Source: a virus
DNA: 64,000 bases
Strand: one strand, 5' to 3'
Virus record (IMG/VR): IMGVR_UViG_3300044648_000036
Span: 1 to 64,000 of that record
Shown piece after piece: positions 1-64,000 of this stretch (position 1 is the stretch's first letter; each line of letters starts with the position of its first letter). Under the pieces are notes generated by a model. That model was not told the origin of the DNA, searched no databases, and worked only from the letters and a program-made list of their open reading frames with translations. A program made the translations under genes and the position numbers.

Positions 1-1
1 C

Positions 2-148
2 CTCATGGGTGTACCTGCAGCCGGTTACCGGGTTTTCGATAAGAAGCCCGGTTTCCGTACTGTGGAGCCCAAGGAGCGGATATCATTTAACACCTGGGCG
101 ACGCAGTTCAACGTGTCTTCCCGTGTACCTAAATTCAAATCTCTATGA
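2..148 (+). CDS. C-terminal part of a protein, 5' end outside window; weak HU/IHF-like ending
   Basis: An open frame enters from the left edge and ends at TGA 146-148, which overlaps the ATG of the next gene (ATGA). Forty-eight residues are visible. The last ones, SSRVPKFKSL, resemble the end of HU/IHF-type DNA-binding proteins (usually VPxFKxGKxL), and basic residues precede them. HU/IHF-like genes are known in crAss-like phages, so the idea is plausible, but the visible part is too short to be sure. Another small conserved phage protein is equally possible. Confidence 0.45.
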   Translation, partial: LMGVPAAGYRVFDKKPGFRTVEPKERISFNTWATQFNVSSRVPKFKSL

Positions 149-330
149 AGCATAACAGCAAAGACCTGTTTACCATACTCTCGGTCTCTAGTTTTATCAT
201 GTCCCTGGGGTCCGGGTACATGGTAACCTTGGATTATGACCCGATTTTTACCCTGTTCACTGTATTATTCACCTTGGTTTTCGGTTTTTCACTCGGAACA
301 GTAATAACACTGTACAGGTATGACCCCTAA
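145..330 (+). CDS. small membrane protein with two predicted TM segments
   Basis: The protein has 61 residues: a short charged N-terminus (MKHNSKD), a hydrophobic stretch at about 9-27, a short polar turn with LDYDP, and a second hydrophobic stretch at about 33-57 ending in RYDP. This is the pattern of a hairpin membrane protein. The ATG overlaps the upstream stop, and the gene overlaps the next one by 11 bp, so it is likely co-translated. A holin-like or superinfection role cannot be told from sequence alone. Confidence 0.6.
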   Translation: MKHNSKDLFTILSVSSFIMSLGSGYMVTLDYDPIFTLFTVLFTLVFGFSLGTVITLYRYDP

Positions 331-739
331 ACTAAAACAGTGTGCGGGTTGTAATGAACCACGGGTTATCTGGAAGAACCTTAACGGGTTGAAATACTGT
401 AAAAACTGTATAGGGCAGATGGAACCAACAAACAGGAAGTCTAAGAAGAGGATACCTATCAGTCCTACGTCAGATAAACGGGAAAAACAGACCCGGGCCT
501 ATAATGTATTAGTAGCCATCTTTAAAAGGGATAATCCGGTTTGTAAGGCTCAACTACCCGGGGTCTGTACCGGAAAGACAGAGGACAACCACCACATGAA
601 GGGTAAAGAGAACGAGCTCCTACTCGATTCGCGATACTGGCTCCCTGTCTGTCGTGCCTGCCATGACTGGATAGGAATAAACAGCCAGCAGGCCATCGAA
701 ATGGGGTTATCAATCAGCAGGCATAAACAAGCATCATGA
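320..739 (+). CDS. HNH-type zinc-binding endonuclease-like protein
   Basis: The protein has 139 residues. An N-terminal zinc ribbon is formed by C8-x2-C11 and C27-x2-C30. The C-terminal half has the layout of phage HNH proteins: C75 and C83, the HH pair at 91-92, a conserved SRYWLPVCRACHDW stretch, and C111-x2-C114-H115 that would complete the zinc site. Similar proteins in phages are annotated as HNH endonucleases or NinG-like recombination nucleases. The gene sits at the head of the replication block, overlapping both neighbours by a few bases. Role in recombination or host DNA cutting is inferred. Confidence 0.7.
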   Translation: MTPKLKQCAGCNEPRVIWKNLNGLKYCKNCIGQMEPTNRKSKKRIPISPTSDKREKQTRAYNVLVAIFKRDNPVCKAQLPGVCTGKTEDNHHMKGKENELLLDSRYWLPVCRACHDWIGINSQQAIEMGLSISRHKQAS

Positions 740-1323
740 TCAACAATCTCGATAAAATAAAAAGTATTCTGTCCTTCCCAGATGAGGATACCTTTTATCA
801 TCTTCAAATACTGAAGAGGAAGAAGGAACATCCGGAGCTAGGATCTAACTCTTACGTGGTAAAGACTTATTATATCAGTAGTCTGGAATACCTTGATGGG
901 AAGATGCCGGAGATTATCAGTCTCTGCAAGTTCCATAATGCACGGGGCTGTATCAATCTAAACAGAAGGAGTTTCGAAAAGACCGCATATCACCTACTAA
1001 AGAAGGTTACTGATCAGATCATGAACCGCGACTTTAAATCAGTCCGTAAGGCGTATGAGTCTGTTTGTGGTATGCACTCAGATGAATCTGATAAGAAGTG
1101 GATAGTAGACATAGATCATAAGGATGACGATAAGGTAGCTGTCTATATCAATGATATCAGGAACTGTGAGCCGGGTCGTCGAATGGATAAAGTCTACCGG
1201 GTACTGGAAACTAAAAACGGGTACCATCTTATCACAAAACCCTTTAATAAAGAAGAGTTCAAACAACTACACCCTGACGTGGATATTCACACTAACAACC
1301 CCACAATATTGATCATCCCATGA
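736..1323 (+). CDS. possible archaeo-eukaryotic primase (AEP)-like small protein
   Basis: The protein has 195 residues and is not recognised with certainty. Two stretches resemble motifs of the AEP primase-polymerase fold: WIVDIDH (D125, D127), like the hhhDhD metal-binding motif, and TKNGYHLITKPF (H164), like the sGxGxHh nucleotide-binding motif. A later DVDIHTNNPTILI segment could carry the third acidic position. There is no helicase or zinc domain, and the protein is shorter than a usual AEP primase, so it may be a reduced or non-catalytic version. The phage has a separate DnaG-like primase at 17028. The start overlaps the previous stop by four bases. Confidence 0.4.
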   Translation: MINNLDKIKSILSFPDEDTFYHLQILKRKKEHPELGSNSYVVKTYYISSLEYLDGKMPEIISLCKFHNARGCINLNRRSFEKTAYHLLKKVTDQIMNRDFKSVRKAYESVCGMHSDESDKKWIVDIDHKDDDKVAVYINDIRNCEPGRRMDKVYRVLETKNGYHLITKPFNKEEFKQLHPDVDIHTNNPTILIIP

Positions 1324-1454
1324 CCTTCGAAGTACCACTAACAATATACCTGTCAGAGAACAGTAACATCCCTTCGGATAAGGAGGTGATAGCACGGACA
1401 CAACCCGGTATCAGTATTATCCTGACAGGGTGCCGGCAACAGGAAATAACCTGA
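1320..1454 (+). CDS. small hypothetical protein (44 aa)
   Basis: The ATG overlaps the TGA of the upstream gene (ATGA), as at many junctions here, and the frame runs 44 codons to TGA. The product has no recognisable domain. The frame contains TAAGGAGGTGAT at 1379-1390, a full complement to the 3' end of 16S rRNA, which is unusual in a genome that otherwise lacks Shine-Dalgarno sites. The reading frame in the -1 register continues to 1585, so a frameshifted longer product is conceivable. Confidence 0.4.
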   Translation: MTFEVPLTIYLSENSNIPSDKEVIARTQPGISIILTGCRQQEIT

Positions 1455-1585
1455 CACACAAGGATGAAGAACAGAAGGCAATAGGGATAGTGGGATACAC
1501 TTTTACCAGGGAAGAGATAATAGCCTCCGTCTGGGAGTGTTCTATAAAGATGGACTCTAAAATATTAAAAGAAGATGTGGTGTAG
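1430..1585 (+). CDS. possible small protein or frameshift extension
   Basis: A frame with a candidate GTG start at 1430 reads 51 codons to TAG 1583-1585. It encodes a plausible soluble peptide with GYTFTREEIIASVWECS. It is open back to 1382, in the -1 register relative to the preceding small gene, so it may be that gene's continuation. No ATG is available near its beginning. It overlaps the start of the next gene by 11 bp. It is listed because otherwise about 120 bp would be unexplained; the evidence is weak. Confidence 0.25.
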   Translation: MPATGNNLTHKDEEQKAIGIVGYTFTREEIIASVWECSIKMDSKILKEDVV

Positions 1586-1754
1586 GAATAAAAAGATAAA
1601 GAGGGCTATAGCCACCCGGAATTTTATGATCAGTTATTACGAGTCCTACTGTAGCAGATACCACGGGATGGACTGTATCATGGATAAACACTTCTCTGAC
1701 CTTATCAGCTGGGAGAAGAGATATAAAGACCGTTTACTTAAACTACTAAAATAA
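1575..1754 (+). CDS. small basic hypothetical protein (59 aa)
   Basis: ATG at 1575 to TAA at 1752-1754 gives 59 residues with a basic N-terminus (MWCRNKKIKRAIATR), three cysteines in total and a Lys/Leu-rich end. It sits directly before the ParB-like gene, six bases from its start. The length and continuous fit between neighbours suggest a real gene; no family is recognised. Confidence 0.5.
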   Translation: MWCRNKKIKRAIATRNFMISYYESYCSRYHGMDCIMDKHFSDLISWEKRYKDRLLKLLK

Positions 1755-1760
1755 AGTTTT

Positions 1761-2489
1761 ATGTCAGTCACACAAGAGATTAAGAAAACCAAGAATTACG
1801 ACCAGTTCCTATTGTTGGGAGGTAACCGTAAAGTTGACCCGCGCCACGTAGCACGTCTGAAAGAAAGTATGTCTCAGGAGTACTTCATGTCCCCGATTCA
1901 GGTAAACGAGAAAATGGAGGTACTTGATGGTCAACACCGCCTGGCTGCGTGTACAGAACTCGGGCTACCGGTTCACTACTTCGTATCAAAGGGCGGGAAT
2001 CTACGTACAGTACAGGTACTCAACTCAAACAGTAAAGACTGGAAGATCGAAGACTATATGGAGAGCTATATCGAACAGGGAATAAAGGACTATCAAACCT
2101 ACAAAGAGTTTTACCAGAGTTACGGGTTCAACCATAAGGTCTGCTTGATGCTGCTCTTGAACCGGGACGCATCTAACAGTGATGACCTGCGCGATTTTGC
2201 TGAGGGTAATTTCCGGATAAAATCAGTAGCTAAGGCTGCCGAGACTGCCGAAAAGATTAACCTCTGTGGCCAGCACTACGACGGGTTCAAGCGTAGGAAT
2301 TTCATATTCGCCTTGATGAAGTGCCTGAAGAAACCTAAGTTCAACTTCGACGAGTTCCTGAAAAAACTCTCCTACCAGTCCCGCAAAATGGTTGACTGCT
2401 CCCAAGTAGAACAGTACCTCGAACTAATTGAAGAGATCTACAACTTCAAAAGGAATAAGGGTGAGAAATTGGTTCTCAGGACTATCTGA
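1761..2489 (+). CDS. ParB/Srx-fold nuclease-like protein
   Basis: The protein has 242 residues. The N-terminal part has the ParB/sulfiredoxin fold signature: a strand ending in NRKVDPRHVARLKESM, then PIQVNEKMEVLDGQHRLAA with the DGQHR motif at 56-60, followed by a strand with VHYFV. The C-terminal 150 residues are helical and carry no obvious ParB helix-turn-helix, so this is not a chromosome-partition ParB. Free-standing ParB-domain proteins in phages are usually DNA-binding or nuclease/modification factors. It is preceded by AAGTTTT-ATG without a Shine-Dalgarno sequence. Confidence 0.75.
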   Translation: MSVTQEIKKTKNYDQFLLLGGNRKVDPRHVARLKESMSQEYFMSPIQVNEKMEVLDGQHRLAACTELGLPVHYFVSKGGNLRTVQVLNSNSKDWKIEDYMESYIEQGIKDYQTYKEFYQSYGFNHKVCLMLLLNRDASNSDDLRDFAEGNFRIKSVAKAAETAEKINLCGQHYDGFKRRNFIFALMKCLKKPKFNFDEFLKKLSYQSRKMVDCSQVEQYLELIEEIYNFKRNKGEKLVLRTI

Positions 2490-2526
2490 TTACCTGTCAC
2501 TATGAAAACTAACTAAACCAAGACAG

Positions 2527-2901
2527 ATGAAGTCAAAAAAGTTTCTTCGAATAACATCCGAGACTCCCCCTAAGATAAAAGAGGTAATAAAGAATCACCT
2601 AAACCATCTCGATAAAGAATATGAGGAGTCCGAAGACTGGTTCGACCGAAGATTACGTCAGGTACTCCCAGATATTAAGCGGATGAAATCAGAAGGATTT
2701 AACCCGATTGGTTATTCTGTAATGTTTATTGAGGACACCTTTTACTTCAAGACCAAAGAAGAAGCTCTGAGGGCGTACCAGTACTTTGAAGTAGAACGGA
2801 GAGGTATCGCTGGGTGGTGGTACGGAATAGAAGAAAAGGACCAGAATGCTAAAGACTATCTGGAGTCTACAGATAGTGAACCCCGATATACAGACCTATA
2901 A
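2527..2901 (+). CDS. conserved-looking hypothetical protein with WWYG motif
   Basis: The protein has 124 residues. The N-terminal half is charged and helical; the C-terminal part has GYSVMFIEDTFYFKTKEEA and IAGWWYGIEEK, a pattern seen in small phage proteins of unknown function. It lies between the ParB-like and SNF2-like genes and ends eight bases before the likely start of the latter. No catalytic motif is visible. Confidence 0.6.
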   Translation: MKSKKFLRITSETPPKIKEVIKNHLNHLDKEYEESEDWFDRRLRQVLPDIKRMKSEGFNPIGYSVMFIEDTFYFKTKEEALRAYQYFEVERRGIAGWWYGIEEKDQNAKDYLESTDSEPRYTDL

Positions 2902-2908
2902 AAATAAG

Positions 2909-4036
2909 ATGATGACCAAAAGAGAACAGATACAGTTAGAAGCCTTTACAGAACTTACTAAACACCCCCGCGCCGGCGCCGCTATCAGTATGAGAGTAGG
3001 TAAAACATATCTGGGGTTACAGGTTCTGGATTACTATCAGCCTTCGCGTATACTGGTTGTTTACCCAAAATTATCTATCAGAAAATCATGGGAAGATGAC
3101 ATAAAGAAATTCGGGTTTGAGCACCTGGATATAACCTATACTACTTACTTATCCCTTGATAAGCAGTCCTTAGACTATGATGTGGTTGTCTTAGATGAAT
3201 GTCACTCTCTTACTATTAAGAGTGAGCCGTGGTTAAAGGAATACCGAGGGATAATAGTAGGACTTACAGGTACACCCTCTAAGAACACTTACTCAGATAA
3301 ATACCGGTTAGTAGCTACTTACTGCCCAATCGTCTACACCTACATCGTAAATGACGCGGTAGAGGATAAGATATTATCGGACTACCGGGTTATAGTACAC
3401 AAACTTAGGTTATCTGGTAAGAAGGATGTACTAGTACAGTTAAAAAACCGGCAGTTCTGGACATCTGAACAGGAATCTTATAACTACTGGACAGAACAGG
3501 TAGCGTCAGCAGACCGGCCACAAACCCGGCAGATAAAGTCTATCATGCGTATGAGGTCTATGATGGACTTTAAGACTAAGGAAGACTACGCGAAAAAGTT
3601 AACAGAATTACTAGAGTATAATAAACTACTGGTATTCTGCAACACGACAGAACAGTCAGACCGATTAGTAACTCATACTTACCACTCCAAGAACAAGAAG
3701 TCAGAAGAAAACCTACAGTTATTCCAGGACGGTAGTATTACCCGGTTAGGCTGTGTCGCCCAGCTCTCTGAGGGTCTCTCCTTTAATCAGCTGGACTCTA
3801 TCTTACTACTACACGCCTTCGGGAACGAACGTAAGAGTATGCAGCGGCTGGCCAGGGCACTGTTACCAGAAGAAGGTAAAACTGCTAACATCCATGTACT
3901 TTGTTATAAAGATACTATAGATGAAAAATGGGTAGAGACAGCCTTAGCGGAACTGAACCAAGATAAAATAAGGTATGTAGACGGGGAATTTTATCTCGAA
4001 CAGTTAAAACAGGAAAAATTATGGCTACACGATTAA
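2909..4036 (+). CDS. SNF2-like superfamily 2 DNA helicase/translocase
   Basis: With the start at 2909 (an MM pair, directly after the upstream stop) the protein has 375 residues, a compact SF2 core. Visible motifs are: motif I SMRVGKT at 27-33, motif II DECH at 96-99, motif III LTGTP at 119-123, and the second RecA domain with LLVFCNTTEQSD, QLSEGLSFNQ (motif V) and QRLARALLPEE (motif VI). A longer frame starts at 2846 but would overlap the upstream gene by 56 bp and adds a sequence unlike the family. SNF2-like helicases are standard in the crAss-like replication block, where they are thought to act in replication or recombination. Confidence 0.9.
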   Translation: MMTKREQIQLEAFTELTKHPRAGAAISMRVGKTYLGLQVLDYYQPSRILVVYPKLSIRKSWEDDIKKFGFEHLDITYTTYLSLDKQSLDYDVVVLDECHSLTIKSEPWLKEYRGIIVGLTGTPSKNTYSDKYRLVATYCPIVYTYIVNDAVEDKILSDYRVIVHKLRLSGKKDVLVQLKNRQFWTSEQESYNYWTEQVASADRPQTRQIKSIMRMRSMMDFKTKEDYAKKLTELLEYNKLLVFCNTTEQSDRLVTHTYHSKNKKSEENLQLFQDGSITRLGCVAQLSEGLSFNQLDSILLLHAFGNERKSMQRLARALLPEEGKTANIHVLCYKDTIDEKWVETALAELNQDKIRYVDGEFYLEQLKQEKLWLHD

Positions 4037-4239
4037 CAGAACATCAGTTTCATGCCGTCTGGACTGAAGCGGTAGGTAAACCGGGGTACGATAAAAAGCT
4101 CTTTCAAGAAGTGCTGTCATCCTTAATAGAAAAGGGTATAGTTATTCCTACAGAAGAGATAAAAAGTATGTGTACCTGTCAAGGATTTTATCGACCAATA
4201 AACTGCCCGATTCACGGAATTAACGGTATAGCAAAATAA
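4021..4239 (+). CDS. small zinc-finger-like hypothetical protein
   Basis: The protein has 72 residues. The N-terminal half is helical; the end has MCTCQGFYRPINCPIHGI, three cysteines and a histidine that may bind zinc. It overlaps the helicase gene by 16 bp, suggesting coupled translation. No family is recognised. Confidence 0.6.
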   Translation: MATRLTEHQFHAVWTEAVGKPGYDKKLFQEVLSSLIEKGIVIPTEEIKSMCTCQGFYRPINCPIHGINGIAK

Positions 4240-4242
4240 CTT

Positions 4243-4638
4243 ATGACGCACTCATTCCACACCAAACTAAAGAAGGTAGACGGTAAGATGGTCTTTCCTG
4301 ACGTACTAACAGAAGAGAAGTACAAACTTTTTATGAAGAAAGTAGGGGAGGGAGAAGAGGTGAAGATCGAAGTCCACGAAGTAGGCGCCGAAAAGACATT
4401 ACCCCAGCTCCGTATGATCTACGGTATTCTCCGTAACGTATCAAAGGGTACCGGGGAAGACTTTTCCGCAGTAAAGAAGCGTTATAAGGAGAAGGTAGGT
4501 ATGGTGATCAACTATAAGGTAGGTACCGAAGTACGAGAACTGGTACTATCATTCGCAGATCTGGAATTAGATGATGCAGTTTACGTGTGTAACCAGTTTC
4601 AGATAATATCTGACCAGGAATTACGGATGGTGGCCTAA
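4243..4638 (+). CDS. NinB-like hypothetical protein, tentative
   Basis: The protein has 131 residues. A central segment, AEKTLPQLRMIYGILR followed by a helix with EDFSAVKKRYKEK, is reminiscent of NinB/YbcN-type recombination accessory proteins, where a similar 'QLR-hIYGhL' helix occurs. The rest does not match clearly. Neighbouring helicase and nuclease genes fit a recombination role, but this is inference. It ends convergently with the minus-strand gene at 4635. Confidence 0.4.
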   Translation: MTHSFHTKLKKVDGKMVFPDVLTEEKYKLFMKKVGEGEEVKIEVHEVGAEKTLPQLRMIYGILRNVSKGTGEDFSAVKKRYKEKVGMVINYKVGTEVRELVLSFADLELDDAVYVCNQFQIISDQELRMVA

Positions 4639-4952
4639 CTGCCGGTTGGAATACCTGACGCCTGTAATATAGACTCTGCAGAAAACTCGGTAAAGTCAAC
4701 CTGTGAGGTCTTTTCAGCAGCGTCCACAATCTTCTTATAGGTAGCGTTTAACTGACAGACTGCGTACATCCACGGTTCCAATTCTTCCCCGGTTTTCACT
4801 TTAGAGGTCAGGGTGCTGAGTTCTTCCGGGGTTCTACCCTTAGTGAGTTCCGCGATAGCCAACGGGAAGGATACCCCGAGGTTGTAATCTATGCTGATAG
4901 TAACATCCAGGGTTTTCTTAAGGACGGGGACGAGTTGTTTAGTAGGTTCCAT
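4635..4952 (-). CDS. isolated minus-strand hypothetical protein (105 aa)
   Basis: This gene fills a 360-bp interval with no plus-strand gene. Its ATG is at 4952-4950 on the reverse strand and it ends overlapping the plus-strand stop at 4638. The protein is soluble, with a Leu/Thr-rich N-terminus and ELEPWMYAVCQLNATYKKIVD in the middle. No family is recognised. The 48 bp between it and the gene at 5001 are A/T-rich and would have to hold divergent promoters. Confidence 0.6.
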   Translation of the reverse strand: MEPTKQLVPVLKKTLDVTISIDYNLGVSFPLAIAELTKGRTPEELSTLTSKVKTGEELEPWMYAVCQLNATYKKIVDAAEKTSQVDFTEFSAESILQASGIPTGS

Positions 4953-5000
4953 AGGATCATTAAGATAAGAAGATAGTAAAAGATAACCAAAAAATATTTT

Positions 5001-5339
5001 ATGATAGATAAGGTTTACGTTCTTGAAACCTCAGCCGGCTGCTGGGATGACTTCAGATGGATAACAGTAGGAATATATACTGACCCGGTTACTGCGGATC
5101 AGGAAAAACAGAAGTTTATAACTGAGGTTACCACGGAGAAGTCCAGGTATACTCCTGAGGAAAGTGAGAGGTTTGATAAACAATCTGAGGAGATGTTTGA
5201 GCTAAACATCTCGGATGAGAAGTGGCCCCAACCCCTTACAGACTGGTGGGGGTGGAAGTATAACTCTGATAAGAACATTAACATTAATGACACTAAGGTC
5301 ACCGAACAACCACTCAACCAAAGACTGTTTACTATATGA
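5001..5339 (+). CDS. hypothetical protein (112 aa)
   Basis: The protein has 112 residues. It begins KVYVLETSAGCWDDFRWITVGIYTD, a strand-rich start common to small phage proteins that resemble the repair- or signal-related 'VYVL' family, and has a Trp-rich middle (PLTDWWGWKYN). Its leader, AAATATTTTATG, has no Shine-Dalgarno sequence. Its stop overlaps the start of the uracil glycosylase gene. Confidence 0.6.
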   Translation: MIDKVYVLETSAGCWDDFRWITVGIYTDPVTADQEKQKFITEVTTEKSRYTPEESERFDKQSEEMFELNISDEKWPQPLTDWWGWKYNSDKNININDTKVTEQPLNQRLFTI

Positions 5340-6088
5340 GCACACAGACGATCAACATAACAGACCTCTCCCAGAAGCTGCAGGATAGGCTAGTCCCTTC
5401 AGGATGGTATAACATCCTACGCCCGTACTTTCTAAGGGGAGGACTTGATAAAGCGTTGGAACTGCTGGTAAAAGAAAAGCAGTTGGGGTATTCATTTACC
5501 CCGGGAGTTAAACACCTGTTTACCGCGTTCGAGAACTGTCCCTATTCAGAACTTAAGGTAGTGATAGTAGGGCAAGACCCGTACCCTTTTATAGGGAAAA
5601 ACCCGGAAGGCCAAGAAACTTCTGTAGCAGATGGGATGGCATTTTCATGTAGCCACACTAAGGCGTTACAACCTTCTTTGAAGCGGATACTGGAAAGCAT
5701 CGACCGGACAGTATACCATAACAGTGCCTCCGTAGACTATGATTATAACCCGGACCTAACCCATCTGGCTAAACAGGGTGTACTGTTGTTAAATACTGCA
5801 CTCACAACCCGGGTAGGAGAATCCGGCAGCCACTACGATATCTGGAAACCTTTTATAGCCACCTTACTGGATACCCTGAATAAGATAAACTCGGGTTTAG
5901 TATTCCTGTTTGCAGGCAGTAAGAGTAGGGAGTTCGCCAACTATCTCTCAGAGGGTAACCACTATATCTTCTTTAATGAGCACCCGGCCTTTGCGTCTCG
6001 GGAGAAGCGGGATTGGCAGGATAACGACTTCTTCAACAAGTGTAACGACATTCTTCACAACAACAATAATTCAAGGATATTATGGTAA
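5336..6088 (+). CDS. ung: uracil-DNA glycosylase, family 1
   Basis: The protein has 250 residues, close to the normal family length. It removes uracil from DNA as the first step of base excision repair. Motifs seen: GQDPYP at 79-84 with the catalytic Asp81 (usual GQDPYH, so the final His is Pro here), GMAFS at 100-104, LLLNTALTTR with the uracil-binding Asn153, and EHPAFAS at 215-221 in place of HPSPLS, with His216. UDG is a regular member of crAss-like replication blocks, here together with ThyX, fitting control of uracil in phage DNA. Confidence 0.92.
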   Translation: MSTQTINITDLSQKLQDRLVPSGWYNILRPYFLRGGLDKALELLVKEKQLGYSFTPGVKHLFTAFENCPYSELKVVIVGQDPYPFIGKNPEGQETSVADGMAFSCSHTKALQPSLKRILESIDRTVYHNSASVDYDYNPDLTHLAKQGVLLLNTALTTRVGESGSHYDIWKPFIATLLDTLNKINSGLVFLFAGSKSREFANYLSEGNHYIFFNEHPAFASREKRDWQDNDFFNKCNDILHNNNNSRILW

Positions 6089-6324
6089 AAGACAAAATAA
6101 CCTACCGAGGTTTAGACTGGCCATTACGGGTACTTACTATCCCGGGTTATGGAGAAGACCTGCTTATAGGGTCTACTGATCTGTACAGTGTCTTATTTGA
6201 GGGTTATGCATCTTCTGACAGGGATGCAGAAGAAGTAGATGACCAAATATTCTTTTATGTAGAACCTTCTGAGTTAGAGCTACCTGACCGAGAAATTAAA
6301 AAAGTAGTGGAGGAAAATTTATGA
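6082..6324 (+). CDS. small acidic hypothetical protein
   Basis: The protein has 80 residues, is acidic, and contains the stretch DRDAEEVDDQIFFYVEPSELELPD. It resembles small phage proteins of unknown function with a single beta-sheet. It overlaps the UDG gene end by seven bases. The 48 bp following it hold no gene. Confidence 0.55.
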   Translation: MVKDKITYRGLDWPLRVLTIPGYGEDLLIGSTDLYSVLFEGYASSDRDAEEVDDQIFFYVEPSELELPDREIKKVVEENL

Positions 6325-6372
6325 CTGAAGTGTAGCAGTAAAGAGTTAGCTGAATAGTACAAAGGATGTTTT

Positions 6373-7869
6373 ATGAATTTAATAATAGCGGAATCTCTCA
6401 GGAGGTTCCTCGAACTGAACAGAAGTAAGAGCCTGATAGCTCAGATATTACTCGATGATGATTTTACGACAGTAGAGTTTGGTAACTATATATCGCGGAG
6501 AGGAGATATGTTAAGTTTTCTACCGGCCGGTAAAGAACACCAGGTAAACGATAACGGGGACTGGAGAAGAGAGAACAGGCAGACTGCCCGTGCTGGTAAG
6601 TTAGTAAGGAAATTGATCAATGAGTACGGATACACCAATATGAACCCTAAAGACAGCGACTTCGAACTTTTTTCTAACCTGGTTAAATCTGATAAGGTTA
6701 ACGATGAAGACTGTAAGGTCAGGTTTGAACTGGTAAAAGGAGAAGATATCAGGTACCGGTACTACGAAGACAACCACTCGGATAAGTATAATCTCGGTAC
6801 TATGAAGGACTCCTGTATGCGTTACGGTAAATGCCAGGATTGGTTAGACCTTTACGTCAAGAACCCGAACAAAGTGGGACTACTGGTTCTCCTGGACGAG
6901 GATAATAAGACAGTAGGTAGAGCCCTTGTCTGGAAGCTGGACTCAGGGGAAACTTTTATGGACCGTGTTTATGGTACTGAAGCTCATCAGAAGATGTTTG
7001 AGTCTTACGCAGAGAACAGGAAGTGGTGGTATAAATCAACACACGATAATGATCAGAGTGCTGACATCGTTACTCCGGATGGAGAACCCTCACGTAAAGC
7101 TCTGGAAGTTACTCTTAGCTACGCCAATTTGGACAGGTTCCCTTATATGGACACTTTATCCTATTACAGTCACGATGGTTTGATAACTAACGCAAGTAGT
7201 AGTTATGACTACGAACTCAGGGATACCGAGGGTTATTGGGAAGGACATAATGATGATGATGATGACGAGGATGATAACGATGGACAGGTGTATGATACAT
7301 ATCGTTGTCGCTATATTGACGAGAATGGTGCCTGCTATATCGAAGGTTTCGGTTATGCCCATGAGGACGACTGTATTTATGATGAGTACACTTGGCGTTG
7401 GAACTTAAACAGGGACAGTGAGAGGTTAGAAAACGGTAAATGGTGTCACGAGGATGACGCTATTTATGTAGAGGATTACGGTCATATACACAAGACCGAA
7501 ATAGACGACTACCGGCAAGTAGATGGTAAGTGGTACCGTGAAGATGATACTTGTTGGGATGAGATCGGGGAAGAAGACATCCTTATCAAAGACTCAGTAG
7601 AACTGTATACAGGAGGAAGAACATCTAAAAATCACAGGGGTGTAGTAGAGCTTGATGAGTTTTATGGGGATAAACAATATGCCCTGACTTCTGACTGTTT
7701 TGTCTGTCCCCACTCGGGTACTTATTATCTAACAGAAGATAGTGTAGTTACTTATTGCGGTACCCGGGTAGCACAAGAAAATCTCAGAAATTACCTCGAA
7801 GAACATGAAGAAGAAACAGGAACACCTACAGAAAATCAGTTAACCTTAGAACTCATAGATCATGGATAG
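6373..7869 (+). CDS. large acidic conserved phage protein with tandem Tyr/Asp/Cys repeats
   Basis: The protein has 498 residues. The first 220 contain a conserved-looking core, LGTMKDSCMRYGKCQDW, then VGLLVLLDEDNKTVGRALVWK and GETFMDRVYG, seen in large phage proteins of unknown function. A run of Asp residues (from a GAT repeat at about 7247-7280) links to a C-terminal half with repeated units of the type G-x-W/Y-x-HEDD-x2-Y, for example at NGKWCHEDDAIYVEDYGH and DGKWYREDDTCWDE. It lies just before the peptidase gene and overlaps it by eight bases. Function unknown; the repeats suggest binding rather than catalysis. Confidence 0.6.
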   Translation: MNLIIAESLRRFLELNRSKSLIAQILLDDDFTTVEFGNYISRRGDMLSFLPAGKEHQVNDNGDWRRENRQTARAGKLVRKLINEYGYTNMNPKDSDFELFSNLVKSDKVNDEDCKVRFELVKGEDIRYRYYEDNHSDKYNLGTMKDSCMRYGKCQDWLDLYVKNPNKVGLLVLLDEDNKTVGRALVWKLDSGETFMDRVYGTEAHQKMFESYAENRKWWYKSTHDNDQSADIVTPDGEPSRKALEVTLSYANLDRFPYMDTLSYYSHDGLITNASSSYDYELRDTEGYWEGHNDDDDDEDDNDGQVYDTYRCRYIDENGACYIEGFGYAHEDDCIYDEYTWRWNLNRDSERLENGKWCHEDDAIYVEDYGHIHKTEIDDYRQVDGKWYREDDTCWDEIGEEDILIKDSVELYTGGRTSKNHRGVVELDEFYGDKQYALTSDCFVCPHSGTYYLTEDSVVTYCGTRVAQENLRNYLEEHEEETGTPTENQLTLELIDHG

Positions 7870-8857
7870 TTTATTGTGGACAGTTTTAGAAGTACAATCC
7901 GAATCAGGGAACGTAAAGTTCATGAACCGGCTGGTTAAGAAGATAGCCGAATCCTTCGGGGCTCAGGTAAAAGAAGATAAGGGTAATATCTACGTAACAA
8001 AAGGTGAGGCTGACAGTTATAACTGTATCGTAGCGCACACCGATACCGTACACAGGATCATCCCGCAGAATCACTACAAGGTGTTAGAGTTGGAAGGAAG
8101 AGTATTCGCCTATAATACAAAGGATATGAAACCTACGGGTATAGGTGGGGACGATAAATGTGGGATTGCTATAGCATTGACCGCTATCCGGGATCTTCCT
8201 GTTATCAAGGCCGCATTCTTCAGAGACGAGGAGACAGGTGGTGAAGGTTCTCAGGAAGCAGATATGAGTTTCTTTAATGATTGTAATTTTGTTCTCCAGT
8301 GTGACCGTAAGGGTAATTCTGGGTTCGTGGATAACATCTACGGAGAACCTCTTTATGCAGACAACTTCAGGGAGGACATCTATCCCGTACTGGAAAAATA
8401 CGGGTATAAGGAGGTTGAAGGTATGTTTACTGATGTCTATCAACTGGCCTGTAACGATCTACCCATAGCCTGTGCTAACATAGAGTGTGGGTACTATGCT
8501 CCTCATACGTCTACAGAGTATATTATACTAAAGGACTGGGAGAACTGTAAGAAGATGGTACTGGAGATGTTAAGTACGTTCACGAAGAAGTACAAGATCG
8601 ACCGCGTACCGCCGTATTCTGGTAAAGGACGTTATTCTGAAAACCGTTATTTCTGGGAGGAAAGGGCTACAGGTGCCGGCCATTTCGATGGACGAGACTA
8701 CTGGGATTTCTGCTGGAGTTGTAATGAGTACGATATTCTGAATGAGAGTAATATGTGTTGCGAGTTCTGTACTGAGGCAGTGGGGATGACTAAGAAGGAG
8801 AAGAAGTCCCCTATTGTCAAATCACAGAAAGAGTTATTCCTGGATTTTAAGTTATGA
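7862..8857 (+). CDS. M20-type zinc peptidase (PepT-like) with C-terminal zinc ribbon
   Basis: The protein has 331 residues and carries the complete metal-ligand set of M20/M28-clan exopeptidases: VAHTDTVH (His59, Asp61), GGDDKCG (Asp97/98), RDEETGGEGS (catalytic Glu123, ligand Glu124), CDRKGN (Asp148) and APHTSTEY (His215). After the peptidase core comes a ribbon with CWSC and CCEFC pairs, then a Lys-rich tail. Such enzymes cleave small peptides or amides in the cytoplasm; bacterial PepT is about 410 residues, and the dimerisation lid seems reduced here. Presence in a phage replication block is unusual. Confidence 0.8.
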   Translation: MDSLLWTVLEVQSESGNVKFMNRLVKKIAESFGAQVKEDKGNIYVTKGEADSYNCIVAHTDTVHRIIPQNHYKVLELEGRVFAYNTKDMKPTGIGGDDKCGIAIALTAIRDLPVIKAAFFRDEETGGEGSQEADMSFFNDCNFVLQCDRKGNSGFVDNIYGEPLYADNFREDIYPVLEKYGYKEVEGMFTDVYQLACNDLPIACANIECGYYAPHTSTEYIILKDWENCKKMVLEMLSTFTKKYKIDRVPPYSGKGRYSENRYFWEERATGAGHFDGRDYWDFCWSCNEYDILNESNMCCEFCTEAVGMTKKEKKSPIVKSQKELFLDFKL

Positions 8858-9261
8858 TACAGGCAAAAGACGTGGTAAAAGAGTTCTTCAGTGAACTCGA
8901 ACGATTGATACTCAGGCCGGCGCAGGACGCAGGGCTAACTAAAATATCAGAACTCTTCCTGTACCACGGGTTCATACACTCCAGTAAAGAGTGGTTTATC
9001 CATAATATAGAAGAAGCGGAATACTGGGAAGAAAAATTCGATGCTGCAGAAGAAGAACGAAATAATATAGACAGGGATCTACAAGACATGGAAGCTCAGG
9101 TAGACGACATAGCCAGTGATCTCAGTAATATCACTGATAAACTGGAAAACGCGGACCCGGATGAAACAGCCCGGTTAGTAGCAGAGCTAAAGGGACGAAT
9201 AGAAGACCTGGAGAGCGCTACCGGCTGGAGGACTAAACCGACTAAAAAGAAAGCAGCATGA
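8854..9261 (+). CDS. coiled-coil hypothetical protein ending in Ala-Ala
   Basis: The protein has 135 residues. An N-terminal helix-rich part is followed by a long acidic coiled coil at about 45-120 with heptad-like Leu/Ile spacing, then a basic tail TKPTKKKAA. It starts at the stop of the peptidase gene and its own stop overlaps the next ATG. The function is unknown. The final KKAA resembles a protease-recognition tail (see findings). Confidence 0.6.
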   Translation: MIQAKDVVKEFFSELERLILRPAQDAGLTKISELFLYHGFIHSSKEWFIHNIEEAEYWEEKFDAAEEERNNIDRDLQDMEAQVDDIASDLSNITDKLENADPDETARLVAELKGRIEDLESATGWRTKPTKKKAA

Positions 9262-9467
9262 CGTTATATCAGATATTAGATACTGAAGGTGATGAGATGG
9301 GACTCATCTACACAGATGCCCCGGGAGAAGTAGTGCAGAGTACATGGAAGAAGGTATACTTAGAAGATGAACCGGAGGACTGCGCTTATATAGACTGGTT
9401 AGTAGAAACGCTATCTGCCGCGTGGCCTAAGACAGAAAGATTGTTTACAGAGGTAATATTACCCTAA
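9258..9467 (+). CDS. small acidic hypothetical protein
   Basis: The protein has 69 acidic residues with a Trp-rich end (DWLVETLSAAWPKTERLF). It is the last gene of the first plus-strand series and lies just before a terminator-like hairpin shared with the minus-strand island. Confidence 0.55.
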   Translation: MTLYQILDTEGDEMGLIYTDAPGEVVQSTWKKVYLEDEPEDCAYIDWLVETLSAAWPKTERLFTEVILP

Positions 9468-9472
9468 AACAT

Positions 9473-9504
9473 AAAAAAAACCCCGAACCTTAACAGGAAC
9501 GGGG
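9473..9504 (-). terminator. rho-independent terminator for the minus-strand lysis island
   Basis: On the plus strand the sequence is A8 followed by a hairpin: CCCCG (9481-9485) pairs with CGGGG (9500-9504) and CCT (9488-9490) with AGG (9495-9497). Read on the minus strand it is a GC-rich stem followed by eight T, the classic intrinsic terminator form. It lies 59 bp beyond the end of the spanin gene. In the plus direction the hairpin is followed only by TATAATTCTT, so it works less well for the genes ending at 9467. Confidence 0.8.
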
Positions 9505-9562
9505 TATAATTCTTATCAGCCGGTGGGTTTACAGGGGTTGGCCGAGGGAATCGTAGGTGGGA

Positions 9563-10156
9563 CTAAATTATTTTTTTGAATTTCAGGAATCCGAGACCGG
9601 TGCCGATAATAACTATCAGGCTTATCAATCCCCAGAACTGTATCCGGGAAGTAGTTAACCTTGATTTTAGTTCGGAAACAGTCAGTTTCTGTGCTCTCAC
9701 GGTAGAATCTGACCGGTTGAGTTTACCTTCCAGCAGCTTCCGGCGGGTACTGTCCTCCACCCTTGTCACTATTTTTTGAATATGGGTGACAGTTTTCTCA
9801 GTAACCGGGACATAGGTAGTAAGAACTCCCCCGGTGATCTTTAAGTAAAGGCCGTTAGGAAGGGTAGTATCCAGCTGATATAGTTGTGAACAATCAACGG
9901 GTATAGCTTTTCCTTCCAGGTATATCGTATCCGGAGCAGACGGTAATTTAACGGAAGTAGAGTCATAGGTGGTATCGGTTTTGGTTATCTCCTCGTTAAG
10001 AGTGTCCGATCCGGTTATTACCGGGATACAGCCCCCACGGGATACGAAGGTGTCTATTATAGCCCTGTGTTTCCGGGGGTGCTTTACCGCGAACTTATCA
10101 ACGGTGAAACACCCGGTCAGTAACACTAAGGATAGGATGACTAATATTGATTTCAT
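9563..10156 (-). CDS. putative unimolecular spanin (u-spanin)
   Basis: The protein has 197 residues. The N-terminus is a lipoprotein signal with lipobox LLTGC (Cys16). The middle is a Thr/Ser-rich periplasmic region with a helical, coiled-coil-like stretch at about 130-170, and the C-terminus has one membrane segment (FWGLISLIVIIGTGLGF) followed by KFKKII. An outer-membrane lipid anchor plus an inner-membrane helix in one chain is the defining layout of u-spanins, which fuse the two membranes in the last step of lysis of Gram-negative hosts. The start overlaps the upstream gene by four bases. Confidence 0.7.
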   Translation of the reverse strand: MKSILVILSLVLLTGCFTVDKFAVKHPRKHRAIIDTFVSRGGCIPVITGSDTLNEEITKTDTTYDSTSVKLPSAPDTIYLEGKAIPVDCSQLYQLDTTLPNGLYLKITGGVLTTYVPVTEKTVTHIQKIVTRVEDSTRRKLLEGKLNRSDSTVRAQKLTVSELKSRLTTSRIQFWGLISLIVIIGTGLGFLKFKKII

Positions 10157-10455
10157 AGGTACTGGTATTTACGCCGCGTTCGGTCCTCGGGATTAGTAAA
10201 GACCAGCGGTTCTTTTACGCTTGGTAATCTCTCGGGAACACCTGGCCGGTCTTCTACCTGATACACTACGATACCTCCGCGGTCCATACGCTCTTTGAGG
10301 TTCTTTAGCTCTGTCTTGTCAACCCCCTGGGCTACCAGGACAGCTTCCATTTTAGTGTCCAGGTTATCCAGTTTTTTCAAGACCATCCCCGAAAACGAGG
10401 TAGCTAAAGTCACCAAGAGTCCGAATACGAATTTCTGAGTAGAGTTTAAACCCAT
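10153..10455 (-). CDS. one-TM small membrane protein, possible holin or lysis accessory
   Basis: The protein has 100 residues: one hydrophobic segment at about 8-27, then a helical KKLDNLDTKMEAVL stretch and a Pro/Arg-rich cytoplasmic-type tail. Its place directly upstream of the spanin gene suggests a lysis role, such as a pinholin-like or signal-anchor protein. No family is recognised with certainty. Confidence 0.5.
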   Translation of the reverse strand: MGLNSTQKFVFGLLVTLATSFSGMVLKKLDNLDTKMEAVLVAQGVDKTELKNLKERMDRGGIVVYQVEDRPGVPERLPSVKEPLVFTNPEDRTRRKYQYL

Positions 10456-10748
10456 TAAGAACAGTTTTTATAGTTTTTGATCTCAATAACACAAACTTCT
10501 CCCTTAGGATAACCTTTTATCATAAACACAGAGTTCGGTTTTACAGAACCATCCCGGTTTATGCGGTAGAAGTACCTGTTACCTTCCGGATGTTTACACT
10601 CGGTAGCGCCTTCCGGGGCCACCATAGCGGAACCCGTTAACAGAAGGAGATCACACTGGCAGATATAGGTGGGGTATGCTCTCTGGGTTCCGGGTATCGG
10701 GTAGCCCTGAGAGTCAGTTTTTACATAATAACGGAGTGGGGGGCACAT
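10455..10748 (-). CDS. Cys-rich hypothetical protein of the minus-strand island
   Basis: The protein has 97 residues and starts MCPPLRYYVKTDSQGYPIPGTQ. This 'RYYVK-x-D-x2-G-x-PIPG' opening resembles small proteins near the structural genes of gut Bacteroidota phages, which suggests a virion or lysis-associated part, but function is unknown. Six cysteines could form disulphides. It is the first gene of the minus-strand island, so its promoter should be in 10749-10880. Confidence 0.5.
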   Translation of the reverse strand: MCPPLRYYVKTDSQGYPIPGTQRAYPTYICQCDLLLLTGSAMVAPEGATECKHPEGNRYFYRINRDGSVKPNSVFMIKGYPKGEVCVIEIKNYKNCS

Positions 10749-10767
10749 AGGTCTAAAAAATATCTGT

Positions 10768-10827
10768 GGGTATCTAACTTAGATAATCTAAAAAGTGGTA
10801 CTTTTGATACCCTCCCTATCTAAAATA
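10768..10827. promoter_or_regulatory. intergenic promoter/operator region between divergent units
   Basis: This lies in the 132-bp gap between divergent genes. It contains the palindrome TATCTAAcTTAGATA (10771-10785) followed by ATCTAAA, then TACTTTTG (10799-10806), which matches the Bacteroidota -7 box TAnnTTTG, and CTATCTAAAATAAG after it. Related copies sit before the genes at 18604 and 34259. The palindrome could bind a repressor or the phage polymerase, and control the replication core to the right and the lysis island to the left. Confidence 0.6.
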
Positions 10828-10880
10828 AGACCGGTTTTCCGGGTGAAGAGTACAAGATTAATATACACAAATTAACCGAC

Positions 10881-11444
10881 ATGACCAAGGAAGATTACAA
10901 GAAAAACTTATCCCGAACTCTCATTAACCGGTTCCGGGAAGAGTATTATGAGAAGATAGGGGTCTATCCGGATGTAAAACCTCCGGTATGGGATAAAATA
11001 CCCCTCAACGAACTGAGAAGGATATGTGATAAGGTTTTACCTAACGAGTACACAGTAGTAGGGTTTAAAGGGTATTACTCAAGTAATGGTCCTGTTCCTA
11101 TAAACATTATCCGTGAAACCGGTTTCACTACTATTCTGGCTAGAACCCGTAAACTACCGATTGTACGCCTCAGGAAGATTTTTATACACTTCGCCCTGGA
11201 GATGGGGTACTCTTCTGTAGTAATTGGAAAGTATCTAGGATTAGATCACGCCACTGTGTTATACTGCAACAAAGAGTGTCAGAAACATCTACAGGCACAC
11301 CCGGATTTTATAGAGTTATACACTCAAGTAAACGACCTCTTATATGATACACCCGCTATTCGATCTGCTGCTGCAAAAGAAGGTGACTCCGAACCAATTC
11401 ATGTGTCTTTGGTACCAATCTCAGTCGATTCAGCCGCCGCTTAA
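10881..11444 (+). CDS. DnaA domain IV-like DNA-binding protein
   Basis: The protein has 187 residues. The C-terminal part matches the DNA-binding domain of DnaA: a basic helix (RLRKIFIHFALEMG), SSVVIGKYLG, and LDHATVLYCNK at 121-131, equivalent to the DHTTVLHA signature that contacts DnaA boxes. The AAA+ domain of DnaA is absent, so it cannot be an initiator ATPase by itself; it may bind the phage origin or act as a regulator. It is the first gene of the replication core after a promoter-like region. It ends in SAAA and overlaps the next gene by 101 bp. Confidence 0.65.
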   Translation: MTKEDYKKNLSRTLINRFREEYYEKIGVYPDVKPPVWDKIPLNELRRICDKVLPNEYTVVGFKGYYSSNGPVPINIIRETGFTTILARTRKLPIVRLRKIFIHFALEMGYSSVVIGKYLGLDHATVLYCNKECQKHLQAHPDFIELYTQVNDLLYDTPAIRSAAAKEGDSEPIHVSLVPISVDSAAA

Positions 11445-11901
11445 CACCCGGGAAGGGGAGTGTAACAACCTGATCGGGAAGGGACTGCTTGACCAGAACT
11501 ATAAACCTACCCTCTTAGGGAAGCAGATCCTGAAAGATATAGACCGGTTGTTCACCAAGAAGAAAAAAGAGGTTGTCAACCCAGAGGATCTTGATGAGCA
11601 GAAGATAAAGGAGTACCGCGAGAAGTGGCCCAAACACCTGAAAGCTACCCCCAAGGGGATCACCGAGAAGTTCGGTTGGTTGTTCCGGGAATATCCCGAA
11701 TACGCCGGTAAGTGGGATGATATACTGGAGGCCACAAACCTCTATTTGTCAGAAGCTGATAGTAAATGGATGTACCGCGCAGACCACTTCATCATCAAAC
11801 AGGTGACCGGGGGTAACCGTTACGCCCTGAATGAATTCCTGGAGCGGGTACAATCAGGAGAGAAAAAAGAAGAAGTACTCAGTATTTATAAAGTAGCGTA
11901 A
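11344..11901 (+). CDS. hypothetical replication-block protein, possible winged-helix start
   Basis: The protein has 185 residues. The N-terminus (LFDLLLQKKVTPNQFMCLWYQ, then NLIGKGLLDQNYKPTLLGKQIL) looks like a winged-helix domain of the kind found in phage replication proteins. The rest is charged and helical. No usable start exists after Met at 11401, so the gene must overlap the end of the DnaA-like gene by 44 to 101 bp. It could be a replication organiser or helicase-loading factor, by position only. Confidence 0.6.
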   Translation: MIHPLFDLLLQKKVTPNQFMCLWYQSQSIQPPLNTREGECNNLIGKGLLDQNYKPTLLGKQILKDIDRLFTKKKKEVVNPEDLDEQKIKEYREKWPKHLKATPKGITEKFGWLFREYPEYAGKWDDILEATNLYLSEADSKWMYRADHFIIKQVTGGNRYALNEFLERVQSGEKKEEVLSIYKVA

Positions 11902-11902
11902 G

Positions 11903-11980
11903 ATGTACACATATTTAATATGGCTGGTAGTTAAGGTAGTAGAATTTTTCTACCCTTTAATATCAGTCTTCATCAGATAA
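11903..11980 (+). CDS. possible 25-residue hydrophobic peptide
   Basis: ATG at 11903 to TAA at 11978-11980 encodes a 25-residue, almost entirely hydrophobic peptide (MYTYLIWLVV...), long enough for one membrane helix. It fills most of the 89-bp gap before the next gene. The same stretch can form a short hairpin (GTAGAA 11939-11944 with TTCTAC 11948-11953). It may be a real micro-protein or chance. Confidence 0.25.
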   Translation: MYTYLIWLVVKVVEFFYPLISVFIR

Positions 11981-11990
11981 AATCCAGTTT

Positions 11991-12257
11991 ATGTTAACAG
12001 TACAGGAAGAACGGGAATTGATACTCGAACCCATTAAGGTAGTAGAGAATAAGAAATCAGAGATAGTAGAACTTTTTGATAGCCTGCCGTCCGCCGGGAT
12101 GGAAGACCCTAACATCAGGATGATCAGCCTGGATATGTTCCAGTTGGTGGCCAACCAGCTGATCGGAATGGGTTACTACCACGGGGAGCGCCAGGGTTGG
12201 AAAGCCGGAGGAGCAGAAATTTATGACATGACCCAAAACTTCTTCAACAGGGCGTAG
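11991..12257 (+). CDS. hypothetical protein upstream of the helicase
   Basis: The protein has 88 residues: an acidic, helical N-terminus, then VANQLIGMGYYHGERQGWKAGG, a Gly-spaced helix. It ends at TAG 12255-12257, directly abutting the helicase ATG. A helper of the helicase is possible by position only. Confidence 0.55.
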   Translation: MLTVQEERELILEPIKVVENKKSEIVELFDSLPSAGMEDPNIRMISLDMFQLVANQLIGMGYYHGERQGWKAGGAEIYDMTQNFFNRA

Positions 12258-13232
12258 ATGAGCACACCGGTAAAAACACCGTGGACCCATATATCCGAGA
12301 TACGGAACAGGACCCGGGAGTATATAGATAAAAGAAGGAAGGGAGAAATAAAATCCTTTCGGACACCCTGGTACAAGCTCAACCACGAACTCGTTCTGGG
12401 ATACGAGTGGCAGACCATCAACCTACTGGCGGGATCGTCGGGTATAGGTAAGACTGCCATCAAGGATCAGATCATTAAAGAGGGGATGGAGTTAAACAAA
12501 GATCAGAATATAGTGGCGCTGGAATACCAGTTTGAGATGACAGACATACAGACCGGCGCCCGGGAGTTAACAGCTCCCACGGGAATGTCTATAAAGAAGT
12601 TATTCTCAGCAGAAGAAGGGGAGTTGGTCACTGACGAAGAGTTTGAGCAGATAGAACAATTACACCACAAACGAAAGAATGACCGGATCTACCAGGTAAG
12701 TTCACCGAGGAAGGTCGATACTATGGAAAAGGAGATACTATCCTTTTACGAGTACGCTAAGAAAACTTACGGGGACGACGTTAGAGTTCTTATCTCGGTA
12801 GATCACGCGCTCCTGATAGACGGCGGGATGGATGATAACTCGGAACTGGACACTATTGGTAATATGGCCAAAATGTTTCTCCGGATAAAGAAGAGGGTAC
12901 CGGTGATCGTCTTCATTCTCAGTCAACTGAACTCCTATATCGAGGAACCCAGCAGAAGGGAGAATGGCAAGGTGTCTAATTTCCCTACCAAGAGAGACCT
13001 CTACGGAGGAAAGCAGCTGTATTTTGCCTGTGACACTGTAATGATCTTCATGAAGCCGCTGGCTGATGGGATATCAATATACGGTCCCGGTAGGTTCGAC
13101 GTAACACAGGGTGACTACATCTTTAACCACATTCTAAAGACCCGGTTCTCTAACCCCACTACCCTCACATTTAAGGCAGACATGGAACACTTTCGGATAG
13201 AGGAGTGTGATCCACCACCAGTAAAAAAATAA
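12258..13232 (+). CDS. replicative DNA helicase, DnaB-like RecA-fold ATPase (SF4)
   Basis: The protein has 324 residues, about the size of the DnaB C-terminal ATPase domain with a short N-terminal linker; the primase-binding N-terminal domain is missing. Walker A is GSSGIGKT at 59-66. Walker B is VLISVDHALL, and the SF4 'sensor' region VFILSQLNS follows. The late KQLYFACDTVMIF is typical of phage DnaB proteins. It unwinds DNA at the fork and likely works with the primase at 17028 and the polymerase at 24508. Confidence 0.9.
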   Translation: MSTPVKTPWTHISEIRNRTREYIDKRRKGEIKSFRTPWYKLNHELVLGYEWQTINLLAGSSGIGKTAIKDQIIKEGMELNKDQNIVALEYQFEMTDIQTGARELTAPTGMSIKKLFSAEEGELVTDEEFEQIEQLHHKRKNDRIYQVSSPRKVDTMEKEILSFYEYAKKTYGDDVRVLISVDHALLIDGGMDDNSELDTIGNMAKMFLRIKKRVPVIVFILSQLNSYIEEPSRRENGKVSNFPTKRDLYGGKQLYFACDTVMIFMKPLADGISIYGPGRFDVTQGDYIFNHILKTRFSNPTTLTFKADMEHFRIEECDPPPVKK

Positions 13233-13234
13233 TT

Positions 13235-14239
13235 ATGCAGCAGATAGAGGCTAAAATCATAGCAGACAGTAAAAATGAGTTCGGTAACAGGATAACTACC
13301 TTCTTACTGACGTTCCCCCGGATAATACTGGCTGAGGTCAACACTCACCGGATGTTGTCCCGGAACTCAGCGTCAAGCAGGGCTATACCCTTCGAGAAGA
13401 TGTTGAAGAGAGTACAGGAAGACCCGTTCATCCCGATCAAATGGATGAAGGACCATAAGGGTATGCAGGGAGTAGAATATTTCACTGAGACCGCCAAAGA
13501 AGCGTGGATACACCAGGATCGTTCATGGGGGTATGAACAGTATGCGGATGTCCCAGCAGTAGAGTTCCTGAAAAAAGAATGGTTACAGGCTCGTGACTGG
13601 GCAGTAATGCAGGCTCAGTGGTTAAGTGACCGGGGTCTTACTAAGCAGATCTGTAACCGGTTACTGGAGCCCTTCATGTGGCACACGGCCATTGTTACCG
13701 GAACCGAGTGGGAGAACTTTTTCGCACTCCGGGCACACGAAGCAGCTGAAATACACCTACAGGAACTTGCGTACAAGATGTTGGAAGAGTATAATAATTC
13801 TACTCCTCAACTACTCAGTCCTGGTCAGTGGCACATACCGTTCGGAGACCAGATGGATGAAAACAGACTGTATGCGCTCCTTAAAGGAGAAGACTACCAC
13901 ACAGAGGAGACTCGTGACAATGCCCTATCCGATTTACAGGTTAAGATCGCTACAGCCCGCTGTGCCAGGTTGTCCTATCTGAACTACGAGGGTAAGGACG
14001 ACTACGAGGCCGATCTTAAACTTCACGATAGTCTGTCAGCAGCCGGTCACTGGTCAGCGTTTGAACACTGTGCCCGTAGTATGGATAATGATGAGTATCA
14101 CTGCTGGACATCCGGGTTTTCTGAAGTATCCGATCATCCTGACATGTTAGGTTGGTGCGGGAACTATCGCGGGTATATACAATATCGTAAGTTATTTTCT
14201 AACGAAAACCGGACAGATGACCGGGTAATAACTAAATAA
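13235..14239 (+). CDS. thyX: flavin-dependent thymidylate synthase ThyX
   Basis: The protein has 334 residues, longer than bacterial ThyX (about 220-250) but like long phage versions. It makes dTMP from dUMP with methylene-tetrahydrofolate and FAD. The family motif RHRxxSxNxxSxR appears as THRMLSRNSASSRA at 37-50, with the first Arg replaced by Thr. A C-terminal region with ATARCARLSYLNYEG and HWSAFEHCARS holds the other substrate-binding residues. With UDG it fits a phage that keeps thymine supply and excludes uracil. It starts two bases after the helicase stop. Confidence 0.92.
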   Translation: MQQIEAKIIADSKNEFGNRITTFLLTFPRIILAEVNTHRMLSRNSASSRAIPFEKMLKRVQEDPFIPIKWMKDHKGMQGVEYFTETAKEAWIHQDRSWGYEQYADVPAVEFLKKEWLQARDWAVMQAQWLSDRGLTKQICNRLLEPFMWHTAIVTGTEWENFFALRAHEAAEIHLQELAYKMLEEYNNSTPQLLSPGQWHIPFGDQMDENRLYALLKGEDYHTEETRDNALSDLQVKIATARCARLSYLNYEGKDDYEADLKLHDSLSAAGHWSAFEHCARSMDNDEYHCWTSGFSEVSDHPDMLGWCGNYRGYIQYRKLFSNENRTDDRVITK

Positions 14240-14240
14240 T

Positions 14241-14618
14241 ATGACAGGATCAAACACTACCCCTAAGAAGAGGGGGCGTAAACCAAAACTGGAAGCAGAT
14301 AACAGGAAGACTACAGTTAGTAAAAGGATGATCAAGGGTGCTGTTAGAGGCGTACTTACCCCTGAAGAGATATTTAAGATACAGGTGCAAGACAGGTCTA
14401 ACGCTGTTAATCACCCTAACCATTACGGAGGAGAATTAAACCCTTACGAGGCCATTAAGGTGATAGAGGCGTGGAACCTCGGATTCAACATAGGTAATAC
14501 AGTGAAGTACCTCTCTCGCGCCGGTAAGAAGGACGGTAATCCGCCGCTTCAAGACCTCGAAAAGGCCTGTTGGTACCTATCCCGGGAAATTCAGAACCTC
14601 AAAAAACAGAACTCATGA
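14241..14618 (+). CDS. DUF3310 protein
   Basis: The protein has 125 residues: a basic N-terminus (KKRGRKPKLEADNRKTTVSKR) with an AT-hook-like KRGRKPK, then the DUF3310 core, NHPNHYGGELNPYEAIKVIEAWNLGFNIGNTVKYLSRAGKKDG cut here by function into the HPNHY start, the EAI-x2-IEAW helix and the KYLSRAGKK end. The family is common in phages and sometimes called a nucleotide kinase-like protein without proof. It sits between ThyX and a hypothetical gene. Confidence 0.8.
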   Translation: MTGSNTTPKKRGRKPKLEADNRKTTVSKRMIKGAVRGVLTPEEIFKIQVQDRSNAVNHPNHYGGELNPYEAIKVIEAWNLGFNIGNTVKYLSRAGKKDGNPPLQDLEKACWYLSREIQNLKKQNS

Positions 14619-15052
14619 ACCACACAAAGTTTTTTGAAGACATAGACCAGACAGGAGGGTATATCAACCGATTAGTCTGGATAGCAGGCCAGTTAGATAG
14701 TAACACCCTTACCGATTTACTGGATGATATGGAACCTGAAGATATAGAAGACTGCTTCCCGGGTTTTGATCTTTCTAACTATGACGGAGACTCTAAGGAA
14801 TTAAAAGAATACATCAGTAGTGAAAGTAAACCCGGTTTTCTGGCGGAATGTTATTTCCAGCACCAGTACGGGTTCCATTTCCCTGAAGGCAGTAAAACCC
14901 CGACATCCTGGAGCAGCAGTCGTGGAGTTTCTACGATCTACTGGGTGTACGCAGAGTCATTTCCTGAGCTGATAAGGAAGATGACTAAGATCGGTAAATC
15001 TCATCATAAGAATGAAATCAGGAGAGAACTAAAAAAGAAACAAACAGTATGA
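14615..15052 (+). CDS. hypothetical protein (145 aa)
   Basis: The start is taken at 14615, where ATGA overlaps the previous stop; an upstream ATG at 14570 would overlap DUF3310 more and adds a poor sequence. The protein has an acidic first half (LLDDMEPEDIEDCFPGFDL) and a basic end (HHKNEIRRELKKKQTV). No family is recognised. Confidence 0.55.
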   Translation: MNHTKFFEDIDQTGGYINRLVWIAGQLDSNTLTDLLDDMEPEDIEDCFPGFDLSNYDGDSKELKEYISSESKPGFLAECYFQHQYGFHFPEGSKTPTSWSSSRGVSTIYWVYAESFPELIRKMTKIGKSHHKNEIRRELKKKQTV

Positions 15053-15582
15053 GTACAGCAGTAAAAAGAGGCTGGTCGGAGATGTTAGAAGACTCCATCA
15101 GCTACAACCGGTCCCTACTGGAAAAGATGGGGTTGAGTACAGACCCCAAGAAGAAGGGGATAACCGCCAAGAAGATCTTCAGCTGGGCCCGACAACAGGG
15201 TGGACAGAAGGAAGACTGCTTCTATATGTTCAAGGAAGAAGGGGAGAAGGATCTGATGTTAATAGAGTTCTTCAACGCGGACGGTTACCCACTGATACCC
15301 CGAAAGACTTACAAATGGATCGGGTCTCCAACCGCATTCACATCTGAACACGAAGAAGGTCAGTACGGGTTCCGTGTGTATATGGACGAGCTAATCGAAG
15401 TAAAACCAGAAGCAGGTATGCTGGCACCCTGGATAGACCCGGTAAATGAGCCCGAGGTATCATCAGTTATCAGGTTCGATAAGATGACAGCCAACGACTT
15501 TTTAGCAGTATTTCACGGAGTACCCTGCGCAGATCACGAAAGTATAAATAGAAAGATCAGGGAGATAAAATCAGCAGCATAA
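15049..15582 (+). CDS. hypothetical protein upstream of RecT-like, ends Ala-Ala
   Basis: The protein has 177 residues. It has a helical basic N-terminus (KIFSWARQQGGQ) and a strand-rich middle (DCFYMFKEEGEKDLMLIEFF). No domain is recognised. It ends KSAA and is followed after two bases by the RecT-like gene, so it may belong with the recombination genes. Confidence 0.55.
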   Translation: MSTAVKRGWSEMLEDSISYNRSLLEKMGLSTDPKKKGITAKKIFSWARQQGGQKEDCFYMFKEEGEKDLMLIEFFNADGYPLIPRKTYKWIGSPTAFTSEHEEGQYGFRVYMDELIEVKPEAGMLAPWIDPVNEPEVSSVIRFDKMTANDFLAVFHGVPCADHESINRKIREIKSAA

Positions 15583-15584
15583 CT

Positions 15585-16235
15585 ATGGCAGACAATAAGG
15601 GGTTGGTCACCTTAACAGACCAGAAAGACTTCTTGCAGTCTTTAATAGACTCGAAGAAGTTACCATCACACATTAAAACAGTAGAGGATGCCTTTACTGT
15701 TGCGCAGATGGGTAAAGAACTGGGATTTCCGACTCTTCAAGCCATGCACTACATAATACCTGTTCAGGGAAGGTTAACTCTATCTGCTAAGGCTACTGCT
15801 GCCCTCTTAAGAAAGGGCGGTATAAAGTTCCGCACACTGGAAGATGGTATGTATGTGTATAATGATGGTTCTATATCTGAGTACGCTAAGACTGATCCTA
15901 AACCCATTGATCAGAGAACGGTTATCCTGTTTATCAGGGATGGTATGGAAGAAAAGGTGTCCTTTACCATGAGGGACGCAGAGGCTCAGGGATTAACCGG
16001 AAAGGATAACTGGTTGCGTTTAAGAAAAGAGATGCTGTACGCCCGTTGTTTGGCCAAGGGTGCTAACAGGATCGGGCAGGATCTCCTCCTCGGTCTATAC
16101 ACAGCAGAGGAAATGACAGACTCTCTTAACGTACCGGAGACCCAGATAAAGAGGAATGAAGAAGGTGAGATCGAGACCATCGACACCACACACGAAGAAG
16201 TAACAGAAGATAACAACCCGGCAGCAGCCGCGTAA
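15585..16235 (+). CDS. RecT-like single-strand annealing protein
   Basis: The protein has 216 residues. It has the layout of RecT/Red-beta-type annealing proteins: AQMGKELGFPTLQAMHYIIPVQGRLTL (residue 45 onward), KATAALLRKGG, a strand region, then NWLRLRKEMLYARCLAKGANRI and LLGLYTAEEM. These proteins anneal complementary single strands, normally with an exonuclease, here likely the PD-(D/E)XK protein at 21671, and with SSB, encoded next. The end is acidic and finishes with AAAA. Confidence 0.75.
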   Translation: MADNKGLVTLTDQKDFLQSLIDSKKLPSHIKTVEDAFTVAQMGKELGFPTLQAMHYIIPVQGRLTLSAKATAALLRKGGIKFRTLEDGMYVYNDGSISEYAKTDPKPIDQRTVILFIRDGMEEKVSFTMRDAEAQGLTGKDNWLRLRKEMLYARCLAKGANRIGQDLLLGLYTAEEMTDSLNVPETQIKRNEEGEIETIDTTHEEVTEDNNPAAAA

Positions 16236-16263
16236 TTCAGTAACATTTTAAAACCAACATAGT

Positions 16264-16899
16264 ATGTTTAGTACAAAAGGGATGGACACGGTCCGCACAG
16301 TAGGTCAGTTTTTAGATCCGGGAAAACACGAAGTAAGGATCAGGTCTGCAAAAGTAGCACGCTCAGAAAGAACAGGTAAAAAGGCGTTAGAACTCGTACT
16401 GGAAGGTCCTCGTCCGTTCGAAGGATGGGAAGGACTGGCTCTCGACAAGAACGACAAGGAAGGCCCGAAGTATGATGGTCCGGTAGGATTCCTGACAGCC
16501 ACCAGCTGGCTCACAGAAGATCAGTATAACAGCCCTACCCCGGCCAAAAACGCGATCCTGAATATCATGATGTATATCGCGGACAGTACCGGTATGCGTA
16601 AACAGATGGATGAGGCAGTAGAAGGGGCCGCTACTATCGAGGAGTTCGTAGAGCGTGTAGCTAAGGTTATGGCTAATACCTACTTCTGGATGCTCCTTAC
16701 CGGTAAAGAAGAGGAATACCAGGGTAAGGTGAGGGTAAAACTGAACTTCTTCCCGAGCAGGTCAGTAAGCCTGAAGAAAGAAAACCTCGAAGACTTTAGT
16801 ATGGATAATCCGTACCATTACCGTAAGCTGAAGAAGGCTGAGAAGGTATCTGAGTTCGCCGCTCCATCAGGAGGTGAGTTCGATTTGCCGAACGACTAA
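16264..16899 (+). CDS. single-stranded DNA-binding protein, crAss-type
   Basis: The protein has 211 residues. It has beta-rich segments (HEVRIRSAKVARSERTGKKALELVLEG, then KVRVKLNFFPSR) and a flexible acidic end GGEFDLPND, a typical SSB tail used to recruit partners. The family is recognised from position and layout more than from motifs: it follows the annealing protein and precedes the primase. It would coat single strands at the fork. The start AACATAGT-ATG lacks a Shine-Dalgarno sequence. Confidence 0.65.
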   Translation: MFSTKGMDTVRTVGQFLDPGKHEVRIRSAKVARSERTGKKALELVLEGPRPFEGWEGLALDKNDKEGPKYDGPVGFLTATSWLTEDQYNSPTPAKNAILNIMMYIADSTGMRKQMDEAVEGAATIEEFVERVAKVMANTYFWMLLTGKEEEYQGKVRVKLNFFPSRSVSLKKENLEDFSMDNPYHYRKLKKAEKVSEFAAPSGGEFDLPND

Positions 16900-16908
16900 T
16901 CTTTTCAC

Positions 16909-17013
16909 ATAAGACTGTGAGAACCCCGGGGTAACATTTTTAACATTTAAACTAAACTTTAACCATGTTAATAAATTAGTTGGGGAACTAACCCCGGGGT
17001 TCTGCTGTCTTAT
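16909..17013. repeat. nested inverted-repeat structure, candidate origin or RNA element
   Basis: This fills the 128-bp gap between SSB and primase. Outer stem: ATAAGAC (16909-16915) with GTCTTAT (17007-17013). Next: AGAACCCCGGGGT (16920-16932) with ACCCCGGGGTTCT (16991-17003), 13 perfect pairs. Inside are two side hairpins: TTAACAT (16940-16946) with ATGTTAA (16965-16971), and TTAGTT (16976-16981) with AACTAA (16986-16991). The whole looks like a three-way junction. CCCCGGGG is itself palindromic. It could be a replication origin, a leader-RNA switch for the primase, or a terminator. Confidence 0.7.
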
Positions 17014-17027
17014 AAAACCAGCAGATA

Positions 17028-18074
17028 ATGATAAAGACATCCGGGTTGGTCACAAAAATAGACCAGGTAGACGAACGGTGGATATATCAGTATTACGCCT
17101 GTCTGCAGGAAGAACTTACCGGACAGGACGTGTGTATCCACTCGGTATTCAGAACAGAGAAAACCCCAAGTCTGAAAATATACCTGACCCCAGAAGGACA
17201 TTACCGTTTTAAGGATTGGGGTGGATCTGCCGGCGGTGACGCAGTAGAGTTCGTTAAACAGCTCTTCAAGGTAGATTACAAAACGGCTGTAAAACAAATA
17301 CTGGCAGACTATAACGACTATGTTATCAACGGTGGCGCCTTTAACCCCGGTGAGTATAAGAGGTGTGGGAAGTTCCGTATTACAGACTACCTGGAACGCA
17401 GCTGGAATACAGATGACCGGGATTACTGGACACAGTACGGGATAGGCTCCAAGATACTTACCTGTTATAACATCAGGCCACTCTTGTGGTACAGAATGGA
17501 TAAAGAAGAGGACGGGAAGGTGAGGTCTATAGTGATAGAGAACAAGTACCTCTATGGTTATTTTACGAAAGACGGAGTATTAGCGCGGGTATACCAACCC
17601 AAGATAAGAGAGAAGAAGATGATCGTCCAGACCGGTTATATACAGGGTGAAGACCAACTGACCGGGAAGAAGATATTGGCTATCATTTCTTCGATGAAGG
17701 ATGGTCTGTGTATGTTGGACGGGTTGAAGTTAAAGGAGATAGAATTTACTGCTCCAAATAGCGAAACCAGTCTCATACCTGCGGAGAAGATGAATAAGTG
17801 GTTGAAGGAGTACAGGTACGTTATCCTGATCCATGATTATGATGCCGCGGGGATGGAATCAGCTGTCATGTACCAACAAGCCTACCCGTCAGTTATCCCG
17901 GTAACAGTTAGCCTGCTCAAAGATCTCAGTGACTCCTACGCGGGTTGTGGACGTAAAGCAGTCCTGGAAAAACTCATCCCAAGTATCAACATGGCCTGTA
18001 GTCTGGTAGATGAGATGAGGCCACCAGAAGAAGAATTGTTAACCATTAATAACCCCAGTTTATGGAACACGTAG
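17028..18074 (+). CDS. DnaG-type primase
   Basis: The protein has 348 residues. The N-terminus keeps the shape of a CHC2 zinc domain (HSVFRTEKTPSLKIY, then FKDWGGSAGGDAVEFVKQLF) but the zinc cysteines are not conserved. The middle and C-terminal part is Toprim-like: AIISSMKDGLCML at the acidic first motif and LIHDYDAAGM with the DxD motif near residue 265-275. This is the usual compact primase of crAss-like phages; it makes RNA primers with the helicase at 12258. Its leader contains the complex hairpin structure. Confidence 0.75.
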   Translation: MIKTSGLVTKIDQVDERWIYQYYACLQEELTGQDVCIHSVFRTEKTPSLKIYLTPEGHYRFKDWGGSAGGDAVEFVKQLFKVDYKTAVKQILADYNDYVINGGAFNPGEYKRCGKFRITDYLERSWNTDDRDYWTQYGIGSKILTCYNIRPLLWYRMDKEEDGKVRSIVIENKYLYGYFTKDGVLARVYQPKIREKKMIVQTGYIQGEDQLTGKKILAIISSMKDGLCMLDGLKLKEIEFTAPNSETSLIPAEKMNKWLKEYRYVILIHDYDAAGMESAVMYQQAYPSVIPVTVSLLKDLSDSYAGCGRKAVLEKLIPSINMACSLVDEMRPPEEELLTINNPSLWNT

Positions 18075-18265
18075 GAATAGAAAACCTTGATAACGGAATC
18101 TTCCATGCATCGGTAGATATCCCAAGAATCAACCACTCAGGTAGACCGGAAGAATACTGGCGTACTGTAGAGTACTTTAAGACCAAGGAAGAAGCCATAG
18201 CCTACGCCCGGGAACACTTCGGGGCAGATGAGGAAGGTAGGGTATGTTTGGTATCTACTTTTTAA
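18062..18265 (+). CDS. small hypothetical protein (67 aa)
   Basis: The protein has 67 residues with a conserved-looking beta start (GIFHASVDIPRI) and a helix YFKTKEEAIAYAREHFG. It overlaps the primase gene end by 13 bp. The unit resembles small phage proteins with one alpha/beta domain. Function unknown. Confidence 0.55.
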   Translation: MEHVGIENLDNGIFHASVDIPRINHSGRPEEYWRTVEYFKTKEEAIAYAREHFGADEEGRVCLVSTF

Positions 18266-18276
18266 AGACTATTAAG

Positions 18277-18564
18277 ATGAGTAAACAAAAATTTATAACA
18301 GTAACCGAACTGAGTGACCGGGACGTTAAAGTGTTATCATCACTCACTTTCCACACCGATGATAAGAGTAGACCACTAAGAAATATATCAACTATTTCTG
18401 GTAAACCGATTGGTGTAAACGGTAATAAGTTCTGTGAGAGGATGTGTGATCTTGGGGTTTGTAGTATGCTTGTTGATGGTTGGGAGTACCAAGAGGTTGG
18501 GTACGCTCTAACAGACTTAGGCGTAGATATACTCAGTAAGATAAAAAATAATAATCTTAAATAA
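18277..18564 (+). CDS. hypothetical protein, possible small winged-helix regulator
   Basis: The start is taken at 18277 (MSKQKFITVTELS), just after the upstream stop; an earlier ATG at 18244 overlaps the previous gene and adds a poor sequence. The protein has 95 residues. RDVKVLSSLTF at the front and YQEVGYALTDLGVDILSKI at the end resemble the first and last parts of a winged-helix domain. DNA binding is a guess. Confidence 0.45.
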   Translation: MSKQKFITVTELSDRDVKVLSSLTFHTDDKSRPLRNISTISGKPIGVNGNKFCERMCDLGVCSMLVDGWEYQEVGYALTDLGVDILSKIKNNNLK

Positions 18565-18572
18565 ATAGTTCT

Positions 18573-18602
18573 TACTTTTGGGTATCTAAACTGATACTCT
18601 AA
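18573..18602 (+). promoter_or_regulatory. promoter-like motif before the GIY-YIG gene
   Basis: TACTTTTG (18573-18580) matches the Bacteroidota -7 element TAnnTTTG, and is followed by GGTATCTAAACTGATACTCTA, which shares blocks with the intergenic sites at 10768 and 34212. The ATG is at 18604, so the leader would be about 15 nt. No -33 TTTG is seen. The downstream element may be an operator or the true recognition site of a phage-encoded polymerase. Confidence 0.6.
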
Positions 18603-18603
18603 T

Positions 18604-19044
18604 ATGTGGTACTATCAAGGAGCTCCTATCCGGTCTATAGAAGACTGTCCCGAAGAAGCGGTGGGTTTTATCTACTGTATAACTGACCCGAACGGTAAAA
18701 TATATTTAGGGAAAAAGATCCTTCATAATTCCACCTGGTCGAAGATCAGTAAAAGGGAAAAAACTCAGACAAAGACCCGTAAGACCTACAAGAGGACTAT
18801 TAAAGAATCAGACTGGCTCACGTACTGGGGCAGCTGTAAAGACCCCGATTACCGCGCTCTTCTGGAGCAGACCGGTAAGTTGGGATGGGACAGGAAAATT
18901 CTGGAGTTCTGCTGTACCAAACGGATGATGAGTATCCGGGAAACATATTATCAACTGACCTGGAATGTACTGGAGCGTGATACCTGGAACGGATACATTC
19001 AACTCGGGAAGGTTTTTCGTAAAGACATAAAATACTGTATATGA
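18604..19044 (+). CDS. GIY-YIG family nuclease (SegE-like)
   Basis: The protein has 146 residues. The family motif appears as GFIYCI (21-26) and KIYLGKK (32-38), with a basic Lys/Thr-rich linker in the loop, then ESDWLTYWGSCKD and a late Glu in IRETYYQ, equivalent to the metal-binding Glu. This is the form called SegE-like in phages, thought to nick DNA. It is the first gene after a promoter-like motif. A mobile or restriction-like role is possible. Confidence 0.7.
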   Translation: MWYYQGAPIRSIEDCPEEAVGFIYCITDPNGKIYLGKKILHNSTWSKISKREKTQTKTRKTYKRTIKESDWLTYWGSCKDPDYRALLEQTGKLGWDRKILEFCCTKRMMSIRETYYQLTWNVLERDTWNGYIQLGKVFRKDIKYCI

Positions 19045-19307
19045 TAACAGCAGATGAAATAATAGAACAACATTTAGGAGACTTTATAGCCATCAATCAC
19101 CTCACCCGCGAAGATATAGATGAGATCAGGATCGCGTTAATAGTCTACGGTAAGGCTGTCGTGGATGTCTGCGCCGGTTCGTTTGAATGTACTATGGAGA
19201 CCGCAGATTATGATGACGAGAACTCTTACCAGCTGGCTAACGGGAAGTGTGTCAACCCAGTCTTAGTAAGACAGAGTGTATTAGACGTTAAAAACCAGAT
19301 AAGATGA
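19041..19307 (+). CDS. small hypothetical protein (88 aa)
   Basis: The protein has 88 acidic residues: an N-terminal helix pair, then VVDVCAGSFECTMETADYDDENS with two cysteines. It overlaps the GIY-YIG stop and the next start by four bases each. No family is recognised. Confidence 0.55.
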   Translation: MITADEIIEQHLGDFIAINHLTREDIDEIRIALIVYGKAVVDVCAGSFECTMETADYDDENSYQLANGKCVNPVLVRQSVLDVKNQIR

Positions 19308-19630
19308 GTAAAATATTAAGTGAAGGGTTCTTAGAAGAACTCAATAACGTTCTCGATTACCTGATCCTAAACGAACACAATAGTTTTTTAGAGTCAGACA
19401 TACCGAATGACCACATTTATCAATCAGCATTAGTACTGAAGGGGTATCTCGGGGAAGTTGAGTTGACAGCAGAAGAAGCACACCAACTCATGAAAACAGA
19501 TTGTCGTGATAACGTAATGACCGGTACTGAGATCGACGGGTGGACAGAGGCTGACGAAGATGACTTTAACGAGGATGAAGATGGTACAATAACCTCATCC
19601 GCCGGAGTAGAGTTTAGACTCTGGATATAA
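19304..19630 (+). CDS. acidic hypothetical protein (108 aa)
   Basis: The protein has 108 residues. It opens with FLEELNNVLDYLILNEHNSFLES and later has a very acidic stretch ADEDDFNEDEDGT. The opening resembles that of the small protein at 33251 (CILDYLEDTEERSYLES, then a DTHIYEDVVRL-like helix), so the two are probably paralogues. Function unknown. Confidence 0.55.
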   Translation: MSKILSEGFLEELNNVLDYLILNEHNSFLESDIPNDHIYQSALVLKGYLGEVELTAEEAHQLMKTDCRDNVMTGTEIDGWTEADEDDFNEDEDGTITSSAGVEFRLWI

Positions 19631-19641
19631 AACCAACCAAG

Positions 19642-19884
19642 ATGAACACAAAATACCTGAAGAAGATCCGTAAGTACTGGGACTACAGGTTCAAGAACGG
19701 TAAGGTTTACACCAGACGTAAGGTAGACGGAGAAGTCCGGGAGTACACCAGTATCCGGAGTTTCCTTTACTGGATGTTTGATGACCTTATCTCGGAGAGG
19801 GCTCATTACCGGTGGGGAGAACGCTGGAATAAAAGACGGGATACCAGACTCTGGAAATCTCTTAACGAAAGAAAACAACAATAA
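19642..19884 (+). CDS. small basic hypothetical protein (80 aa)
   Basis: The protein has 80 residues, is rich in Lys, Arg, Tyr and Trp, and is likely to bind nucleic acid. It has a strand region KYWDYRFKNGKVYTRRKVDGEVREYTS and then a helix. It is separated by 11 bp from the previous gene. No family is recognised. Confidence 0.5.
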   Translation: MNTKYLKKIRKYWDYRFKNGKVYTRRKVDGEVREYTSIRSFLYWMFDDLISERAHYRWGERWNKRRDTRLWKSLNERKQQ

Positions 19885-19891
19885 CAGTTTT

Positions 19892-20230
19892 ATGGATCAC
19901 ATACTGGAATCACACGAATACCCTTATCAGGCACCGGCTGTAAAAGCGGATACTAAAGAGAAAGTGAGTACCCGCAAAGTAACGATAGATATTCCATTAG
20001 AAAACATTCGGAGACTTCTTAAGGGACTTAAAGATGCTCCTGTATCTAATCCACCCGGTCTAGACCTTGGCCCTAAAGATTACTACCATCAGGAAGCTAT
20101 CCGGTTGGCAGACCTGAGTGACCGTCTCATAGGTTTTATAGAAGAAACCGAGGCGTTATGTAAAGATCCGATAACGCAGGATAGAATAATCCTGTTCCTG
20201 ATAAAAGAAGGTATATGGCCGAGAAGATAA
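19892..20230 (+). CDS. hypothetical protein (112 aa)
   Basis: The start is taken at 19892 (MDHILESHEYPYQ), preceded by ACAGTTTT and lying after the upstream stop; a longer frame from 19778 would overlap the previous gene. The second half is helical (YYHQEAIRLADLSDRLIGFIEETEAL). It overlaps the phosphoesterase gene by 16 bp. Function unknown. Confidence 0.5.
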   Translation: MDHILESHEYPYQAPAVKADTKEKVSTRKVTIDIPLENIRRLLKGLKDAPVSNPPGLDLGPKDYYHQEAIRLADLSDRLIGFIEETEALCKDPITQDRIILFLIKEGIWPRR

Positions 20231-20895
20231 AGATAGTGGCGATCAGTGATACGCATACCCTGCATGAAGAAGTGATAATACCTGAGTGTGATATTCTGAT
20301 ACATGCAGGAGATTATACCTCTACCGGTCTTGAGGATGAGGTGAAAGATTTCTTATGTTGGTTTTCTCATCAACCTGCACGGTATAAAGTATTTATCAAC
20401 GGTAACCACGACCGTCATGGTGAATCCCGGTTTAATTCTCGTACCGGTGCGGATCTCTGGATGGAGGAACTCTGGAATAAATATGTATACGAGGTTCCTG
20501 ATATTGTTTACCTGGAAAACTCCGCTGTGTGGATAGAAGGTATAAAGATATGGGGGAGCCCTATTACCCCTGACTTCTATCCTCAGAACTGGGCCCATAA
20601 TATGCCCCGGGGAGAAAAGATAAAAAAGGTGTGGAATACTATCCCAGAAGACACAGATATAGTGGTTACTCACGGGCCTGCTTACGGGGTACTGGATAAA
20701 GTTAATAGAGGAGAACGAGTAGGATGCCAAGACTTACAGCAAGCTCTTTATAGGGTAAACCCTAAGATCCATATCTGCGGGCACATTCACGAAGGTTATG
20801 GAACTGATCGGGTAGTAGACACCGGGTTCTTTAATGTTTCTATCTGTAACGAGTACTACCGCCCGATAAATAAACCAGTAATAATAGAACTATGA
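20215..20895 (+). CDS. calcineurin-like metallophosphoesterase
   Basis: The protein has 226 residues with the full set of family motifs: DTH (12-14), GD (32-33), GNHD (63-66), VTHGP (His153) and GHIH (189-192). These bind two metals and split phosphoesters. The Rv0805/MPPED-like arrangement (short, with RGERVGCQDLQQAL before GHIH) is common in bacteria and some phages. Substrate is unknown: cyclic nucleotides, nucleic-acid ends and phosphoproteins are all possible. Confidence 0.88.
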   Translation: MAEKIKIVAISDTHTLHEEVIIPECDILIHAGDYTSTGLEDEVKDFLCWFSHQPARYKVFINGNHDRHGESRFNSRTGADLWMEELWNKYVYEVPDIVYLENSAVWIEGIKIWGSPITPDFYPQNWAHNMPRGEKIKKVWNTIPEDTDIVVTHGPAYGVLDKVNRGERVGCQDLQQALYRVNPKIHICGHIHEGYGTDRVVDTGFFNVSICNEYYRPINKPVIIEL

Positions 20896-21146
20896 AACTT
20901 TTAATAGAATTAGAAGTACCTGACAGTTTTGTAGGGTACGAAGAGAATATACTCAATAAAGACAGAGGAGTATGGAATTTTGTCTCCACCTTCTACCCAA
21001 ACTATCAAACTTCCTCGGAGATAACTCTGGCGGATGACTTACAGAAGATAATGGATAACGAAGTAGACCGTGGTTCCGGTGCGGAAGAGCTGCTTCATGA
21101 TAGGTGTGAGAATTCCGTGGTACGCGCCGGGAGATGGGGTGGGTAG
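20892..21146 (+). CDS. hypothetical protein (84 aa)
   Basis: The protein has 84 residues, starts with a beta strand (KLLIELEVPDSFVG) and ends with an unusual RAGRWGG. The ATGA overlap with the phosphoesterase gene supports the start. The last third may be poorly structured. Function unknown. A 52-bp gap follows. Confidence 0.5.
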   Translation: MKLLIELEVPDSFVGYEENILNKDRGVWNFVSTFYPNYQTSSEITLADDLQKIMDNEVDRGSGAEELLHDRCENSVVRAGRWGG

Positions 21147-21198
21147 AATCCAGCGGGATCTACCTGATAAGTATAACAGAAAAACTAAATCAACACCA

Positions 21199-21396
21199 AT
21201 GAACAGGACAGACGAAAAAAGATATGATGAGGCCGTATCAACAGTAGAGTGGATGCGTGACCGGATAGTTGAACTCGAAGATGAGGTCTCCGCACTGGAG
21301 AGTAAGATATATAACCTTACAACAGAGAACGATGAACTCGACAAGATGTTACAGGACGCCCGGGAAGAGATAAAAGATCTAATAGAAAAACAGTAA
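21199..21396 (+). CDS. small coiled-coil protein (65 aa)
   Basis: The start is taken at 21199 (MNRTDEKRYDE); a longer frame from 21070 overlaps the previous gene. The product is an almost continuous acidic coiled coil with VELEDEVSALESKI and ENDELDKMLQ heptads, as in a leucine-zipper adaptor. Its partner is unknown. Confidence 0.55.
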   Translation: MNRTDEKRYDEAVSTVEWMRDRIVELEDEVSALESKIYNLTTENDELDKMLQDAREEIKDLIEKQ

Positions 21397-21402
21397 GTCT
21401 GT

Positions 21403-21663
21403 ATGATCCAGAAGGCACCAGACCCGATACTGCGGGTCATCAGTATAGAAAAAGATACACTATCAGAGGGATTTAGGAAGAAACTTGGTGACCGGTATAT
21501 CTACCAAGATGTAGATAACTCAGTCTTAGGGGAGCACCTGTATAGTCTCGATGATATACTCGAGAATGTAGAGTTTACCCCGGAACAGGTAGAAGAACTG
21601 AATGAGCTAACCTTATTATGTGACCAATACAGAGCGGACTACTTCCGGCTGGTAAAAAATTAA
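21403..21663 (+). CDS. small hypothetical protein (86 aa)
   Basis: The protein has 86 acidic residues, with ILRVISIEKDTLSEGFRKKLGDRYI at the start and a helical acidic end (PEQVEELNELTLLCDQY). It sits directly before the exonuclease gene. No family is recognised. Confidence 0.5.
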   Translation: MIQKAPDPILRVISIEKDTLSEGFRKKLGDRYIYQDVDNSVLGEHLYSLDDILENVEFTPEQVEELNELTLLCDQYRADYFRLVKN

Positions 21664-21670
21664 CAAACTA

Positions 21671-22723
21671 ATGTTTAATACAGCAGAACTAAAGAGAGAA
21701 CTAACCCGGGAAGAGAAGGAGGAAATATTTTTCAGTAATCCTCGCGTGTGGAGTTTTAGCGCTCTGTCCCAGATACTGACCTCACCCCGGCTGTTCTATA
21801 AAGAACGGGTACTAAAAGAAGTAGATAAAGACGAGAGCCGACACTTCGGAGAGGGCACTCTAATTCACTGTATGCTACTGGAGAGCGATACCCTAACTGA
21901 TAAATATATCGTCCAATCAGGTAAGATCCCGATAGAGAAACCCGGGCAAATAATGGATAAGGTGTACCAGACCTGGTTAGCAGAAAAGATACTTCTCGGC
22001 CCACAGGGAGGTAACTACATCAACGTCAGCCTCAGGGACTACTCAGCACTCATCATAGAAGAGATGAAGTCTCTCGACTACTACCAGAACCTGAAAACAG
22101 ATGAGCAGCGTCTTGAAAAAGTAATCACCCCGGTTAACACAGAGTACTTCGAGTTTTTGAAATCGTCCCCGGGTAAGACCATCGTGAGTCAGGAGACCTG
22201 GGATTACTGTGTTAAAGCGGTAGAGTACGTTAAGAACCATCCTAAGTGCGCGTTCCTGTTAGGGTTAAACCCGGAAGAGCTTAATAACTCGGAAGTGATC
22301 AACGAACACCTGATAAGGATAGAGCCAACTGAGGATAAACCGGGGCTGAAGGGTTTTATCGACTCTCACCATATCAACCACGATCACCGGATCATCTTCG
22401 TTTCAGACTTTAAAACCAGCGGTAAACCCTTAGACCGGTTCAAAAAGAGTGTACAGGACTATAACTACCATCTACAGGGCGCACTCTACCGCCGGTTGAT
22501 AGCACACAAATACGCTGATCTGATAGACGCGGGGTACGAGATAGTAGTACACTTCGTAACAATAGACAATAACCTGAACGTCTACCCGTTCCCGGTTTCG
22601 GAGGAGAGCATGGCCCGGTGGACTGCTGATCTGGATCAGGCTATCAAGAAGGCCGAGTGGCACTGTCTGAACCGGTCGTTTAATTCACAATATCACTACG
22701 AACTAAACTTAGTAGAACTATAA
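21671..22723 (+). CDS. PD-(D/E)XK exonuclease, RecE/YqaJ/DUF3799-like
   Basis: The protein has 350 residues. Nuclease core motifs: GTLIHCMLLE (His66), KGFIDSHH (Asp231), VSDFKTS (Asp246, Lys248) and LQGALYRRL, the QxxxY motif (Gln269, Tyr273). This is the architecture of RecE-type and YqaJ-type enzymes that resect double-stranded DNA ends. With the RecT-like protein at 15585 and SSB it would form a phage annealing-recombination system, though its gene is 5.4 kb away. Confidence 0.85.
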   Translation: MFNTAELKRELTREEKEEIFFSNPRVWSFSALSQILTSPRLFYKERVLKEVDKDESRHFGEGTLIHCMLLESDTLTDKYIVQSGKIPIEKPGQIMDKVYQTWLAEKILLGPQGGNYINVSLRDYSALIIEEMKSLDYYQNLKTDEQRLEKVITPVNTEYFEFLKSSPGKTIVSQETWDYCVKAVEYVKNHPKCAFLLGLNPEELNNSEVINEHLIRIEPTEDKPGLKGFIDSHHINHDHRIIFVSDFKTSGKPLDRFKKSVQDYNYHLQGALYRRLIAHKYADLIDAGYEIVVHFVTIDNNLNVYPFPVSEESMARWTADLDQAIKKAEWHCLNRSFNSQYHYELNLVEL

Positions 22724-22752
22724 AGAAGAACCTATGAATAAAAGAAGAACTA

Positions 22753-23361
22753 ATGACAGAGATCAAAACACTGTACCAGAACTACCATCAAAAATCCAAA
22801 ACCTTCCTGAGCAGTCTGTTAGGGCTGCACCCACAGAGTTATATTCAGGCATTACAAACCTACATCAGCTGGCCTAAGTACGGAATAACCCCGGAAGATA
22901 GATTACTATTATTACTGTACAACAAGTTACCGGGGACCGGATACGAAAAATATAAAAATCTACTCCTCTGTAATACCCTCTATCACTCCCACTACGAAAC
23001 AATAGACGACCGGGAAGTATTCCTGTTCTCTTTTGAATCCTACGGGGCTGACTGGGGGTATTTTCTTGAGGGGAAGTATAGTAAACTCAGCCTGTTTTTT
23101 AAGTCCACAGTGTCCAGATATTACAAGAACACCCCGGAAGCGCCTTATATAGACAGTTACCTGTACCCCGATCGTTACCGGGAGAACTACACCCGGCTCC
23201 TTTGGGATAACAGTGATATAGAGAAATACGAACCCCAGAACTGGTTAGAAGAACTCTGTGACAAACCCGACTTAGTTAGGGAGGAGTGTAGAGAGACTGT
23301 AGAAAATTTTGGGTATCTAAAAAATATCCCTAACTTAGCGAAACTAAAAGATCAGATATGA
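22753..23361 (+). CDS. hypothetical protein (202 aa)
   Basis: The protein has 202 residues, rich in Tyr and Leu, mostly helical, with SWPKYGITPEDRLLLLLYNKLPG and EVFLFSFESYGADWGYFLEGKYS. No family is recognised. Its last 55 bases contain a copy of the promoter-like motif (23307-23321) that probably serves the next gene. Confidence 0.55.
   Translation: MTEIKTLYQNYHQKSKTFLSSLLGLHPQSYIQALQTYISWPKYGITPEDRLLLLLYNKLPGTGYEKYKNLLLCNTLYHSHYETIDDREVFLFSFESYGADWGYFLEGKYSKLSLFFKSTVSRYYKNTPEAPYIDSYLYPDRYRENYTRLLWDNSDIEKYEPQNWLEELCDKPDLVREECRETVENFGYLKNIPNLAKLKDQI
23307..23321 (+). promoter_or_regulatory. promoter-like motif copy inside a gene end
   Basis: TTTTGGGTATCTAAA here is identical over 15 bases to the site at 18577-18591. 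It lies 36 bp upstream of the ATG at 23358, inside the end of the previous gene. The gene it would drive is followed by a terminator, so this could be a separate small unit. Confidence 0.4.
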
Positions 23362-23756
23362 CCAACCAACTACCCACCCCATCTATGATGCTCATCAGTA
23401 AGACGGTGTATAACAAACTCAGGGGGTTATCCCTTATCCCAGTGGATAATAACTGTCCTTTCCTGGAAGCCATCTACGACCCGCAGAATAAGGTGCTGGC
23501 CGTCCTGTCCAAGGAGACCCGTCAGGTATACGATCTGTTTCCGAAACTCACCGAGTACGGGCAGAACCAGACCAAGAACGGTAAAACTCTACTCGAACGT
23601 CGTGCCGTGGACAACTACCATGAATATTATGTTACTGAAAGAACCGATATAGAGTCCTTCATCAAGATGTTCGCGGTAAATCACAAAGACTTCCCATACC
23701 AGGAGATCCTTAATCAAGAGGTAGAAAAAACTGCGGATGAGAAAATAGCAGCCTAA
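23358..23756 (+). CDS. hypothetical protein ending in Ala-Ala
   Basis: The protein has 132 residues. TPSMMLISKTVYNKLRG and VLAVLSKETRQVYDLFPKLTEYGQ suggest a compact alpha/beta domain. It ends DEKIAA. It is the last gene before the terminator at 23788 and may have its own promoter. No family is recognised. Confidence 0.55.
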   Translation: MTNQLPTPSMMLISKTVYNKLRGLSLIPVDNNCPFLEAIYDPQNKVLAVLSKETRQVYDLFPKLTEYGQNQTKNGKTLLERRAVDNYHEYYVTERTDIESFIKMFAVNHKDFPYQEILNQEVEKTADEKIAA

Positions 23757-23787
23757 ATCGTAAAAACCAATCACACCTTATAGTAAG

Positions 23788-23808
23788 AGCCGGTTCGCCC
23801 GGCTTTTT
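23788..23808 (+). terminator. rho-independent terminator
   Basis: AGCCGG (23788-23793) pairs with CCGGCT (23799-23804) around a 5-base loop, followed by T5 (23804-23808). It closes the series of genes that ends at 23756. Just after it, GTCTAAAGAC (23816-23825) is a small palindrome in front of the MazG-like gene. Confidence 0.8.
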
Positions 23809-23832
23809 CTATCGGGTCTAAAGACAGATGTT

Positions 23833-24237
23833 ATGACTAACTGGATAGAAGATATAAAAGAGTTCCAGACAACCTTCGGGTTAGGAGTTAAGGCCACACC
23901 CGGTTTTCCAGAAATAGATGTTATCAAACTCCGACATAAACTGATAACAGAAGAGGTCCGCGAATTAACAGAGGCTGAGTTCGGACCAGATGGAGTTTAT
24001 CATGGTTATGATATCATAGAAGCAGCAGACGCCATCACAGATTGTCTGTACGTTCTTCTCGGTACCGCCTGTGAGTACGGTTTAATAGACCAGATAGACG
24101 AGTGCTGGAAAGCCGTCCATACCAACAACATGAGTAAGGTAGGTCCTGATGGTAAAGTACTTCGTCGGGAAGATGGCAAGATAATAAAACCAGCCGGGTT
24201 CCAACCGGTTAATCTTGAACCCATAATCTATGGATAA
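23833..24237 (+). CDS. MazG-like nucleotide pyrophosphohydrolase (PRA-PH family)
   Basis: The protein has 134 residues of the all-alpha NTP pyrophosphohydrolase type. Metal-binding motifs: EEVRELTEA (ExxE at 41-44) and IIEAADAITDCLYVLLG (ExxD at 63-66, Asp70). The end, NNMSKVGPDGKVLRREDGKIIKP, matches the phage subgroup that ends with a similar Gly-Asp-rich loop. Such enzymes hydrolyse NTPs or alarmones to monophosphates. It leads a new unit after the terminator. Confidence 0.85.
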   Translation: MTNWIEDIKEFQTTFGLGVKATPGFPEIDVIKLRHKLITEEVRELTEAEFGPDGVYHGYDIIEAADAITDCLYVLLGTACEYGLIDQIDECWKAVHTNNMSKVGPDGKVLRREDGKIIKPAGFQPVNLEPIIYG

Positions 24238-24496
24238 TATAACAGAAGAACTACAGAAGTACGGACCCAAGAGAGCTGCCGAGATAGTCACGGAAAACTT
24301 CCAGTGCTTGGACGGGTTAGTAGAAGACGAAGAGCTCAGGTTCTGGTTAAGAAGTCTTATCACTACCTGTCTCTCCGGCTACGCGGAAGAAGTCTGGGAC
24401 AGAGCCTGTGTCGTACAGAGAGCCCGCTGCCGGGAACACCGGTTTTTAGTAGAAGCGCCCCTGATACCTTATAAAGAACATATGTATTATGAGTAA
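24230..24496 (+). CDS. small hypothetical protein (88 aa)
   Basis: The protein has 88 residues, helical and acidic, with a cysteine-containing start (FQCLDGLVEDEELRFWLRSLITTCLS) and a basic CRAR stretch. It overlaps the MazG-like gene by eight bases and sits just before the DNA polymerase gene. No family is recognised. Confidence 0.5.
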   Translation: MDNITEELQKYGPKRAAEIVTENFQCLDGLVEDEELRFWLRSLITTCLSGYAEEVWDRACVVQRARCREHRFLVEAPLIPYKEHMYYE

Positions 24497-24507
24497 ACCC
24501 CTGTCTT

Positions 24508-26490
24508 ATGATTTACCTGATAACCGGCCAGTCTCAGCTCCACACAGAGGGCGCGGGATATAAACTGACCACGATAGAAGAAGTAGAACGGTACTTATCC
24601 GGAGTAGAGGAAGCCTCAGTAGATACAGAGACTACTGGGTTAGACGCTCATCGGGATAAACTACATACCCTGCAGATAGGTGATTACTATAACCAGTACA
24701 TTATAGACGCCTCAACAACGGACATTACCCGGTTGAAGCCCTACCTAGAAGAACGCTTGTTACTGATCCAGAACGCTAAGTTCGACCTGAAGTTCTTGTA
24801 TAAGTACGGAATATACCCGCGTAAGGTGTGGGATACCTTCGTTACGGAGCGGGTTCTTTACTGCGGAATACCCGACCATAAGGCCGGTTTAGATTCACTG
24901 GTTCAACAGTACTGTAACATTACTTTGGATAAATCAGTACAGAAGACTATAGCAAAAGAAGGGCTGGTTACCAAAAACCTTCAGTATATGGCTGACGATA
25001 TAAAGTATCTGTCAGCTATCAGGGATAAGCAGCTGGTCGATCTCAGGAAGAAATATCTAAAGGGTACCTCTAATCTTGAAAACAAGTTTGTACCGGTCTT
25101 AGCCTACATCGAATACTGTGGTATGAAGCTGAACGTACCCAAGTGGACGGAGAAGATGATCACGGATAAAGACCGGATGAATAAGGCTAGGATAACCTTG
25201 GACAACTGGATACTGAATAAAGGTATTAAGAAGTTTATCGAGGTGCAGGGTAACCTCTTCGACCCTCCGGGATGTACTGTTAACTGGTCTTCACCTAAAC
25301 AGGTAGTAGATCTGCTCGAGCACCTTGGGGTAAACTGTACGATCGTAGAGAAGGGTAAGGAGAAGAAGTCGGTGGAGGCCTCAGTGATAGAGAAACAGAA
25401 GAACGAGTTTGAGATCATCTCCCTGTACCTGGAATATAAGAAGGCGGAAAAAATAGTTGGTACATATGGAGAGAACTTTATCCGTCAGATTAACCCGGTA
25501 ACCGGTAGAATACATACCAAGTTCACTCAGATAATGGATACTGGCAGGATGTCTTCAGGCGGTAAGGACCGCGCTACAAAAGAAGAGTTCATCAACTTCC
25601 AGAACATACCATCTGACCCGGAAACGCGATCTTGTTTTATAGCAGAACCGGGAAGTACGCTGGTAGTATCGGACTACTCCGGTCAAGAGCAGATAGTACT
25701 CGCTAATAGGTGTCTGGATAAAAACCTGCTAAAGTTCTATGATGAAGGGCTGGCTGATATGCACTCATTCGTGGCGTCTAAGATGTACCCCGAACTCGAA
25801 GGGTTAGACCTTGACGAGATAAAGAAGTTACATAAGGATAAAAGACAGGCGGCTAAATCTGCTGGCTTCGCCATAAATTATGGTGGGAGTGGCATTACCA
25901 TAGCAGATAACCTCGGTATCAGTAAAGAGGATGGGGATCGGATTTATAACGCCTACTTCCAAGCCTTTCCGGGGTTAAGTGACTACTTCAAGAAGGTGAA
26001 ACAGCAGGGACTAAATGATGGTTATATCCTGATAAGTCCAATAACAGGTAGGAAGTCTTATATCTACTTCTTCGACCGGTATAAGGAACTAGAAGCCCAA
26101 ACAAAAGGAGACTTCTGGGAACGCTACCGGGAAGCTAAGAAAACTCAGTCTAAAGACTGGCCAGAACTATCCAAGACCTGCCGAGAGTACTTCCAGTTAA
26201 AGGGAGAAATAGAGCGTATGACTCTTAACTACCCGATCCAGGGAAGTTCCGCCGACGTAACCAAGATTGCCTGTGTCTACTTCTATAACTGGATTATCAA
26301 CAATAACTACTTCTGGACTGTGAAGATCCCGAACGTAGTTCATGATGAGGTAGTGGCAGAGTGCCCCGTAGACCTCGGAGAAGAGGTGTCTCAGGTGTTA
26401 CACGATACTATGGGTAAGGCAGGAGATATATACTGTAAGAGAGTGCCACTAAAGGCAGACCCGGAACTAACAAGTGTATGGAAAAAATAG
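24508..26490 (+). CDS. DNA polymerase, family A, with 3'-5' exonuclease
   Basis: The protein has 660 residues. Exonuclease motif I is DTETTGL at 39-45 and the exonuclease region continues to about 180. Polymerase motif A is VVSDYSGQEQ with Asp389, motif B starts at Lys450 (KSAGFAINYGG) and motif C is VHDEV with His612-Asp613-Glu614. The 5' nuclease domain is absent, as in phage replicative PolA. This is the main replicase. It ends KK-TAG immediately before a homing endonuclease gene, and an in-frame QLDLF-containing tail lies beyond that gene (27217-27285). Confidence 0.95.
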   Translation: MIYLITGQSQLHTEGAGYKLTTIEEVERYLSGVEEASVDTETTGLDAHRDKLHTLQIGDYYNQYIIDASTTDITRLKPYLEERLLLIQNAKFDLKFLYKYGIYPRKVWDTFVTERVLYCGIPDHKAGLDSLVQQYCNITLDKSVQKTIAKEGLVTKNLQYMADDIKYLSAIRDKQLVDLRKKYLKGTSNLENKFVPVLAYIEYCGMKLNVPKWTEKMITDKDRMNKARITLDNWILNKGIKKFIEVQGNLFDPPGCTVNWSSPKQVVDLLEHLGVNCTIVEKGKEKKSVEASVIEKQKNEFEIISLYLEYKKAEKIVGTYGENFIRQINPVTGRIHTKFTQIMDTGRMSSGGKDRATKEEFINFQNIPSDPETRSCFIAEPGSTLVVSDYSGQEQIVLANRCLDKNLLKFYDEGLADMHSFVASKMYPELEGLDLDEIKKLHKDKRQAAKSAGFAINYGGSGITIADNLGISKEDGDRIYNAYFQAFPGLSDYFKKVKQQGLNDGYILISPITGRKSYIYFFDRYKELEAQTKGDFWERYREAKKTQSKDWPELSKTCREYFQLKGEIERMTLNYPIQGSSADVTKIACVYFYNWIINNNYFWTVKIPNVVHDEVVAECPVDLGEEVSQVLHDTMGKAGDIYCKRVPLKADPELTSVWKK

Positions 26491-26496
26491 TGCCCC

Positions 26497-27216
26497 ATGA
26501 AACCGTTATCAGATCATAAAGATAAATCAGGAATATACTGTATTAAGAATATACAGAATGGTAAAGTTTATATAGGTAAGGCCAAATGTATCTTCAGTAG
26601 GATTCAGAGTCATATTTATGCTCTTACCGGACGAAATAGTAAGAAGTCTAACTCTTATTTAATAAACTCCTGGCATAAGTATGGTCCGGACGCCTTCACA
26701 TATTCAGTACTTGAAAACGTTGATTTTACAGATGAGTCCTTAATGCGGGATAGAGAACTTTATTGGATAAATCTAATGAATGCCCTGGACCCAGACAAGG
26801 GATATAATCTAAGATCCGACTCATCTACAGGAATGGTTACTCATGAAAAAACCTCTAAGAAAATATCAGATCGACTAAAGAAAGAGTGGGAAGCTGGGTT
26901 AAGATCTAGTCACTCAGAAAAATTAAAGAAAAAGTGGGAGGAGGCTCCCCAAAGACGGACTGAACAGGGGAAGATGCTTTCTAAGATTAAAACTAAGTAC
27001 TTCTATCATATAATAAATCCATCTGATAAAGAAGACCTAGGAAGTTCTATGGTGATGGATATGTCTCCCGGAGTTCATGGAGGGTACGATTTACTAAAGA
27101 AGTTAGGACTACAGAACTGTATAACAACCTTTTTTAATCGTAAGTCTAATTCTATATCCTTTAAGGGGTACGATATTATAAGATTCAACCCAGATACTGC
27201 ACCTGAATTTGATTAA
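26497..27216 (+). CDS. GIY-YIG homing endonuclease
   Basis: The protein has 239 residues. N-terminal GIY-YIG domain: GIYCI (12-16), VYIGKA (24-29), Arg35, then RDRELYWI with Glu87 and GYNLR. After it come basic Lys/Trp-rich repeats (KKISDRLKKEWEAG, KLKKKWEEAP) typical of NUMOD3-like DNA-binding regions. The gene is clearly more A/T-rich than its neighbours (for example AAGATAAATCAGGAATATAC) and begins six bases after the polymerase stop. It is likely a mobile free-standing HEG aimed at the polymerase gene region. Confidence 0.85.
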   Translation: MKPLSDHKDKSGIYCIKNIQNGKVYIGKAKCIFSRIQSHIYALTGRNSKKSNSYLINSWHKYGPDAFTYSVLENVDFTDESLMRDRELYWINLMNALDPDKGYNLRSDSSTGMVTHEKTSKKISDRLKKEWEAGLRSSHSEKLKKKWEEAPQRRTEQGKMLSKIKTKYFYHIINPSDKEDLGSSMVMDMSPGVHGGYDLLKKLGLQNCITTFFNRKSNSISFKGYDIIRFNPDTAPEFD

Positions 27217-27285
27217 GTACACAACATTAACAAGAAGATCACCCGGGGGTACACTCAGCTAGACCTCTTCGGGATGGCCGCGTAA
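27217..27285 (+). pseudogene. orphan C-terminal fragment with clamp-binding motif QLDLF
   Basis: Directly after the HEG stop, in the same frame and the same frame as the polymerase, 22 codons read HNINKKITRGYTQLDLFGMAA and a TAA at 27283-27285. It has no start codon. Codon choice (CGG, CTC, TTC) is like the phage genes, not like the HEG. QLDLF is the canonical beta-sliding-clamp binding pentapeptide. It may be the displaced tail of the polymerase, or of a small gene that began at the ATG at 26478 (MEKIVP). It was probably cut off by HEG insertion. Confidence 0.6.
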
Positions 27286-27295
27286 AACAGAAGTT

Positions 27296-27841
27296 ATGAA
27301 GAAGAGAACATCTATAGATTTCAGTAAGCACGTACTAACTACGTTTGAGGATAAGTACGTCACTATTTACGAGTTTAAAATACCCGGAACCTACACCCAC
27401 AGTATGAAGTTTATTAACACGTCAGGGGTGATGACGGTCACCGGGGATTGGGGTAACTGGGTCTTCTGTAGAGAGTTTCATCCGGGCCCGGAAAATGGGG
27501 TTTCAGATGGTTACTGGATAGAGAAACTACACATCAGTTCCTGTCAAAAACCCTATAAGTATGATTCTGACGAGACTACAAGAAGATTAAAGGAACGTTT
27601 ACAAGAGATCAAGGAGGAATACGAAGAGGGAAGTAGGTATGAACAGTTAAAAGAGTACTACGAGAGCTGTCTGGAAAACGTGGACGACTATTATGACTAC
27701 ATACAGGCAGCTCGGGACCACCCCGGTTTTATGGATGCAGAGAGTATAATAGAAGGTAAAGAACTAAACAGATGGTTAGAGGCAATCTTCGACGGGTTCG
27801 ACGAGATATGTTCCCGGATGAAGGTCGCTCAGGCCGCGTAA
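27296..27841 (+). CDS. conserved phage hypothetical protein ending in Ala-Ala
   Basis: The protein has 181 residues. The centre, MKFINTSGVMTVTGDWGNWVF cut here to the key parts FINTSG, TVTGDWGNWVFCREF and GYWIEKL, recurs in phage proteins of unknown function. It continues with a helical acidic part (RLKERLQEIKEEYEEG) and ends VAQAA. It is the first gene after the orphan fragment. Confidence 0.6.
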   Translation: MKKRTSIDFSKHVLTTFEDKYVTIYEFKIPGTYTHSMKFINTSGVMTVTGDWGNWVFCREFHPGPENGVSDGYWIEKLHISSCQKPYKYDSDETTRRLKERLQEIKEEYEEGSRYEQLKEYYESCLENVDDYYDYIQAARDHPGFMDAESIIEGKELNRWLEAIFDGFDEICSRMKVAQAA

Positions 27842-27852
27842 ACAAACATTTT

Positions 27853-27993
27853 ATGATAGAATTACTAATAGGAGTAGGCGGCCTCATCGTATGCTGGATA
27901 GCGTACAGAGCAGGTTACAGGAACGGTCTTGTAGCAGCAGAAGATGATGAGTATGATAACGATTATGAACCGGAAGAATTTACAGGAGTATGA
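27853..27993 (+). CDS. small one-TM protein (46 aa)
   Basis: The start is taken at 27853 after AACATTTT; a longer frame from 27772 overlaps the previous gene. One hydrophobic helix at about 3-22 (LLIGVGGLIVCWIAYRAGY) is followed by an acidic tail. Function unknown. Confidence 0.5.
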   Translation: MIELLIGVGGLIVCWIAYRAGYRNGLVAAEDDEYDNDYEPEEFTGV

Positions 27994-28457
27994 TAAACAA
28001 CTTTGATATACCTACCCTAACAGACGTTATGGTAGCGGTAACAGCCTACAAACAGTTGGCCCACTATTTTCCCTCGATAAACAGGGAGCAAACAGAACAG
28101 ATAAAGCCTTACTGGGACAAGTGGCAGAAAAATGTTGGCACTGATCGTACAGGTTACAGTAGGTTCCATGAGTTCTGGTCAGACATAGAGTTACACCTTG
28201 TATCCCAAACATGGGGTAGTACCGCTTGCGGGTGGGGTGGAATCGGCGGGGCTGCTATAACTACCGCATATACTCTCGTTATCACCAACAAACACCTGAA
28301 TGCAGCATTCATCTACTGGGCCGGTAAACTGGCGTATGTAGTGGACATGGATAAGAAATATCAAACTCTGATAACAGGGGAGTCAGGTTACTCCGCGCTA
28401 CCAGGACTGAACAGGGTGAAAGAAAGATTAACCGTTATATACAGTGAGAGAAGATGA
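27990..28457 (+). CDS. conserved phage hypothetical protein (155 aa)
   Basis: The protein has 155 residues. A central Trp/Gly-rich stretch, GSTACGWGGIGGAAITTAYT, stands out and looks conserved in phage proteins of unknown function. The rest is helical. No catalytic motif is visible. Confidence 0.55.
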   Translation: MINNFDIPTLTDVMVAVTAYKQLAHYFPSINREQTEQIKPYWDKWQKNVGTDRTGYSRFHEFWSDIELHLVSQTWGSTACGWGGIGGAAITTAYTLVITNKHLNAAFIYWAGKLAYVVDMDKKYQTLITGESGYSALPGLNRVKERLTVIYSERR

Positions 28458-28984
28458 CACCAACATTAATACAGAAGTGCTGGGAGGTACATGATAGGAC
28501 TACAGTAGACTGGTCGTTATCCTATGAAGCTCGTCAGCACTATACCTACAGAGAACACATACTGGCAGAAACCGCGTCTAAGGCTAAGGGTAAGTTTATA
28601 GAACACGCCCGGTTTATCGACCTGAAAGCTGTACGCTGTGAGGAGTACGACCAAGTAGAAGTAGACGGTAAAAAGATGAGGCGTAATGAGGTAGACAACT
28701 ACCTTAGAAAGCAGGAGAGAAAGAAGAAGATACAAGAACTACCGGAAGATCAGCTCTACTACGTTCAGAACGGGTTCGTGGGTAACTGCCCGCTCTTCTG
28801 GGGACTCGGTAACTGCGGGTACACCTCAGACCTTGATAAAGCCCAGAAGTACACCAAAGAACAGATAGTAAAAGAGTTTTCTAACCCACGGGAACAGGAT
28901 ATTATCTGGTTAGCTGCAGAAGTAGACAGTAAAGTAAAAAGAATAGTAGATCACCAGTACTTAGATTACACAAAAAGCGTATGA
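28454..28984 (+). CDS. conserved phage hypothetical protein (176 aa)
   Basis: The protein has 176 residues. It has a basic middle (KKMRRNEVDNYLRKQERKKK) and the stretch YVQNGFVGNCPLFWGLGNCGYTSDLDKA with a repeated GNC, followed by a helix. This part occurs in phage proteins without known function. The ATGA overlap with its neighbours supports the start and end. Confidence 0.55.
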   Translation: MTPTLIQKCWEVHDRTTVDWSLSYEARQHYTYREHILAETASKAKGKFIEHARFIDLKAVRCEEYDQVEVDGKKMRRNEVDNYLRKQERKKKIQELPEDQLYYVQNGFVGNCPLFWGLGNCGYTSDLDKAQKYTKEQIVKEFSNPREQDIIWLAAEVDSKVKRIVDHQYLDYTKSV

Positions 28985-29379
28985 TAACACAGATATATCA
29001 GTTGCTCTTCGGTAAAAAGAAAGAGCAGAAAAAAGAACAGAAGCGCCCCGCTACACCTTACGGGGGTAGTTCAACCCAGTCATCTAATGCGAATGACTCC
29101 CAGAGTTCTTATGACCCGCTGCTCGATCCGATGAACCCGGTCAGTCCTTTGTGGATCGGGAACTCAGATAGTTCTTCCAATCATAATAATAACTCTTTCG
29201 GTGGGTACGGTGGAGGGGAAAGTGGTGGCTCTGGAGCAGGCGGTTCATGGGAATCACACAGTAACCACTCTTACGATAGCGGGAGTACCTACGACAGTTC
29301 CCCCTCTTATGGCTCAGATAGCAGCTCTTATGATAGTGGTAGTTCTTTTGACAGCAGTTCATCCGGGAGTTTTGACTAA
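28981..29379 (+). CDS. Ser/Gly/Asp-rich low-complexity protein
   Basis: The protein has 132 residues. A basic N-terminus (FGKKKEQKKEQKRP) is followed by a low-complexity region of Ser, Gly, Asp, Asn and Tyr, with repeated YDSGS/YDSSP-like units at the end. It is predicted to be disordered. Such tails can form condensates or linkers. Function unknown. Confidence 0.55.
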   Translation: MITQIYQLLFGKKKEQKKEQKRPATPYGGSSTQSSNANDSQSSYDPLLDPMNPVSPLWIGNSDSSSNHNNNSFGGYGGGESGGSGAGGSWESHSNHSYDSGSTYDSSPSYGSDSSSYDSGSSFDSSSSGSFD

Positions 29380-29391
29380 ACCTTTGATCGT

Positions 29392-29622
29392 ATGACCTAC
29401 ACAGTAGACTTCCCGGATGATGTAGATGTATTCTACTGGGACTACATCATAGAACCGACTCAGAGATCAGGGATAAATAAAATAATAGTCTTCTTCGAAC
29501 ACGATACCCGGCGCACTACAAAATTCGTAGGACACACTACCCGGTCTAACGCAGATTGGCGGGAGTTCCAGATAACAGAAGAAGAACAGGAAGGTAAGAG
29601 AAAACTAATATTTAAGATATGA
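29392..29622 (+). CDS. small hypothetical protein (76 aa)
   Basis: The protein has 76 residues with strand-like VFYWDYIIEPT and IIVFFEHDTRRTTKFVGH. It overlaps the next gene by four bases. No family is recognised. Confidence 0.5.
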   Translation: MTYTVDFPDDVDVFYWDYIIEPTQRSGINKIIVFFEHDTRRTTKFVGHTTRSNADWREFQITEEEQEGKRKLIFKI

Positions 29623-30014
29623 AGCACACCATAAAAACCTATGAATATAAGCGGATAGAAAAAACCGCTACCGAGATAGAGATACCCGAAGAGACTATAT
29701 ACTGTTTTCAAACTGGTATACGTCGGGCAGTTAAGATAGAACCTCAATGGACTACTTGGAATAAAGAGAACTACCAAAAAGATGAAGAAGTGTGGAACCT
29801 TAAAATTACCTGTGTATATAACTCTTTCGAGTGTAAAATAGAGCAGTATACTATACAGGTTTCTCAGCTTGAGGATAATATAAATCGCGGTAAAGATTCC
29901 TACAGTATTCCTAACCTTTTACTCCACCGTGATTTTAACCTACGTACAAAAGAACAGTTTGAGGCTGACTTAAAGATAGCTCTCGATAAAATAACCGGTG
30001 TAACTGAAGATTAA
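29619..30014 (+). CDS. hypothetical protein (131 aa)
   Basis: The protein has 131 residues, starting with a strand region and containing NREQ-free Lys/Glu-rich helices and a Trp-containing middle (PQWTTWNKENYQKDEEVWNL). No family is recognised. The next gene starts two bases after the stop. Confidence 0.5.
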   Translation: MKHTIKTYEYKRIEKTATEIEIPEETIYCFQTGIRRAVKIEPQWTTWNKENYQKDEEVWNLKITCVYNSFECKIEQYTIQVSQLEDNINRGKDSYSIPNLLLHRDFNLRTKEQFEADLKIALDKITGVTED

Positions 30015-30016
30015 TT

Positions 30017-30277
30017 ATGACACAAAAAGTAGAACTACTATACCGGGACGCTGCTAACTACAAGTTCTGAGTAACAGCAGAGATAGACTGGGAATCACTT
30101 GGTTTCCCCAGCCCCCTAGAAGTAGACCAGGATATAGAGATGGAGCAACTCAGGTTAGACCCGTACAAGTTCGTTCCGGCAAGAATGGGTTTTCCGTGGA
30201 ATGAGGATGACCACAACATCCTGACCGTTGAGGAAATCCTGAAAGAAGACATAGAAGTAGAATTAACGATAAAGTAA
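30017..30277 (+). pseudogene. small conserved-looking gene interrupted by one in-frame TGA
   Basis: ATG at 30017 opens 17 codons (VELLYRDAANYKF) to a TGA at 30068-30070. The same frame then continues for 68 codons to TAA at 30275-30277, ending with DDHNILTVEEILKEDIEV. Both halves read like one small phage protein: the 'ELLYRDAANYKF' start and 'DxDHNIL' end are seen together in unknown-function proteins. TGA differs from TGG (Trp) or TGC/TGT (Cys) by one base. No frameshift is needed. It may be a nonsense mutation, a sequencing error or readthrough. Confidence 0.65.
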
Positions 30278-30296
30278 ACCTTAAAAACAACAAAAG

Positions 30297-31310
30297 ATGG
30301 CTCACAAGATCAATTATAATAACGGTAAGTACGCCTTTGCCTCATCCGAGAAGGAATGGCATTCAGGGGAGACTAACCACCACATTCACGGGCGGGAGAT
30401 GACCGCTGAAGAGATTATCCGGTTAGCCGGCCTTGACTACGACGTACAGAAGATGCCGATCGTGGCTAAAGTACCTTCCGGCCGGTTCAGCATGGACGTA
30501 CCAGTGGATGGGAACTTCGCTACCGTAAGAACAGATACCAACCAGGTACTCGGAATAGTAGGTAAGAAGTATCAGATACTACAGAATAAAGACGCCTTTA
30601 AGTTCTTCGACTCTATCGTAGGGGAAGGTGAAGCCATGTATCATACCGCCGGCGCTCTTGGTAACGGAGAGAAGATATTCATCACAGCTAAACTCCCGCA
30701 GAAATTAGTAATAACTCCGGATGATGTAACAGACCAGTACCTCTTCCTCTGCAATAGCCACGACGGATCTGGCAGTCTTTCTGCGTACTTCACGCCGATC
30801 CGGGTAGTGTGCAACAATACACTCAGGTTATCCATGAAGTCTAATTCCTACAGGATAAACCTCAGACATACCGCGAATATCGTAAAGGCGCTGGAACAGG
30901 CCCACGAACTGATGGGGATTGTCAATAGAGAAGGTCAGGACTTCTTGGAAGTGTGTAAGACCATGACCCGGGTATCGGTTACAGACCAGCAGCTCAGGAA
31001 GTTTATCGAGTTATCCCTCAAACCGGAGACCGAAATGATCACAGAGGATGAGTTCTCTAAAAGATTCACAAATATAGCTGACGCAGCCTATGAGTACGCA
31101 CTATCTGACGAGACTCAGCTGATGGATACAACTCGTGGTACACTATACGGCGCATTCCAGGCAGTGACCGGCTACTACTCGAATGTGAAGCAGTATAACT
31201 CTGGTGAGGATAAAACCAAGTCACTCATCTACGGAGCAGGGTATCGCGCCTCTAATCAGGCTTACCAGATGGGAGTAAGGGCATTAAGTAACACTAACTT
31301 TTTGAACTAA
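30297..31310 (+). CDS. DUF932 phage/plasmid-like protein
   Basis: The protein has 337 residues of the DUF932 (TIGR03299-like) type: ATVRTDTNQVLGIVGKKYQILQNKDAF near 75-100, GEKIFITAKLP, LFLCNSHDGSGSLSAYFTPIRVVCNNTL, and a helical end. The family is common on phages and plasmids; a link to DNA replication or recombination has been suggested, but its function is not established. It is followed by a hairpin terminator. Confidence 0.85.
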   Translation: MAHKINYNNGKYAFASSEKEWHSGETNHHIHGREMTAEEIIRLAGLDYDVQKMPIVAKVPSGRFSMDVPVDGNFATVRTDTNQVLGIVGKKYQILQNKDAFKFFDSIVGEGEAMYHTAGALGNGEKIFITAKLPQKLVITPDDVTDQYLFLCNSHDGSGSLSAYFTPIRVVCNNTLRLSMKSNSYRINLRHTANIVKALEQAHELMGIVNREGQDFLEVCKTMTRVSVTDQQLRKFIELSLKPETEMITEDEFSKRFTNIADAAYEYALSDETQLMDTTRGTLYGAFQAVTGYYSNVKQYNSGEDKTKSLIYGAGYRASNQAYQMGVRALSNTNFLN

Positions 31311-31318
31311 CCAGCACA

Positions 31319-31348
31319 AGGAAGGTAGGTCTCAGGATCTACCTTCCT
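31319..31348 (+). terminator. hairpin, likely terminator after DUF932
   Basis: AGGAAGGTAG (31319-31328) pairs with CTACCTTCCT (31339-31348), ten perfect pairs with a 10-base loop, followed by CTTTAAAAC. The T-run is short, so termination may be partial. Confidence 0.6.
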
Positions 31349-31365
31349 CTTTAAAACTTAACAGG

Positions 31366-31542
31366 ATGACAGAGTATAACATCAAGATATCAGGTTCTGG
31401 TACAGCCTTAGAATTAGCGCTTTCCATGGATCTCCTTCAGAAAAGTATCATAGATAGTGTGAAGAAGGGGTATTCTCTGGAATCAGACCCCTATTATGAA
31501 GATGAGACTATCGTAGTAGAAATAACCCAAACATCATTATGA
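31366..31542 (+). CDS. small hypothetical protein (58 aa)
   Basis: ATG at 31366 to TGA at 31540-31542. The stop overlaps the next ATG (ATGA). The product is a single small alpha/beta protein with ALELALSMDLLQKSIIDSV. It is the first gene after the hairpin. No family is recognised. Confidence 0.55.
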   Translation: MTEYNIKISGSGTALELALSMDLLQKSIIDSVKKGYSLESDPYYEDETIVVEITQTSL

Positions 31543-31829
31543 TAAAAACCAACCTCACTCCATACAGCTACACCCGGTACTACTCCGGTAATTATTTCGA
31601 TGGGATAAATGATTACTCCTACTCTGTCATAACCACAGAGACTTTCGACCTCTGCCCCGAATACCCATTACAGGTAGACTGGACGGACGGGAATATTCCC
31701 TATGGGCATGAGCGGATAGAAGCCAAAATAATACAAGATTTTAATAACAAAAAAGACCAAGAAAGAAAACAGATTGAGGATAACTACAGAAGAGAAGTCC
31801 TCGGTGAAGAAGATGAACCTAAAGACTAA
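31539..31829 (+). CDS. hypothetical protein (96 aa)
   Basis: The protein has 96 residues: a Tyr-rich start (TPYSYTRYYSGNYFDGINDYSYS) and a charged helical end (NNKKDQERKQIEDNYRRE). No family is recognised. Confidence 0.5.
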   Translation: MIKTNLTPYSYTRYYSGNYFDGINDYSYSVITTETFDLCPEYPLQVDWTDGNIPYGHERIEAKIIQDFNNKKDQERKQIEDNYRREVLGEEDEPKD

Positions 31830-31832
31830 CAG

Positions 31833-32159
31833 ATGACACTAAACCACAAACCTAACCACTACGAAAACACTACCTGCCTTAAAACAGGAAAAACCGGGTT
31901 CCCTTCTCAAAGGGTGGCCATGGAACAGATCCAAAAATTCAAGGCGTTCAACCGGATGAAGATCAACGGAAGACGTATAAAACACAGAGTCGGTAAACCA
32001 GAACAAACCCGCGCCTATCAGTGCCCATCTTGTAGCCAATGGCACTTGACCAGTATGAAGGAGTCTGAGTACAAGAACAACCTTGACCCGCTGGGAAAAC
32101 CAGTGAGGATCAGGATCAACCACGTTAACGAGTTTAAAAAATATTTATCGGCAGCATGA
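31833..32159 (+). CDS. small zinc-binding phage protein ending in Ala-Ala
   Basis: The protein has 108 residues. It has C15-like and Cys pairs in TCLKTGKTGF and YQCPSCSQWHLTS; the CPxC-x2-WHLTS signature is widespread in small phage proteins and probably binds zinc. It is basic and may bind nucleic acid. It ends LSAA. Confidence 0.65.
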   Translation: MTLNHKPNHYENTTCLKTGKTGFPSQRVAMEQIQKFKAFNRMKINGRRIKHRVGKPEQTRAYQCPSCSQWHLTSMKESEYKNNLDPLGKPVRIRINHVNEFKKYLSAA

Positions 32160-33070
32160 GTAAAAATATCTTAGCCCTATTTGGGGCAGCAGAGTCGGGT
32201 AAAGACACAGCCGCTAAGATCATACAATATCTTACCGGAGTCAAATATTGGGAACAAAAGACTGAAAGAATTATCGACAACCCGATACCTTACGGGTTAG
32301 ACGGATATGAGGACTGGGTCGCACTCAGTCCTTACCAGATAAAGAGGTTCGCCGGTAAAATTAAGGAGATAGCGTCCCTTATTACCGGTGTTCCTGTTTC
32401 CCAGTTCGAAGACCAGGAGTTCAAGAAGTCCTACTTACCGGATAACTGGGACAGGTGGAAAATACAGTTTACCGGGGAACACGGTAATGCTCAGTTTGGA
32501 CCTAATTACTCATCAAAAGAAGAGGCTATAGAAACTGAAAAAAATGCCAGAGTTAGTTACGCGTGGCCTAAAAGTTTAAAAACCGTTATTAGAAAAGAAC
32601 ATATGACCTTCCGAGACCTACTTGAAGAGATTGGCGCCAAGATGAGGGAGGTACACCCTATGTTCTGGATAAACTCCCTGTTTGCAGACTATAAAGGTCA
32701 TACGGAACGCTACCATAATCTTGAAAAGGATGGGTTATCTGAGATGTATCACCATCATTCTTGTGCTGAGTGTAGTCGATCCTTTAATGGGTGGAAGAGA
32801 CAGTACAGATGTCGGGAGTGTATAGAAAAGAACCCAGTTGTCTACCCCTTATGGTTGATAGCCGACGGACGCCTACCCGAAGAAGCTCAGGTTGTAAAAG
32901 AACGTGGGGGCCTTGTTATCAAGATAGTCCGCGAGACAGATAACCCAGTTTACGAGTCAGAGAGAAAACTGGATCAGGTGGAAGCTGACTACGTGATCTC
33001 GAACAATAAGAACAAGGAAGACCTGGTGAAGAAGTTAAGACTTATTCTCATCAAAGAAGGCATACTATGA
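32156..33070 (+). CDS. deoxynucleoside monophosphate kinase-like protein with zinc-finger insert
   Basis: The protein has 304 residues. P-loop GAAESGKDTA is at 10-19. Later MTFRDLLEEIGAKMREVHPMFW and LWLIADGRLPEEAQVVKERGG match the nucleotide-binding and DxR-like regions of phage dNMP kinases, which phosphorylate dNMPs for DNA synthesis. Unlike most of the family it has an insertion with C203-x2-C206 and C219-x2-C222 just before the last core strand, a likely zinc finger. Neighbouring genes are small and unknown. Confidence 0.75.
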   Translation: MSKNILALFGAAESGKDTAAKIIQYLTGVKYWEQKTERIIDNPIPYGLDGYEDWVALSPYQIKRFAGKIKEIASLITGVPVSQFEDQEFKKSYLPDNWDRWKIQFTGEHGNAQFGPNYSSKEEAIETEKNARVSYAWPKSLKTVIRKEHMTFRDLLEEIGAKMREVHPMFWINSLFADYKGHTERYHNLEKDGLSEMYHHHSCAECSRSFNGWKRQYRCRECIEKNPVVYPLWLIADGRLPEEAQVVKERGGLVIKIVRETDNPVYESERKLDQVEADYVISNNKNKEDLVKKLRLILIKEGIL

Positions 33071-33261
33071 CCGACTTCCTCAAACAGATAAACTGGAAAG
33101 AACTCCGGGATGACAGGTTCAACTTGGAGTATATCGCGGAGTTCGAACCACTGGATGATAAAGACATCAACTCCCTTTATTCAATAGTAGAGCTGATAGA
33201 CCAGTTACAGCAGGAAGCAGTAAGGTCAGGAATAACTAAAGAAGAAGTATATGGACAGTAA
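33067..33261 (+). CDS. small hypothetical protein (64 aa)
   Basis: The protein has 64 acidic residues, helical (NSLYSIVELIDQLQQEA). It overlaps the kinase stop by four bases and the next gene by 11. No family is recognised. Confidence 0.5.
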   Translation: MTDFLKQINWKELRDDRFNLEYIAEFEPLDDKDINSLYSIVELIDQLQQEAVRSGITKEEVYGQ

Positions 33262-33463
33262 ATTAAAAGAAGTAGTAGAATGTATCCTTGACTATCTGGA
33301 GGATACAGAAGAGCGGAGTTATCTCGAATCAGATGATAACGTCAGGGATACTCACATCTACGAGGATGTAGTAAGGCTCCGCCAGTGGCAGCAAACCGGG
33401 TGGATAGACGAGAATAAAGTACAGGAGGCACTGAACACCTTAAAAAAGAATCACGGACTATGA
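33251..33463 (+). CDS. small hypothetical protein (70 aa), paralogue of the protein at 19304
   Basis: The protein has 70 residues with CILDYLEDTEERSYLESDDN then HIYEDVVRLRQWQ. The order LDYL-x4-E-x-SYLESD...HIYED/HIYQS matches the opening of the 108-residue protein at 19304, so the two appear related. Function unknown. Confidence 0.5.
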   Translation: MDSKLKEVVECILDYLEDTEERSYLESDDNVRDTHIYEDVVRLRQWQQTGWIDENKVQEALNTLKKNHGL

Positions 33464-33723
33464 TAGACGTAGTAAACAAGAAGGTAGACGACCGCCGGCT
33501 CACTCATGATGAGGAAGAGTTACTGGAAGCCGGTCGTAAACAGGGAATGGTACAGGGGTTAGCTCTCGCCGTAGCCACCTTTATGAAATACTGGGGGGAA
33601 CACGCCGGTATTCAAGAGGTGTGGGGTTCTGCAGGGATGACTATACAGGAGTGTTACAATAATGGGGTAGACGAGTACGATATAGAAACTCTTATAAAAT
33701 ACCAAGATTACCTCGAAGGATAA
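33460..33723 (+). CDS. small hypothetical protein (87 aa)
   Basis: The protein has 87 residues, largely helical, with RKQGMVQGLALAVATFMKYWGEHAG. No family is recognised. Confidence 0.5.
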   Translation: MIDVVNKKVDDRRLTHDEEELLEAGRKQGMVQGLALAVATFMKYWGEHAGIQEVWGSAGMTIQECYNNGVDEYDIETLIKYQDYLEG

Positions 33724-33734
33724 AATAGACCAAT

Positions 33735-34154
33735 ATGAAACTAACAGATAAAAATACTGGGTACATTCTTATGAATGCTCAGACTCAGTCAGAATGGGAT
33801 ACCTGCACACATGCACTTTTATCCTTTACCCCAACTGATGTAGAAAAATGGAAAAAATACGCCCAGACAGCTAAGAATTTAAAGGAAGAGAACCCCGACT
33901 TCGCCAACCTCAGTTTTTATGAGTCTGTTGATTTCCTGAATCTGGGAGATGATATTTTACCGGAAGAAGTGGGTTGGTCTTTTGTAGAACTGGAAGAAGG
34001 TGAAAATAATTGGGACCAGGAAGAGTTACCAGAACAACGACTGGATACACATATGATGAAGGTTTATTCAAGTGGGTGCATTCAGTTCACAGCCTACGGT
34101 AAACACACTTCCGAGGAGTTCTGGACGACACACCTTAAAGTAGAAAGCCTGTAA
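33735..34154 (+). CDS. hypothetical protein (139 aa)
   Basis: The protein has 139 residues, acidic, with several Trp and a Glu-rich middle (VELEEGENNWDQEELPEQR). It is the last gene before a terminator. No family is recognised. Confidence 0.5.
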   Translation: MKLTDKNTGYILMNAQTQSEWDTCTHALLSFTPTDVEKWKKYAQTAKNLKEENPDFANLSFYESVDFLNLGDDILPEEVGWSFVELEEGENNWDQEELPEQRLDTHMMKVYSSGCIQFTAYGKHTSEEFWTTHLKVESL

Positions 34155-34179
34155 AAAAGTAGGCTAAATTGTAGATAAT

Positions 34180-34209
34180 GGGTGAGTTCATAGTGGGCTC
34201 ACCCTTTTT
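34180..34209 (+). terminator. rho-independent terminator
   Basis: GGGTGAG (34180-34186) pairs with CTCACCC (34198-34204) around an 11-base loop, followed by T5 (34205-34209). It ends the series that closes at 34154. Confidence 0.8.
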
Positions 34210-34211
34210 AT

Positions 34212-34240
34212 TTTGGTACTCTAATTTAGATACTCTAAAT
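34212..34240 (+). promoter_or_regulatory. promoter-like motif heading the NAD/PRPP gene set
   Basis: TTTTGG is followed by TACTCTAATTTAGATACTCT and AAATTTGG. It shares TCTAA and GATACTCTAA with the site at 18573 and TTAGATA with that at 10768. It begins right after the terminator and ends 18 bp before the ATG at 34259, so the upstream ATG at 34178 is unlikely to be used. It would drive the genes to 39273. Confidence 0.6.
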
Positions 34241-34258
34241 TTGGTAAACCTCACACAC

Positions 34259-34576
34259 ATGACAGAAGAACTAACAGGTAACCCGCGTATCCCGTTCGAG
34301 TCTGATACCGTTCTCCAGGTATGGAATACGGTAGATAAGGTAGTCATAGGAGTCTACGAGAACGGGAAAGCAGCAGCTATCAAGTTATCCGCCACCTACC
34401 AGTCAGTAGTACACTCTTACTCCCGTAAAAGGGTGGTAAAGGGTAAGATAAAGAGTGATCATTTTACATCCCCGCTCTACCCGGATATACCACTGGCTGC
34501 ACGACTCATCAGGAGGACTACTGATATGTTATTCCGGAACGGGGTGTTATATAACTCACTAAATAACGCAGCATGA
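34259..34576 (+). CDS. hypothetical protein (105 aa) ending in Ala-Ala
   Basis: The start is taken at 34259 (MTEELTGNP) because the earlier ATG at 34178 lies in the terminator region. The protein has a strand-rich middle and a basic C-terminal half (HSYSRKRVVKGKIKS, RLIRRTTDML). It ends NNAA. No family is recognised. Confidence 0.55.
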   Translation: MTEELTGNPRIPFESDTVLQVWNTVDKVVIGVYENGKAAAIKLSATYQSVVHSYSRKRVVKGKIKSDHFTSPLYPDIPLAARLIRRTTDMLFRNGVLYNSLNNAA

Positions 34577-34761
34577 CAGAAGAAGTAGACTACAACCAGA
34601 TGGCCTGTCCTGAGTTATCAGAACTGATCGACTACCAAATAGATAACCCAGTTGATGGGCGTAAGAAGAAAGAGTATAGAAAGTACCTGGAGAACTTACA
34701 GAAGATGATAGACAGTTATAATTTAAAAACCGGATTCCAGGCCTATCAAAAAGTTTTATGA
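34573..34761 (+). CDS. small hypothetical protein (62 aa)
   Basis: The protein has 62 residues, charged and helical (GRKKKEYRKYLENLQKMID). It overlaps both neighbours by four bases. No family is recognised. Confidence 0.5.
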   Translation: MTEEVDYNQMACPELSELIDYQIDNPVDGRKKKEYRKYLENLQKMIDSYNLKTGFQAYQKVL

Positions 34762-34934
34762 CATTAGAACAGACCCAGACAGATCAGAAGCCAATAAAGG
34801 TATTCATGTACCCCGGAGTAGAGGAGCTCAAGAAGATGACCCCTACCCAGCTCACAGAGACCAAAATAAAAGTAGACCAGTTATCTGACTACTTGGGATA
34901 CCTCATCAGACAAAAAATATATGATATTTTATGA
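34758..34934 (+). CDS. small hypothetical protein (58 aa)
   Basis: ATG at 34758 overlaps the previous stop and the TGA at 34932-34934 overlaps the next ATG, a tightly coupled arrangement. The product is a helical, charged protein with QLTETKIKVDQLSDYLGYLIR. No family is recognised. Confidence 0.55.
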   Translation: MTLEQTQTDQKPIKVFMYPGVEELKKMTPTQLTETKIKVDQLSDYLGYLIRQKIYDIL

Positions 34935-35266
34935 ACAGACCGCTAATTTATATAGCTGGTAAAATCAGTGATCTACCACCCGGGGTAGCTGAGAAAAACT
35001 TCCACGACGCCCAGGTTAGACTGGAAAATCAGGGGTGGGATACCCTTAACCCTTACGCCCGGATAGAAGGGTGGAAGAAGCAGAACGAGGACTACAAAGA
35101 AATAATGAGGTTAGTTCTTCAAGACCTCGCATCCTGTAAACATGCCTACTTCCTGAGGGGGTGGGAAAGAAGTTTAGGAGCGACGTTTGAGCACTTCGTT
35201 TGTCAGAAGACCGGGATAAAGATAATTTATGAAGAACAACCTAAGGAGGAGACCGTAGAGATATGA
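34931..35266 (+). CDS. DUF4406, nucleoside 2-deoxyribosyltransferase-like fold
   Basis: The protein has 111 residues: IYIAGKISDLPPG at the start, a helix, GWDTLNPYARIEGW, DLASCKHAYFLRGWERSLGATFEHFVCQKTG cut to the key parts ASCKHAYFLRGW and GATFEHFVC. This is the DUF4406 pattern, a relative of nucleoside deoxyribosyltransferases and TIR-like folds that bind ribosyl compounds. The supposed nucleophile Glu may be the one in ATFEH. It sits directly upstream of the Prs-like gene, so it may share NAD- or ribose-type substrates. Confidence 0.75.
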   Translation: MNRPLIYIAGKISDLPPGVAEKNFHDAQVRLENQGWDTLNPYARIEGWKKQNEDYKEIMRLVLQDLASCKHAYFLRGWERSLGATFEHFVCQKTGIKIIYEEQPKEETVEI

Positions 35267-36096
35267 TACTAAATTTAAGCAACCCACCGGCCTCAATAAT
35301 CAAGGCTAAGATCGGTAAATACCCTGATGGTCAGCAGTATGTTATTATCGACCCACAATTTACTGTAGGGGAGAACGGAATAACGATATACTCCCGGTTC
35401 AACTCCTTCCTGGATTTAGAACTAATAGTGACTGCCACTAAAGCGCTACAAAACCTTGATGTAAAGAAAATAAATCTATACGTTCCCTACATACTCGGTG
35501 CCCGGTCTGACCGGAAGTTTGAGTATGGTGGAACGTCCTATCTGGTGCAGATTATAGCGCCTATCCTGAACAGTTTGGGCCTCACCAAAGTTTACTGCTT
35601 GGACGTACACAACCAGGCAGTAGCAGAGGCGTGTATTAATAACCTCGTTTGTTATGATAACTCAGAGTTTATCAAACGAGTACTGGGTGACATACAATCC
35701 AAAAACCTTGTTATTGTTACCCCGGACGACGGCGCGTCCAAAAAGATATACCCGCTCTGTAAAAAACTCGGTTTAGAAGTACCCGTCGTCGTGTGTGCCA
35801 AACACAGGGATATTAAAACCGGTAAGATAGAAGGGGTAGATATCCCTCACGGGACACACTTCAAAAATGAAGAGGTAATGTTAATAGATGATATCTGTGA
35901 TGGCGGCAGGACGTTCATCGAAATAGCCAAGAAGTTAAAAACTTGGGGAGAACCTGCTAAAATGTACCTGGCTGTCACTCACGGAATATTTTCCGCGGGG
36001 TTTGATGAACTACACCAGTACTTTGACCAGATATTTTCTACTAACTCCGTGAAAGATCACCCAAATATATCTGTAACTCAATATCCAGTAATATGA
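35263..36096 (+). CDS. ribose-phosphate pyrophosphokinase-like (Prs-like), possible ADPR pyrophosphokinase
   Basis: The protein has 277 residues, shorter than bacterial Prs (about 315). It keeps RSDRK (81-85), LDVHNQ (113-118, metal-binding His), VTPDDGASKK (152-161), the flexible AKHRD (179-183) and the PRPP loop VMLIDDICDGGRTF (205-218). Prs makes PRPP from ribose-5-phosphate and ATP. In phage NARP1 systems the Prs homologue instead pyrophosphorylates ADP-ribose. Its overlap with the HAD gene and nearby NAMPT-like gene points to one pathway. Which substrate it uses cannot be read from sequence. Confidence 0.85.
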   Translation: MILNLSNPPASIIKAKIGKYPDGQQYVIIDPQFTVGENGITIYSRFNSFLDLELIVTATKALQNLDVKKINLYVPYILGARSDRKFEYGGTSYLVQIIAPILNSLGLTKVYCLDVHNQAVAEACINNLVCYDNSEFIKRVLGDIQSKNLVIVTPDDGASKKIYPLCKKLGLEVPVVVCAKHRDIKTGKIEGVDIPHGTHFKNEEVMLIDDICDGGRTFIEIAKKLKTWGEPAKMYLAVTHGIFSAGFDELHQYFDQIFSTNSVKDHPNISVTQYPVI

Positions 36097-36521
36097 TAGA
36101 TAAATATATAAACAGGTTAACCGAAGAGTGGTTACAACACGGTAAGATAATAGTAGCCATAGACTTTGATGACACAATATCTCCTTGGAAGCTGAACAGT
36201 CAGGAAGAGTGCAATAAAGTAATTGAGGTTCTTAAAGATGTGTGTGCTGTCGGAGCCTATATAGTAATATTTACAGCCTGCAGTAGTGACCGTTATCAGC
36301 ACATCGCAGAATACTGTACTTCTAAAGGGTTTAGTATAGATAGAATAAACCAGAACCCCATAGTCTTACCATACGGTAACCAGACTAAGGTGTACGCGAA
36401 CATATTCCTCGATGACCGCGGAGGTCTGGACGAAGCACTCAATATCTTACAAGAGAGCATGTACCGGGTACGTTCATCCAAGTATGGTAAGAACCTCTCG
36501 GAACAAACAGTAGAATTTTAA
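36093..36521 (+). CDS. HAD-like phosphatase (short)
   Basis: The protein has 142 residues. HAD motif I is VAIDFDDTIS (Asp24, Asp26), motif II IVIFTACSS with the Thr/Ser, and motif IV is IFLDDRGGLDEA. Motif III Lys is likely in the region around YGNQTK. It lies between Prs-like and NAMPT-like genes. It could act on a phosphorylated nicotinamide or ribose compound, or be a 5'-nucleotidase; this is inferred. Confidence 0.75.
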   Translation: MIDKYINRLTEEWLQHGKIIVAIDFDDTISPWKLNSQEECNKVIEVLKDVCAVGAYIVIFTACSSDRYQHIAEYCTSKGFSIDRINQNPIVLPYGNQTKVYANIFLDDRGGLDEALNILQESMYRVRSSKYGKNLSEQTVEF

Positions 36522-36533
36522 AAACAGATACTC

Positions 36534-38087
36534 ATGTTTAAACCAAACGCTTTATACTACGTAGATGGGTATAAGATCGCTCATAAAAAGATGCTGGCAG
36601 CAGGTACCACCCGTCTATACGGAACCTGGATACCAAGGTCAGTAAAATATGCTCCTAAAGGAGTAAATAAGATAGTATCATTCGGTCAGCAGTTAATGGT
36701 ACGCTGGCTGCACGATGAGTTCACGGAGAACTTTTTCAACCTTCCGGTAGATGTAGCTCACCGATTCGGTAAAGATATGTGCCTATACCTTGGGATGGAC
36801 TACGACTACACGCACTTCACAGAACTGCATAATCTCGGTTATCTCCCAATCCGCATCAAATCATTACCAGAAGGAGTAGAAACTGATCCGAATATCCCAC
36901 ATATGACCTTCATTAATACTGTAGACGGGTTTGGATGGCTTACTCTGTTCCTTGAAACTATCATTAGCGCCCTGGCGTGGAAGGCCCCGACTGCAGCCAC
37001 TATTCAGAAACTCTATAACCGTAACACTATGGAGTGGGTCACTAAAACCGATCCGGATAATTTATGGTTAGTACCGTTCCTTAACCATGATTTCAGCGCC
37101 CGCGGCCTTGATCCATTCTCGATGATGGCAGTTGGTCTAGGCCATGCTACAAGTTCTTTGGGCTCAGATACACTCATAACCATCCCGGCTGCCCGTTATT
37201 ATTATGACGAGCCCGAAGAGGAGGTCTGTGTGTTCTCTGTTAACGCCTCGGAACACTCAGTATCTACAACCAAAATATTTACAGTAGGGGAGCAGCAGAT
37301 GATAGCAGACTGGTTACAGGATTTCCCGAAGGGAATACTATCTATTGTATCTGACACTTTCGACCTGTGGAAACTGATAACCGAGTACTTACCGGCCAAT
37401 AAGGGATCCATTATGTCGAGGGAGGGTAAACTAGTCATACGTCCTGACAGTGGTGATCCGGTAGATATTATCTGCGGTTGTAAGGTTACTCAATCTGATG
37501 AAGATGAATTACTATATCGTGACCAGGATACATGGGAATCCTACCCGCCAGAAGAAGACATAGTTATTGTGAAACATAAGGTTGGTGCCAAGCCGGTATC
37601 TGAAGCGGAAAGCAAAGGGGTTATAGAAATCCTTTGGGATATATTCGGCGGTACTGTGAACACACACGGTTATAAAGTACTTGATCCTCATATTGGCGCC
37701 ATCTATGGTGACTCGATAACTCCGGACCGTCAGGTAGAAATCTATAAACGGTTAGCGGCTAAAAGGTTTGCTACTACCAACATCGTCTTGGGTATAGGGT
37801 CCTACACTTACCAGATGGTAACTCGTGATACACTAGGGTTTGCTGCTAAAGGCGCCTGGTTTGAGGCCAATGGTACGGGTTACGATATCTACAAGGATCC
37901 GGTGACAGATGATGGAACCAAAAAGTCACTAAAGGGGCTCATTAAAGTAAATCCCAACTTCACTGTTTGTACCCAATGTTCCCCGGAAGAGGAGTCAACC
38001 GGTTTACTCCAAACCATATATGAGAACGGGCAGTATTATAACAAGACCACTTTAAAAGACGTCCGTAACAGACTTAAGAACATATGA
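36534..38087 (+). CDS. nicotinamide phosphoribosyltransferase-like (NAMPT/NadV), possible ADPR-type transferase
   Basis: The protein has 517 residues, close to NAMPT (about 490). Active-site positions by comparison with human NAMPT: HDFSARG with Arg190 (R196), GSDT with Asp212 (D219), ASEHS with His241 (H247), IVSDTFD, and IRPDSGDP with Arg303 and Asp305 (R311, D313). A later GDSITPDRQVEI and VLGIGSYTYQMVTRDT complete the core; the phosphate loop SGGG of NAMPT is SYTYQ here, as in phage NadV. It makes NMN from nicotinamide and PRPP, or NAD+ from ADPR-pyrophosphate if NARP1-like. Confidence 0.9.
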   Translation: MFKPNALYYVDGYKIAHKKMLAAGTTRLYGTWIPRSVKYAPKGVNKIVSFGQQLMVRWLHDEFTENFFNLPVDVAHRFGKDMCLYLGMDYDYTHFTELHNLGYLPIRIKSLPEGVETDPNIPHMTFINTVDGFGWLTLFLETIISALAWKAPTAATIQKLYNRNTMEWVTKTDPDNLWLVPFLNHDFSARGLDPFSMMAVGLGHATSSLGSDTLITIPAARYYYDEPEEEVCVFSVNASEHSVSTTKIFTVGEQQMIADWLQDFPKGILSIVSDTFDLWKLITEYLPANKGSIMSREGKLVIRPDSGDPVDIICGCKVTQSDEDELLYRDQDTWESYPPEEDIVIVKHKVGAKPVSEAESKGVIEILWDIFGGTVNTHGYKVLDPHIGAIYGDSITPDRQVEIYKRLAAKRFATTNIVLGIGSYTYQMVTRDTLGFAAKGAWFEANGTGYDIYKDPVTDDGTKKSLKGLIKVNPNFTVCTQCSPEEESTGLLQTIYENGQYYNKTTLKDVRNRLKNI

Positions 38088-38335
38088 CCTTCACCATTAC
38101 CTTTACCCGGTACGCAGGTTTCCACCCCCGTTATTGTAAGAGAGGGGTGTGTGGCCTCGTACTAGGATGGGTCACCCTAACTTGGTATCATTACGACCTC
38201 GAGAAGGCCGTTCTAAAATTACTGAACAATGATCAAAACCGTACAAGTGGACGAGACCCTTCAGTTGAAGATAAAGCTGAATATGGTCACAGAAGAAAAG
38301 AGGAAGGCTCGGTCACGTTACGAACAGTTGAGTAG
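38084..38335 (+). CDS. small hypothetical protein (83 aa)
   Basis: The protein has 83 residues. The first half, with FTRYAGFHPRYCKRGVCGLVLGW, looks structured; the last third is polar and lies in the overlap with the next gene (up to 107 bp). One of the two frames may start later or be shorter. No family is recognised. Confidence 0.4.
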   Translation: MTFTITFTRYAGFHPRYCKRGVCGLVLGWVTLTWYHYDLEKAVLKLLNNDQNRTSGRDPSVEDKAEYGHRRKEEGSVTLRTVE

Positions 38336-38729
38336 GCAAGAAGATAATATCCGGACTAAGATAGAAGATCTGAATCAGAAGGATAAAGACCTGTTCATAA
38401 CACCTCACGCCATAACCCGGTTCCGGGAGCGGATAATGGACTTACCCAACCAGAAGATAAAGAATATACTCTCTGATGAGAGTCTGCTGAATAAGTACAA
38501 AGAGAACGGACCAGGCAGATATAAGTTACCTGAACCCTTTACCTACGTCACAGTAGCAGTTAAAGACTTCAGTGTTATTACCTGTTTTAACCAAAAGGAC
38601 CCGGAAGAACGGATAGACCTTTTGAGGGCCTATATGGATAACTGGGTAGAGGACAGGTGTAAACAGGTAATTAATCCCGAGTGGAATATCATGGCTCTGG
38701 GAGCATTTAAAAGAAAGTACTACAGATAA
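38229..38729 (+). CDS. hypothetical protein with HAxxRFRER motif
   Basis: The protein has 166 residues with a charged coiled-coil start and the central motif FITPHAITRFRERIMDLPNQ, similar to the 'HAxxRxxxR' motif of small nuclease-like (DUF4258/RelE-like) proteins, followed by a beta-rich end (TYVTVAVKDFSVITCF). A second in-frame Met at 38283 would reduce the overlap with the previous gene to 53 bp. Function uncertain. Confidence 0.55.
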   Translation: MIKTVQVDETLQLKIKLNMVTEEKRKARSRYEQLSRQEDNIRTKIEDLNQKDKDLFITPHAITRFRERIMDLPNQKIKNILSDESLLNKYKENGPGRYKLPEPFTYVTVAVKDFSVITCFNQKDPEERIDLLRAYMDNWVEDRCKQVINPEWNIMALGAFKRKYYR

Positions 38730-39040
38730 TGGAGATAATATGTTCAGATGCTAACTTCAGTCCTGAGGCACTGTCGTTTTACGAGAAGAATAACACCATA
38801 CCCCCAACACAAGACAGGATATACCCCGGTATCAGGGAGGTGATAAAGGTAGCAGCTACAGGAGAGACGGGGATACTACTGGAGGGACTGATAAACCCGC
38901 CGGTGACGTTCGCACACCCTATACTGGGCCGGGCCACAAAAGAAGTCACCTGGAATTTGAAGAGGTTCAGGACTCTATCCGGCGGTGAGATAACCCGGGA
39001 GATGATAGAAGAGATTATTAAAGAAAAGATCAAAACATGA
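38729..39040 (+). CDS. hypothetical protein (103 aa)
   Basis: The protein has 103 residues. PPTQDRIYPGIREVIKVAATGETGILLEGLINPPVTF has a pattern of a small phage beta-rich domain (IYPGIREV, GETGILLEGL). No family is recognised. Its stop overlaps the next start. Confidence 0.5.
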   Translation: MEIICSDANFSPEALSFYEKNNTIPPTQDRIYPGIREVIKVAATGETGILLEGLINPPVTFAHPILGRATKEVTWNLKRFRTLSGGEITREMIEEIIKEKIKT

Positions 39041-39273
39041 CAGAACAAGACATAATAGAATTCATAGAGTCCGGTCAGCCGGATATGGCTATCCTCGGGT
39101 ACTTCCTGATGGACGTAGAAGATAAATCCCCAGAAGCAGCCTACAACTACATAAAACCCATTTACGAAAAAGAGTTATCCCTGGCATTTACCAGGGATAT
39201 TTTTATGGAGTACTTCAACAACCTCGTTGCCCGGGGCGCCATCTCAGAGGGACCGGATATTTCCGGTAATTAG
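39037..39273 (+). CDS. hypothetical protein (78 aa), last gene of the plus block
   Basis: The protein has 78 residues, helical and acidic. Its TAG stop overlaps the TAA of the convergent minus-strand gene by a few bases. A strong hairpin with a T-run (39177-39203) lies inside the gene, about 70 bp before the stop. No family is recognised. Confidence 0.5.
   Translation: MTEQDIIEFIESGQPDMAILGYFLMDVEDKSPEAAYNYIKPIYEKELSLAFTRDIFMEYFNNLVARGAISEGPDISGN
39177..39203. terminator. terminator-like hairpin at the convergence of the two blocks
   Basis: ATCCCTGG (39177-39184) and CCAGGGAT (39191-39198) form a perfect 8-bp stem with a 6-base loop. On the plus strand ATTTTTATGG follows; on the minus strand AACTCTTTTTCG follows. 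It could stop transcription from both sides, and is the only such signal near the meeting point of the two blocks. It lies inside the last plus-strand gene. Confidence 0.55.
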
Positions 39274-42200
39274 AAGATGTGGAACTTGGTCTCCGTATCC
39301 AGGTTCAACCAGTCGTTATAGTTATGGATAAGGGGTAGCACATCCCGCCACTCCTTACTCATCTTACTCTGGTCTTTATAGGCGCCCTTCTGATAGATAG
39401 CGTCTTCTTCTGATTGGAACGGATACTCTACTGTAGACATGATAGCTTCCGAGAAGTTCTTCAGGGTATTACTGATAGCTACCGGGTTCTTTACATACTC
39501 GTACATCTGTTTAACACCCAATACCGGATTAAAAGTAATAACTTCGGTACGTAACCTGTCCGTCTGGAATGACAGGAAGTGTACCAGTCTCTTGATACGA
39601 TATTCATCATCAGGGATACCTTTAGCTAAATTACTGATCAGGGAATAAATGCCGAGTAAGGATATGATAAGTAGTATCTCCGAAAGATCCTGCATCAGGT
39701 TTTTCTTCTGTATGTCACTCATACTACCCCACGCAGAAGTAACCCTTGACCAGTAACCGTCAAAATCACGGAGGGCTGAGAAGAACTTCACCGCTGTAAC
39801 ATATCTACCTTCGTACTCTCCCAGTGTCGCATGATCGTAACCACCGATAAACCGGGCGCGGAGAGCGGGGTAGATGTGTTTATGGAACTGTAATAACAGC
39901 TGTCCTACTGTATACTGCTGGAGCATTACCCGGTCTTCCCAGGCATAGTTACCGTGGATGTGTTTATTTACCTCTTTGATATAGTTGGTGGCATTGAATT
40001 TCTCATCAGAAGACAGCTCAAACCCGTCTTTCAGTTTCAGCTCTCCGGTGTTCGGATTAAACTCGTAGGCATCATAGATAGACACCGACTCACCGGTCTT
40101 TTTATTCTTAATTTGGCGGGACATCAGTACCGCTAACCCTACCTTGCCTTGTACGTTATATTCACCGATCTCCTGACCAAGGTAAACCTTATCCATGAAG
40201 CTGACCCTACCCTGGTCCTCCTGCCACTTGGTTATCATGTGGAAGCTGTCTATCAGGGCCTCTGCCTTACTGCCAGGTTTCCTGTTAGCGTAAGGGCCTT
40301 CTTTAGAGGAACCCAGTTTTTTAGCAAACCCGGGTAACAGTTCCGCGTTAAAGACTCCTTCCGCCCGGAAATAACTCTTACGGGAGAAGTACTTGTTAGC
40401 AGCCATCTCCAGCAGGTTATTCAACCTACCCATCGTGTAGTTGTTCAGGTTACCCTTGATGTTCAGGCCCACACCACGAAGAGACGTGATATTCTGTATC
40501 CTCTTAGCGATAATCTCCATCTGGGAGTGGGTCATAGTCTTATCGTTATAGAAGACCATGCTCAGGTAGGCGTTCAGGCGCTTTACCGTGTTCGGTAACT
40601 TGGTGTTCTTGTTCTTGGGGTCGTAGATATAGGCCGGCTCGTCAGAACCTGCCTTGGTGATCACCTTCCCGGTAGCTGTTTTCTGGTAGTACTTACGGTT
40701 GATTACTGCGTCCTTGAGCGCCATGATCTCCCCCTCTACTGCGGAAAGGTGAAGGAAGTTCTCGGCCATATCGGAGAACGCCAACATCTGTTTGAAGACA
40801 TCCGTCTCCAGCTCAGAGTTCAGGGGTTTGGTGTTCTCCAGTCTTAGCTGCTCATTCAACTTCTTCCTCTCAGCCCTATATTCTTTCTGGCTGATCTTAC
40901 CCTGTGCCTTCTGTTCGGCCAGCTCTTGTATTTTCTTCTGAAGGTTTTCCACCTTTTTCTGATTACGGAGATCCCCCATGTAGAGTTTGGGGATGACCTG
41001 CCGGGCGTTACCGGCCTCATCCGTAACACGGGTAGAGCTAAAAGTCGTCGGGGTAAAGGAGTTGGTTATCCCACGTTTTACTACTGTCCACAGACCCTCG
41101 TTACGGGCTTGCTGTGTGAAGTTGGACTGAAGGGTCATAAGACTTCCCTTTTTCAACCAGCGCTGCGCCGAAGGACCCATCCGGTTCGTATAACCCCCAA
41201 TGATATCCATGTAGGCATTATATATCTCCTTCTGGAGTTTTCCGAGTTCTGAGGTCTGCCCCTGCAGGTCAACGTAACGCTTGTTACGCATGTCCTTACC
41301 CTTGGCTGAAAACTCCCTGATCTCGATATGATCACGGTTCGGGAACCACCCGGTACGACGGGTAACAATACCAATTGGTTCTTTGGTTGTCCAGTCTTTG
41401 GCCATTTCCCAGTACTCCACGTATTCCTGGTATTTACGACGGAAAGAAGTATGTTCTGCCTCCGTGACATCAGGACGTTTTATCCATCTGCCGTTAATAA
41501 ATTCTTCTACTTTACCTCTGGCGTCCTTGTATTCCTGTGTGTACTTATGATACTCGCCATCTTCGTAGGTCTCCCCGTTAGTGGACTCGGCTTCAGTGAA
41601 TTTACGGACACGTTCCTTGATCTTGTATAACTTACGGTTGTACTCAAGGTCTTTTGGATCAGCTGTGTGGATATCTGTTATCTGGATATATTCCATCAGT
41701 TTACCGTCATCGGTCCTTAACGCTGAATACACCTCATCCCGGAGTTTCCAGTAATCCTGGGATATTTTCTGGAGCAGCCTAGTAGGGTTACCCTTGGCAT
41801 CCAGCTCATACATGAAGTTAAAAGAGTCCTTATTCAGTTTACCTGCGAGTTTGGCGTAACGGTTACCTAACTGTTTGATACGTTCCTGTACGCCTTCCCG
41901 GGCCTCCTTACTGGTGAACATGGCCTTCTTGACACGGGTGTCGATAATACCCAGGAGTTTATCACGGGAACCGGCCAGGTCAGACGCCACATACTCGTGG
42001 AACTCTATGTCCTGGGCAGCCTCCATCAGGTCTTCTATCTCCTTAGGGGTAAGATCAGGGTTTTGGTCTGATATCTTCTTGGTGACATACGTCCACGACT
42101 GCCGGGTGATATCATCGTTCAGGTTCTCCAGTGAGTCCAGCAGGTCTTCCAGCATCTTCTTCTGGTCATCGGTAACAAGGCCCCGGATCTTGGCAATACC

Positions 42201-43751
42201 CAGGTAGGAATCATTGAACTTGGCCACCTCATCCAATATATGGTAATACTCCGGGCGGTCGTAGTTCTTCGGGTTATTTATAAACGCTGATATAATATTG
42301 GTCTCTTCCTGCGCGTAACGAATAAACCTGCCATAAGCTGCTAACAGCCCACCCTTTTGTGTACGGAGCTCCGCTATGTCTGAGAGTAGTTCGTGTATCT
42401 TACTGATGGTCTCCTTACGTGGTATCAGGTTAGCCGAGTCTTCTGCCAGTGACTTGAAATAACCCAGACGGTCCTTGAAAATCTTCTCGATGTCATCCAG
42501 TGTGACAGAGAGTTTTTCTACCTGTGACGCTGGTAACTCCGGCTCATCTGCTGTTACCTGTTCTTCCGAGAAAAACGTGCGGCTCTGGTAGTTATTATCC
42601 TTACCCCCGGTTGGTTCTTCAGATATCACTTTGTTGATAAATTCTTCGTTAGCGCTGATCTCATGGATAATAACACCTTCTGTACCGAAGTCCTGTACCA
42701 GCTGCTCTACTTCTTCCCCCATTTTCAAGAGGATGTGGTAAGTCTCCGGCTCTTCAACATCAAGGTATCCCTGTAGCTGTATCAGTTTTGTGTAAACACC
42801 TACCTGTATACCTTGCTTCTGTACACGATTAAGAACGCCACCGATACGGGAACCTTCCTTCACAGGATAAGCTGTGAACGCCTGGTTACTCTTTACCGAG
42901 TTCTTGGATGTCTTAAGGTCAATGACCTTTATCCTCCCTTCAGGGCTGATCTTCACTATATCCATACTGCCGGCCACCCCTGATTTAGGATCACCAAGGG
43001 CTACCTGTGTCAAAAGTACAGAACCATCCTTGGTCAGGTCTTCTACCAGCGCGGTAAAAAAGTCGTAGAACTTCTTACGTAAGGGCTCATTAAGAGCGGG
43101 GACGTCTGGTATCTCTTCCCCTTTTATCACCGCCTGCAGGATACGGTCTATTGCGGTACCTATCTGGCGGGTGTGTTCGTACTGGGGTAATTGCTCCCCC
43201 TTACCTTCGATAGCCGTCGTAACCGAGGTGTATTCATTACCTTCAGAGTCAAAATAGACATGGCTCTCCGGTTCGAGGAATACAGGGTTCTTTGGGTTCA
43301 GTACCAGGTCATCTATGATCTGCTGCTGGACATGATTAGCCTGGCTCTGCTGGTATTTAGTATCTGCCTTCTTCTCTTCAGACAGGATCTCTGATACATT
43401 CTTTGGTAGTAGTTCCTTAGAGAGGATAATATTCCGGAAGATATTAAACCGGGGTTCCCCGTTCTCATCCAACGTCATTTGTTTACGAAAGTCATTAAAG
43501 GAACTGAACTGCTCTTCCCACTCAGGGGTATAGGCCATAGACCACAGCCCTACAGCTATCTCGGGATCTGTCTTTCCCTTTATCGAACCATCCGACAGAC
43601 GTTCCTGTAAGTACGGAACCTGTTCTATGATGTCATCCAGCTTCTGGTTCTTCAGGAACTCAAGGAAATCACTATAGAGTATAGACGGTTGTTGGTTAGG
43701 CGCCAGTACTTTTTCTATCTTATTATCTTTACGGTGGAGTTGACAGGTCAC
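39270..43751 (-). CDS. large multidomain virion protein with PD-(D/E)XK nuclease-like domain
   Basis: The protein has 1493 residues. Residues 160-340 form a PD-(D/E)XK nuclease-like domain: YFDSEGNEYTSVT, GVAGSMDIV with Asp264, then VIDLKTSK with Asp278 and Lys280, and a QxxxY-like IQVGVYTKL. The rest is a long, charged region with coiled-coil-like parts and a hydrophobic stretch near the end (ILLIISLLGIYSLI). In crAss-like phages large proteins like this lie beside the virion RNA polymerase and are thought to be packaged and injected with it. It overlaps the next gene by four bases, so the genes likely form one operon. Confidence 0.75.
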   Translation of the reverse strand: MTCQLHRKDNKIEKVLAPNQQPSILYSDFLEFLKNQKLDDIIEQVPYLQERLSDGSIKGKTDPEIAVGLWSMAYTPEWEEQFSSFNDFRKQMTLDENGEPRFNIFRNIILSKELLPKNVSEILSEEKKADTKYQQSQANHVQQQIIDDLVLNPKNPVFLEPESHVYFDSEGNEYTSVTTAIEGKGEQLPQYEHTRQIGTAIDRILQAVIKGEEIPDVPALNEPLRKKFYDFFTALVEDLTKDGSVLLTQVALGDPKSGVAGSMDIVKISPEGRIKVIDLKTSKNSVKSNQAFTAYPVKEGSRIGGVLNRVQKQGIQVGVYTKLIQLQGYLDVEEPETYHILLKMGEEVEQLVQDFGTEGVIIHEISANEEFINKVISEEPTGGKDNNYQSRTFFSEEQVTADEPELPASQVEKLSVTLDDIEKIFKDRLGYFKSLAEDSANLIPRKETISKIHELLSDIAELRTQKGGLLAAYGRFIRYAQEETNIISAFINNPKNYDRPEYYHILDEVAKFNDSYLGIAKIRGLVTDDQKKMLEDLLDSLENLNDDITRQSWTYVTKKISDQNPDLTPKEIEDLMEAAQDIEFHEYVASDLAGSRDKLLGIIDTRVKKAMFTSKEAREGVQERIKQLGNRYAKLAGKLNKDSFNFMYELDAKGNPTRLLQKISQDYWKLRDEVYSALRTDDGKLMEYIQITDIHTADPKDLEYNRKLYKIKERVRKFTEAESTNGETYEDGEYHKYTQEYKDARGKVEEFINGRWIKRPDVTEAEHTSFRRKYQEYVEYWEMAKDWTTKEPIGIVTRRTGWFPNRDHIEIREFSAKGKDMRNKRYVDLQGQTSELGKLQKEIYNAYMDIIGGYTNRMGPSAQRWLKKGSLMTLQSNFTQQARNEGLWTVVKRGITNSFTPTTFSSTRVTDEAGNARQVIPKLYMGDLRNQKKVENLQKKIQELAEQKAQGKISQKEYRAERKKLNEQLRLENTKPLNSELETDVFKQMLAFSDMAENFLHLSAVEGEIMALKDAVINRKYYQKTATGKVITKAGSDEPAYIYDPKNKNTKLPNTVKRLNAYLSMVFYNDKTMTHSQMEIIAKRIQNITSLRGVGLNIKGNLNNYTMGRLNNLLEMAANKYFSRKSYFRAEGVFNAELLPGFAKKLGSSKEGPYANRKPGSKAEALIDSFHMITKWQEDQGRVSFMDKVYLGQEIGEYNVQGKVGLAVLMSRQIKNKKTGESVSIYDAYEFNPNTGELKLKDGFELSSDEKFNATNYIKEVNKHIHGNYAWEDRVMLQQYTVGQLLLQFHKHIYPALRARFIGGYDHATLGEYEGRYVTAVKFFSALRDFDGYWSRVTSAWGSMSDIQKKNLMQDLSEILLIISLLGIYSLISNLAKGIPDDEYRIKRLVHFLSFQTDRLRTEVITFNPVLGVKQMYEYVKNPVAISNTLKNFSEAIMSTVEYPFQSEEDAIYQKGAYKDQSKMSKEWRDVLPLIHNYNDWLNLDTETKFHIF

Positions 43752-44902
43752 GCGCAGGTGTTATTTAAAGGGTTATTAGTAGTAAATGTGAAGGTTGGTG
43801 AATCTTCTGACTGATAGTAAAGAGTACCCGGACGAGCTTCATCAGGTGTGGTCGTACCTTCTTCTGTTAGTGTCTTGATCCTATCAATGACCCTTGCAGC
43901 TAACCTATCCGGTTTACTCTTAAAGACATCAACCAGAAACTTCATGAGCTTTCCCAGGAACGTCCGGGAAGAAGTAGGTTTCCTGTCTTTAGTGCCGGCG
44001 CGTAACTCGTTCTCGGTGAACGTCCCGAATATGTCCTGCTGGATCATCATTCGGATATACTCATCCACTATAGTCTCAGGGTTGTCGTTATGACTTCTGT
44101 AAATACTTTTGATATAACGGATCTCATCACGGCTGAGTTCTTTATAGATCTGGTCCATCTCCTCACTGGTAACAAGAGATAAAGCAGCCAGGTGGATAAG
44201 CTCTTCACTCAGTATGATCTCAACCCCCTTGATAAAATCTTCAGCAGACTCAAACCGGTACAAGGACGGCATAAAAATCTGATGGATATTAATAAAGAGG
44301 TTCCTCTCGGTTACGTAAACACCCGGTTTATTATGAGCATTCTCTATTCTAATATAGTTCCTACCAACCATCCCTCTCTGTTCGAGAGCTGCTGCCAGTC
44401 TTCCCACGAAGTTATCCCCCTGCTCTGTAAGCCGGGAAGCAATAAAACATCCGATAGCGAACCGAGACTCAAACTGGTCACGGTCAGGGGAGTTGTAAAG
44501 TTCCTCAAGTGTTCTTCCCAGAACTTCTTCGAGACGGGAACTATCCGGTGAACCGCTAAATCGTTCAGTAATAGCCTGGTTCCTCTCCCGCTCGTCTTCG
44601 GGGAGGGCAATTCGTGTATTACCAGAAGTTCCGGAAAGGAGTAGAAACTTAGAATCTTTTGATAGTTCCGAGAGCACTCCTCCTGCTGTTCTGTTATAAG
44701 TTTGTCGAGTTCGTTCATCTACTTCGAAGTTAATGTTTTTAATCTTACCTGAGTCAGAGAAGTCTGAGGCCAATTTACCTTGGCGATAACGAGAAGGATC
44801 AGGTATATCCCCCTTTATCAGGAACTCCCGGTACGCCTCAGTGAGGCCAATCTTATTTACTAACTCAGACCACCACGGGTTTGACACGTTAGGACACTTC
44901 AT
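43748..44902 (-). CDS. zincin-like virion-associated protein with degenerate HExxH
   Basis: The protein has 384 residues. It starts MKCPNVSNPWWSELVNKIG, an opening that resembles other crAss virion-associated proteins. The middle contains IILSEELIHLAAL: the position of HExxH is EELIH, so the first His of a zinc protease is replaced by Glu. A helical region and a Thr-rich end follow. It could be a non-catalytic relative of the zincin in the adjacent giant protein. It lies between that protein and the 1493-residue protein. Confidence 0.5.
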   Translation of the reverse strand: MKCPNVSNPWWSELVNKIGLTEAYREFLIKGDIPDPSRYRQGKLASDFSDSGKIKNINFEVDERTRQTYNRTAGGVLSELSKDSKFLLLSGTSGNTRIALPEDERERNQAITERFSGSPDSSRLEEVLGRTLEELYNSPDRDQFESRFAIGCFIASRLTEQGDNFVGRLAAALEQRGMVGRNYIRIENAHNKPGVYVTERNLFINIHQIFMPSLYRFESAEDFIKGVEIILSEELIHLAALSLVTSEEMDQIYKELSRDEIRYIKSIYRSHNDNPETIVDEYIRMMIQQDIFGTFTENELRAGTKDRKPTSSRTFLGKLMKFLVDVFKSKPDRLAARVIDRIKTLTEEGTTTPDEARPGTLYYQSEDSPTFTFTTNNPLNNTCA

Positions 44903-44916
44903 TATACGATAGGGGT

Positions 44917-47900
44917 TTATTTAGTTAGTCCGCAAGCCCTTAACCCGTCCTGTACTTCTTTATCAGACGGGACAGCCGGTTGGTTACCTAAGTTACCTTT
45001 TTTATTAAAATATTCCAAGACCTCGGATGGTAACATCGGTTTTCCCATGAGATCTGAATGGGCCGGATCTACCTGGATGTTTTTACCATCCCTCATGTAG
45101 AACCATCCTATTCCGAAGGTGTAGGTACTTACGACATCATAATTATTCTTGAGTTCGGATACCGGGTTTTGCTGAGAACTATATTCAGCTGCCTCCAGTT
45201 CATACATTTTGGAGTCACCGAGGAAAGAAGGGCTATCCAGCTCACCAATGTTATTATCAACCCCACGTTTTATCAATAGCTGGGAAGTTGTAGGAAGTTC
45301 ACCGAACATCCGGCCAAGACGCCACTGTTTGTTACTCCCTTCCGGCTCAAACCTTTTGTAGACCGCCCTGACACCACGAGCCATAACCTCACCGAGCTGG
45401 ATAAAAGAGTGTGGGTCACTCAACCCCTCGTTCTCCTTACCTTCAAGGGATTCGAGGATATAATACTCATGACGACTAAAGGGTCCACCACCTGCCTTCA
45501 TTTTGAAGACATAGGGAAACAGTACTTCTGTCTTACCGCGTTCTATCATCTGGAATTCAGGATTATCCTCAACAACCCTAGCCTCGGTACGGTAGAACCC
45601 GAACCCTCTAGCTTCGATCATCTGTTTATTCCTGACCAGCATATGGTTCTCTTCAGAACTGAACTTTGAAGGACTGTACTTCTTACGGATACCACCGAAC
45701 AGATCTATTGTTATGGTATTTCCGGTACCACCCTCACCTTCGACCTTGAACGACTCGGCAGCTGTATATTCATCTACAACCTTAATACCGGTAGCTGTAA
45801 ACTTAGGTGTGCCGTTCTTACGGAACATAATGTCAAAACTCGAACCTGAGTTCGTCATATAGTAGGTCATAAACTCATTGAAGAGCTCCGCCTGCCCGAT
45901 ACCAAACACATTTTCATAATCTTCGTCGGACCTACGGGTCTTCATCAGGTCATTAGCCAACCCTGTAGCACTCAACAGGTCACGGAACATAAAGGTTGGG
46001 ATGAACTTTATAAAGCTGCCGGAACGGTACATACCACCGTCTTTTACTAATAAGTAGTGGAACAGGGCTGTAGCTACTTCTCTGCCGGAGAACTTATTAC
46101 CGTTCTTGTCGGTAAACTTCTCCCTGGTTTGGTAGAGGTCCGTAAAGCTGTCCTGTAATTTGTTTACCTGATACTCGGATAGTTTGGCCCAGGTGTTCGT
46201 ATCCAGTTTCGTGATCCCGTCCCTGTTGATCCTGGACGGGACAATCTCCCCGGTCACCGTGGTTTCACTGGTCGGGATAAGATGTAAGAAGTTATTTACA
46301 AGATAGTTACTCTTCTTTCCTGTCAACCCGGACCTCACCATGTTCACAATGTCTGCTATATGGTTGTAGCCTGTGTCAGCCGTATCATATATAAGACGGT
46401 TATCCAGGCTGTTCAACGCGGAGATCCGACCTTTATCCTTCAGCATCTGTTGATAGGCCTTGATACCAAGGTAGGAAACAAGGTTATCCCTGAGGGTAGA
46501 CTCAAAGCGCTCCTTGTTGAATCTGTCCGGCTCACTCAGGTTAGCCTTCACGATACCCTTGATGCGGTTAAACACGTCGGTCTTCTCAAGGAACATACTC
46601 TTCTCGAGTTCTTCCAGCTGGCCTAGTATCTGTATGTAGGCACTCATGAACAGATGATGAGGCAACTCCGGGTCTCTGCCAGTCAATACCTGCCTGAGGT
46701 CAAACGGTACAGGGGCCTTAGAGAACTCTTCGTTAGTCATCATTAACCCGAGCTCTGTTATATTATCTTTTATCTTATCAACATCTTCGAATGATGTACC
46801 CAGCCCTTTAGTAAGTTTCAGTACCTGCGCCACCTTATTATAGTAGATCGTCTGTTTAACGACACCTTCGAATGTCTTCAGAGCAGCATACTCAGATAAC
46901 TCGGAGGGGCTTTTCAGGTTCTCTATCAGGAGATCATCCGTAATATTCGGTATATCTTCTTCAGGCACCTCACTAAACCGGGACCTGAGTTCCGTGAACA
47001 CGGCCTCCGCCTTCACCTTCTTCTCATCTGAACGGGTCACCGCTGATTTATTCAGCAGCGTCTTGGCAAAATACTCCTGTACTATGGGTTGGCGTATTAA
47101 CAACAGCGCGGTTTTTAGGGGAACACCCTGGGCGATCATGTTCGCCACATAACCGGTGGCACTGATATTCAACCCCAGCAGGGCGGCCAGGCGTTCCTTG
47201 GCGTTATCTGTCATTACTGATACAAGGTCAGATATCTGTTTGTTGATACGCTCCCCGTCAAACATACCGGTCTCAGGGTTGTAGGAGTGATAATTCGTGT
47301 AACCGGCACCTATTACCCGGTCACCCATCCGGAACTTGAAGAACGGCACTTCCGCACCCTGATCGTTAATATAAGAGTCACGGATTTCCACCCCATAAGT
47401 ACTCAGCAGGGAGTAGGTAAGCATGGCGTTTACAGCCGGACCGATGTTAGTGGCCCCTTCCTTGTTATTCTTGAAGGCATAATACTTACCCAGAAGTGAG
47501 TTGACATCCGAGGTAGCCTCTGTAAAGTACTTCTCGGCCGGCGTACCTTTGAATATCTCCTGGAACTCTTTCAGTATATCCTTGAAGCTGTCGATACCTG
47601 CCGTCTGGAATGCGATCGGTTTATTTCCCGTTACCATGTGACTGTTACCCAACAGGGCTATCTTCTGCTGTAATATCCTGTTATTCAGTACACCGTTATT
47701 GAGTTCCTTGTTAAGGGTAGCCTCCCTGTATTCTTCAGAAGAATCAGGAAGACCCATCTCCCTTAGCGCCTGAGCCTCTAACATCACATTAAGGTCGTGT
47801 ACTAATTCGTTAGCCTCAGTAACTTCTTCTGATAATTCTACCTGTGCCTGCTTAAGATCACGTGCAGACCACTTGAATAAAGAGTCGTACTTACCGTCAT

Positions 47901-50900
47901 CATTGGTTATCCATTTAAGATCTTCCAGTTGGGTACGTAATTCAGACTTTTTGTCAAGAAGAGACCTGAGATTTTCCTGCGCCTCCTTGTAGTGAGGGTC
48001 TGTTTTTTTAAGGATGTTGATAATATCAGAGTATCTTCTGTTATTCTTCTTCAGCCATACTTTATACTCGTCGAACTTCTCCTGTGGAGTAACAGCTGAC
48101 CCGAACGGTTGTAGCTTACCACCCTTCTTATAGAAGACCTCGGGCCAGTGGATATATAGCTTATCTATATCGAAGTCAGCTCCGGATATCTCAATCAGTT
48201 CATGTGGGAATACCGCGGACGAACCGTAGTACTCAGGTATGAAGTCCACCAGCTTCAGGTTAACGAAGGAGTGTTTATCCTGTGACGGGATACGCACACC
48301 AAACATCTTGGTCAGGAACTCCGGTATCTTCTCCTCAGGTAAGAGTTTCAATAGGTCTTCATACATCGGCGGCATCATGAACTCGGTATAATATCCTGTG
48401 ATATTACCCCGCTCGTCATACTCAGTTACGTTATGTCTCAGGTCATCTATAAAGAAATCCCCCTCCTCAATCGGTTCTTCAAACACCCGGTCGTAAGGAT
48501 TATTGTACTTCTTGGCAGACTTGTAGTATTCCGGATTCTTGGACAGGTATTTCTCCTGTTCACTCCTGCGAACGATCCTGCTCCTTAACGGCCGGCCGGA
48601 ACTATCCCTCTCGGAAGTGAGCGCCTGGCGTACAACCCTTGTACCGTAATTACTTACCAGCGCCACGGAAGTACCGGGCACCTTCTCACTCATCACCCCT
48701 TTCGAGAAATAGGCCAGGAATAACTGGGTATATTTCTTCAGGGTGATCGGGTTGTTCAGGTTGTATAACGGCTGACCGTCCTTTACCTCAAACAGCTCTA
48801 TCAGCTGGTTATCTGCACCAGACGCTTTCAGGGTCTCAACAGCACGTTCCTGGAACGCAGCCAGTTTAGGGGTAACACTACCTGACCGGATAGAAGTACC
48901 CAGTTCCGTCATAGCCTGGTCGATATCAAAGATGTCGTTCCTGGCCTGGTAGAAGTTGTTACTTACCCTGTTAGATGTATCTGAAAGATACATCTCCCGT
49001 ATACGCCCCACAGTCCACGGGTTACCATCACCATCAGTCTCTACCCCCATGAAGTTAACAAGGGTATCATCTGCCTGCTCAGACATGATGACGTGCTTGG
49101 CCTGTGTGGGATCGGTTATCTTTACCTTGTTAGACGGGTTCTCCAGCTGTAACCTCATATACCGGGCCGGCCTGCTCATAAAGTAACGGGACACATCCCC
49201 GTTCTTCAGGTGGGCGGCAGAGTCGGCAGCGTTCCTCTTTATAGCCTTGGCAGTAGTCAGGTCCCCAACGAACGATATCTGTTCCGGATTCTCTGCTTCC
49301 GCCTTATCCATAGCCTCCCTCAGGTCATGGAGTTCCTCCATACCCGGGCGGGAGTGCCACCTGCCTTCTTTATCTTTAAATGATGTATACTGCTTGGACA
49401 GGAAGAACACCGACATCTTGTCATAATCTACCCCGTCATAATACACCAGCTTCTGAGAGTTTAGCATCCTTCCTTCTGCTATTAATCCCGACTTACCGAA
49501 TATCTCCCGGTCTTGGGGGTTGAGGGGGGTACCGGCTTCCATCTTGTCAAGCACCTTAGCAAGGGTTGGGGTGAGTTTACCCAAGGCGAACGCAGTATAC
49601 CGGGCAGCCTTTATAGAACCGTACATCTGTCCGTCCGCTATCTTACCGTCTTCTTTACCATACGTAGCCTTGAACTTCTGGCTCTTGATGTGTGCTACCT
49701 GGATGCTCACGTTCTTATGGTGGATACCCAGTGATGGCGCTGTAAAAATACTTTCGATAGAAGGGCCCGAACCGTTGGCGCCCTTGGCCCTCTTAACAGC
49801 GTCCACGGCATCTTTCAGGGAACGGGACTCATCCCCCAGTAACAGCTGGTTCATGGCCAGTGTATTCAGGTAGTCGTTCAGGAATATCTGAGCTACATTA
49901 TGCTCTATATCCCCCTCGATCATATTCAGACCGTAGTCTTTATCTTCGTTCCCGAAACCCTTCTCGATAAAACCACCTAAAAGGTTATTCTGGTAGGAAC
50001 CATCTTCGTTCTTCGTTATAATCTTACCATCTTGTAGTTCCTGTAAAAACCCGTCAACCTGGCTTCTGAAGTAGGTACGCAGTTGTTTTAATACAGTATT
50101 CTTATCTAGCTTATACTCGGGATCGGCAGCAGATGACTCTATTTCAGCAGCCAGCTCACCGAGGGCAGCCCTCATCTGGTAAAAACGCTCACCGCGACCG
50201 GGGACCTTCTGGCCATCCTTCGTCTCGTAATGATAACCTTCGATATAACCTTCAGGGTATACAGCGGTCTCATTCTGTTCCTTTACCCTGCGGATACGGT
50301 CAAACTCCCTTACCACCTCGTTATACAAGAGGTTCAGGGTGTCTTCGGTTATTTTCAGCTTACCGTTTACTTTAGATACGGTACGGATAACCGGTAACTT
50401 AACAAGATCCCCGGTAGAAGAGGCTTCCAGTACCCGGATAAGGTGCCGGGCCGTCCAGAATGTTTCATCAGCGATCTTTATCTTTTTGTCAGACTCCAGC
50501 CCCTGGTAGAGGTTCATCGTATAGATGAGGAACTCCCTGGGGCCGAAACTACCATAAGACACCCCGTCGATCTGGTTGACTTCCAGTAGCTTATTCACTC
50601 CGCCATCATCATCTATTTTCTCGACCTTCAGACCATCCGCCCGCACCACATTAAAACCGCCAGTAGCCTGTACCTTGTGCAGGTTGTCTAGTAAGATATT
50701 ATTCTTCAGGAACGGGTCCTCTTTCAGTTTATCTATCTCTGAAGACTCGTTAAAGTCTGTTATCCGGTCAAGGTGGTAGGAGGCGTTCTGGAAATCCCAG
50801 ACAAGCTCTCCTTCCGCGTTCTTCCACGAGGTACCCTGTACGGTATCGTCGAACAGAGCATTACCGTTGGCCATATTCAGGAACCGGGTATAAGAACCGG

Positions 50901-53900
50901 AGTCACTTTCCTTCACATAAGGTTTACCTACCTGGATAGCTGTAATGATCTCCTGCAGGTCTTCGGTTTTAGCCGGGGTAACTTCGCTGTAGGCCTCGGC
51001 TAACTTCTGTTGTGTCACCGTCCTCTTATCCTCAGGGATCGTAGCAGACACAGAATATCGTATATACTGGACAGACAGTCCTATACCCAGTTCCTGCTTT
51101 AACAGGTTGGATATCTCCTGTGCTTCGTTCGTTAGCTCCAGGTCTGAGACCTCTTTACGGTTCAATAGGGTGATAAGTGCAGATATGGCTTCAGTCTTCT
51201 CCAGTAAGAAGTTCTTCCTTTTTTCCTTTGTCGTAAGGTCGGAGAACGGTATCAGGTACTTGGTCTCAAACGCCTGCGCCCATTGGTCCACCTGCGTCTT
51301 ACCGCCGTCTTTCCTGTTGGCTGCAAATATCCGGGTACGGTTATCTTCCGATGTAGGGTCTATACCCATAAACAGGTACTGGACCCGGTGTTTCTGGAAA
51401 TCCTTCAACATAGCCTGTACCTGAGACGCTACCGTGTCCTGAGTCATTACAGGGGTACCGTCAGCCTCTATAGTCAGGCCGGCGTCAGAGAACAGTTTAT
51501 TAACGAATTTCCCGGTATCACTGTCTTCATTCCGTAATATGTTGAGTCTCTGGATAACCTTCTCCTGCGAGGTGATACCGGCCATCTGTTTCAGTAAGCC
51601 ATTATAAACGCTGTTCACGTTCACTGACTGCATGATCGGCTCACCATCATTCTGCCCGGTCTCCTCACTATAGAGCCGGTCGTTACCGAAATCATCCGTA
51701 TATGGGAACGCGGTAGTGGCTATGTACTTACGGGTGACCATAGACAGGGAGCCATAACCGCCTATTGAGTAGGCGTTCTTCTTAAAGTCATCAGCTCCAC
51801 GGTCACCAAGTTCATCTACTACAGTTTCATACTCCTCATCCTGCAGGCTCTGGTTATAACCCATGATACGCAGATGTACTTCTACCGCTTCTTTTAACGA
51901 CTGCCTGTTCTCGGGATCAGTGAATACGTTCTGGTAGGATTTTATCTTACCGTAATAATCAGCCAGCTTCCCGAGGTTACCACCAAAGATTGCCTTAGCC
52001 TTATCCTTGTACAGGGCCGGGTCGTAGGTCTTCTTATAAACGTCAAGTAGTTTTTCCAGCTCCTCGTTCGTGTTATACTCGGCCTTCTTACTCACTACCA
52101 TATGGAAACTACGGGCGAACGCGGCCGCCAGTTTATCTCCTTCCTCCTGTGTCAGGTAACGCTGAACGGTAACCGTCTGGCCGTCCTCTGTTTTTATCAC
52201 CTCTTTGTGAGACTTGATAGACTTCAGTGCCGGTTGGGTGATATGCTCGTGTTCCGGGTTAGTGAACCTGTTAGCGGCCAAGGTAGCGTTCTTATACTTA
52301 CCACCTTCGATTTCGGAGAACAAACCTTCGATCTCCCCGCGGGTAAACCGGTCTATAAATTTCTTTATCCACTCCAGCAGACGGGCGAAGAACGACTTGG
52401 CGACATGGGAGGTCTCGATAGACTTATTCGTCTTCCACTGGTCGAACCTGTCCGCCAGGTATTCCTCCAACGCACGTTCTTCCAGCTCTTTACGGCTCAT
52501 CCCTTTATACATCGGGTGGAGCCCTTTGAGTTCTTCTATTCTGCGGTCTAGTCCTTTACCGACTTCCCGGCGGGCTATATCCAGTAACTGGGTTATCTTG
52601 TTATCTGGTAACAGCAGGCGGAAGATCGCGTGGAACGCCTCGTGGTATTTATAAGGACTGTCTTCTCCTACGAATATCTTACCGCCGGTAACTGCTTTCT
52701 TACCGTTCAGGATTTCCAGTGAGCGCAGGAAATAACCTACAGTCACACTCTTCTCGGCCAGGTTCTTCGTTAGTTCTTTGAGTTCTTCTACGGAAATAAA
52801 GTCCGGAAGATTGTCCTTCACCCAGGAAACGAAACGGTCATAGTTTTCTACAGATAATCCTGTCAGTTCTTCCGGTTGCAGTACTTTTAATACCTCACCC
52901 TTGAACCGTGCGGCTACTCTGTCCGCCTCTTCACGGAACTCGGATACCGCCTGTATGATAGCGTCCTGTTCTTCTATCCCTTTAGCTGTCAGTTCACCTA
53001 CACGATCATTCATCCACTCTTCCTCACGTGCTATAAAACGATCCCAGTCGTTCTCTTCTTCTTCGGCCAGCACCACCCTGGTCCCCTCAGCTACATTTTG
53101 GATACGCTCAGGGACTTCCTCAACGACCACTGGCTCTTTTTCCTCTTTAATAGGGACATAGTTCTCGACCGTAGGAGTAACTGAGTACACCAGTCCGGCA
53201 TTCTTAACGATATTTTTACTTACTGAAGTAGTCAGAAGACTAGCCAGTACATCCGGATCAGTAACGGTAGCCGGGATGTGCTGCAGCATATTATCTGGGG
53301 TCAGGGTAAGCTCCAGATTGAATGCAGGGTTACTCTGCCGTACTTTATCAACAGCCTTCTTTATAGCCTTATTGACCTCTGTGATAAAGTCAATGGAGTC
53401 TTTGAACTGTAACCCCGTTTTCCCTGCGTCCACGTAGATCGCCGGCATCTTCAGGGTTTTATCGGAAGGGTTACTCAGGTGTACCCGCAGGCCACCGTTA
53501 CTCACCAGCTCCACGTCTATATACCATCCCTTGTTCTCAAACGGTACGGACAGGAACAGGGTACTCCCAATTACCTTGTTAACTTCATCCATGAGCGCGG
53601 GATCTACTTTCTCCCCATCTTTAAGCGCTGCCGTTTTCTCAGCCAGTTTAACTGAGTTCTTATTGATCGTGTCCAGCAGGGAATTAACCGCTTCTTCCGG
53701 CAACCTATCCGGGTAACACTCCACATAAACCACCTTACCCCCGGGGAGCTCAATGGCCATGACATAACGCCCCAGGTTCTTACTCTTGTCATCCAGTTCC
53801 GTCAGTTTAGAACGTATAGCCCGGGAATCCTTTAACCCGGCGTCCGTAATAACCGTTTCCGTAGGTATGGGCCCACCATCCTCGTAACGGGTAGTCCTGC

Positions 53901-56900
53901 TGACAAAATATTTCTTACCGTTGACCGAGTGATAATTCAGCTCCATCGGGCTCAGGCCTTCCTTCACAAAATCAAATTCTCCGGTAGTAGTAGCAAAACT
54001 CATCAGTTCAGACAACTTTTCCCCGGATAGGACCAGGGACTTCTTATCCTTCATCTCCGCTGCGATCAGTATGCGGAGCTGGTCAGCCTGGATAGCATTA
54101 TTTACGAACGCCTTATGAAGTTCTATGGGATTACCCCCCTTTATGTCTGTCTTGAATATCCTGATAAAATCCTTTAGGGTGATATCCCGGGCACTGATCG
54201 TCTTACCGTCTATTTTAACCGTATACAACCCGCCGTAAGTCAGGAACCCGACCGGGGTATCATTACCGTCAAGGTGTATAGCTACATTAAAGGGGTTGGA
54301 GTTTGTGAACAGGTAGGGGTTTGACGTCTTCCTGTTGGAGTACTGGGCGCCGTTATTTGGGGTAATCCTCACAGACAATCTGCTGTTCAGTTGGTCCTTT
54401 GGTATGGCTACCAGTATGTCACTCATCTGTTGTTTGGCTGCCTCAGTTAACACCCCCCGTTCTTCCTGTGAGAGCCCTGACCATAAAACGGTGTCAGCCA
54501 TTTCAGGGATATAAGGGTATATCCTGACCAGCTCGTGTACACGGGTCAGCTTTAGGTTTTCTTCGGGTTTTTCTACAGGTTCCTCTACGGTCAGTTTTTC
54601 TATAGAAGACACCTGCAGTTTATCCTTACTGTTCGACGGGTTGACCAGAGTGAGGTAACTATCCTTTACACCGGATACACGCCACCTGCCTTCGGGGTTG
54701 GAAACTGTTTTCTTACCGGTGAGCACTTCTCCTACGTGTAACGTCTTACCGTCAAACTCCACTGTATCGCTCTTTATCTTACCCGAGGAATAATCATTTT
54801 TGAAGGTGTCCACGGTATAACGCGAACCGTCTGCGAACCGAAACTCATTACCGATAACACGGTCTACTGTAACAGTCCGTACTTCCCCTTCGTCATTCTT
54901 ATAAGTAAACGACTTACCCACATACCAGTTAATATCCTCCGGGGCTTCTGCAGGAGTAAGCTCTTCTTCAGGCGACGCCTCGTCAGTGATGATCTCTGTG
55001 GCGAGTTCTTCCTTGACCTCTTCTACACCGGCCTCTTTCATCATCTCCTCTATCCTGGCCTGCAGAAGATTACGGGCCGCCTCTTCCAGCGCCTCTGCTA
55101 CTTTATTATGAACCTTAATAAACTCCACCGGGTTTACCAGTGTGTTATACGCCTGTATGTGCTTACCTGCCTGTTTGTCCAGCTTGATGTAATCCAGCAG
55201 TTGGCCCATGGTGTCCTCTACGTCCGACTCCGATACGATAGACTTATTGTTATTCTGGGCGTTAACCGAGTTGATATAACCCCTGTAGGAGTTCAGCAGC
55301 TTACCCCGGAAGTCGGAGCGGGCCGATGTCTCGTCCAGGTCGGTTAGTGGGTTCTCGTGTACTTCCCTGATACGTTCCAGGTTAGCCAGTTGTTCCTTCA
55401 TCTGATTACGTAATTCAGCAGACTCGGCTATCCCCTCAAGTGTCTTTATCTCTTTGGTCAGGAGTTTGATCTCTTTTTCCAGCGTATCCAGACTACCAAT
55501 AATGTCGAACGCCTTGTTTACGGATGCCCCGATACCCGGCACACGGGCTGCTTCCGACTTCAGCTGGGCGGCCCTTTTAACGGCCTGCTTCATCTTGTAG
55601 TCAGAGGTAGCCAGTATCTCGATGGCCTCATCCAGCGCTCTCTTGGCTACCAGGGCCTTAAAACGATCTGATTCAGGGTCGAGTATTTTCTCACCCTTGT
55701 CGTTCGTCAAGTCTTTACCGTCAGCATCCTTCATATAAGATGCGGCGTACTGTTCAGGTTTTACCCTGCCAGCGAACCTATCCTTCAGGTCTTCCCATAC
55801 GGTATAAAAATCTTTTATCTGTGACGCGAACCCGGTCATGTACTCACGCACCTTCCCCTTACCGGCCTCTGTAAAGTCGATTCCGAACGCCTGCTTGAAC
55901 TCCTCCTCGGTAAGATGTTCTCCGTAAGACTCTATTGTATCGAGTACACTGTCGAACATATTCATCTTGATGGCGGTACTGAATAGTTTAGCCGCACCGG
56001 TCTCCTTGATGTTGTTGTAGTTGAACCTGTCCTGTGACTGCAGGGCCGCTTCCATCCCCTTAGCCGCTTCATCCTGTACTTTCAGGTTAGCGATCGCTGG
56101 GTTCAGTATGTTCTTAGGATCTTTATAGAAGGCGTTCAGCAGCTCTATGTTCTCCTGTACGTCCTTATCAGCCGCCGTTTTAGCGTCACGGTATCCCTGG
56201 TTAAACCGGGAACGGGTAGCGTCATATCCCTTCATCAATCCTGTCTGAATAGGGCTCACGAGCTTACCTGTTACCGCGCCCATCAGGAAGGTCTTGAAGC
56301 CTTCTTTGGATGCCTGTGCCCCCAGTCCTTTATCTACCGACTCTTCCCAGCTACCTTTACGGCCATCATACAGATCCGTATAGTAATCGGTAATTGCGGT
56401 CTGTGAGGAGTTCTGCAACAGTTCCTGTACGCCTTCCGCTACTTCCATCTTACCGGCGTGAAGACCGACAGACTTAGCTGCCTCCCAGTAGGCCTTACCG
56501 GCACCAAAGTCGTTCTTTATCTGGCGGAACGCTCCGAGTTTACCGAACCAGTCGGATTTCCTGTAGGCCTGGGTAGCTTCTTTACCTGCTATCTTACCTG
56601 AGACCTCAAATGCCTTTTCCTCGGCATCTGTAGCCAGTTTCGACAGGGCCTTTTTTGAAGAAGAGAACTTATCCATCAGGTTACCGAACTCTATCCGGTT
56701 CATCACCGCCAGGATACCTGTATTCACGATGAAGTTATCTGTGGCGCCGTCCTTGGCCAACCGCTCTATGCGGTTAAGGTCTTCCCCAATAGGGTCTGTA
56801 CCGTGAGTGCTGACGTACTTCTCGTAGAGATTATTGTATAATGTTCCGTAGGTCTGTGCTGCCTCCATCCGGGCCTCGGTAGCTGCCGCGTTGAACTCGG

Positions 56901-57819
56901 ATAACCCCCGCTTGATACCACCTGTACCGATCCACGCCAGCTGTGCGAAGTTATGTCCTTCTTCTGCTGCCCTGGCTATATCAGCACCGGTTTCCGCCAG
57001 TGGTACGAACTTCTTGGTAGCATTCCATAAGGTATTCACGAACCGGTCTGACTTCCAGACACTATTCAACCTCTGCATATCACGGGTTATCTCCGAAACT
57101 GTAGCCGCACCTTCACCGATTTTTGTCAACCTTGCGGCGGACAACCCGAGTTTGACGGGACTAAGCGCCCCGGCAATACCGGCGGTCATTAAGCTCTCCA
57201 TCAGGAACTGGGCGCCGGCGCCGAACGCAAACCCGGACTGCTGCACAAGGCTACCAAAGAACTCCCTGTTGAATATACCATCATGTCCTTCCTTGGTCTC
57301 GAAGATGGCATACTTATTCATGATTTCTTCTTGATCCTTTTGGAGGTCATAGAGTTCCTCTGCAGAACCTGTCAGTTTAGAAGCGTCCCAGCTGAACAGG
57401 GCGTTGGCCATATGGCCCCATCCTTTCCAGCCTTCCCAGAAGGTCTGTGAGCCAAGTTTCCACCCACCGCCAAGCGCGTTACCCATGACGTCACCCCAGG
57501 TCTGGGCCTGGCCATAACGCTCTTCACTATTAACACCTGGGTCCATACCATAAGTCTTATAGTAGTCGCTACCCATATACCGCTCAGCCCTGATCTTATC
57601 CTTGTCATAGAACTCTGACTGACTGGCAGCCTCAGCTGTAGGGGTACGTAAAAAATTCCTGAACTCACCGTATACGTCAGTGTTACCACCCCGATTAACA
57701 GGGAGCAACGGGGTGTCATGTACCTCCGGTAACATCAGGTCAGATAATGCCGGAGCTTTAGATGTAGACAGAAATTCTGCGGGCTCGTTCTGGTTTATGA
57801 GTTCTTGAGAAAAATCCAT
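44917..57819 (-). CDS. giant crAss-type virion RNA polymerase with zincin domain
   Basis: The protein has 4300 residues. RNA polymerase evidence: ISGADFDIDKLY with Asp3215, Asp3217 and Asp3219, equivalent to NADFDGD of cellular beta', and RIPSQDKHSF (Arg3176) about 39 residues before it, as in RxPTLHR. This is the double-psi barrel type known from crAss-like phages such as phi14:2. At 1726-1730, YHEAFHAIF is a zinc-protease HExxH. Residues 955-1090 look like repeated small beta domains, and the N-terminus is membrane-like at about 200-250. It is thought to be packaged in the capsid and injected to transcribe early genes. No frame interruption is seen. Confidence 0.85.
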   Translation of the reverse strand: MDFSQELINQNEPAEFLSTSKAPALSDLMLPEVHDTPLLPVNRGGNTDVYGEFRNFLRTPTAEAASQSEFYDKDKIRAERYMGSDYYKTYGMDPGVNSEERYGQAQTWGDVMGNALGGGWKLGSQTFWEGWKGWGHMANALFSWDASKLTGSAEELYDLQKDQEEIMNKYAIFETKEGHDGIFNREFFGSLVQQSGFAFGAGAQFLMESLMTAGIAGALSPVKLGLSAARLTKIGEGAATVSEITRDMQRLNSVWKSDRFVNTLWNATKKFVPLAETGADIARAAEEGHNFAQLAWIGTGGIKRGLSEFNAAATEARMEAAQTYGTLYNNLYEKYVSTHGTDPIGEDLNRIERLAKDGATDNFIVNTGILAVMNRIEFGNLMDKFSSSKKALSKLATDAEEKAFEVSGKIAGKEATQAYRKSDWFGKLGAFRQIKNDFGAGKAYWEAAKSVGLHAGKMEVAEGVQELLQNSSQTAITDYYTDLYDGRKGSWEESVDKGLGAQASKEGFKTFLMGAVTGKLVSPIQTGLMKGYDATRSRFNQGYRDAKTAADKDVQENIELLNAFYKDPKNILNPAIANLKVQDEAAKGMEAALQSQDRFNYNNIKETGAAKLFSTAIKMNMFDSVLDTIESYGEHLTEEEFKQAFGIDFTEAGKGKVREYMTGFASQIKDFYTVWEDLKDRFAGRVKPEQYAASYMKDADGKDLTNDKGEKILDPESDRFKALVAKRALDEAIEILATSDYKMKQAVKRAAQLKSEAARVPGIGASVNKAFDIIGSLDTLEKEIKLLTKEIKTLEGIAESAELRNQMKEQLANLERIREVHENPLTDLDETSARSDFRGKLLNSYRGYINSVNAQNNNKSIVSESDVEDTMGQLLDYIKLDKQAGKHIQAYNTLVNPVEFIKVHNKVAEALEEAARNLLQARIEEMMKEAGVEEVKEELATEIITDEASPEEELTPAEAPEDINWYVGKSFTYKNDEGEVRTVTVDRVIGNEFRFADGSRYTVDTFKNDYSSGKIKSDTVEFDGKTLHVGEVLTGKKTVSNPEGRWRVSGVKDSYLTLVNPSNSKDKLQVSSIEKLTVEEPVEKPEENLKLTRVHELVRIYPYIPEMADTVLWSGLSQEERGVLTEAAKQQMSDILVAIPKDQLNSRLSVRITPNNGAQYSNRKTSNPYLFTNSNPFNVAIHLDGNDTPVGFLTYGGLYTVKIDGKTISARDITLKDFIRIFKTDIKGGNPIELHKAFVNNAIQADQLRILIAAEMKDKKSLVLSGEKLSELMSFATTTGEFDFVKEGLSPMELNYHSVNGKKYFVSRTTRYEDGGPIPTETVITDAGLKDSRAIRSKLTELDDKSKNLGRYVMAIELPGGKVVYVECYPDRLPEEAVNSLLDTINKNSVKLAEKTAALKDGEKVDPALMDEVNKVIGSTLFLSVPFENKGWYIDVELVSNGGLRVHLSNPSDKTLKMPAIYVDAGKTGLQFKDSIDFITEVNKAIKKAVDKVRQSNPAFNLELTLTPDNMLQHIPATVTDPDVLASLLTTSVSKNIVKNAGLVYSVTPTVENYVPIKEEKEPVVVEEVPERIQNVAEGTRVVLAEEEENDWDRFIAREEEWMNDRVGELTAKGIEEQDAIIQAVSEFREEADRVAARFKGEVLKVLQPEELTGLSVENYDRFVSWVKDNLPDFISVEELKELTKNLAEKSVTVGYFLRSLEILNGKKAVTGGKIFVGEDSPYKYHEAFHAIFRLLLPDNKITQLLDIARREVGKGLDRRIEELKGLHPMYKGMSRKELEERALEEYLADRFDQWKTNKSIETSHVAKSFFARLLEWIKKFIDRFTRGEIEGLFSEIEGGKYKNATLAANRFTNPEHEHITQPALKSIKSHKEVIKTEDGQTVTVQRYLTQEEGDKLAAAFARSFHMVVSKKAEYNTNEELEKLLDVYKKTYDPALYKDKAKAIFGGNLGKLADYYGKIKSYQNVFTDPENRQSLKEAVEVHLRIMGYNQSLQDEEYETVVDELGDRGADDFKKNAYSIGGYGSLSMVTRKYIATTAFPYTDDFGNDRLYSEETGQNDGEPIMQSVNVNSVYNGLLKQMAGITSQEKVIQRLNILRNEDSDTGKFVNKLFSDAGLTIEADGTPVMTQDTVASQVQAMLKDFQKHRVQYLFMGIDPTSEDNRTRIFAANRKDGGKTQVDQWAQAFETKYLIPFSDLTTKEKRKNFLLEKTEAISALITLLNRKEVSDLELTNEAQEISNLLKQELGIGLSVQYIRYSVSATIPEDKRTVTQQKLAEAYSEVTPAKTEDLQEIITAIQVGKPYVKESDSGSYTRFLNMANGNALFDDTVQGTSWKNAEGELVWDFQNASYHLDRITDFNESSEIDKLKEDPFLKNNILLDNLHKVQATGGFNVVRADGLKVEKIDDDGGVNKLLEVNQIDGVSYGSFGPREFLIYTMNLYQGLESDKKIKIADETFWTARHLIRVLEASSTGDLVKLPVIRTVSKVNGKLKITEDTLNLLYNEVVREFDRIRRVKEQNETAVYPEGYIEGYHYETKDGQKVPGRGERFYQMRAALGELAAEIESSAADPEYKLDKNTVLKQLRTYFRSQVDGFLQELQDGKIITKNEDGSYQNNLLGGFIEKGFGNEDKDYGLNMIEGDIEHNVAQIFLNDYLNTLAMNQLLLGDESRSLKDAVDAVKRAKGANGSGPSIESIFTAPSLGIHHKNVSIQVAHIKSQKFKATYGKEDGKIADGQMYGSIKAARYTAFALGKLTPTLAKVLDKMEAGTPLNPQDREIFGKSGLIAEGRMLNSQKLVYYDGVDYDKMSVFFLSKQYTSFKDKEGRWHSRPGMEELHDLREAMDKAEAENPEQISFVGDLTTAKAIKRNAADSAAHLKNGDVSRYFMSRPARYMRLQLENPSNKVKITDPTQAKHVIMSEQADDTLVNFMGVETDGDGNPWTVGRIREMYLSDTSNRVSNNFYQARNDIFDIDQAMTELGTSIRSGSVTPKLAAFQERAVETLKASGADNQLIELFEVKDGQPLYNLNNPITLKKYTQLFLAYFSKGVMSEKVPGTSVALVSNYGTRVVRQALTSERDSSGRPLRSRIVRRSEQEKYLSKNPEYYKSAKKYNNPYDRVFEEPIEEGDFFIDDLRHNVTEYDERGNITGYYTEFMMPPMYEDLLKLLPEEKIPEFLTKMFGVRIPSQDKHSFVNLKLVDFIPEYYGSSAVFPHELIEISGADFDIDKLYIHWPEVFYKKGGKLQPFGSAVTPQEKFDEYKVWLKKNNRRYSDIINILKKTDPHYKEAQENLRSLLDKKSELRTQLEDLKWITNDDGKYDSLFKWSARDLKQAQVELSEEVTEANELVHDLNVMLEAQALREMGLPDSSEEYREATLNKELNNGVLNNRILQQKIALLGNSHMVTGNKPIAFQTAGIDSFKDILKEFQEIFKGTPAEKYFTEATSDVNSLLGKYYAFKNNKEGATNIGPAVNAMLTYSLLSTYGVEIRDSYINDQGAEVPFFKFRMGDRVIGAGYTNYHSYNPETGMFDGERINKQISDLVSVMTDNAKERLAALLGLNISATGYVANMIAQGVPLKTALLLIRQPIVQEYFAKTLLNKSAVTRSDEKKVKAEAVFTELRSRFSEVPEEDIPNITDDLLIENLKSPSELSEYAALKTFEGVVKQTIYYNKVAQVLKLTKGLGTSFEDVDKIKDNITELGLMMTNEEFSKAPVPFDLRQVLTGRDPELPHHLFMSAYIQILGQLEELEKSMFLEKTDVFNRIKGIVKANLSEPDRFNKERFESTLRDNLVSYLGIKAYQQMLKDKGRISALNSLDNRLIYDTADTGYNHIADIVNMVRSGLTGKKSNYLVNNFLHLIPTSETTVTGEIVPSRINRDGITKLDTNTWAKLSEYQVNKLQDSFTDLYQTREKFTDKNGNKFSGREVATALFHYLLVKDGGMYRSGSFIKFIPTFMFRDLLSATGLANDLMKTRRSDEDYENVFGIGQAELFNEFMTYYMTNSGSSFDIMFRKNGTPKFTATGIKVVDEYTAAESFKVEGEGGTGNTITIDLFGGIRKKYSPSKFSSEENHMLVRNKQMIEARGFGFYRTEARVVEDNPEFQMIERGKTEVLFPYVFKMKAGGGPFSRHEYYILESLEGKENEGLSDPHSFIQLGEVMARGVRAVYKRFEPEGSNKQWRLGRMFGELPTTSQLLIKRGVDNNIGELDSPSFLGDSKMYELEAAEYSSQQNPVSELKNNYDVVSTYTFGIGWFYMRDGKNIQVDPAHSDLMGKPMLPSEVLEYFNKKGNLGNQPAVPSDKEVQDGLRACGLTK

Positions 57820-60746
57820 TAGGACTTGGTGTTTTTAGTACGTATTTTTTGGTTTTCTATATAGACATTTAGGCCCTGTTGTTTTAACCGGGTTAACCCT
57901 TCCCGGATCTGGGATACCTTCTTCCTTGAGTAGGGAACATATTCCGTATGTGTATCCCAATCCACGGCCCCGGTTTTAGGGTCGATGGTACGGATACGGG
58001 TTACTACGTTAACCCCGTCCCCCTGTGGGTGCATCTCCCAGTCAAGGCCCGCGGCCTTATCGACAGGCGAGGCATATTCTGATTCCCGTAAGAACTCCTT
58101 CTCCGTCTTCTGCGGCAGTTTTGATAAAACAGCAGTCATCCCGGATTTAGGGTTGAGTTCGATAAAGTAGCGGTTCATTAACCCCTTGATCACCTCTTTA
58201 TCAACCTTGTTGTTACCTGTAGTGTTTATCCCTACCTCAAGAACGGGGTTACCGGTGAACCCTGCGAGATCGTAGTTGAAGTTATCCCCGAGGTACGTAG
58301 TAGCATCTTCCCGGCTAACTATGTTTCTGATCTGTTCTTCCACGGCCGGGTCTTTTACGAGGTTGTGGTTCTCATCGTATACCGCGATTTTATTATCGGG
58401 TAAAAGAGCGTCCCTGATGAACTGTTTATTATTAGACTCATCTCCGGTCATATTATAGGTGTACCTCTTTCCGATCTCGGCTGTCTGATTTTTAAAGAAA
58501 GAGAGATTAGGGATGATGTTTTCATTAATAGTCTCCATCTCAGCCTTCATCTCTCCCTGTTTTCCAAATAAGGCAGTAACAGTACCGGCAGCCGGTTTGT
58601 CGGGAGTAACCCTGAGCCCAACACCTGTGATGTATTTATCCAGCTCCCTTCTCAATTGTAACTCAGCATCACTATTTATCTGGAGCGACTGAAACCAACT
58701 TTCGGGAGTTCTCTTCTTATCGCCTACCTGTAAAAGATCTTTACTGTTCACGATATCCCAGAACCGCCCCTCTCTCCATAACCTGGCCGCCTCAAGAGGT
58801 GTGATCTCTGTGTTATCTTTTAAGACGATTTTTGGAAAATAATGAGCCATTTGTTCTGCACCTATAAGAGACACTTTACCATCCTTCACACTGATCGAGT
58901 ATTTATATTTTCCCGGGTTACTACCGAGCTCCTTCTGTAGTTTCTCGTTACGCTCCTGTTCATCTTTCAGGTACTCATTCCTTATCCTCTTGATATCATC
59001 GTATTGTTTATTCAGCTGTTTAGCCTCCTCCAGTGAGGAACCAGTGGCTACCTGTATCTTACCGCTCAGTGTTGATGCGGAGTATTCTATAAGAAGGTCC
59101 GTCACTTCATCGAACGTCTTGGGCGTCTTACCTGTTTTAGCTGTCAGCGTCTTCACCACCTTGTAATAGTTCGCCAACTTGGGATCTTTAGTGTTTAATG
59201 CTTCCCCGGCCGCCTGACGGGTGAGGACATCATTAAAGTCCATAATGGCTTTGGGGTCAGCCGATAGTTCCGGTGAGTACATCAGTGTTTTCATGGCTAA
59301 TCCTCCCGAGTCATCCAACCCGGTCCCGTAAAGACCATTGATTATAGTATTCTTTTGTTTTTCCTTATACGCTATATAACGATCCGCAACCGGTACTACG
59401 TTAGCCAGCTCCGAGGTAGAAGAGTTCGGTATGCCGGCGGGACCGAACATAGTTGGGTATTTTAACTGTAACTCCTTCAGTTTGATCTCCCGGTCTGTTG
59501 CGTTACCCGCCAACAAACTCCTCCGGTACGTTTGTTCGTGATCCTCTTTTATCTGGTCAAACTTAAATTTACTCAGGGCGAGGTTATGATCCTGCGTCCT
59601 AAAAAAGGCGTCATCTGTCTTATATTCTACACTTGAGTTCTGGTTGGCGTACTTGTTTGCGTAGGCCTGCACATCATTCATCCGGATAGACCTGGCGTAA
59701 TGATTACCGAGGCTACCGGCCATACTTTCGACAGTCTTAGGGTCATCTATGTCGATCAGATCCTTTTTAGCCTGTTTAACATGGGAGTCCGCTACTAAGA
59801 GTTTACTCTCCAGCCCGGCGAGAAGTCTTTTCTGGTCTTCTGAAAGACCGTTCTTACCTGCTTCCTTCTGAAGCATACCTATCTTTCCCTTTATCTCATC
59901 GTATTCGGCGTTAGCTGCGGTAACGTACCCGTCATAGTGCGCTTTAAGTTCCGGGATAAGTTCCTGGGCCAGGAACTGCCGGGCCTGTTGTTCCGTAGCA
60001 CCCGGGTGATCACGAAGGTACCCCTCTATCCGGTCAGCCTCCTGGTTCTTACCCAGGACCGAATACTGAGGTGTATATTGGGAACCTATCTGACCAGCAA
60101 CCATAGTACGCCAACCACCGGCAGACTCGGGCCCGTTAGTGTAATGAATAATTCTACCATCCCCTGTGACCTTATCCCAACTGATCTCCGGTTCTTCTTC
60201 AGAGTACCAGGTGTGAAGGTCTTTATCTATCCTTCGAAATGGGGTCCACTCGGGAACAGTAATATTTTTAAGGTCTTCCGGCCGGGAGGTCTTCATCCTG
60301 TTATAAGCCCGCTGGAGAGGATATAAGGAACGCTCGTCATATGTGTCCTTGATGTCTTCATCCTGGCTATCCCTGGCTGCATAGGCTTTCTGTATCTTCG
60401 AGGTATAGTCCTTAGTAAGCTGGACGTCGGTCAGGATATTATCATCCGACCAGAACGGCGCGAATGCTCCCTGAGCCTTCTGTATCACGTCAGGTTTACC
60501 AATGTCAGATCTACTAATATCTTTTAATGATTCCTTCGCCCTTTTGACATATTCAGCGCGGGCTATCTGATTATAGGGGTTAGTAAGTTGCGCGTTCAGT
60601 ATAGATGACGCAGAAGACCTCAGCTGGTCTAACCCGGACTGGAACTGGTCGTTAGCCCGAAGGACTTGCCCCTGAAGGAAAGAATAATCAGGTTGGTAGG
60701 CTTCTACAGTAAATCTGTCTTGACCACTTGGGAGGTAGTTACTCAT
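57819..60746 (-). CDS. large virion/cargo protein (975 aa)
   Basis: The protein has 975 residues and overlaps the polymerase gene by one base. It begins YLPSGQDRFTVEAYQPDYSF and is largely helical and charged, with no enzymatic motif. In crAss001 large proteins encoded beside the polymerase are packaged 'cargo' proteins, and this one has the same position and size class. Annotation is by context. A long inverted repeat lies 27 bp upstream of its start. Confidence 0.6.
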   Translation of the reverse strand: MSNYLPSGQDRFTVEAYQPDYSFLQGQVLRANDQFQSGLDQLRSSASSILNAQLTNPYNQIARAEYVKRAKESLKDISRSDIGKPDVIQKAQGAFAPFWSDDNILTDVQLTKDYTSKIQKAYAARDSQDEDIKDTYDERSLYPLQRAYNRMKTSRPEDLKNITVPEWTPFRRIDKDLHTWYSEEEPEISWDKVTGDGRIIHYTNGPESAGGWRTMVAGQIGSQYTPQYSVLGKNQEADRIEGYLRDHPGATEQQARQFLAQELIPELKAHYDGYVTAANAEYDEIKGKIGMLQKEAGKNGLSEDQKRLLAGLESKLLVADSHVKQAKKDLIDIDDPKTVESMAGSLGNHYARSIRMNDVQAYANKYANQNSSVEYKTDDAFFRTQDHNLALSKFKFDQIKEDHEQTYRRSLLAGNATDREIKLKELQLKYPTMFGPAGIPNSSTSELANVVPVADRYIAYKEKQKNTIINGLYGTGLDDSGGLAMKTLMYSPELSADPKAIMDFNDVLTRQAAGEALNTKDPKLANYYKVVKTLTAKTGKTPKTFDEVTDLLIEYSASTLSGKIQVATGSSLEEAKQLNKQYDDIKRIRNEYLKDEQERNEKLQKELGSNPGKYKYSISVKDGKVSLIGAEQMAHYFPKIVLKDNTEITPLEAARLWREGRFWDIVNSKDLLQVGDKKRTPESWFQSLQINSDAELQLRRELDKYITGVGLRVTPDKPAAGTVTALFGKQGEMKAEMETINENIIPNLSFFKNQTAEIGKRYTYNMTGDESNNKQFIRDALLPDNKIAVYDENHNLVKDPAVEEQIRNIVSREDATTYLGDNFNYDLAGFTGNPVLEVGINTTGNNKVDKEVIKGLMNRYFIELNPKSGMTAVLSKLPQKTEKEFLRESEYASPVDKAAGLDWEMHPQGDGVNVVTRIRTIDPKTGAVDWDTHTEYVPYSRKKVSQIREGLTRLKQQGLNVYIENQKIRTKNTKS

Positions 60747-60772
60747 GATAGGGTAGGGTCTTATAATAATAT

Positions 60773-60819
60773 AACCTAAACTACCTTAATTTACAAGTCA
60801 AACTAAGGTGGTTTAGGTT
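60773..60819. repeat. 17-bp inverted repeat before the cargo/polymerase genes
   Basis: AACCTAAACTACCTTAA (60773-60789) and CTAAGGTGGTTTAGGTT (60803-60819) are inverted repeats with 15 of 17 pairs matching, and a 13-base loop. It lies in the 109-bp gap between the 586-residue and 975-residue genes. Beyond it, TTAGGTTACCTAA is a near-palindrome. No T-run follows on either strand. It may be a regulatory, RNA-processing or protein-binding site that separates structural from polymerase genes. Confidence 0.65.
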
Positions 60820-60855
60820 ACCTAAGATAACAAAAACGGAGGATACAAAAAAGGA

Positions 60856-62616
60856 CTATCTGGCCGCCTTCTTTATTTTCTTCTGGGTGGTTACACCCTT
60901 GGTAGGATCGTAAGTAGTTGTCTCGTAACCGACGTCCTGACGGGCGAATTTCATGGCTTCCCCGGCATCTAACCCCTTACCCACATAATAGGCGAACCTG
61001 TCCTCGAGAGAAGGAGCAGAAGACCCCTGCCCCGGTAATGTCTGGGTGAACACCATCTCCGGAGTAACACCCTGTTTGAGGTACGGATTACCGTTATTGG
61101 TCACACCGATCCACGGGTTAGTCTGGTTCATCCAGTTGTAGTGTTTCTGCTCATCCGAGGCGGCGTTACGCAAACGGGCGTCCTCAGCCATGTAGTCACG
61201 GAAGGAGTTATTCTTATTCTGCTGGAAAGTAGCCATCTGGTCGTTATATACCTGGGCGTTCTGGGTGTTCAGCATGGCCTGTTTGTTGGCGGTCTCTGCG
61301 TGAGCCTGCGCCTCCTGGTTAGCTACTCCTACGTTCAGGTTGTTGTACTTACCGAAAATATCCCCGACAGCCGGCAGCGCGTTACCCCATACAGAGGACA
61401 GGACAGAAGCAGCGGACTGTGGAGAACCGAACTGGGCAGCCTGGTACGCCTGTGTGTTAGCAGTCTCAGCCACTTTAGCCAGCTCACGGGTAGGGTCAAA
61501 GTAGGTGAAGTCGGGAGCGGTCAGGTTGGTTACTGCTCTTACTGGTCCGTAGTTGTTAACGGGGGCGCCAGCGAGGTGTGCTATATAGCTGGCCATGGCT
61601 TCCTTACTCCACCCCTTACCCTGAGCCGGGGAAGTCTTTTCCGTCTTGGTTTTACCTTTAGACCCTTTTTCCTTAACTTCCATTTCCGAGGCAACTGCAG
61701 GGCTACCTGCATAAGGAACCATTTGAGTATATGCCACATTCGGGTCTACTGCTGCAGGAACGGTAGCCAGGTCTTCTTCGAGGTTCGGGGTAGACGGATG
61801 ATACTGGGGGCTTGCAGGAAGGAAGGAACGTGCAGCCCACCTGCTCATATCAGGAAGTTCCTCTGGGGTAAGATTCTGGTCAAACCGGAACTCTCCTGTA
61901 GGGGCCTGCGGTGCCTTTACTATCCTCACCTTTTTAGTGTCTGTCTTATCAGAAGGTACTAGGCGAGGACCGTAAGGGGTCATAATTAGCTTATCCTTTG
62001 ACGGTGCCCCTCCATTCTTAAAATACCCGCCGTACTTGGCCTGTACTTCACCTGTGGCATTCACGCCGATCTGGGGTAATCCGTTGGGTAGCCCCTTCAT
62101 GGCCTCTGTTATAGTAGCCAGTTGAGTCAGTTTCTCCAACCCGTTCTGATAGTTCATCTCTGCGGTCTTCTTGGCTGTCGGGTCAGCGTTTTCATCACCC
62201 ATAACTGCCTTATATTCGTTCATCTTGTACTGCTTCGAGATATCAGCAGGCGTCATGGGTTTCGTTTTACCGAACAACGCCAGTAACTCAGGGTCTTTTA
62301 TCTTCATCTTCTTGGTCTGAGGGAAGATATATCCTGACATATTTCCGGCCGTACCACCTTCTGAGTGGGGTTTACCGCCGAAAGTAAAGAGATTTCCATC
62401 ATCGCTTAAGAGTGTTTCATGACGTTCCGCCTCATAATTCTGCTCTTCTGTACTCACTGGCTGTAACGTAAAGTTCACCCCATAAGGGTTGTTATCCGTT
62501 CTTGGAGCGAAATCAGGACGGGTATCCAGTGAATAGGTCTGGGTAGACGGATTATAGACTTGGCCCCCGTACTTTAGTTCTGGAATACCGGTTATTTTTA
62601 TCTTCTTCTTAGACAT
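60856..62616 (-). CDS. virion protein, crAss cargo/structural type (586 aa)
   Basis: The protein has 586 residues. It starts MSKKKIKITGIPELKYGGQ and contains GGKPHSEGGTAGNMSGYIFP and EVQAKYGGYFKNGGAPSKDK, Gly-rich 'YGG' signatures seen in crAss-like virion proteins beside the peptidase and polymerase genes. A Pro/Lys-rich linker and a helical Ala/Gln-rich middle follow. No enzymatic motif is visible. Function inferred from position. Confidence 0.55.
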   Translation of the reverse strand: MSKKKIKITGIPELKYGGQVYNPSTQTYSLDTRPDFAPRTDNNPYGVNFTLQPVSTEEQNYEAERHETLLSDDGNLFTFGGKPHSEGGTAGNMSGYIFPQTKKMKIKDPELLALFGKTKPMTPADISKQYKMNEYKAVMGDENADPTAKKTAEMNYQNGLEKLTQLATITEAMKGLPNGLPQIGVNATGEVQAKYGGYFKNGGAPSKDKLIMTPYGPRLVPSDKTDTKKVRIVKAPQAPTGEFRFDQNLTPEELPDMSRWAARSFLPASPQYHPSTPNLEEDLATVPAAVDPNVAYTQMVPYAGSPAVASEMEVKEKGSKGKTKTEKTSPAQGKGWSKEAMASYIAHLAGAPVNNYGPVRAVTNLTAPDFTYFDPTRELAKVAETANTQAYQAAQFGSPQSAASVLSSVWGNALPAVGDIFGKYNNLNVGVANQEAQAHAETANKQAMLNTQNAQVYNDQMATFQQNKNNSFRDYMAEDARLRNAASDEQKHYNWMNQTNPWIGVTNNGNPYLKQGVTPEMVFTQTLPGQGSSAPSLEDRFAYYVGKGLDAGEAMKFARQDVGYETTTYDPTKGVTTQKKIKKAAR

Positions 62617-62619
62617 AGG

Positions 62620-63147
62620 TTAGTATTTTATAAAACCGATCAACTTAGGGTCAGACATTTTCCTTACACGACGACACACTTCATACCCATCGCGAGAGGA
62701 TTCATCGTTCGTATTACCTTCTATTGTATATATATTATCTCCCTCCATTCGCTCTACGACACCGATATGTCCCGTAGTAGAAGAGTATTTCATTACGAAC
62801 TCGGAGCCCGGTGTAATGGCCACCTGGTTTTTCATTACCTGCTCCTTGGTCACCTTCTTGGTTTTATCGGTCCGGTTCCAGCGGTCAAGTACACCACCGG
62901 TCTTAACTACCGGGTTAGTTACCCCGAGTTGTTTGGAAGCCTGTAAATAACACCAATACGTAAAGGCTGCACACCAGGCGTAACCCCCCTTACTACCGAG
63001 GCCGACAGCTTCCTGATACTTTATAGAGTCTCCTTTATTAGTGTGCGCCTTATCCTCGGTCACTCCAAGTTGGGTGATAGCTATTTCGAGAGCTGTTTGG
63101 GATAATGTTTTCTTGCCGGCATTACTGAGTATTGCTGCTGGGTTCAT
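62620..63147 (-). CDS. cell-wall peptidase, CHAP/NlpC-P60-like (virion-associated or endolysin)
   Basis: The protein has 175 residues. YAWCAAFTYWCYLQASKQLG carries the likely nucleophile Cys in a helix start, TGHIGVVERM the catalytic His, and YTIEGNTNDES the following polar residue, as in CHAP-type amidase/endopeptidases. The N-terminal LEIAITQLGVTEDKAHTNKG resembles the TIGR02594 start. It is encoded between virion genes, so it may be a virion-associated lysin; no other endolysin candidate is visible in this window. Confidence 0.75.
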   Translation of the reverse strand: MNPAAILSNAGKKTLSQTALEIAITQLGVTEDKAHTNKGDSIKYQEAVGLGSKGGYAWCAAFTYWCYLQASKQLGVTNPVVKTGGVLDRWNRTDKTKKVTKEQVMKNQVAITPGSEFVMKYSSTTGHIGVVERMEGDNIYTIEGNTNDESSRDGYEVCRRVRKMSDPKLIGFIKY

Positions 63148-63166
63148 AAGATAGGGTTATTTTGGT

Positions 63167-64000
63167 TTATAATTCTTCAATAGTATATCCGAGGGCGCGG
63201 AGACGTTTTATCTCATCTGGTGTGGCCTCAAACTCTCCGCCGAGTTCGTATTTTCGGGAGCCATCCGGGTTATACAGTTTATTACTCACCTCCTCATCAC
63301 TCGCCCACATAGGTATGTTCTGACTGTTACTGTACCATCCTTTCTGTTGTATAGGAGGTAGTGCAGGAACAGGTACAGGAGACATCTGTTGTGGGGTGAT
63401 AGTAGGTTGAGTTCCTATAGGTAGTTTTTGTAAGGGTTGACCTACTATTACTTTTTGTTTAGGTTGTAAACTTGGAGTAATATACCCAGCCCCTACCTTT
63501 TTAGCAGCCTCTACATACTTTTCTAAGTTTTCTTTTGTTGCTGGTAACATACCTATAGTATACGCAGAAAGACTATCCTGATAAGCCCTATATCTTGGGT
63601 CATTAGGAGAGTCTACATAGATAGGTTGTTTGGTCTTACCCCCTCCCTTGAACATACCACCCATCTCCCCGTAAAACCCGGGAGTCATCTGGTCAGGGCG
63701 GAACGCACCTAACGCAGTACCCGTAGGAACGTAATCTCCTTTAGCGCCGGGAGCATTAACTCGGGCGAAGGCGTTATCACTCATCCCGGCCTCACGTTGT
63801 GCGCCTTCATTATAACGCTGCTGTCTCATTGAGTTGAACATGTTACCCGTAGCTACTGCTGCAGCCCACATATTACCATTACCGTGAGTCCACGGGTTCC
63901 ACCCCTTCTGAGGCTTACTCTGCTGGGTTTGTGGTTGTGCGTTATAGTCCTGATGCTCATTAGGATCATTGAATCCTGATGCATCCTGCATCTGGCCTTC
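63167..64000 (-). CDS. virion protein, N-terminus cut by window edge
   Basis: The visible part has 277 residues; three codons continue past the ATG at 63991 to the window edge, so the true start may lie outside. It is Gln/Pro-rich (KPQKGWNPWTHGNGN, then QPLQKLPIGTQPTI), with GEMGGMFKGGGKTKQPIYVDSP that resembles Gly-rich pieces of the neighbouring 586-residue protein. Probably a structural or cargo protein. No enzyme motif is visible. Confidence 0.55.
   Translation of the reverse strand, partial: EGQMQDASGFNDPNEHQDYNAQPQTQQSKPQKGWNPWTHGNGNMWAAAVATGNMFNSMRQQRYNEGAQREAGMSDNAFARVNAPGAKGDYVPTGTALGAFRPDQMTPGFYGEMGGMFKGGGKTKQPIYVDSPNDPRYRAYQDSLSAYTIGMLPATKENLEKYVEAAKKVGAGYITPSLQPKQKVIVGQPLQKLPIGTQPTITPQQMSPVPVPALPPIQQKGWYSNSQNIPMWASDEEVSNKLYNPDGSRKYELGGEFEATPDEIKRLRALGYTIEEL

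Follow-up and report, generated by a model that had tools for sequence, protein, structure and literature searches.

Published accounts present NARP1 as a pathway of two genes, and the accessible text of PMC12774641 leaves open its physiological role in bacteria. The NARP1 pairs of SPbetaL1, Bas63 and ICP1 (NrsAB), so far as they are covered in the available portions of PMC12774641, PMC11559045 and PMC13232231, share with the locus described here closely placed genes for a Prs-like protein (Adps) and a NAMPT-like protein (Namat), their catalytic residues and a clamp motif. According to PMC12774641, in the sections available, the Namat signature is a helix GSX-Phi-X-Phi-X-Phi-TRD in which position 3 is an adenine-stacking aromatic and position 7 is most often aromatic, accompanied by a clamp loop with Arg as its third residue, or with Lys or Tyr third and a fourth residue that stacks. 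An additional gene is present in the NARP1 operon of mycobacteriophage DyoEdafos, where RyDEP, a glycosidase with a RyR domain, frees ADP-ribose for Adps (PMC13232231, accessible part). The NMN route of phages (NadV with NadM or NadR) has only the NAMPT-like enzyme in common with our locus.

We have analyzed a viral locus in a window of 64,000 nucleotides (the whole stretch of DNA studied). In contrast to the NARP1 loci of SPbetaL1, Bas63 and ICP1, it has a HAD gene between the two core genes, a DUF4406 gene in front of them, and Met at position 7 of the clamp helix. Its features are as follows.

34180..34204, + strand: terminator-like hairpin with T tail, which may bound the transcription unit on its upstream side (consensus match only)
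34931..35266, + strand: DUF4406 (PF14359) protein, 111 aa, with a nucleoside-deoxyribosyltransferase/DNPH1-type fold; candidate N-glycosidase from family, alignment and model
35189..35191, + strand: codon for Glu87 in the DUF4406 protein, a residue invariant in 11/11 aligned rows and putatively catalytic
35263..36096, + strand: Adps-like short Prs homologue, 277 aa; candidate ADP-ribose pyrophosphokinase from families and alignment
35887..35916, + strand: loop DDICDGGRTF of the Prs-like protein, identical in Bas63 and Netyap
36093..36521, + strand: short HAD-superfamily phosphatase-like protein, 142 aa, no cap domain apparent (phrog_1238, alignment, model)
36162..36176, + strand: HAD motif I DFDDT, residues 24-28, from the alignment of HADs
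36534..38087, + strand: Namat-like NAMPT homologue, 517 aa; candidate nicotinamide ADP-ribose transferase from families, alignment and tree
36645..36650, + strand: Lys38-Tyr39 of the selectivity-clamp loop (K38-Y39 in ICP1, K42-W43 in Bas63)
37254..37256, + strand: His241 codon of the Namat-like protein, aligned to the presumed catalytic histidine
37797..37829, + strand: selectivity-clamp helix GSYTYQMVTRD, residues 422-432, matching the Namat signature
39176..39199, both strands: hairpin with T tail, a possible downstream end of the unit (consensus match only)

The original prediction placed four tightly coupled genes at 34931-38087, after a terminator/promoter pair. The coupling is borne out: all four are real ORFs on the + strand, with 4-nt overlaps at the DUF4406/Prs and Prs/HAD junctions and a gap of 12 nt between the HAD and NAMPT genes. 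The proposed start of the unit probably does not hold. A good terminator-like hairpin is present at 34180-34204, but three small ORFs separate it from DUF4406, which begins with an ATG that runs into the stop codon of the ORF before it. Promoter-like matches number 18, no more than expected by chance (14.8 ± 3.4 in shuffled sequence). The four genes are therefore probably part of a longer unit and not its beginning. A dNMP kinase-like gene is found ~2 kb upstream of the cluster.

The NAMPT-like protein matches PF04095 (6.9e-30) and phrog_448 (7.5e-149), and is 38-44% identical to the reference Namats and 72% identical to its relative in Leptolyngbya phage Lbo-JY46. Alignment to the reference Namats confirms that the active-site residues are kept, as had been claimed, and that the catalytic core is present with its nicotinamide and ribose contacts. 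The contacts of SPbetaL1 Namat conserved in the window are D11, Y13, F187, S188, R190, D212, A238, H241, R303, D305, G392, D393, G422, S423, T430, R431 and D432; the sole exception among those checked is A362, which is S394 in the window and is also Ser in Bas63 and ICP1. His241 we take to be the catalytic histidine, from its position in human NAMPT. In the clamp loop K38-Y39 aligns to R40-V41 and fits the form with Lys third and a stacking fourth residue. The clamp helix also fits the Namat signature, with Y424 as the aromatic residue at position 3, while position 7, usually aromatic, is Met428. Among the matches listed in 79 related loci, which were not dereplicated and include the window's own population, position 3 is F in 62 and Y in 17, and position 7 is Y in 41, F in 22, M in 15 and C in 1.

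A tree separates the side containing the window from four canonical NAMPTs at 100/100, although the bootstrap of this tree, like that of the tree used for HAD changes, had not settled. The four reference Namats are scattered over more than one clade, several branches are long, and H. ducreyi NadV nests among the Namat-like rows, so that the tree alone fails to separate the two chemistries.

The Prs-like protein is a short Prs homologue as predicted, matching PF00156 (2.5e-9) and phrog_619 (8.6e-64). Its phosphate loop departs from that of true Prs in the same way as in Bas63, reading DDICDGGRTF where the solved Prs aligned has DDIISTGGTI. The loop is that of Bas63, unlike those of SPbetaL1 (DDLSSFGGTF) and ICP1 (DDICDGAASF). 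Because the reference Adps loops differ among themselves in this way, identity with Bas63 supports the assignment without proving it.

We asked what accompanies such genes elsewhere, in the environmental loci most like the window (the best 80), on which the NAMPT-driven counts below rest. The dereplicated set consists of 53 loci out of 94 clusters, these being clusters with a NAMPT-driven member and flanks of at least 5 kb on both sides, with the window included. Adps occurs within 6 kb in 51 of the 53, among the matches listed; in the window the two genes are similarly close (35263-36096 and 36534-38087), with the HAD between. A CTP_transf_like domain (PF01467, NMNAT) gave no match in a 134-kb contig, in which a comparison over 17,551 bases showed complete identity with the window.

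The original prediction offered both a NARP1-type pathway and, as its alternative, plain salvage, in which the Prs-like protein makes PRPP, the NAMPT-like protein makes NMN, and a host adenylyltransferase converts this to NAD+. The replacement of an adenine-stacking aromatic by Met428 and the position of H. ducreyi NadV among the Namat-like branches would suit salvage, as would the formation of NMN from PRPP in vitro by a proven Namat (PMC12774641, accessible text). Yet H. ducreyi NadV (Q, R) and the KP27 NAMPT (G, E) carry other residues at both stacking positions, whereas one of the two is kept in the window; no Adps was found in the 3.2 kb around the H. ducreyi gene. The loop of the Prs-like protein is not the one seen in solved Prs, Adps is the partner in 51/53 loci among the matches listed, and the clamp residues differ from those of canonical NAMPT. 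Nor does the 134-kb contig provide the PF01467 domain of the phage NMN route, although a host enzyme could serve. We consider salvage quite unlikely. Comparison by alignment, which the original prediction had proposed as a check, and by tree comes down on the side of Adps and Namat in the clamp, the loop and the split from canonical NAMPTs, and against a clean separation in the scattered reference Namats and the placement of H. ducreyi NadV. From the clamp residues, the phosphate loop, the tree split, the Adps partner in 51/53 loci and the lack of an NMNAT domain in the contig, the sequences indicate that the pair is the core of NARP1 (Adps plus Namat), a known kind of system, with a probability of roughly 0.85. 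Adps (35263-36096) would then convert ADP-ribose and ATP to ADP-ribose pyrophosphate, and Namat (36534-38087) would couple this with nicotinamide, yielding NAD+ in a single step and letting the phage refill NAD+ destroyed by defences of the TIR or SIR2 type.

The HAD protein matches phrog_1238 (9.7e-21), with no Pfam match at E 0.01. The residues of motif I, motif II, the Lys and motif IV are present (D24, D26, T28, T61, K99, D107, D108) and vary little or not at all across 21 rows. The model (pLDDT 91.6) has 2obb as its best fold match (Z 10.8, 4.2 Å, 110 aligned), and this structure was also the one weak match when the PDB was searched by sequence. Assignment to the BT0820 family of phosphatases (NF046079) was rejected, at 27.6 bits against a cut-off of 165. 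Comparison with the T4 Pnkp phosphatase gave Z 7.5, and a Z under 8 may reflect a common arrangement only. More distant HAD relatives are seen in 31 phage records.

The DUF4406 protein matches PF14359 (6.6e-15), and a sequence search of the PDB gave nothing useful. Its model (pLDDT 87.1) superimposes on 1t1j with Z 13.3 (2.5 Å, 103 aligned), on nucleoside deoxyribosyltransferases (NDTs) with Z ~10-11, on DNPH1 with Z 10.4 and on MilB with Z 10.1. Judged by the modeled fold, Glu87 is a candidate equivalent of the NDT nucleophile. DUF4406-like genes also occur in other phages (49 records).

Of the 53 dereplicated loci, 18 have the HAD gene no more than 6 kb from Namat, among the matches listed, and it is at most 300 nt from the Namat open frame in 15 of the 18 HAD-bearing representatives. 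When the search was driven by the HAD instead, Namat was found in 17/18 loci and Adps in 17/18; these 18 were not dereplicated and hold ~11 distinct HADs, one from the window's own population. The reverse search rejects chance adjacency as the main account. On the Namat tree the HAD was gained or lost in 13 changes, at least 8 of them forced by well-supported branches. DUF4406-like genes are present in 6 of the 53 loci, among the matches listed. In a sample of 50 records selected among the loci found, four of them HAD-driven, DUF4406 is beside Namat in 4 of 6 matching records; one of these comes from the population of the window itself, and another scored below the cut-off. The suggestion that these genes may be extra parts of the pathway is thus well supported for the HAD by the reverse search and the linkage, and moderately for DUF4406 by its counts.

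Other partners within 6 kb in the same 53 loci, among the matches listed, are PF15891 (28), macro-like (16) and NADAR (9). PF15891 (NDT2) is deoxyribosyltransferase-like, and the window has DUF4406, of the same fold class, in its place. A search driven by PF15891 found Namat in 41 of 42 full-flank phage loci; distances between PF15891 and Namat refer to 23 of the 26 matching records (those other than G044, G048 and G049) and were not dereplicated. The family is not confined to NARP1, since 5 of 6 sampled cultured-phage PF15891 loci (from 43 records found) had no Namat or Adps profile match in ~20 kb, and 18/48 bacterial full-flank loci were without any of the partners. In CcrColossus a Namat-profile match is ~7 kb from the PF15891 gene, beside a NUDIX gene. 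Bacteroidota genome contigs carry a matching operon led by an NrtR-like regulator that contains Adps and Namat with NADAR, PARG/macro, ADP-ribosylglycohydrolase, KptA and NDT2.

The label 'macro' fits the phage family weakly: PF01661 covers 37 residues at 23.2 bits, and DarG scores 31.7 bits against a cut-off of 250, while phrog_335 'phosphatase' matches at 157 bits. PF15891, PF01661 and PF08719 gave no match in the window's 67-kb record. For PF01661 this says little, since it reached E 0.001 in only 5/49 records and fails to detect the larger part of the phage macro-like family; the profile of that family itself gave no match in the 8 kb around the cluster. Among the matches listed, 1 of the 53 loci has both HAD and macro, 17 HAD only, 15 macro only and 20 neither (Fisher p 0.005). 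These raw counts suggest that macro was replaced non-homologously by HAD, but relatedness-aware independent pairs were not significant and too few of them were informative to become so, and the idea is not borne out.

What might the HAD and DUF4406 proteins do? They could be bystanders of general nucleotide metabolism that share the transcription unit, as the dNMP kinase-like gene ~2 kb upstream, the small number of NARP1 loci with DUF4406 (6/53, among the matches listed), its presence in 49 other phage records and the 31 records of distant HAD relatives would allow. The 17/18 HAD-driven loci with Namat, the short distances in 15/18 representatives and DUF4406 beside Namat in 4/6 records (with the two qualifications given) make this improbable. 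A phage 5'-nucleotidase counters Kongming, and the two proteins might work at an earlier step, on the signal of the defence. As nucleotide phosphatase and DNPH1-like deoxynucleotide N-glycosidase they would remove a dNMP/dITP signal of the Kongming type or another nucleotide signal, leaving Adps-Namat to repair the damage. The DUF4406 model matches DNPH1 and MilB about as well as NDTs, and Kongming triggers its NADase by dITP (PMC12774641, accessible text). We regard this too as rather improbable, as the companions elsewhere (macro-like, NADAR, PARG, ARG, KptA, NrtR) point to ADP-ribose and not to deoxynucleotides.

We propose instead that the HAD and DUF4406 proteins may be feeder enzymes of the NARP1 pathway. 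The HAD would regenerate ADP-ribose by dephosphorylating dead-end products, for instance ADP-ribose-1''-phosphate, or the remains of ADPR-PP breakdown; the role is tentative. DUF4406 would cleave the N-glycosidic bond in an ADP-ribose-containing signal or related nucleotide, freeing ADP-ribose or removing the signal; this assignment is equally speculative. More broadly, NARP1 in phages and Bacteroidota could conceivably sit at the centre of a wider system for salvaging ADP-ribose, in which NDT-fold proteins (PF15891, or in the window DUF4406) and a HAD or macro-like phosphatase return derivatives made by the defence, such as cyclic or base-linked ADPR and ADPR-1''-phosphate, to ADP-ribose for Adps-Namat, and the immune signal becomes a source of NAD+.

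RyDEP offers a parallel, since its small gene is likewise an addition to a NARP1 pair, with release of ADP-ribose demonstrated there (PMC13232231, in the text available) and proposed here. It differs in that the window has DUF4406, of NDT/DNPH1 fold, and a HAD, both in candidate roles; our sequence comparison used Netyap and not DyoEdafos. The viral NAD+-ADPr network of Iyer et al. 2022 (PMC9503650) also has elements in common, in its accessible text: NADAR beside NadV-like phage genes, macro and NADAR combined, and bacterial phosphatases coupled to ADP-ribose enzymes, with viral DrHyd proteins only of the ARC type. A link of NDT2 or DUF4406 to Adps-Namat, or a HAD of the window's family, was not found in that text. 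As far as the literature searches reach, the HAD and NDT-fold company of NARP1 is new, although parts of it may already be present in de Souza & Aravind 2012 or in the Nature 2024 paper on NARP1.

The idea is directly testable, because the candidate enzymes are small and their substrates few. If the HAD, the NDT-fold proteins and related genes feed Adps, phages would also recycle immune signals, as RyDEP does (PMC13232231, accessible part). If true, this suggests a role for NARP1 in bacteria, as ADP-ribose salvage under a regulator of the NrtR type.

The window covers bases 1-64,000 of a virus record 67,152 bases long, and open reading frames were found where the original prediction had placed the four genes of the cluster.

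34931-35266, + strand, DUF4406 (open reading frame call)
35263-36096, + strand, Prs-like protein of 277 aa (open reading frame call)
36093-36521, + strand, HAD protein (open reading frame call)
36534-38087, + strand, NAMPT-like protein (open reading frame call)

The DUF4406 and Prs-like genes overlap by 4 nt, as do the Prs-like and HAD genes, and 12 nt separate HAD from the NAMPT-like gene. Three of the four gave strong matches in Pfam and PHROG; the HAD gene had no Pfam match at E 0.01, and was matched by PHROG models, the best being phrog_1238. A terminator and promoter pair had been proposed ahead of the cluster. The hairpin terminator is present at 34180-34204, but three small open reading frames separate it from DUF4406, and promoter-like matches occur at chance frequency. 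A second contig of 134,155 bases is identical to the window across the 17,551 bases compared; it was taken as the same virus and used as longer context.

Elsewhere in the window, a dNMP kinase-like protein (32156-33070, phrog_139) has an internal Cys-rich stretch, CAECSRSFNGWKRQYRCREC, with the look of a zinc ribbon. A homing-endonuclease-like frame (26497-27216) directly follows a DNA polymerase-like frame (24508-26490), and a block running in the opposite direction contains a frame of 4,300 aa (44917-57819, − strand) beside others of 1,493 and 975 aa.

Is the NAMPT-like protein a Namat or a NAMPT? PMC12774641 gives the crystal structure and contact residues of the Namat of phage SPbetaL1, together with a Namat signature made up of the clamp helix GSX-Phi-X-Phi-X-Phi-TRD plus a clamp-loop residue that stacks; where Lys is third in this loop the fourth residue stacks, as exemplified by Bas63. 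Mapping the SPbetaL1 residues onto the window protein revealed a full catalytic core, including D11, Y13, F187, R190, D212, H241, R303 and D305. A362 of SPbetaL1 is replaced by Ser, as it is in Bas63 and ICP1, and the clamp loop is K38-Y39, the same as in ICP1. The clamp helix reads GSYTYQMVTRD, in which Y424 suits the first stacking position and M428 departs from the second. Among 79 related loci (not dereplicated, and including the window's own population) helix position 3 is F or Y without exception, and position 7 is Y in 41, F in 22, M in 15 and C in 1, so that Met at position 7 is a recurring variant. The two stacking positions are occupied by G and E in the KP27 NAMPT, and by Q and R in the NadV of H. 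ducreyi (plasmid pNAD1), which we take to be an NMN-making enzyme; no Adps was found within the 3.2 kb fetched for the latter. In an 80-row tree the four canonical NAMPTs separate at 100/100, and the window protein groups with relatives most of which have Adps nearby. The tree alone is not decisive, since the H. ducreyi NadV falls with the Namats, the reference Namats are split over more than one clade and a number of branches are long.

The best phage matches to the Prs-like protein have 37-40% identity and include Lbo-JY46 and AV123, in both of which a NAMPT-like gene lies close by; 1,269 phage records match in all. Bas63 and Netyap share its loop DDICDGGRTF unchanged, and the exact string occurs in 52 of 68 related loci, counted without dereplication. 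Other reference loops differ, being DDLSSFGGTF in SPbetaL1 and DDICDGAASF in ICP1, and solved Prs enzymes align with DDIISTGGTI. In Prs this loop binds the 5-phosphate, and we infer that the Adps-like loop may be altered for a substrate with AMP on its 5-phosphate. A CTP_transf_like (NMNAT) domain was present in 7 of 16 records searched, and none was found in the 134-kb contig. Judged by sequence, the pair is a member of the known NARP1 pathway, and to that extent the predicted core is borne out. Many phages carry NAMPT-like genes (the window protein is matched by 1,914 of 50,697 records, canonical NAMPTs included), and the NARP1 core alone is therefore ordinary.

We then consider the company that Adps and Namat keep. 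The best 80 environmental loci by likeness to the window Namat, a sample biased to close relatives, formed 62 clusters at 90% identity. Counting anywhere in the fetched locus (up to 8 kb each side), with no families preselected, Adps was found in 57 clusters, the nucleoside-deoxyribosyltransferase-like family NDT2 (PF15891) in 36, HAD in 22, macro-like proteins in 20, SPFH in 17 and NADAR in 10; RNA ligase and HAD_SAK_2 were among other families of 10-13 clusters. Iterated profiles were applied to 53 dereplicated NAMPT-driven loci, window included, each flanked by 5 kb or more in both directions. Among the matches listed, Adps lay within 6 kb in 51, NDT2 in 28, HAD in 18, macro-like in 16, NADAR and SPFH in 9 each and DUF4406-like in 6; 14 loci had none of HAD, macro-like, NDT2 or DUF4406-like, and HAD was within 300 nt of the Namat frame in 15 of the 18 HAD-bearing loci. 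In 50 records hand-chosen from these loci PF15891 occurred in 26, at 5 kb or less from Namat in 21 of the 23 with a computed distance (contigs of 46 to 289 kb; combined Fisher p 1.7e-14 against uniform position, not dereplicated). DUF4406 (PF14359) occurred in six of the 50, four beside Namat and two far away; one of the four is the window's own population and one is under cut-off. The SPFH/Band_7 protein (~620 aa, L097:7918-9837 and relatives, in the loci of those 17 clusters) was always accompanied by NDT2 when within 6 kb (10/10, 67 loci). In another locus (L014:6001-7624) the Namat gene lies in two overlapping frames, possibly from a frameshift or assembly error.

The association holds in reverse searches. 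The window HAD as sole query gave 18 loci, with Namat in 17 and Adps in 17, and both exceptions are short contigs. Judging by the listed identities, the 18 loci hold about 11 distinct HADs, one from the window's own population. More distant HAD relatives were found in 31 phage records. NDT2 as sole query gave Namat in 73 of 80 loci, and in 41 of 42 loci (29 of 30 clusters) with full 8-kb flanks. HAD presence requires 13 changes on the best Namat tree, at least 8 forced by well-supported branches, and the association thus reflects repeated gain or loss, not a single inheritance. Suspecting extra parts in the cluster was justified. HAD and NDT-fold proteins are repeatedly joined to NARP1. Raw counts (both 1, HAD only 17, macro-like only 15, neither 20; p 0.005) hint at avoidance between HAD and macro-like genes, for which independent pairs on the tree, too few in number, gave no support. 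One HAD relative (L052:7602-7973) has Glu for the first motif-I Asp (EFDDT) and may be inactive; a phmmer search of its 17.5-kb locus gave no Adps.

NDT2 is not confined to NARP1. Six loci were fetched among 43 cultured-phage records with NDT2, and five (Erythrobacter L02, Xanthomonas X1, Alishewanella Slicko01, Prevotella Lak-C1 and Stenotrophomonas DLP_6) gave no Namat or Adps profile match in ~20 kb; CcrColossus has a Namat-profile match ~7 kb from NDT2. The window's record had no match to PF15891, PF08719 or PF01661, the last of which detects only a minority of phage macro-like proteins, and DUF4406 is the sole NDT-fold gene found there.

A parallel exists in bacterial genome contigs. Full flanks were available for 48 of 80 genome contigs with NDT2, and 30 of these have Adps in the same 16-kb stretch, accompanied by an NrtR-like regulator (28), NADAR (25), KptA (24), Namat (23), calcineurin phosphoesterase (20), DUF4291 (16), PARG (12), ADP-ribosylglycohydrolase (11), macro-like (10) and HAD (2); none of these partners was found in the other 18. 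The record titles of the 30 name Bacteroidota, among them Aquimarina, Flavobacterium and Chitinophaga. The Namat signature is present in 24 of 27 bacterial matches from the 80 loci (e.g., GSFTYQYNTRD, GSYTYEYVTRD), and partial or lacking in three. In L244, L250, L256, L270, L272 and other Bacteroidota contigs an NrtR-led operon of varying gene content carries Adps, NDT2, NADAR, PARG/macro, DUF4291, KptA, ADP-ribosylglycohydrolase, calcineurin phosphoesterase and Namat. It is a candidate ADP-ribose salvage operon, of which de Souza & Aravind 2012 may hold a partial earlier description, and its ADP-ribose-centred content suggests a purpose for the phage accessory genes.

The predicted HAD structure (pLDDT 91.6) best matched 2obb (BT_0820; Z 10.8, 4.2 Å, 110 aligned), and the protein retains the catalytic motifs; its score against the BT0820 family model, 27.6 bits, is well short of the 165-bit cut-off. 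The match to T4 polynucleotide kinase phosphatase (Z 7.5) perhaps reflects a common arrangement only. The DUF4406 model (pLDDT 87.1) matched 1t1j with Z 13.3, and nucleoside deoxyribosyltransferases, DNPH1 and MilB with Z ~10-11; Thoeris ThsB (TIR) chains lay further down the Foldseek list. Glu87 is invariant (11/11 rows). A glycosidase is therefore plausible, although fold similarity is not proof of function.

In the most likely mechanism, the ADP-ribose and nicotinamide that defense NADases leave behind would be rebuilt into NAD+ in two steps by Adps and then Namat, a chemistry described in PMC12774641. ADP-ribose is also trapped in cyclic, base-linked or phosphorylated forms; ADPr-1''P and cyclic forms are among the defense products listed in PMC9503650. 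We propose that DUF4406 opens an N-glycosidic bond and HAD strips a ribose phosphate, each returning ADP-ribose. A tested precedent is RyDEP, in a mycobacteriophage NARP1 operon (PMC13232231), and phage Adele has a macro-domain gene next to NARP1 for which a similar role was guessed (PMC12846349).

PMC9503650 reports NADAR near NadV-like genes and describes viral DrHyd proteins as ARC-type only. No recurrent link of PF15891, DUF4406 or this HAD with Adps-Namat was found in the literature searched; some of it may already be in two papers beyond that search, the NARP1 paper in Nature 2024 and de Souza & Aravind 2012. That NARP1 has repeatedly recruited a HAD phosphatase and NDT-fold proteins, with a bacterial operon to match, makes this a variant worth testing.
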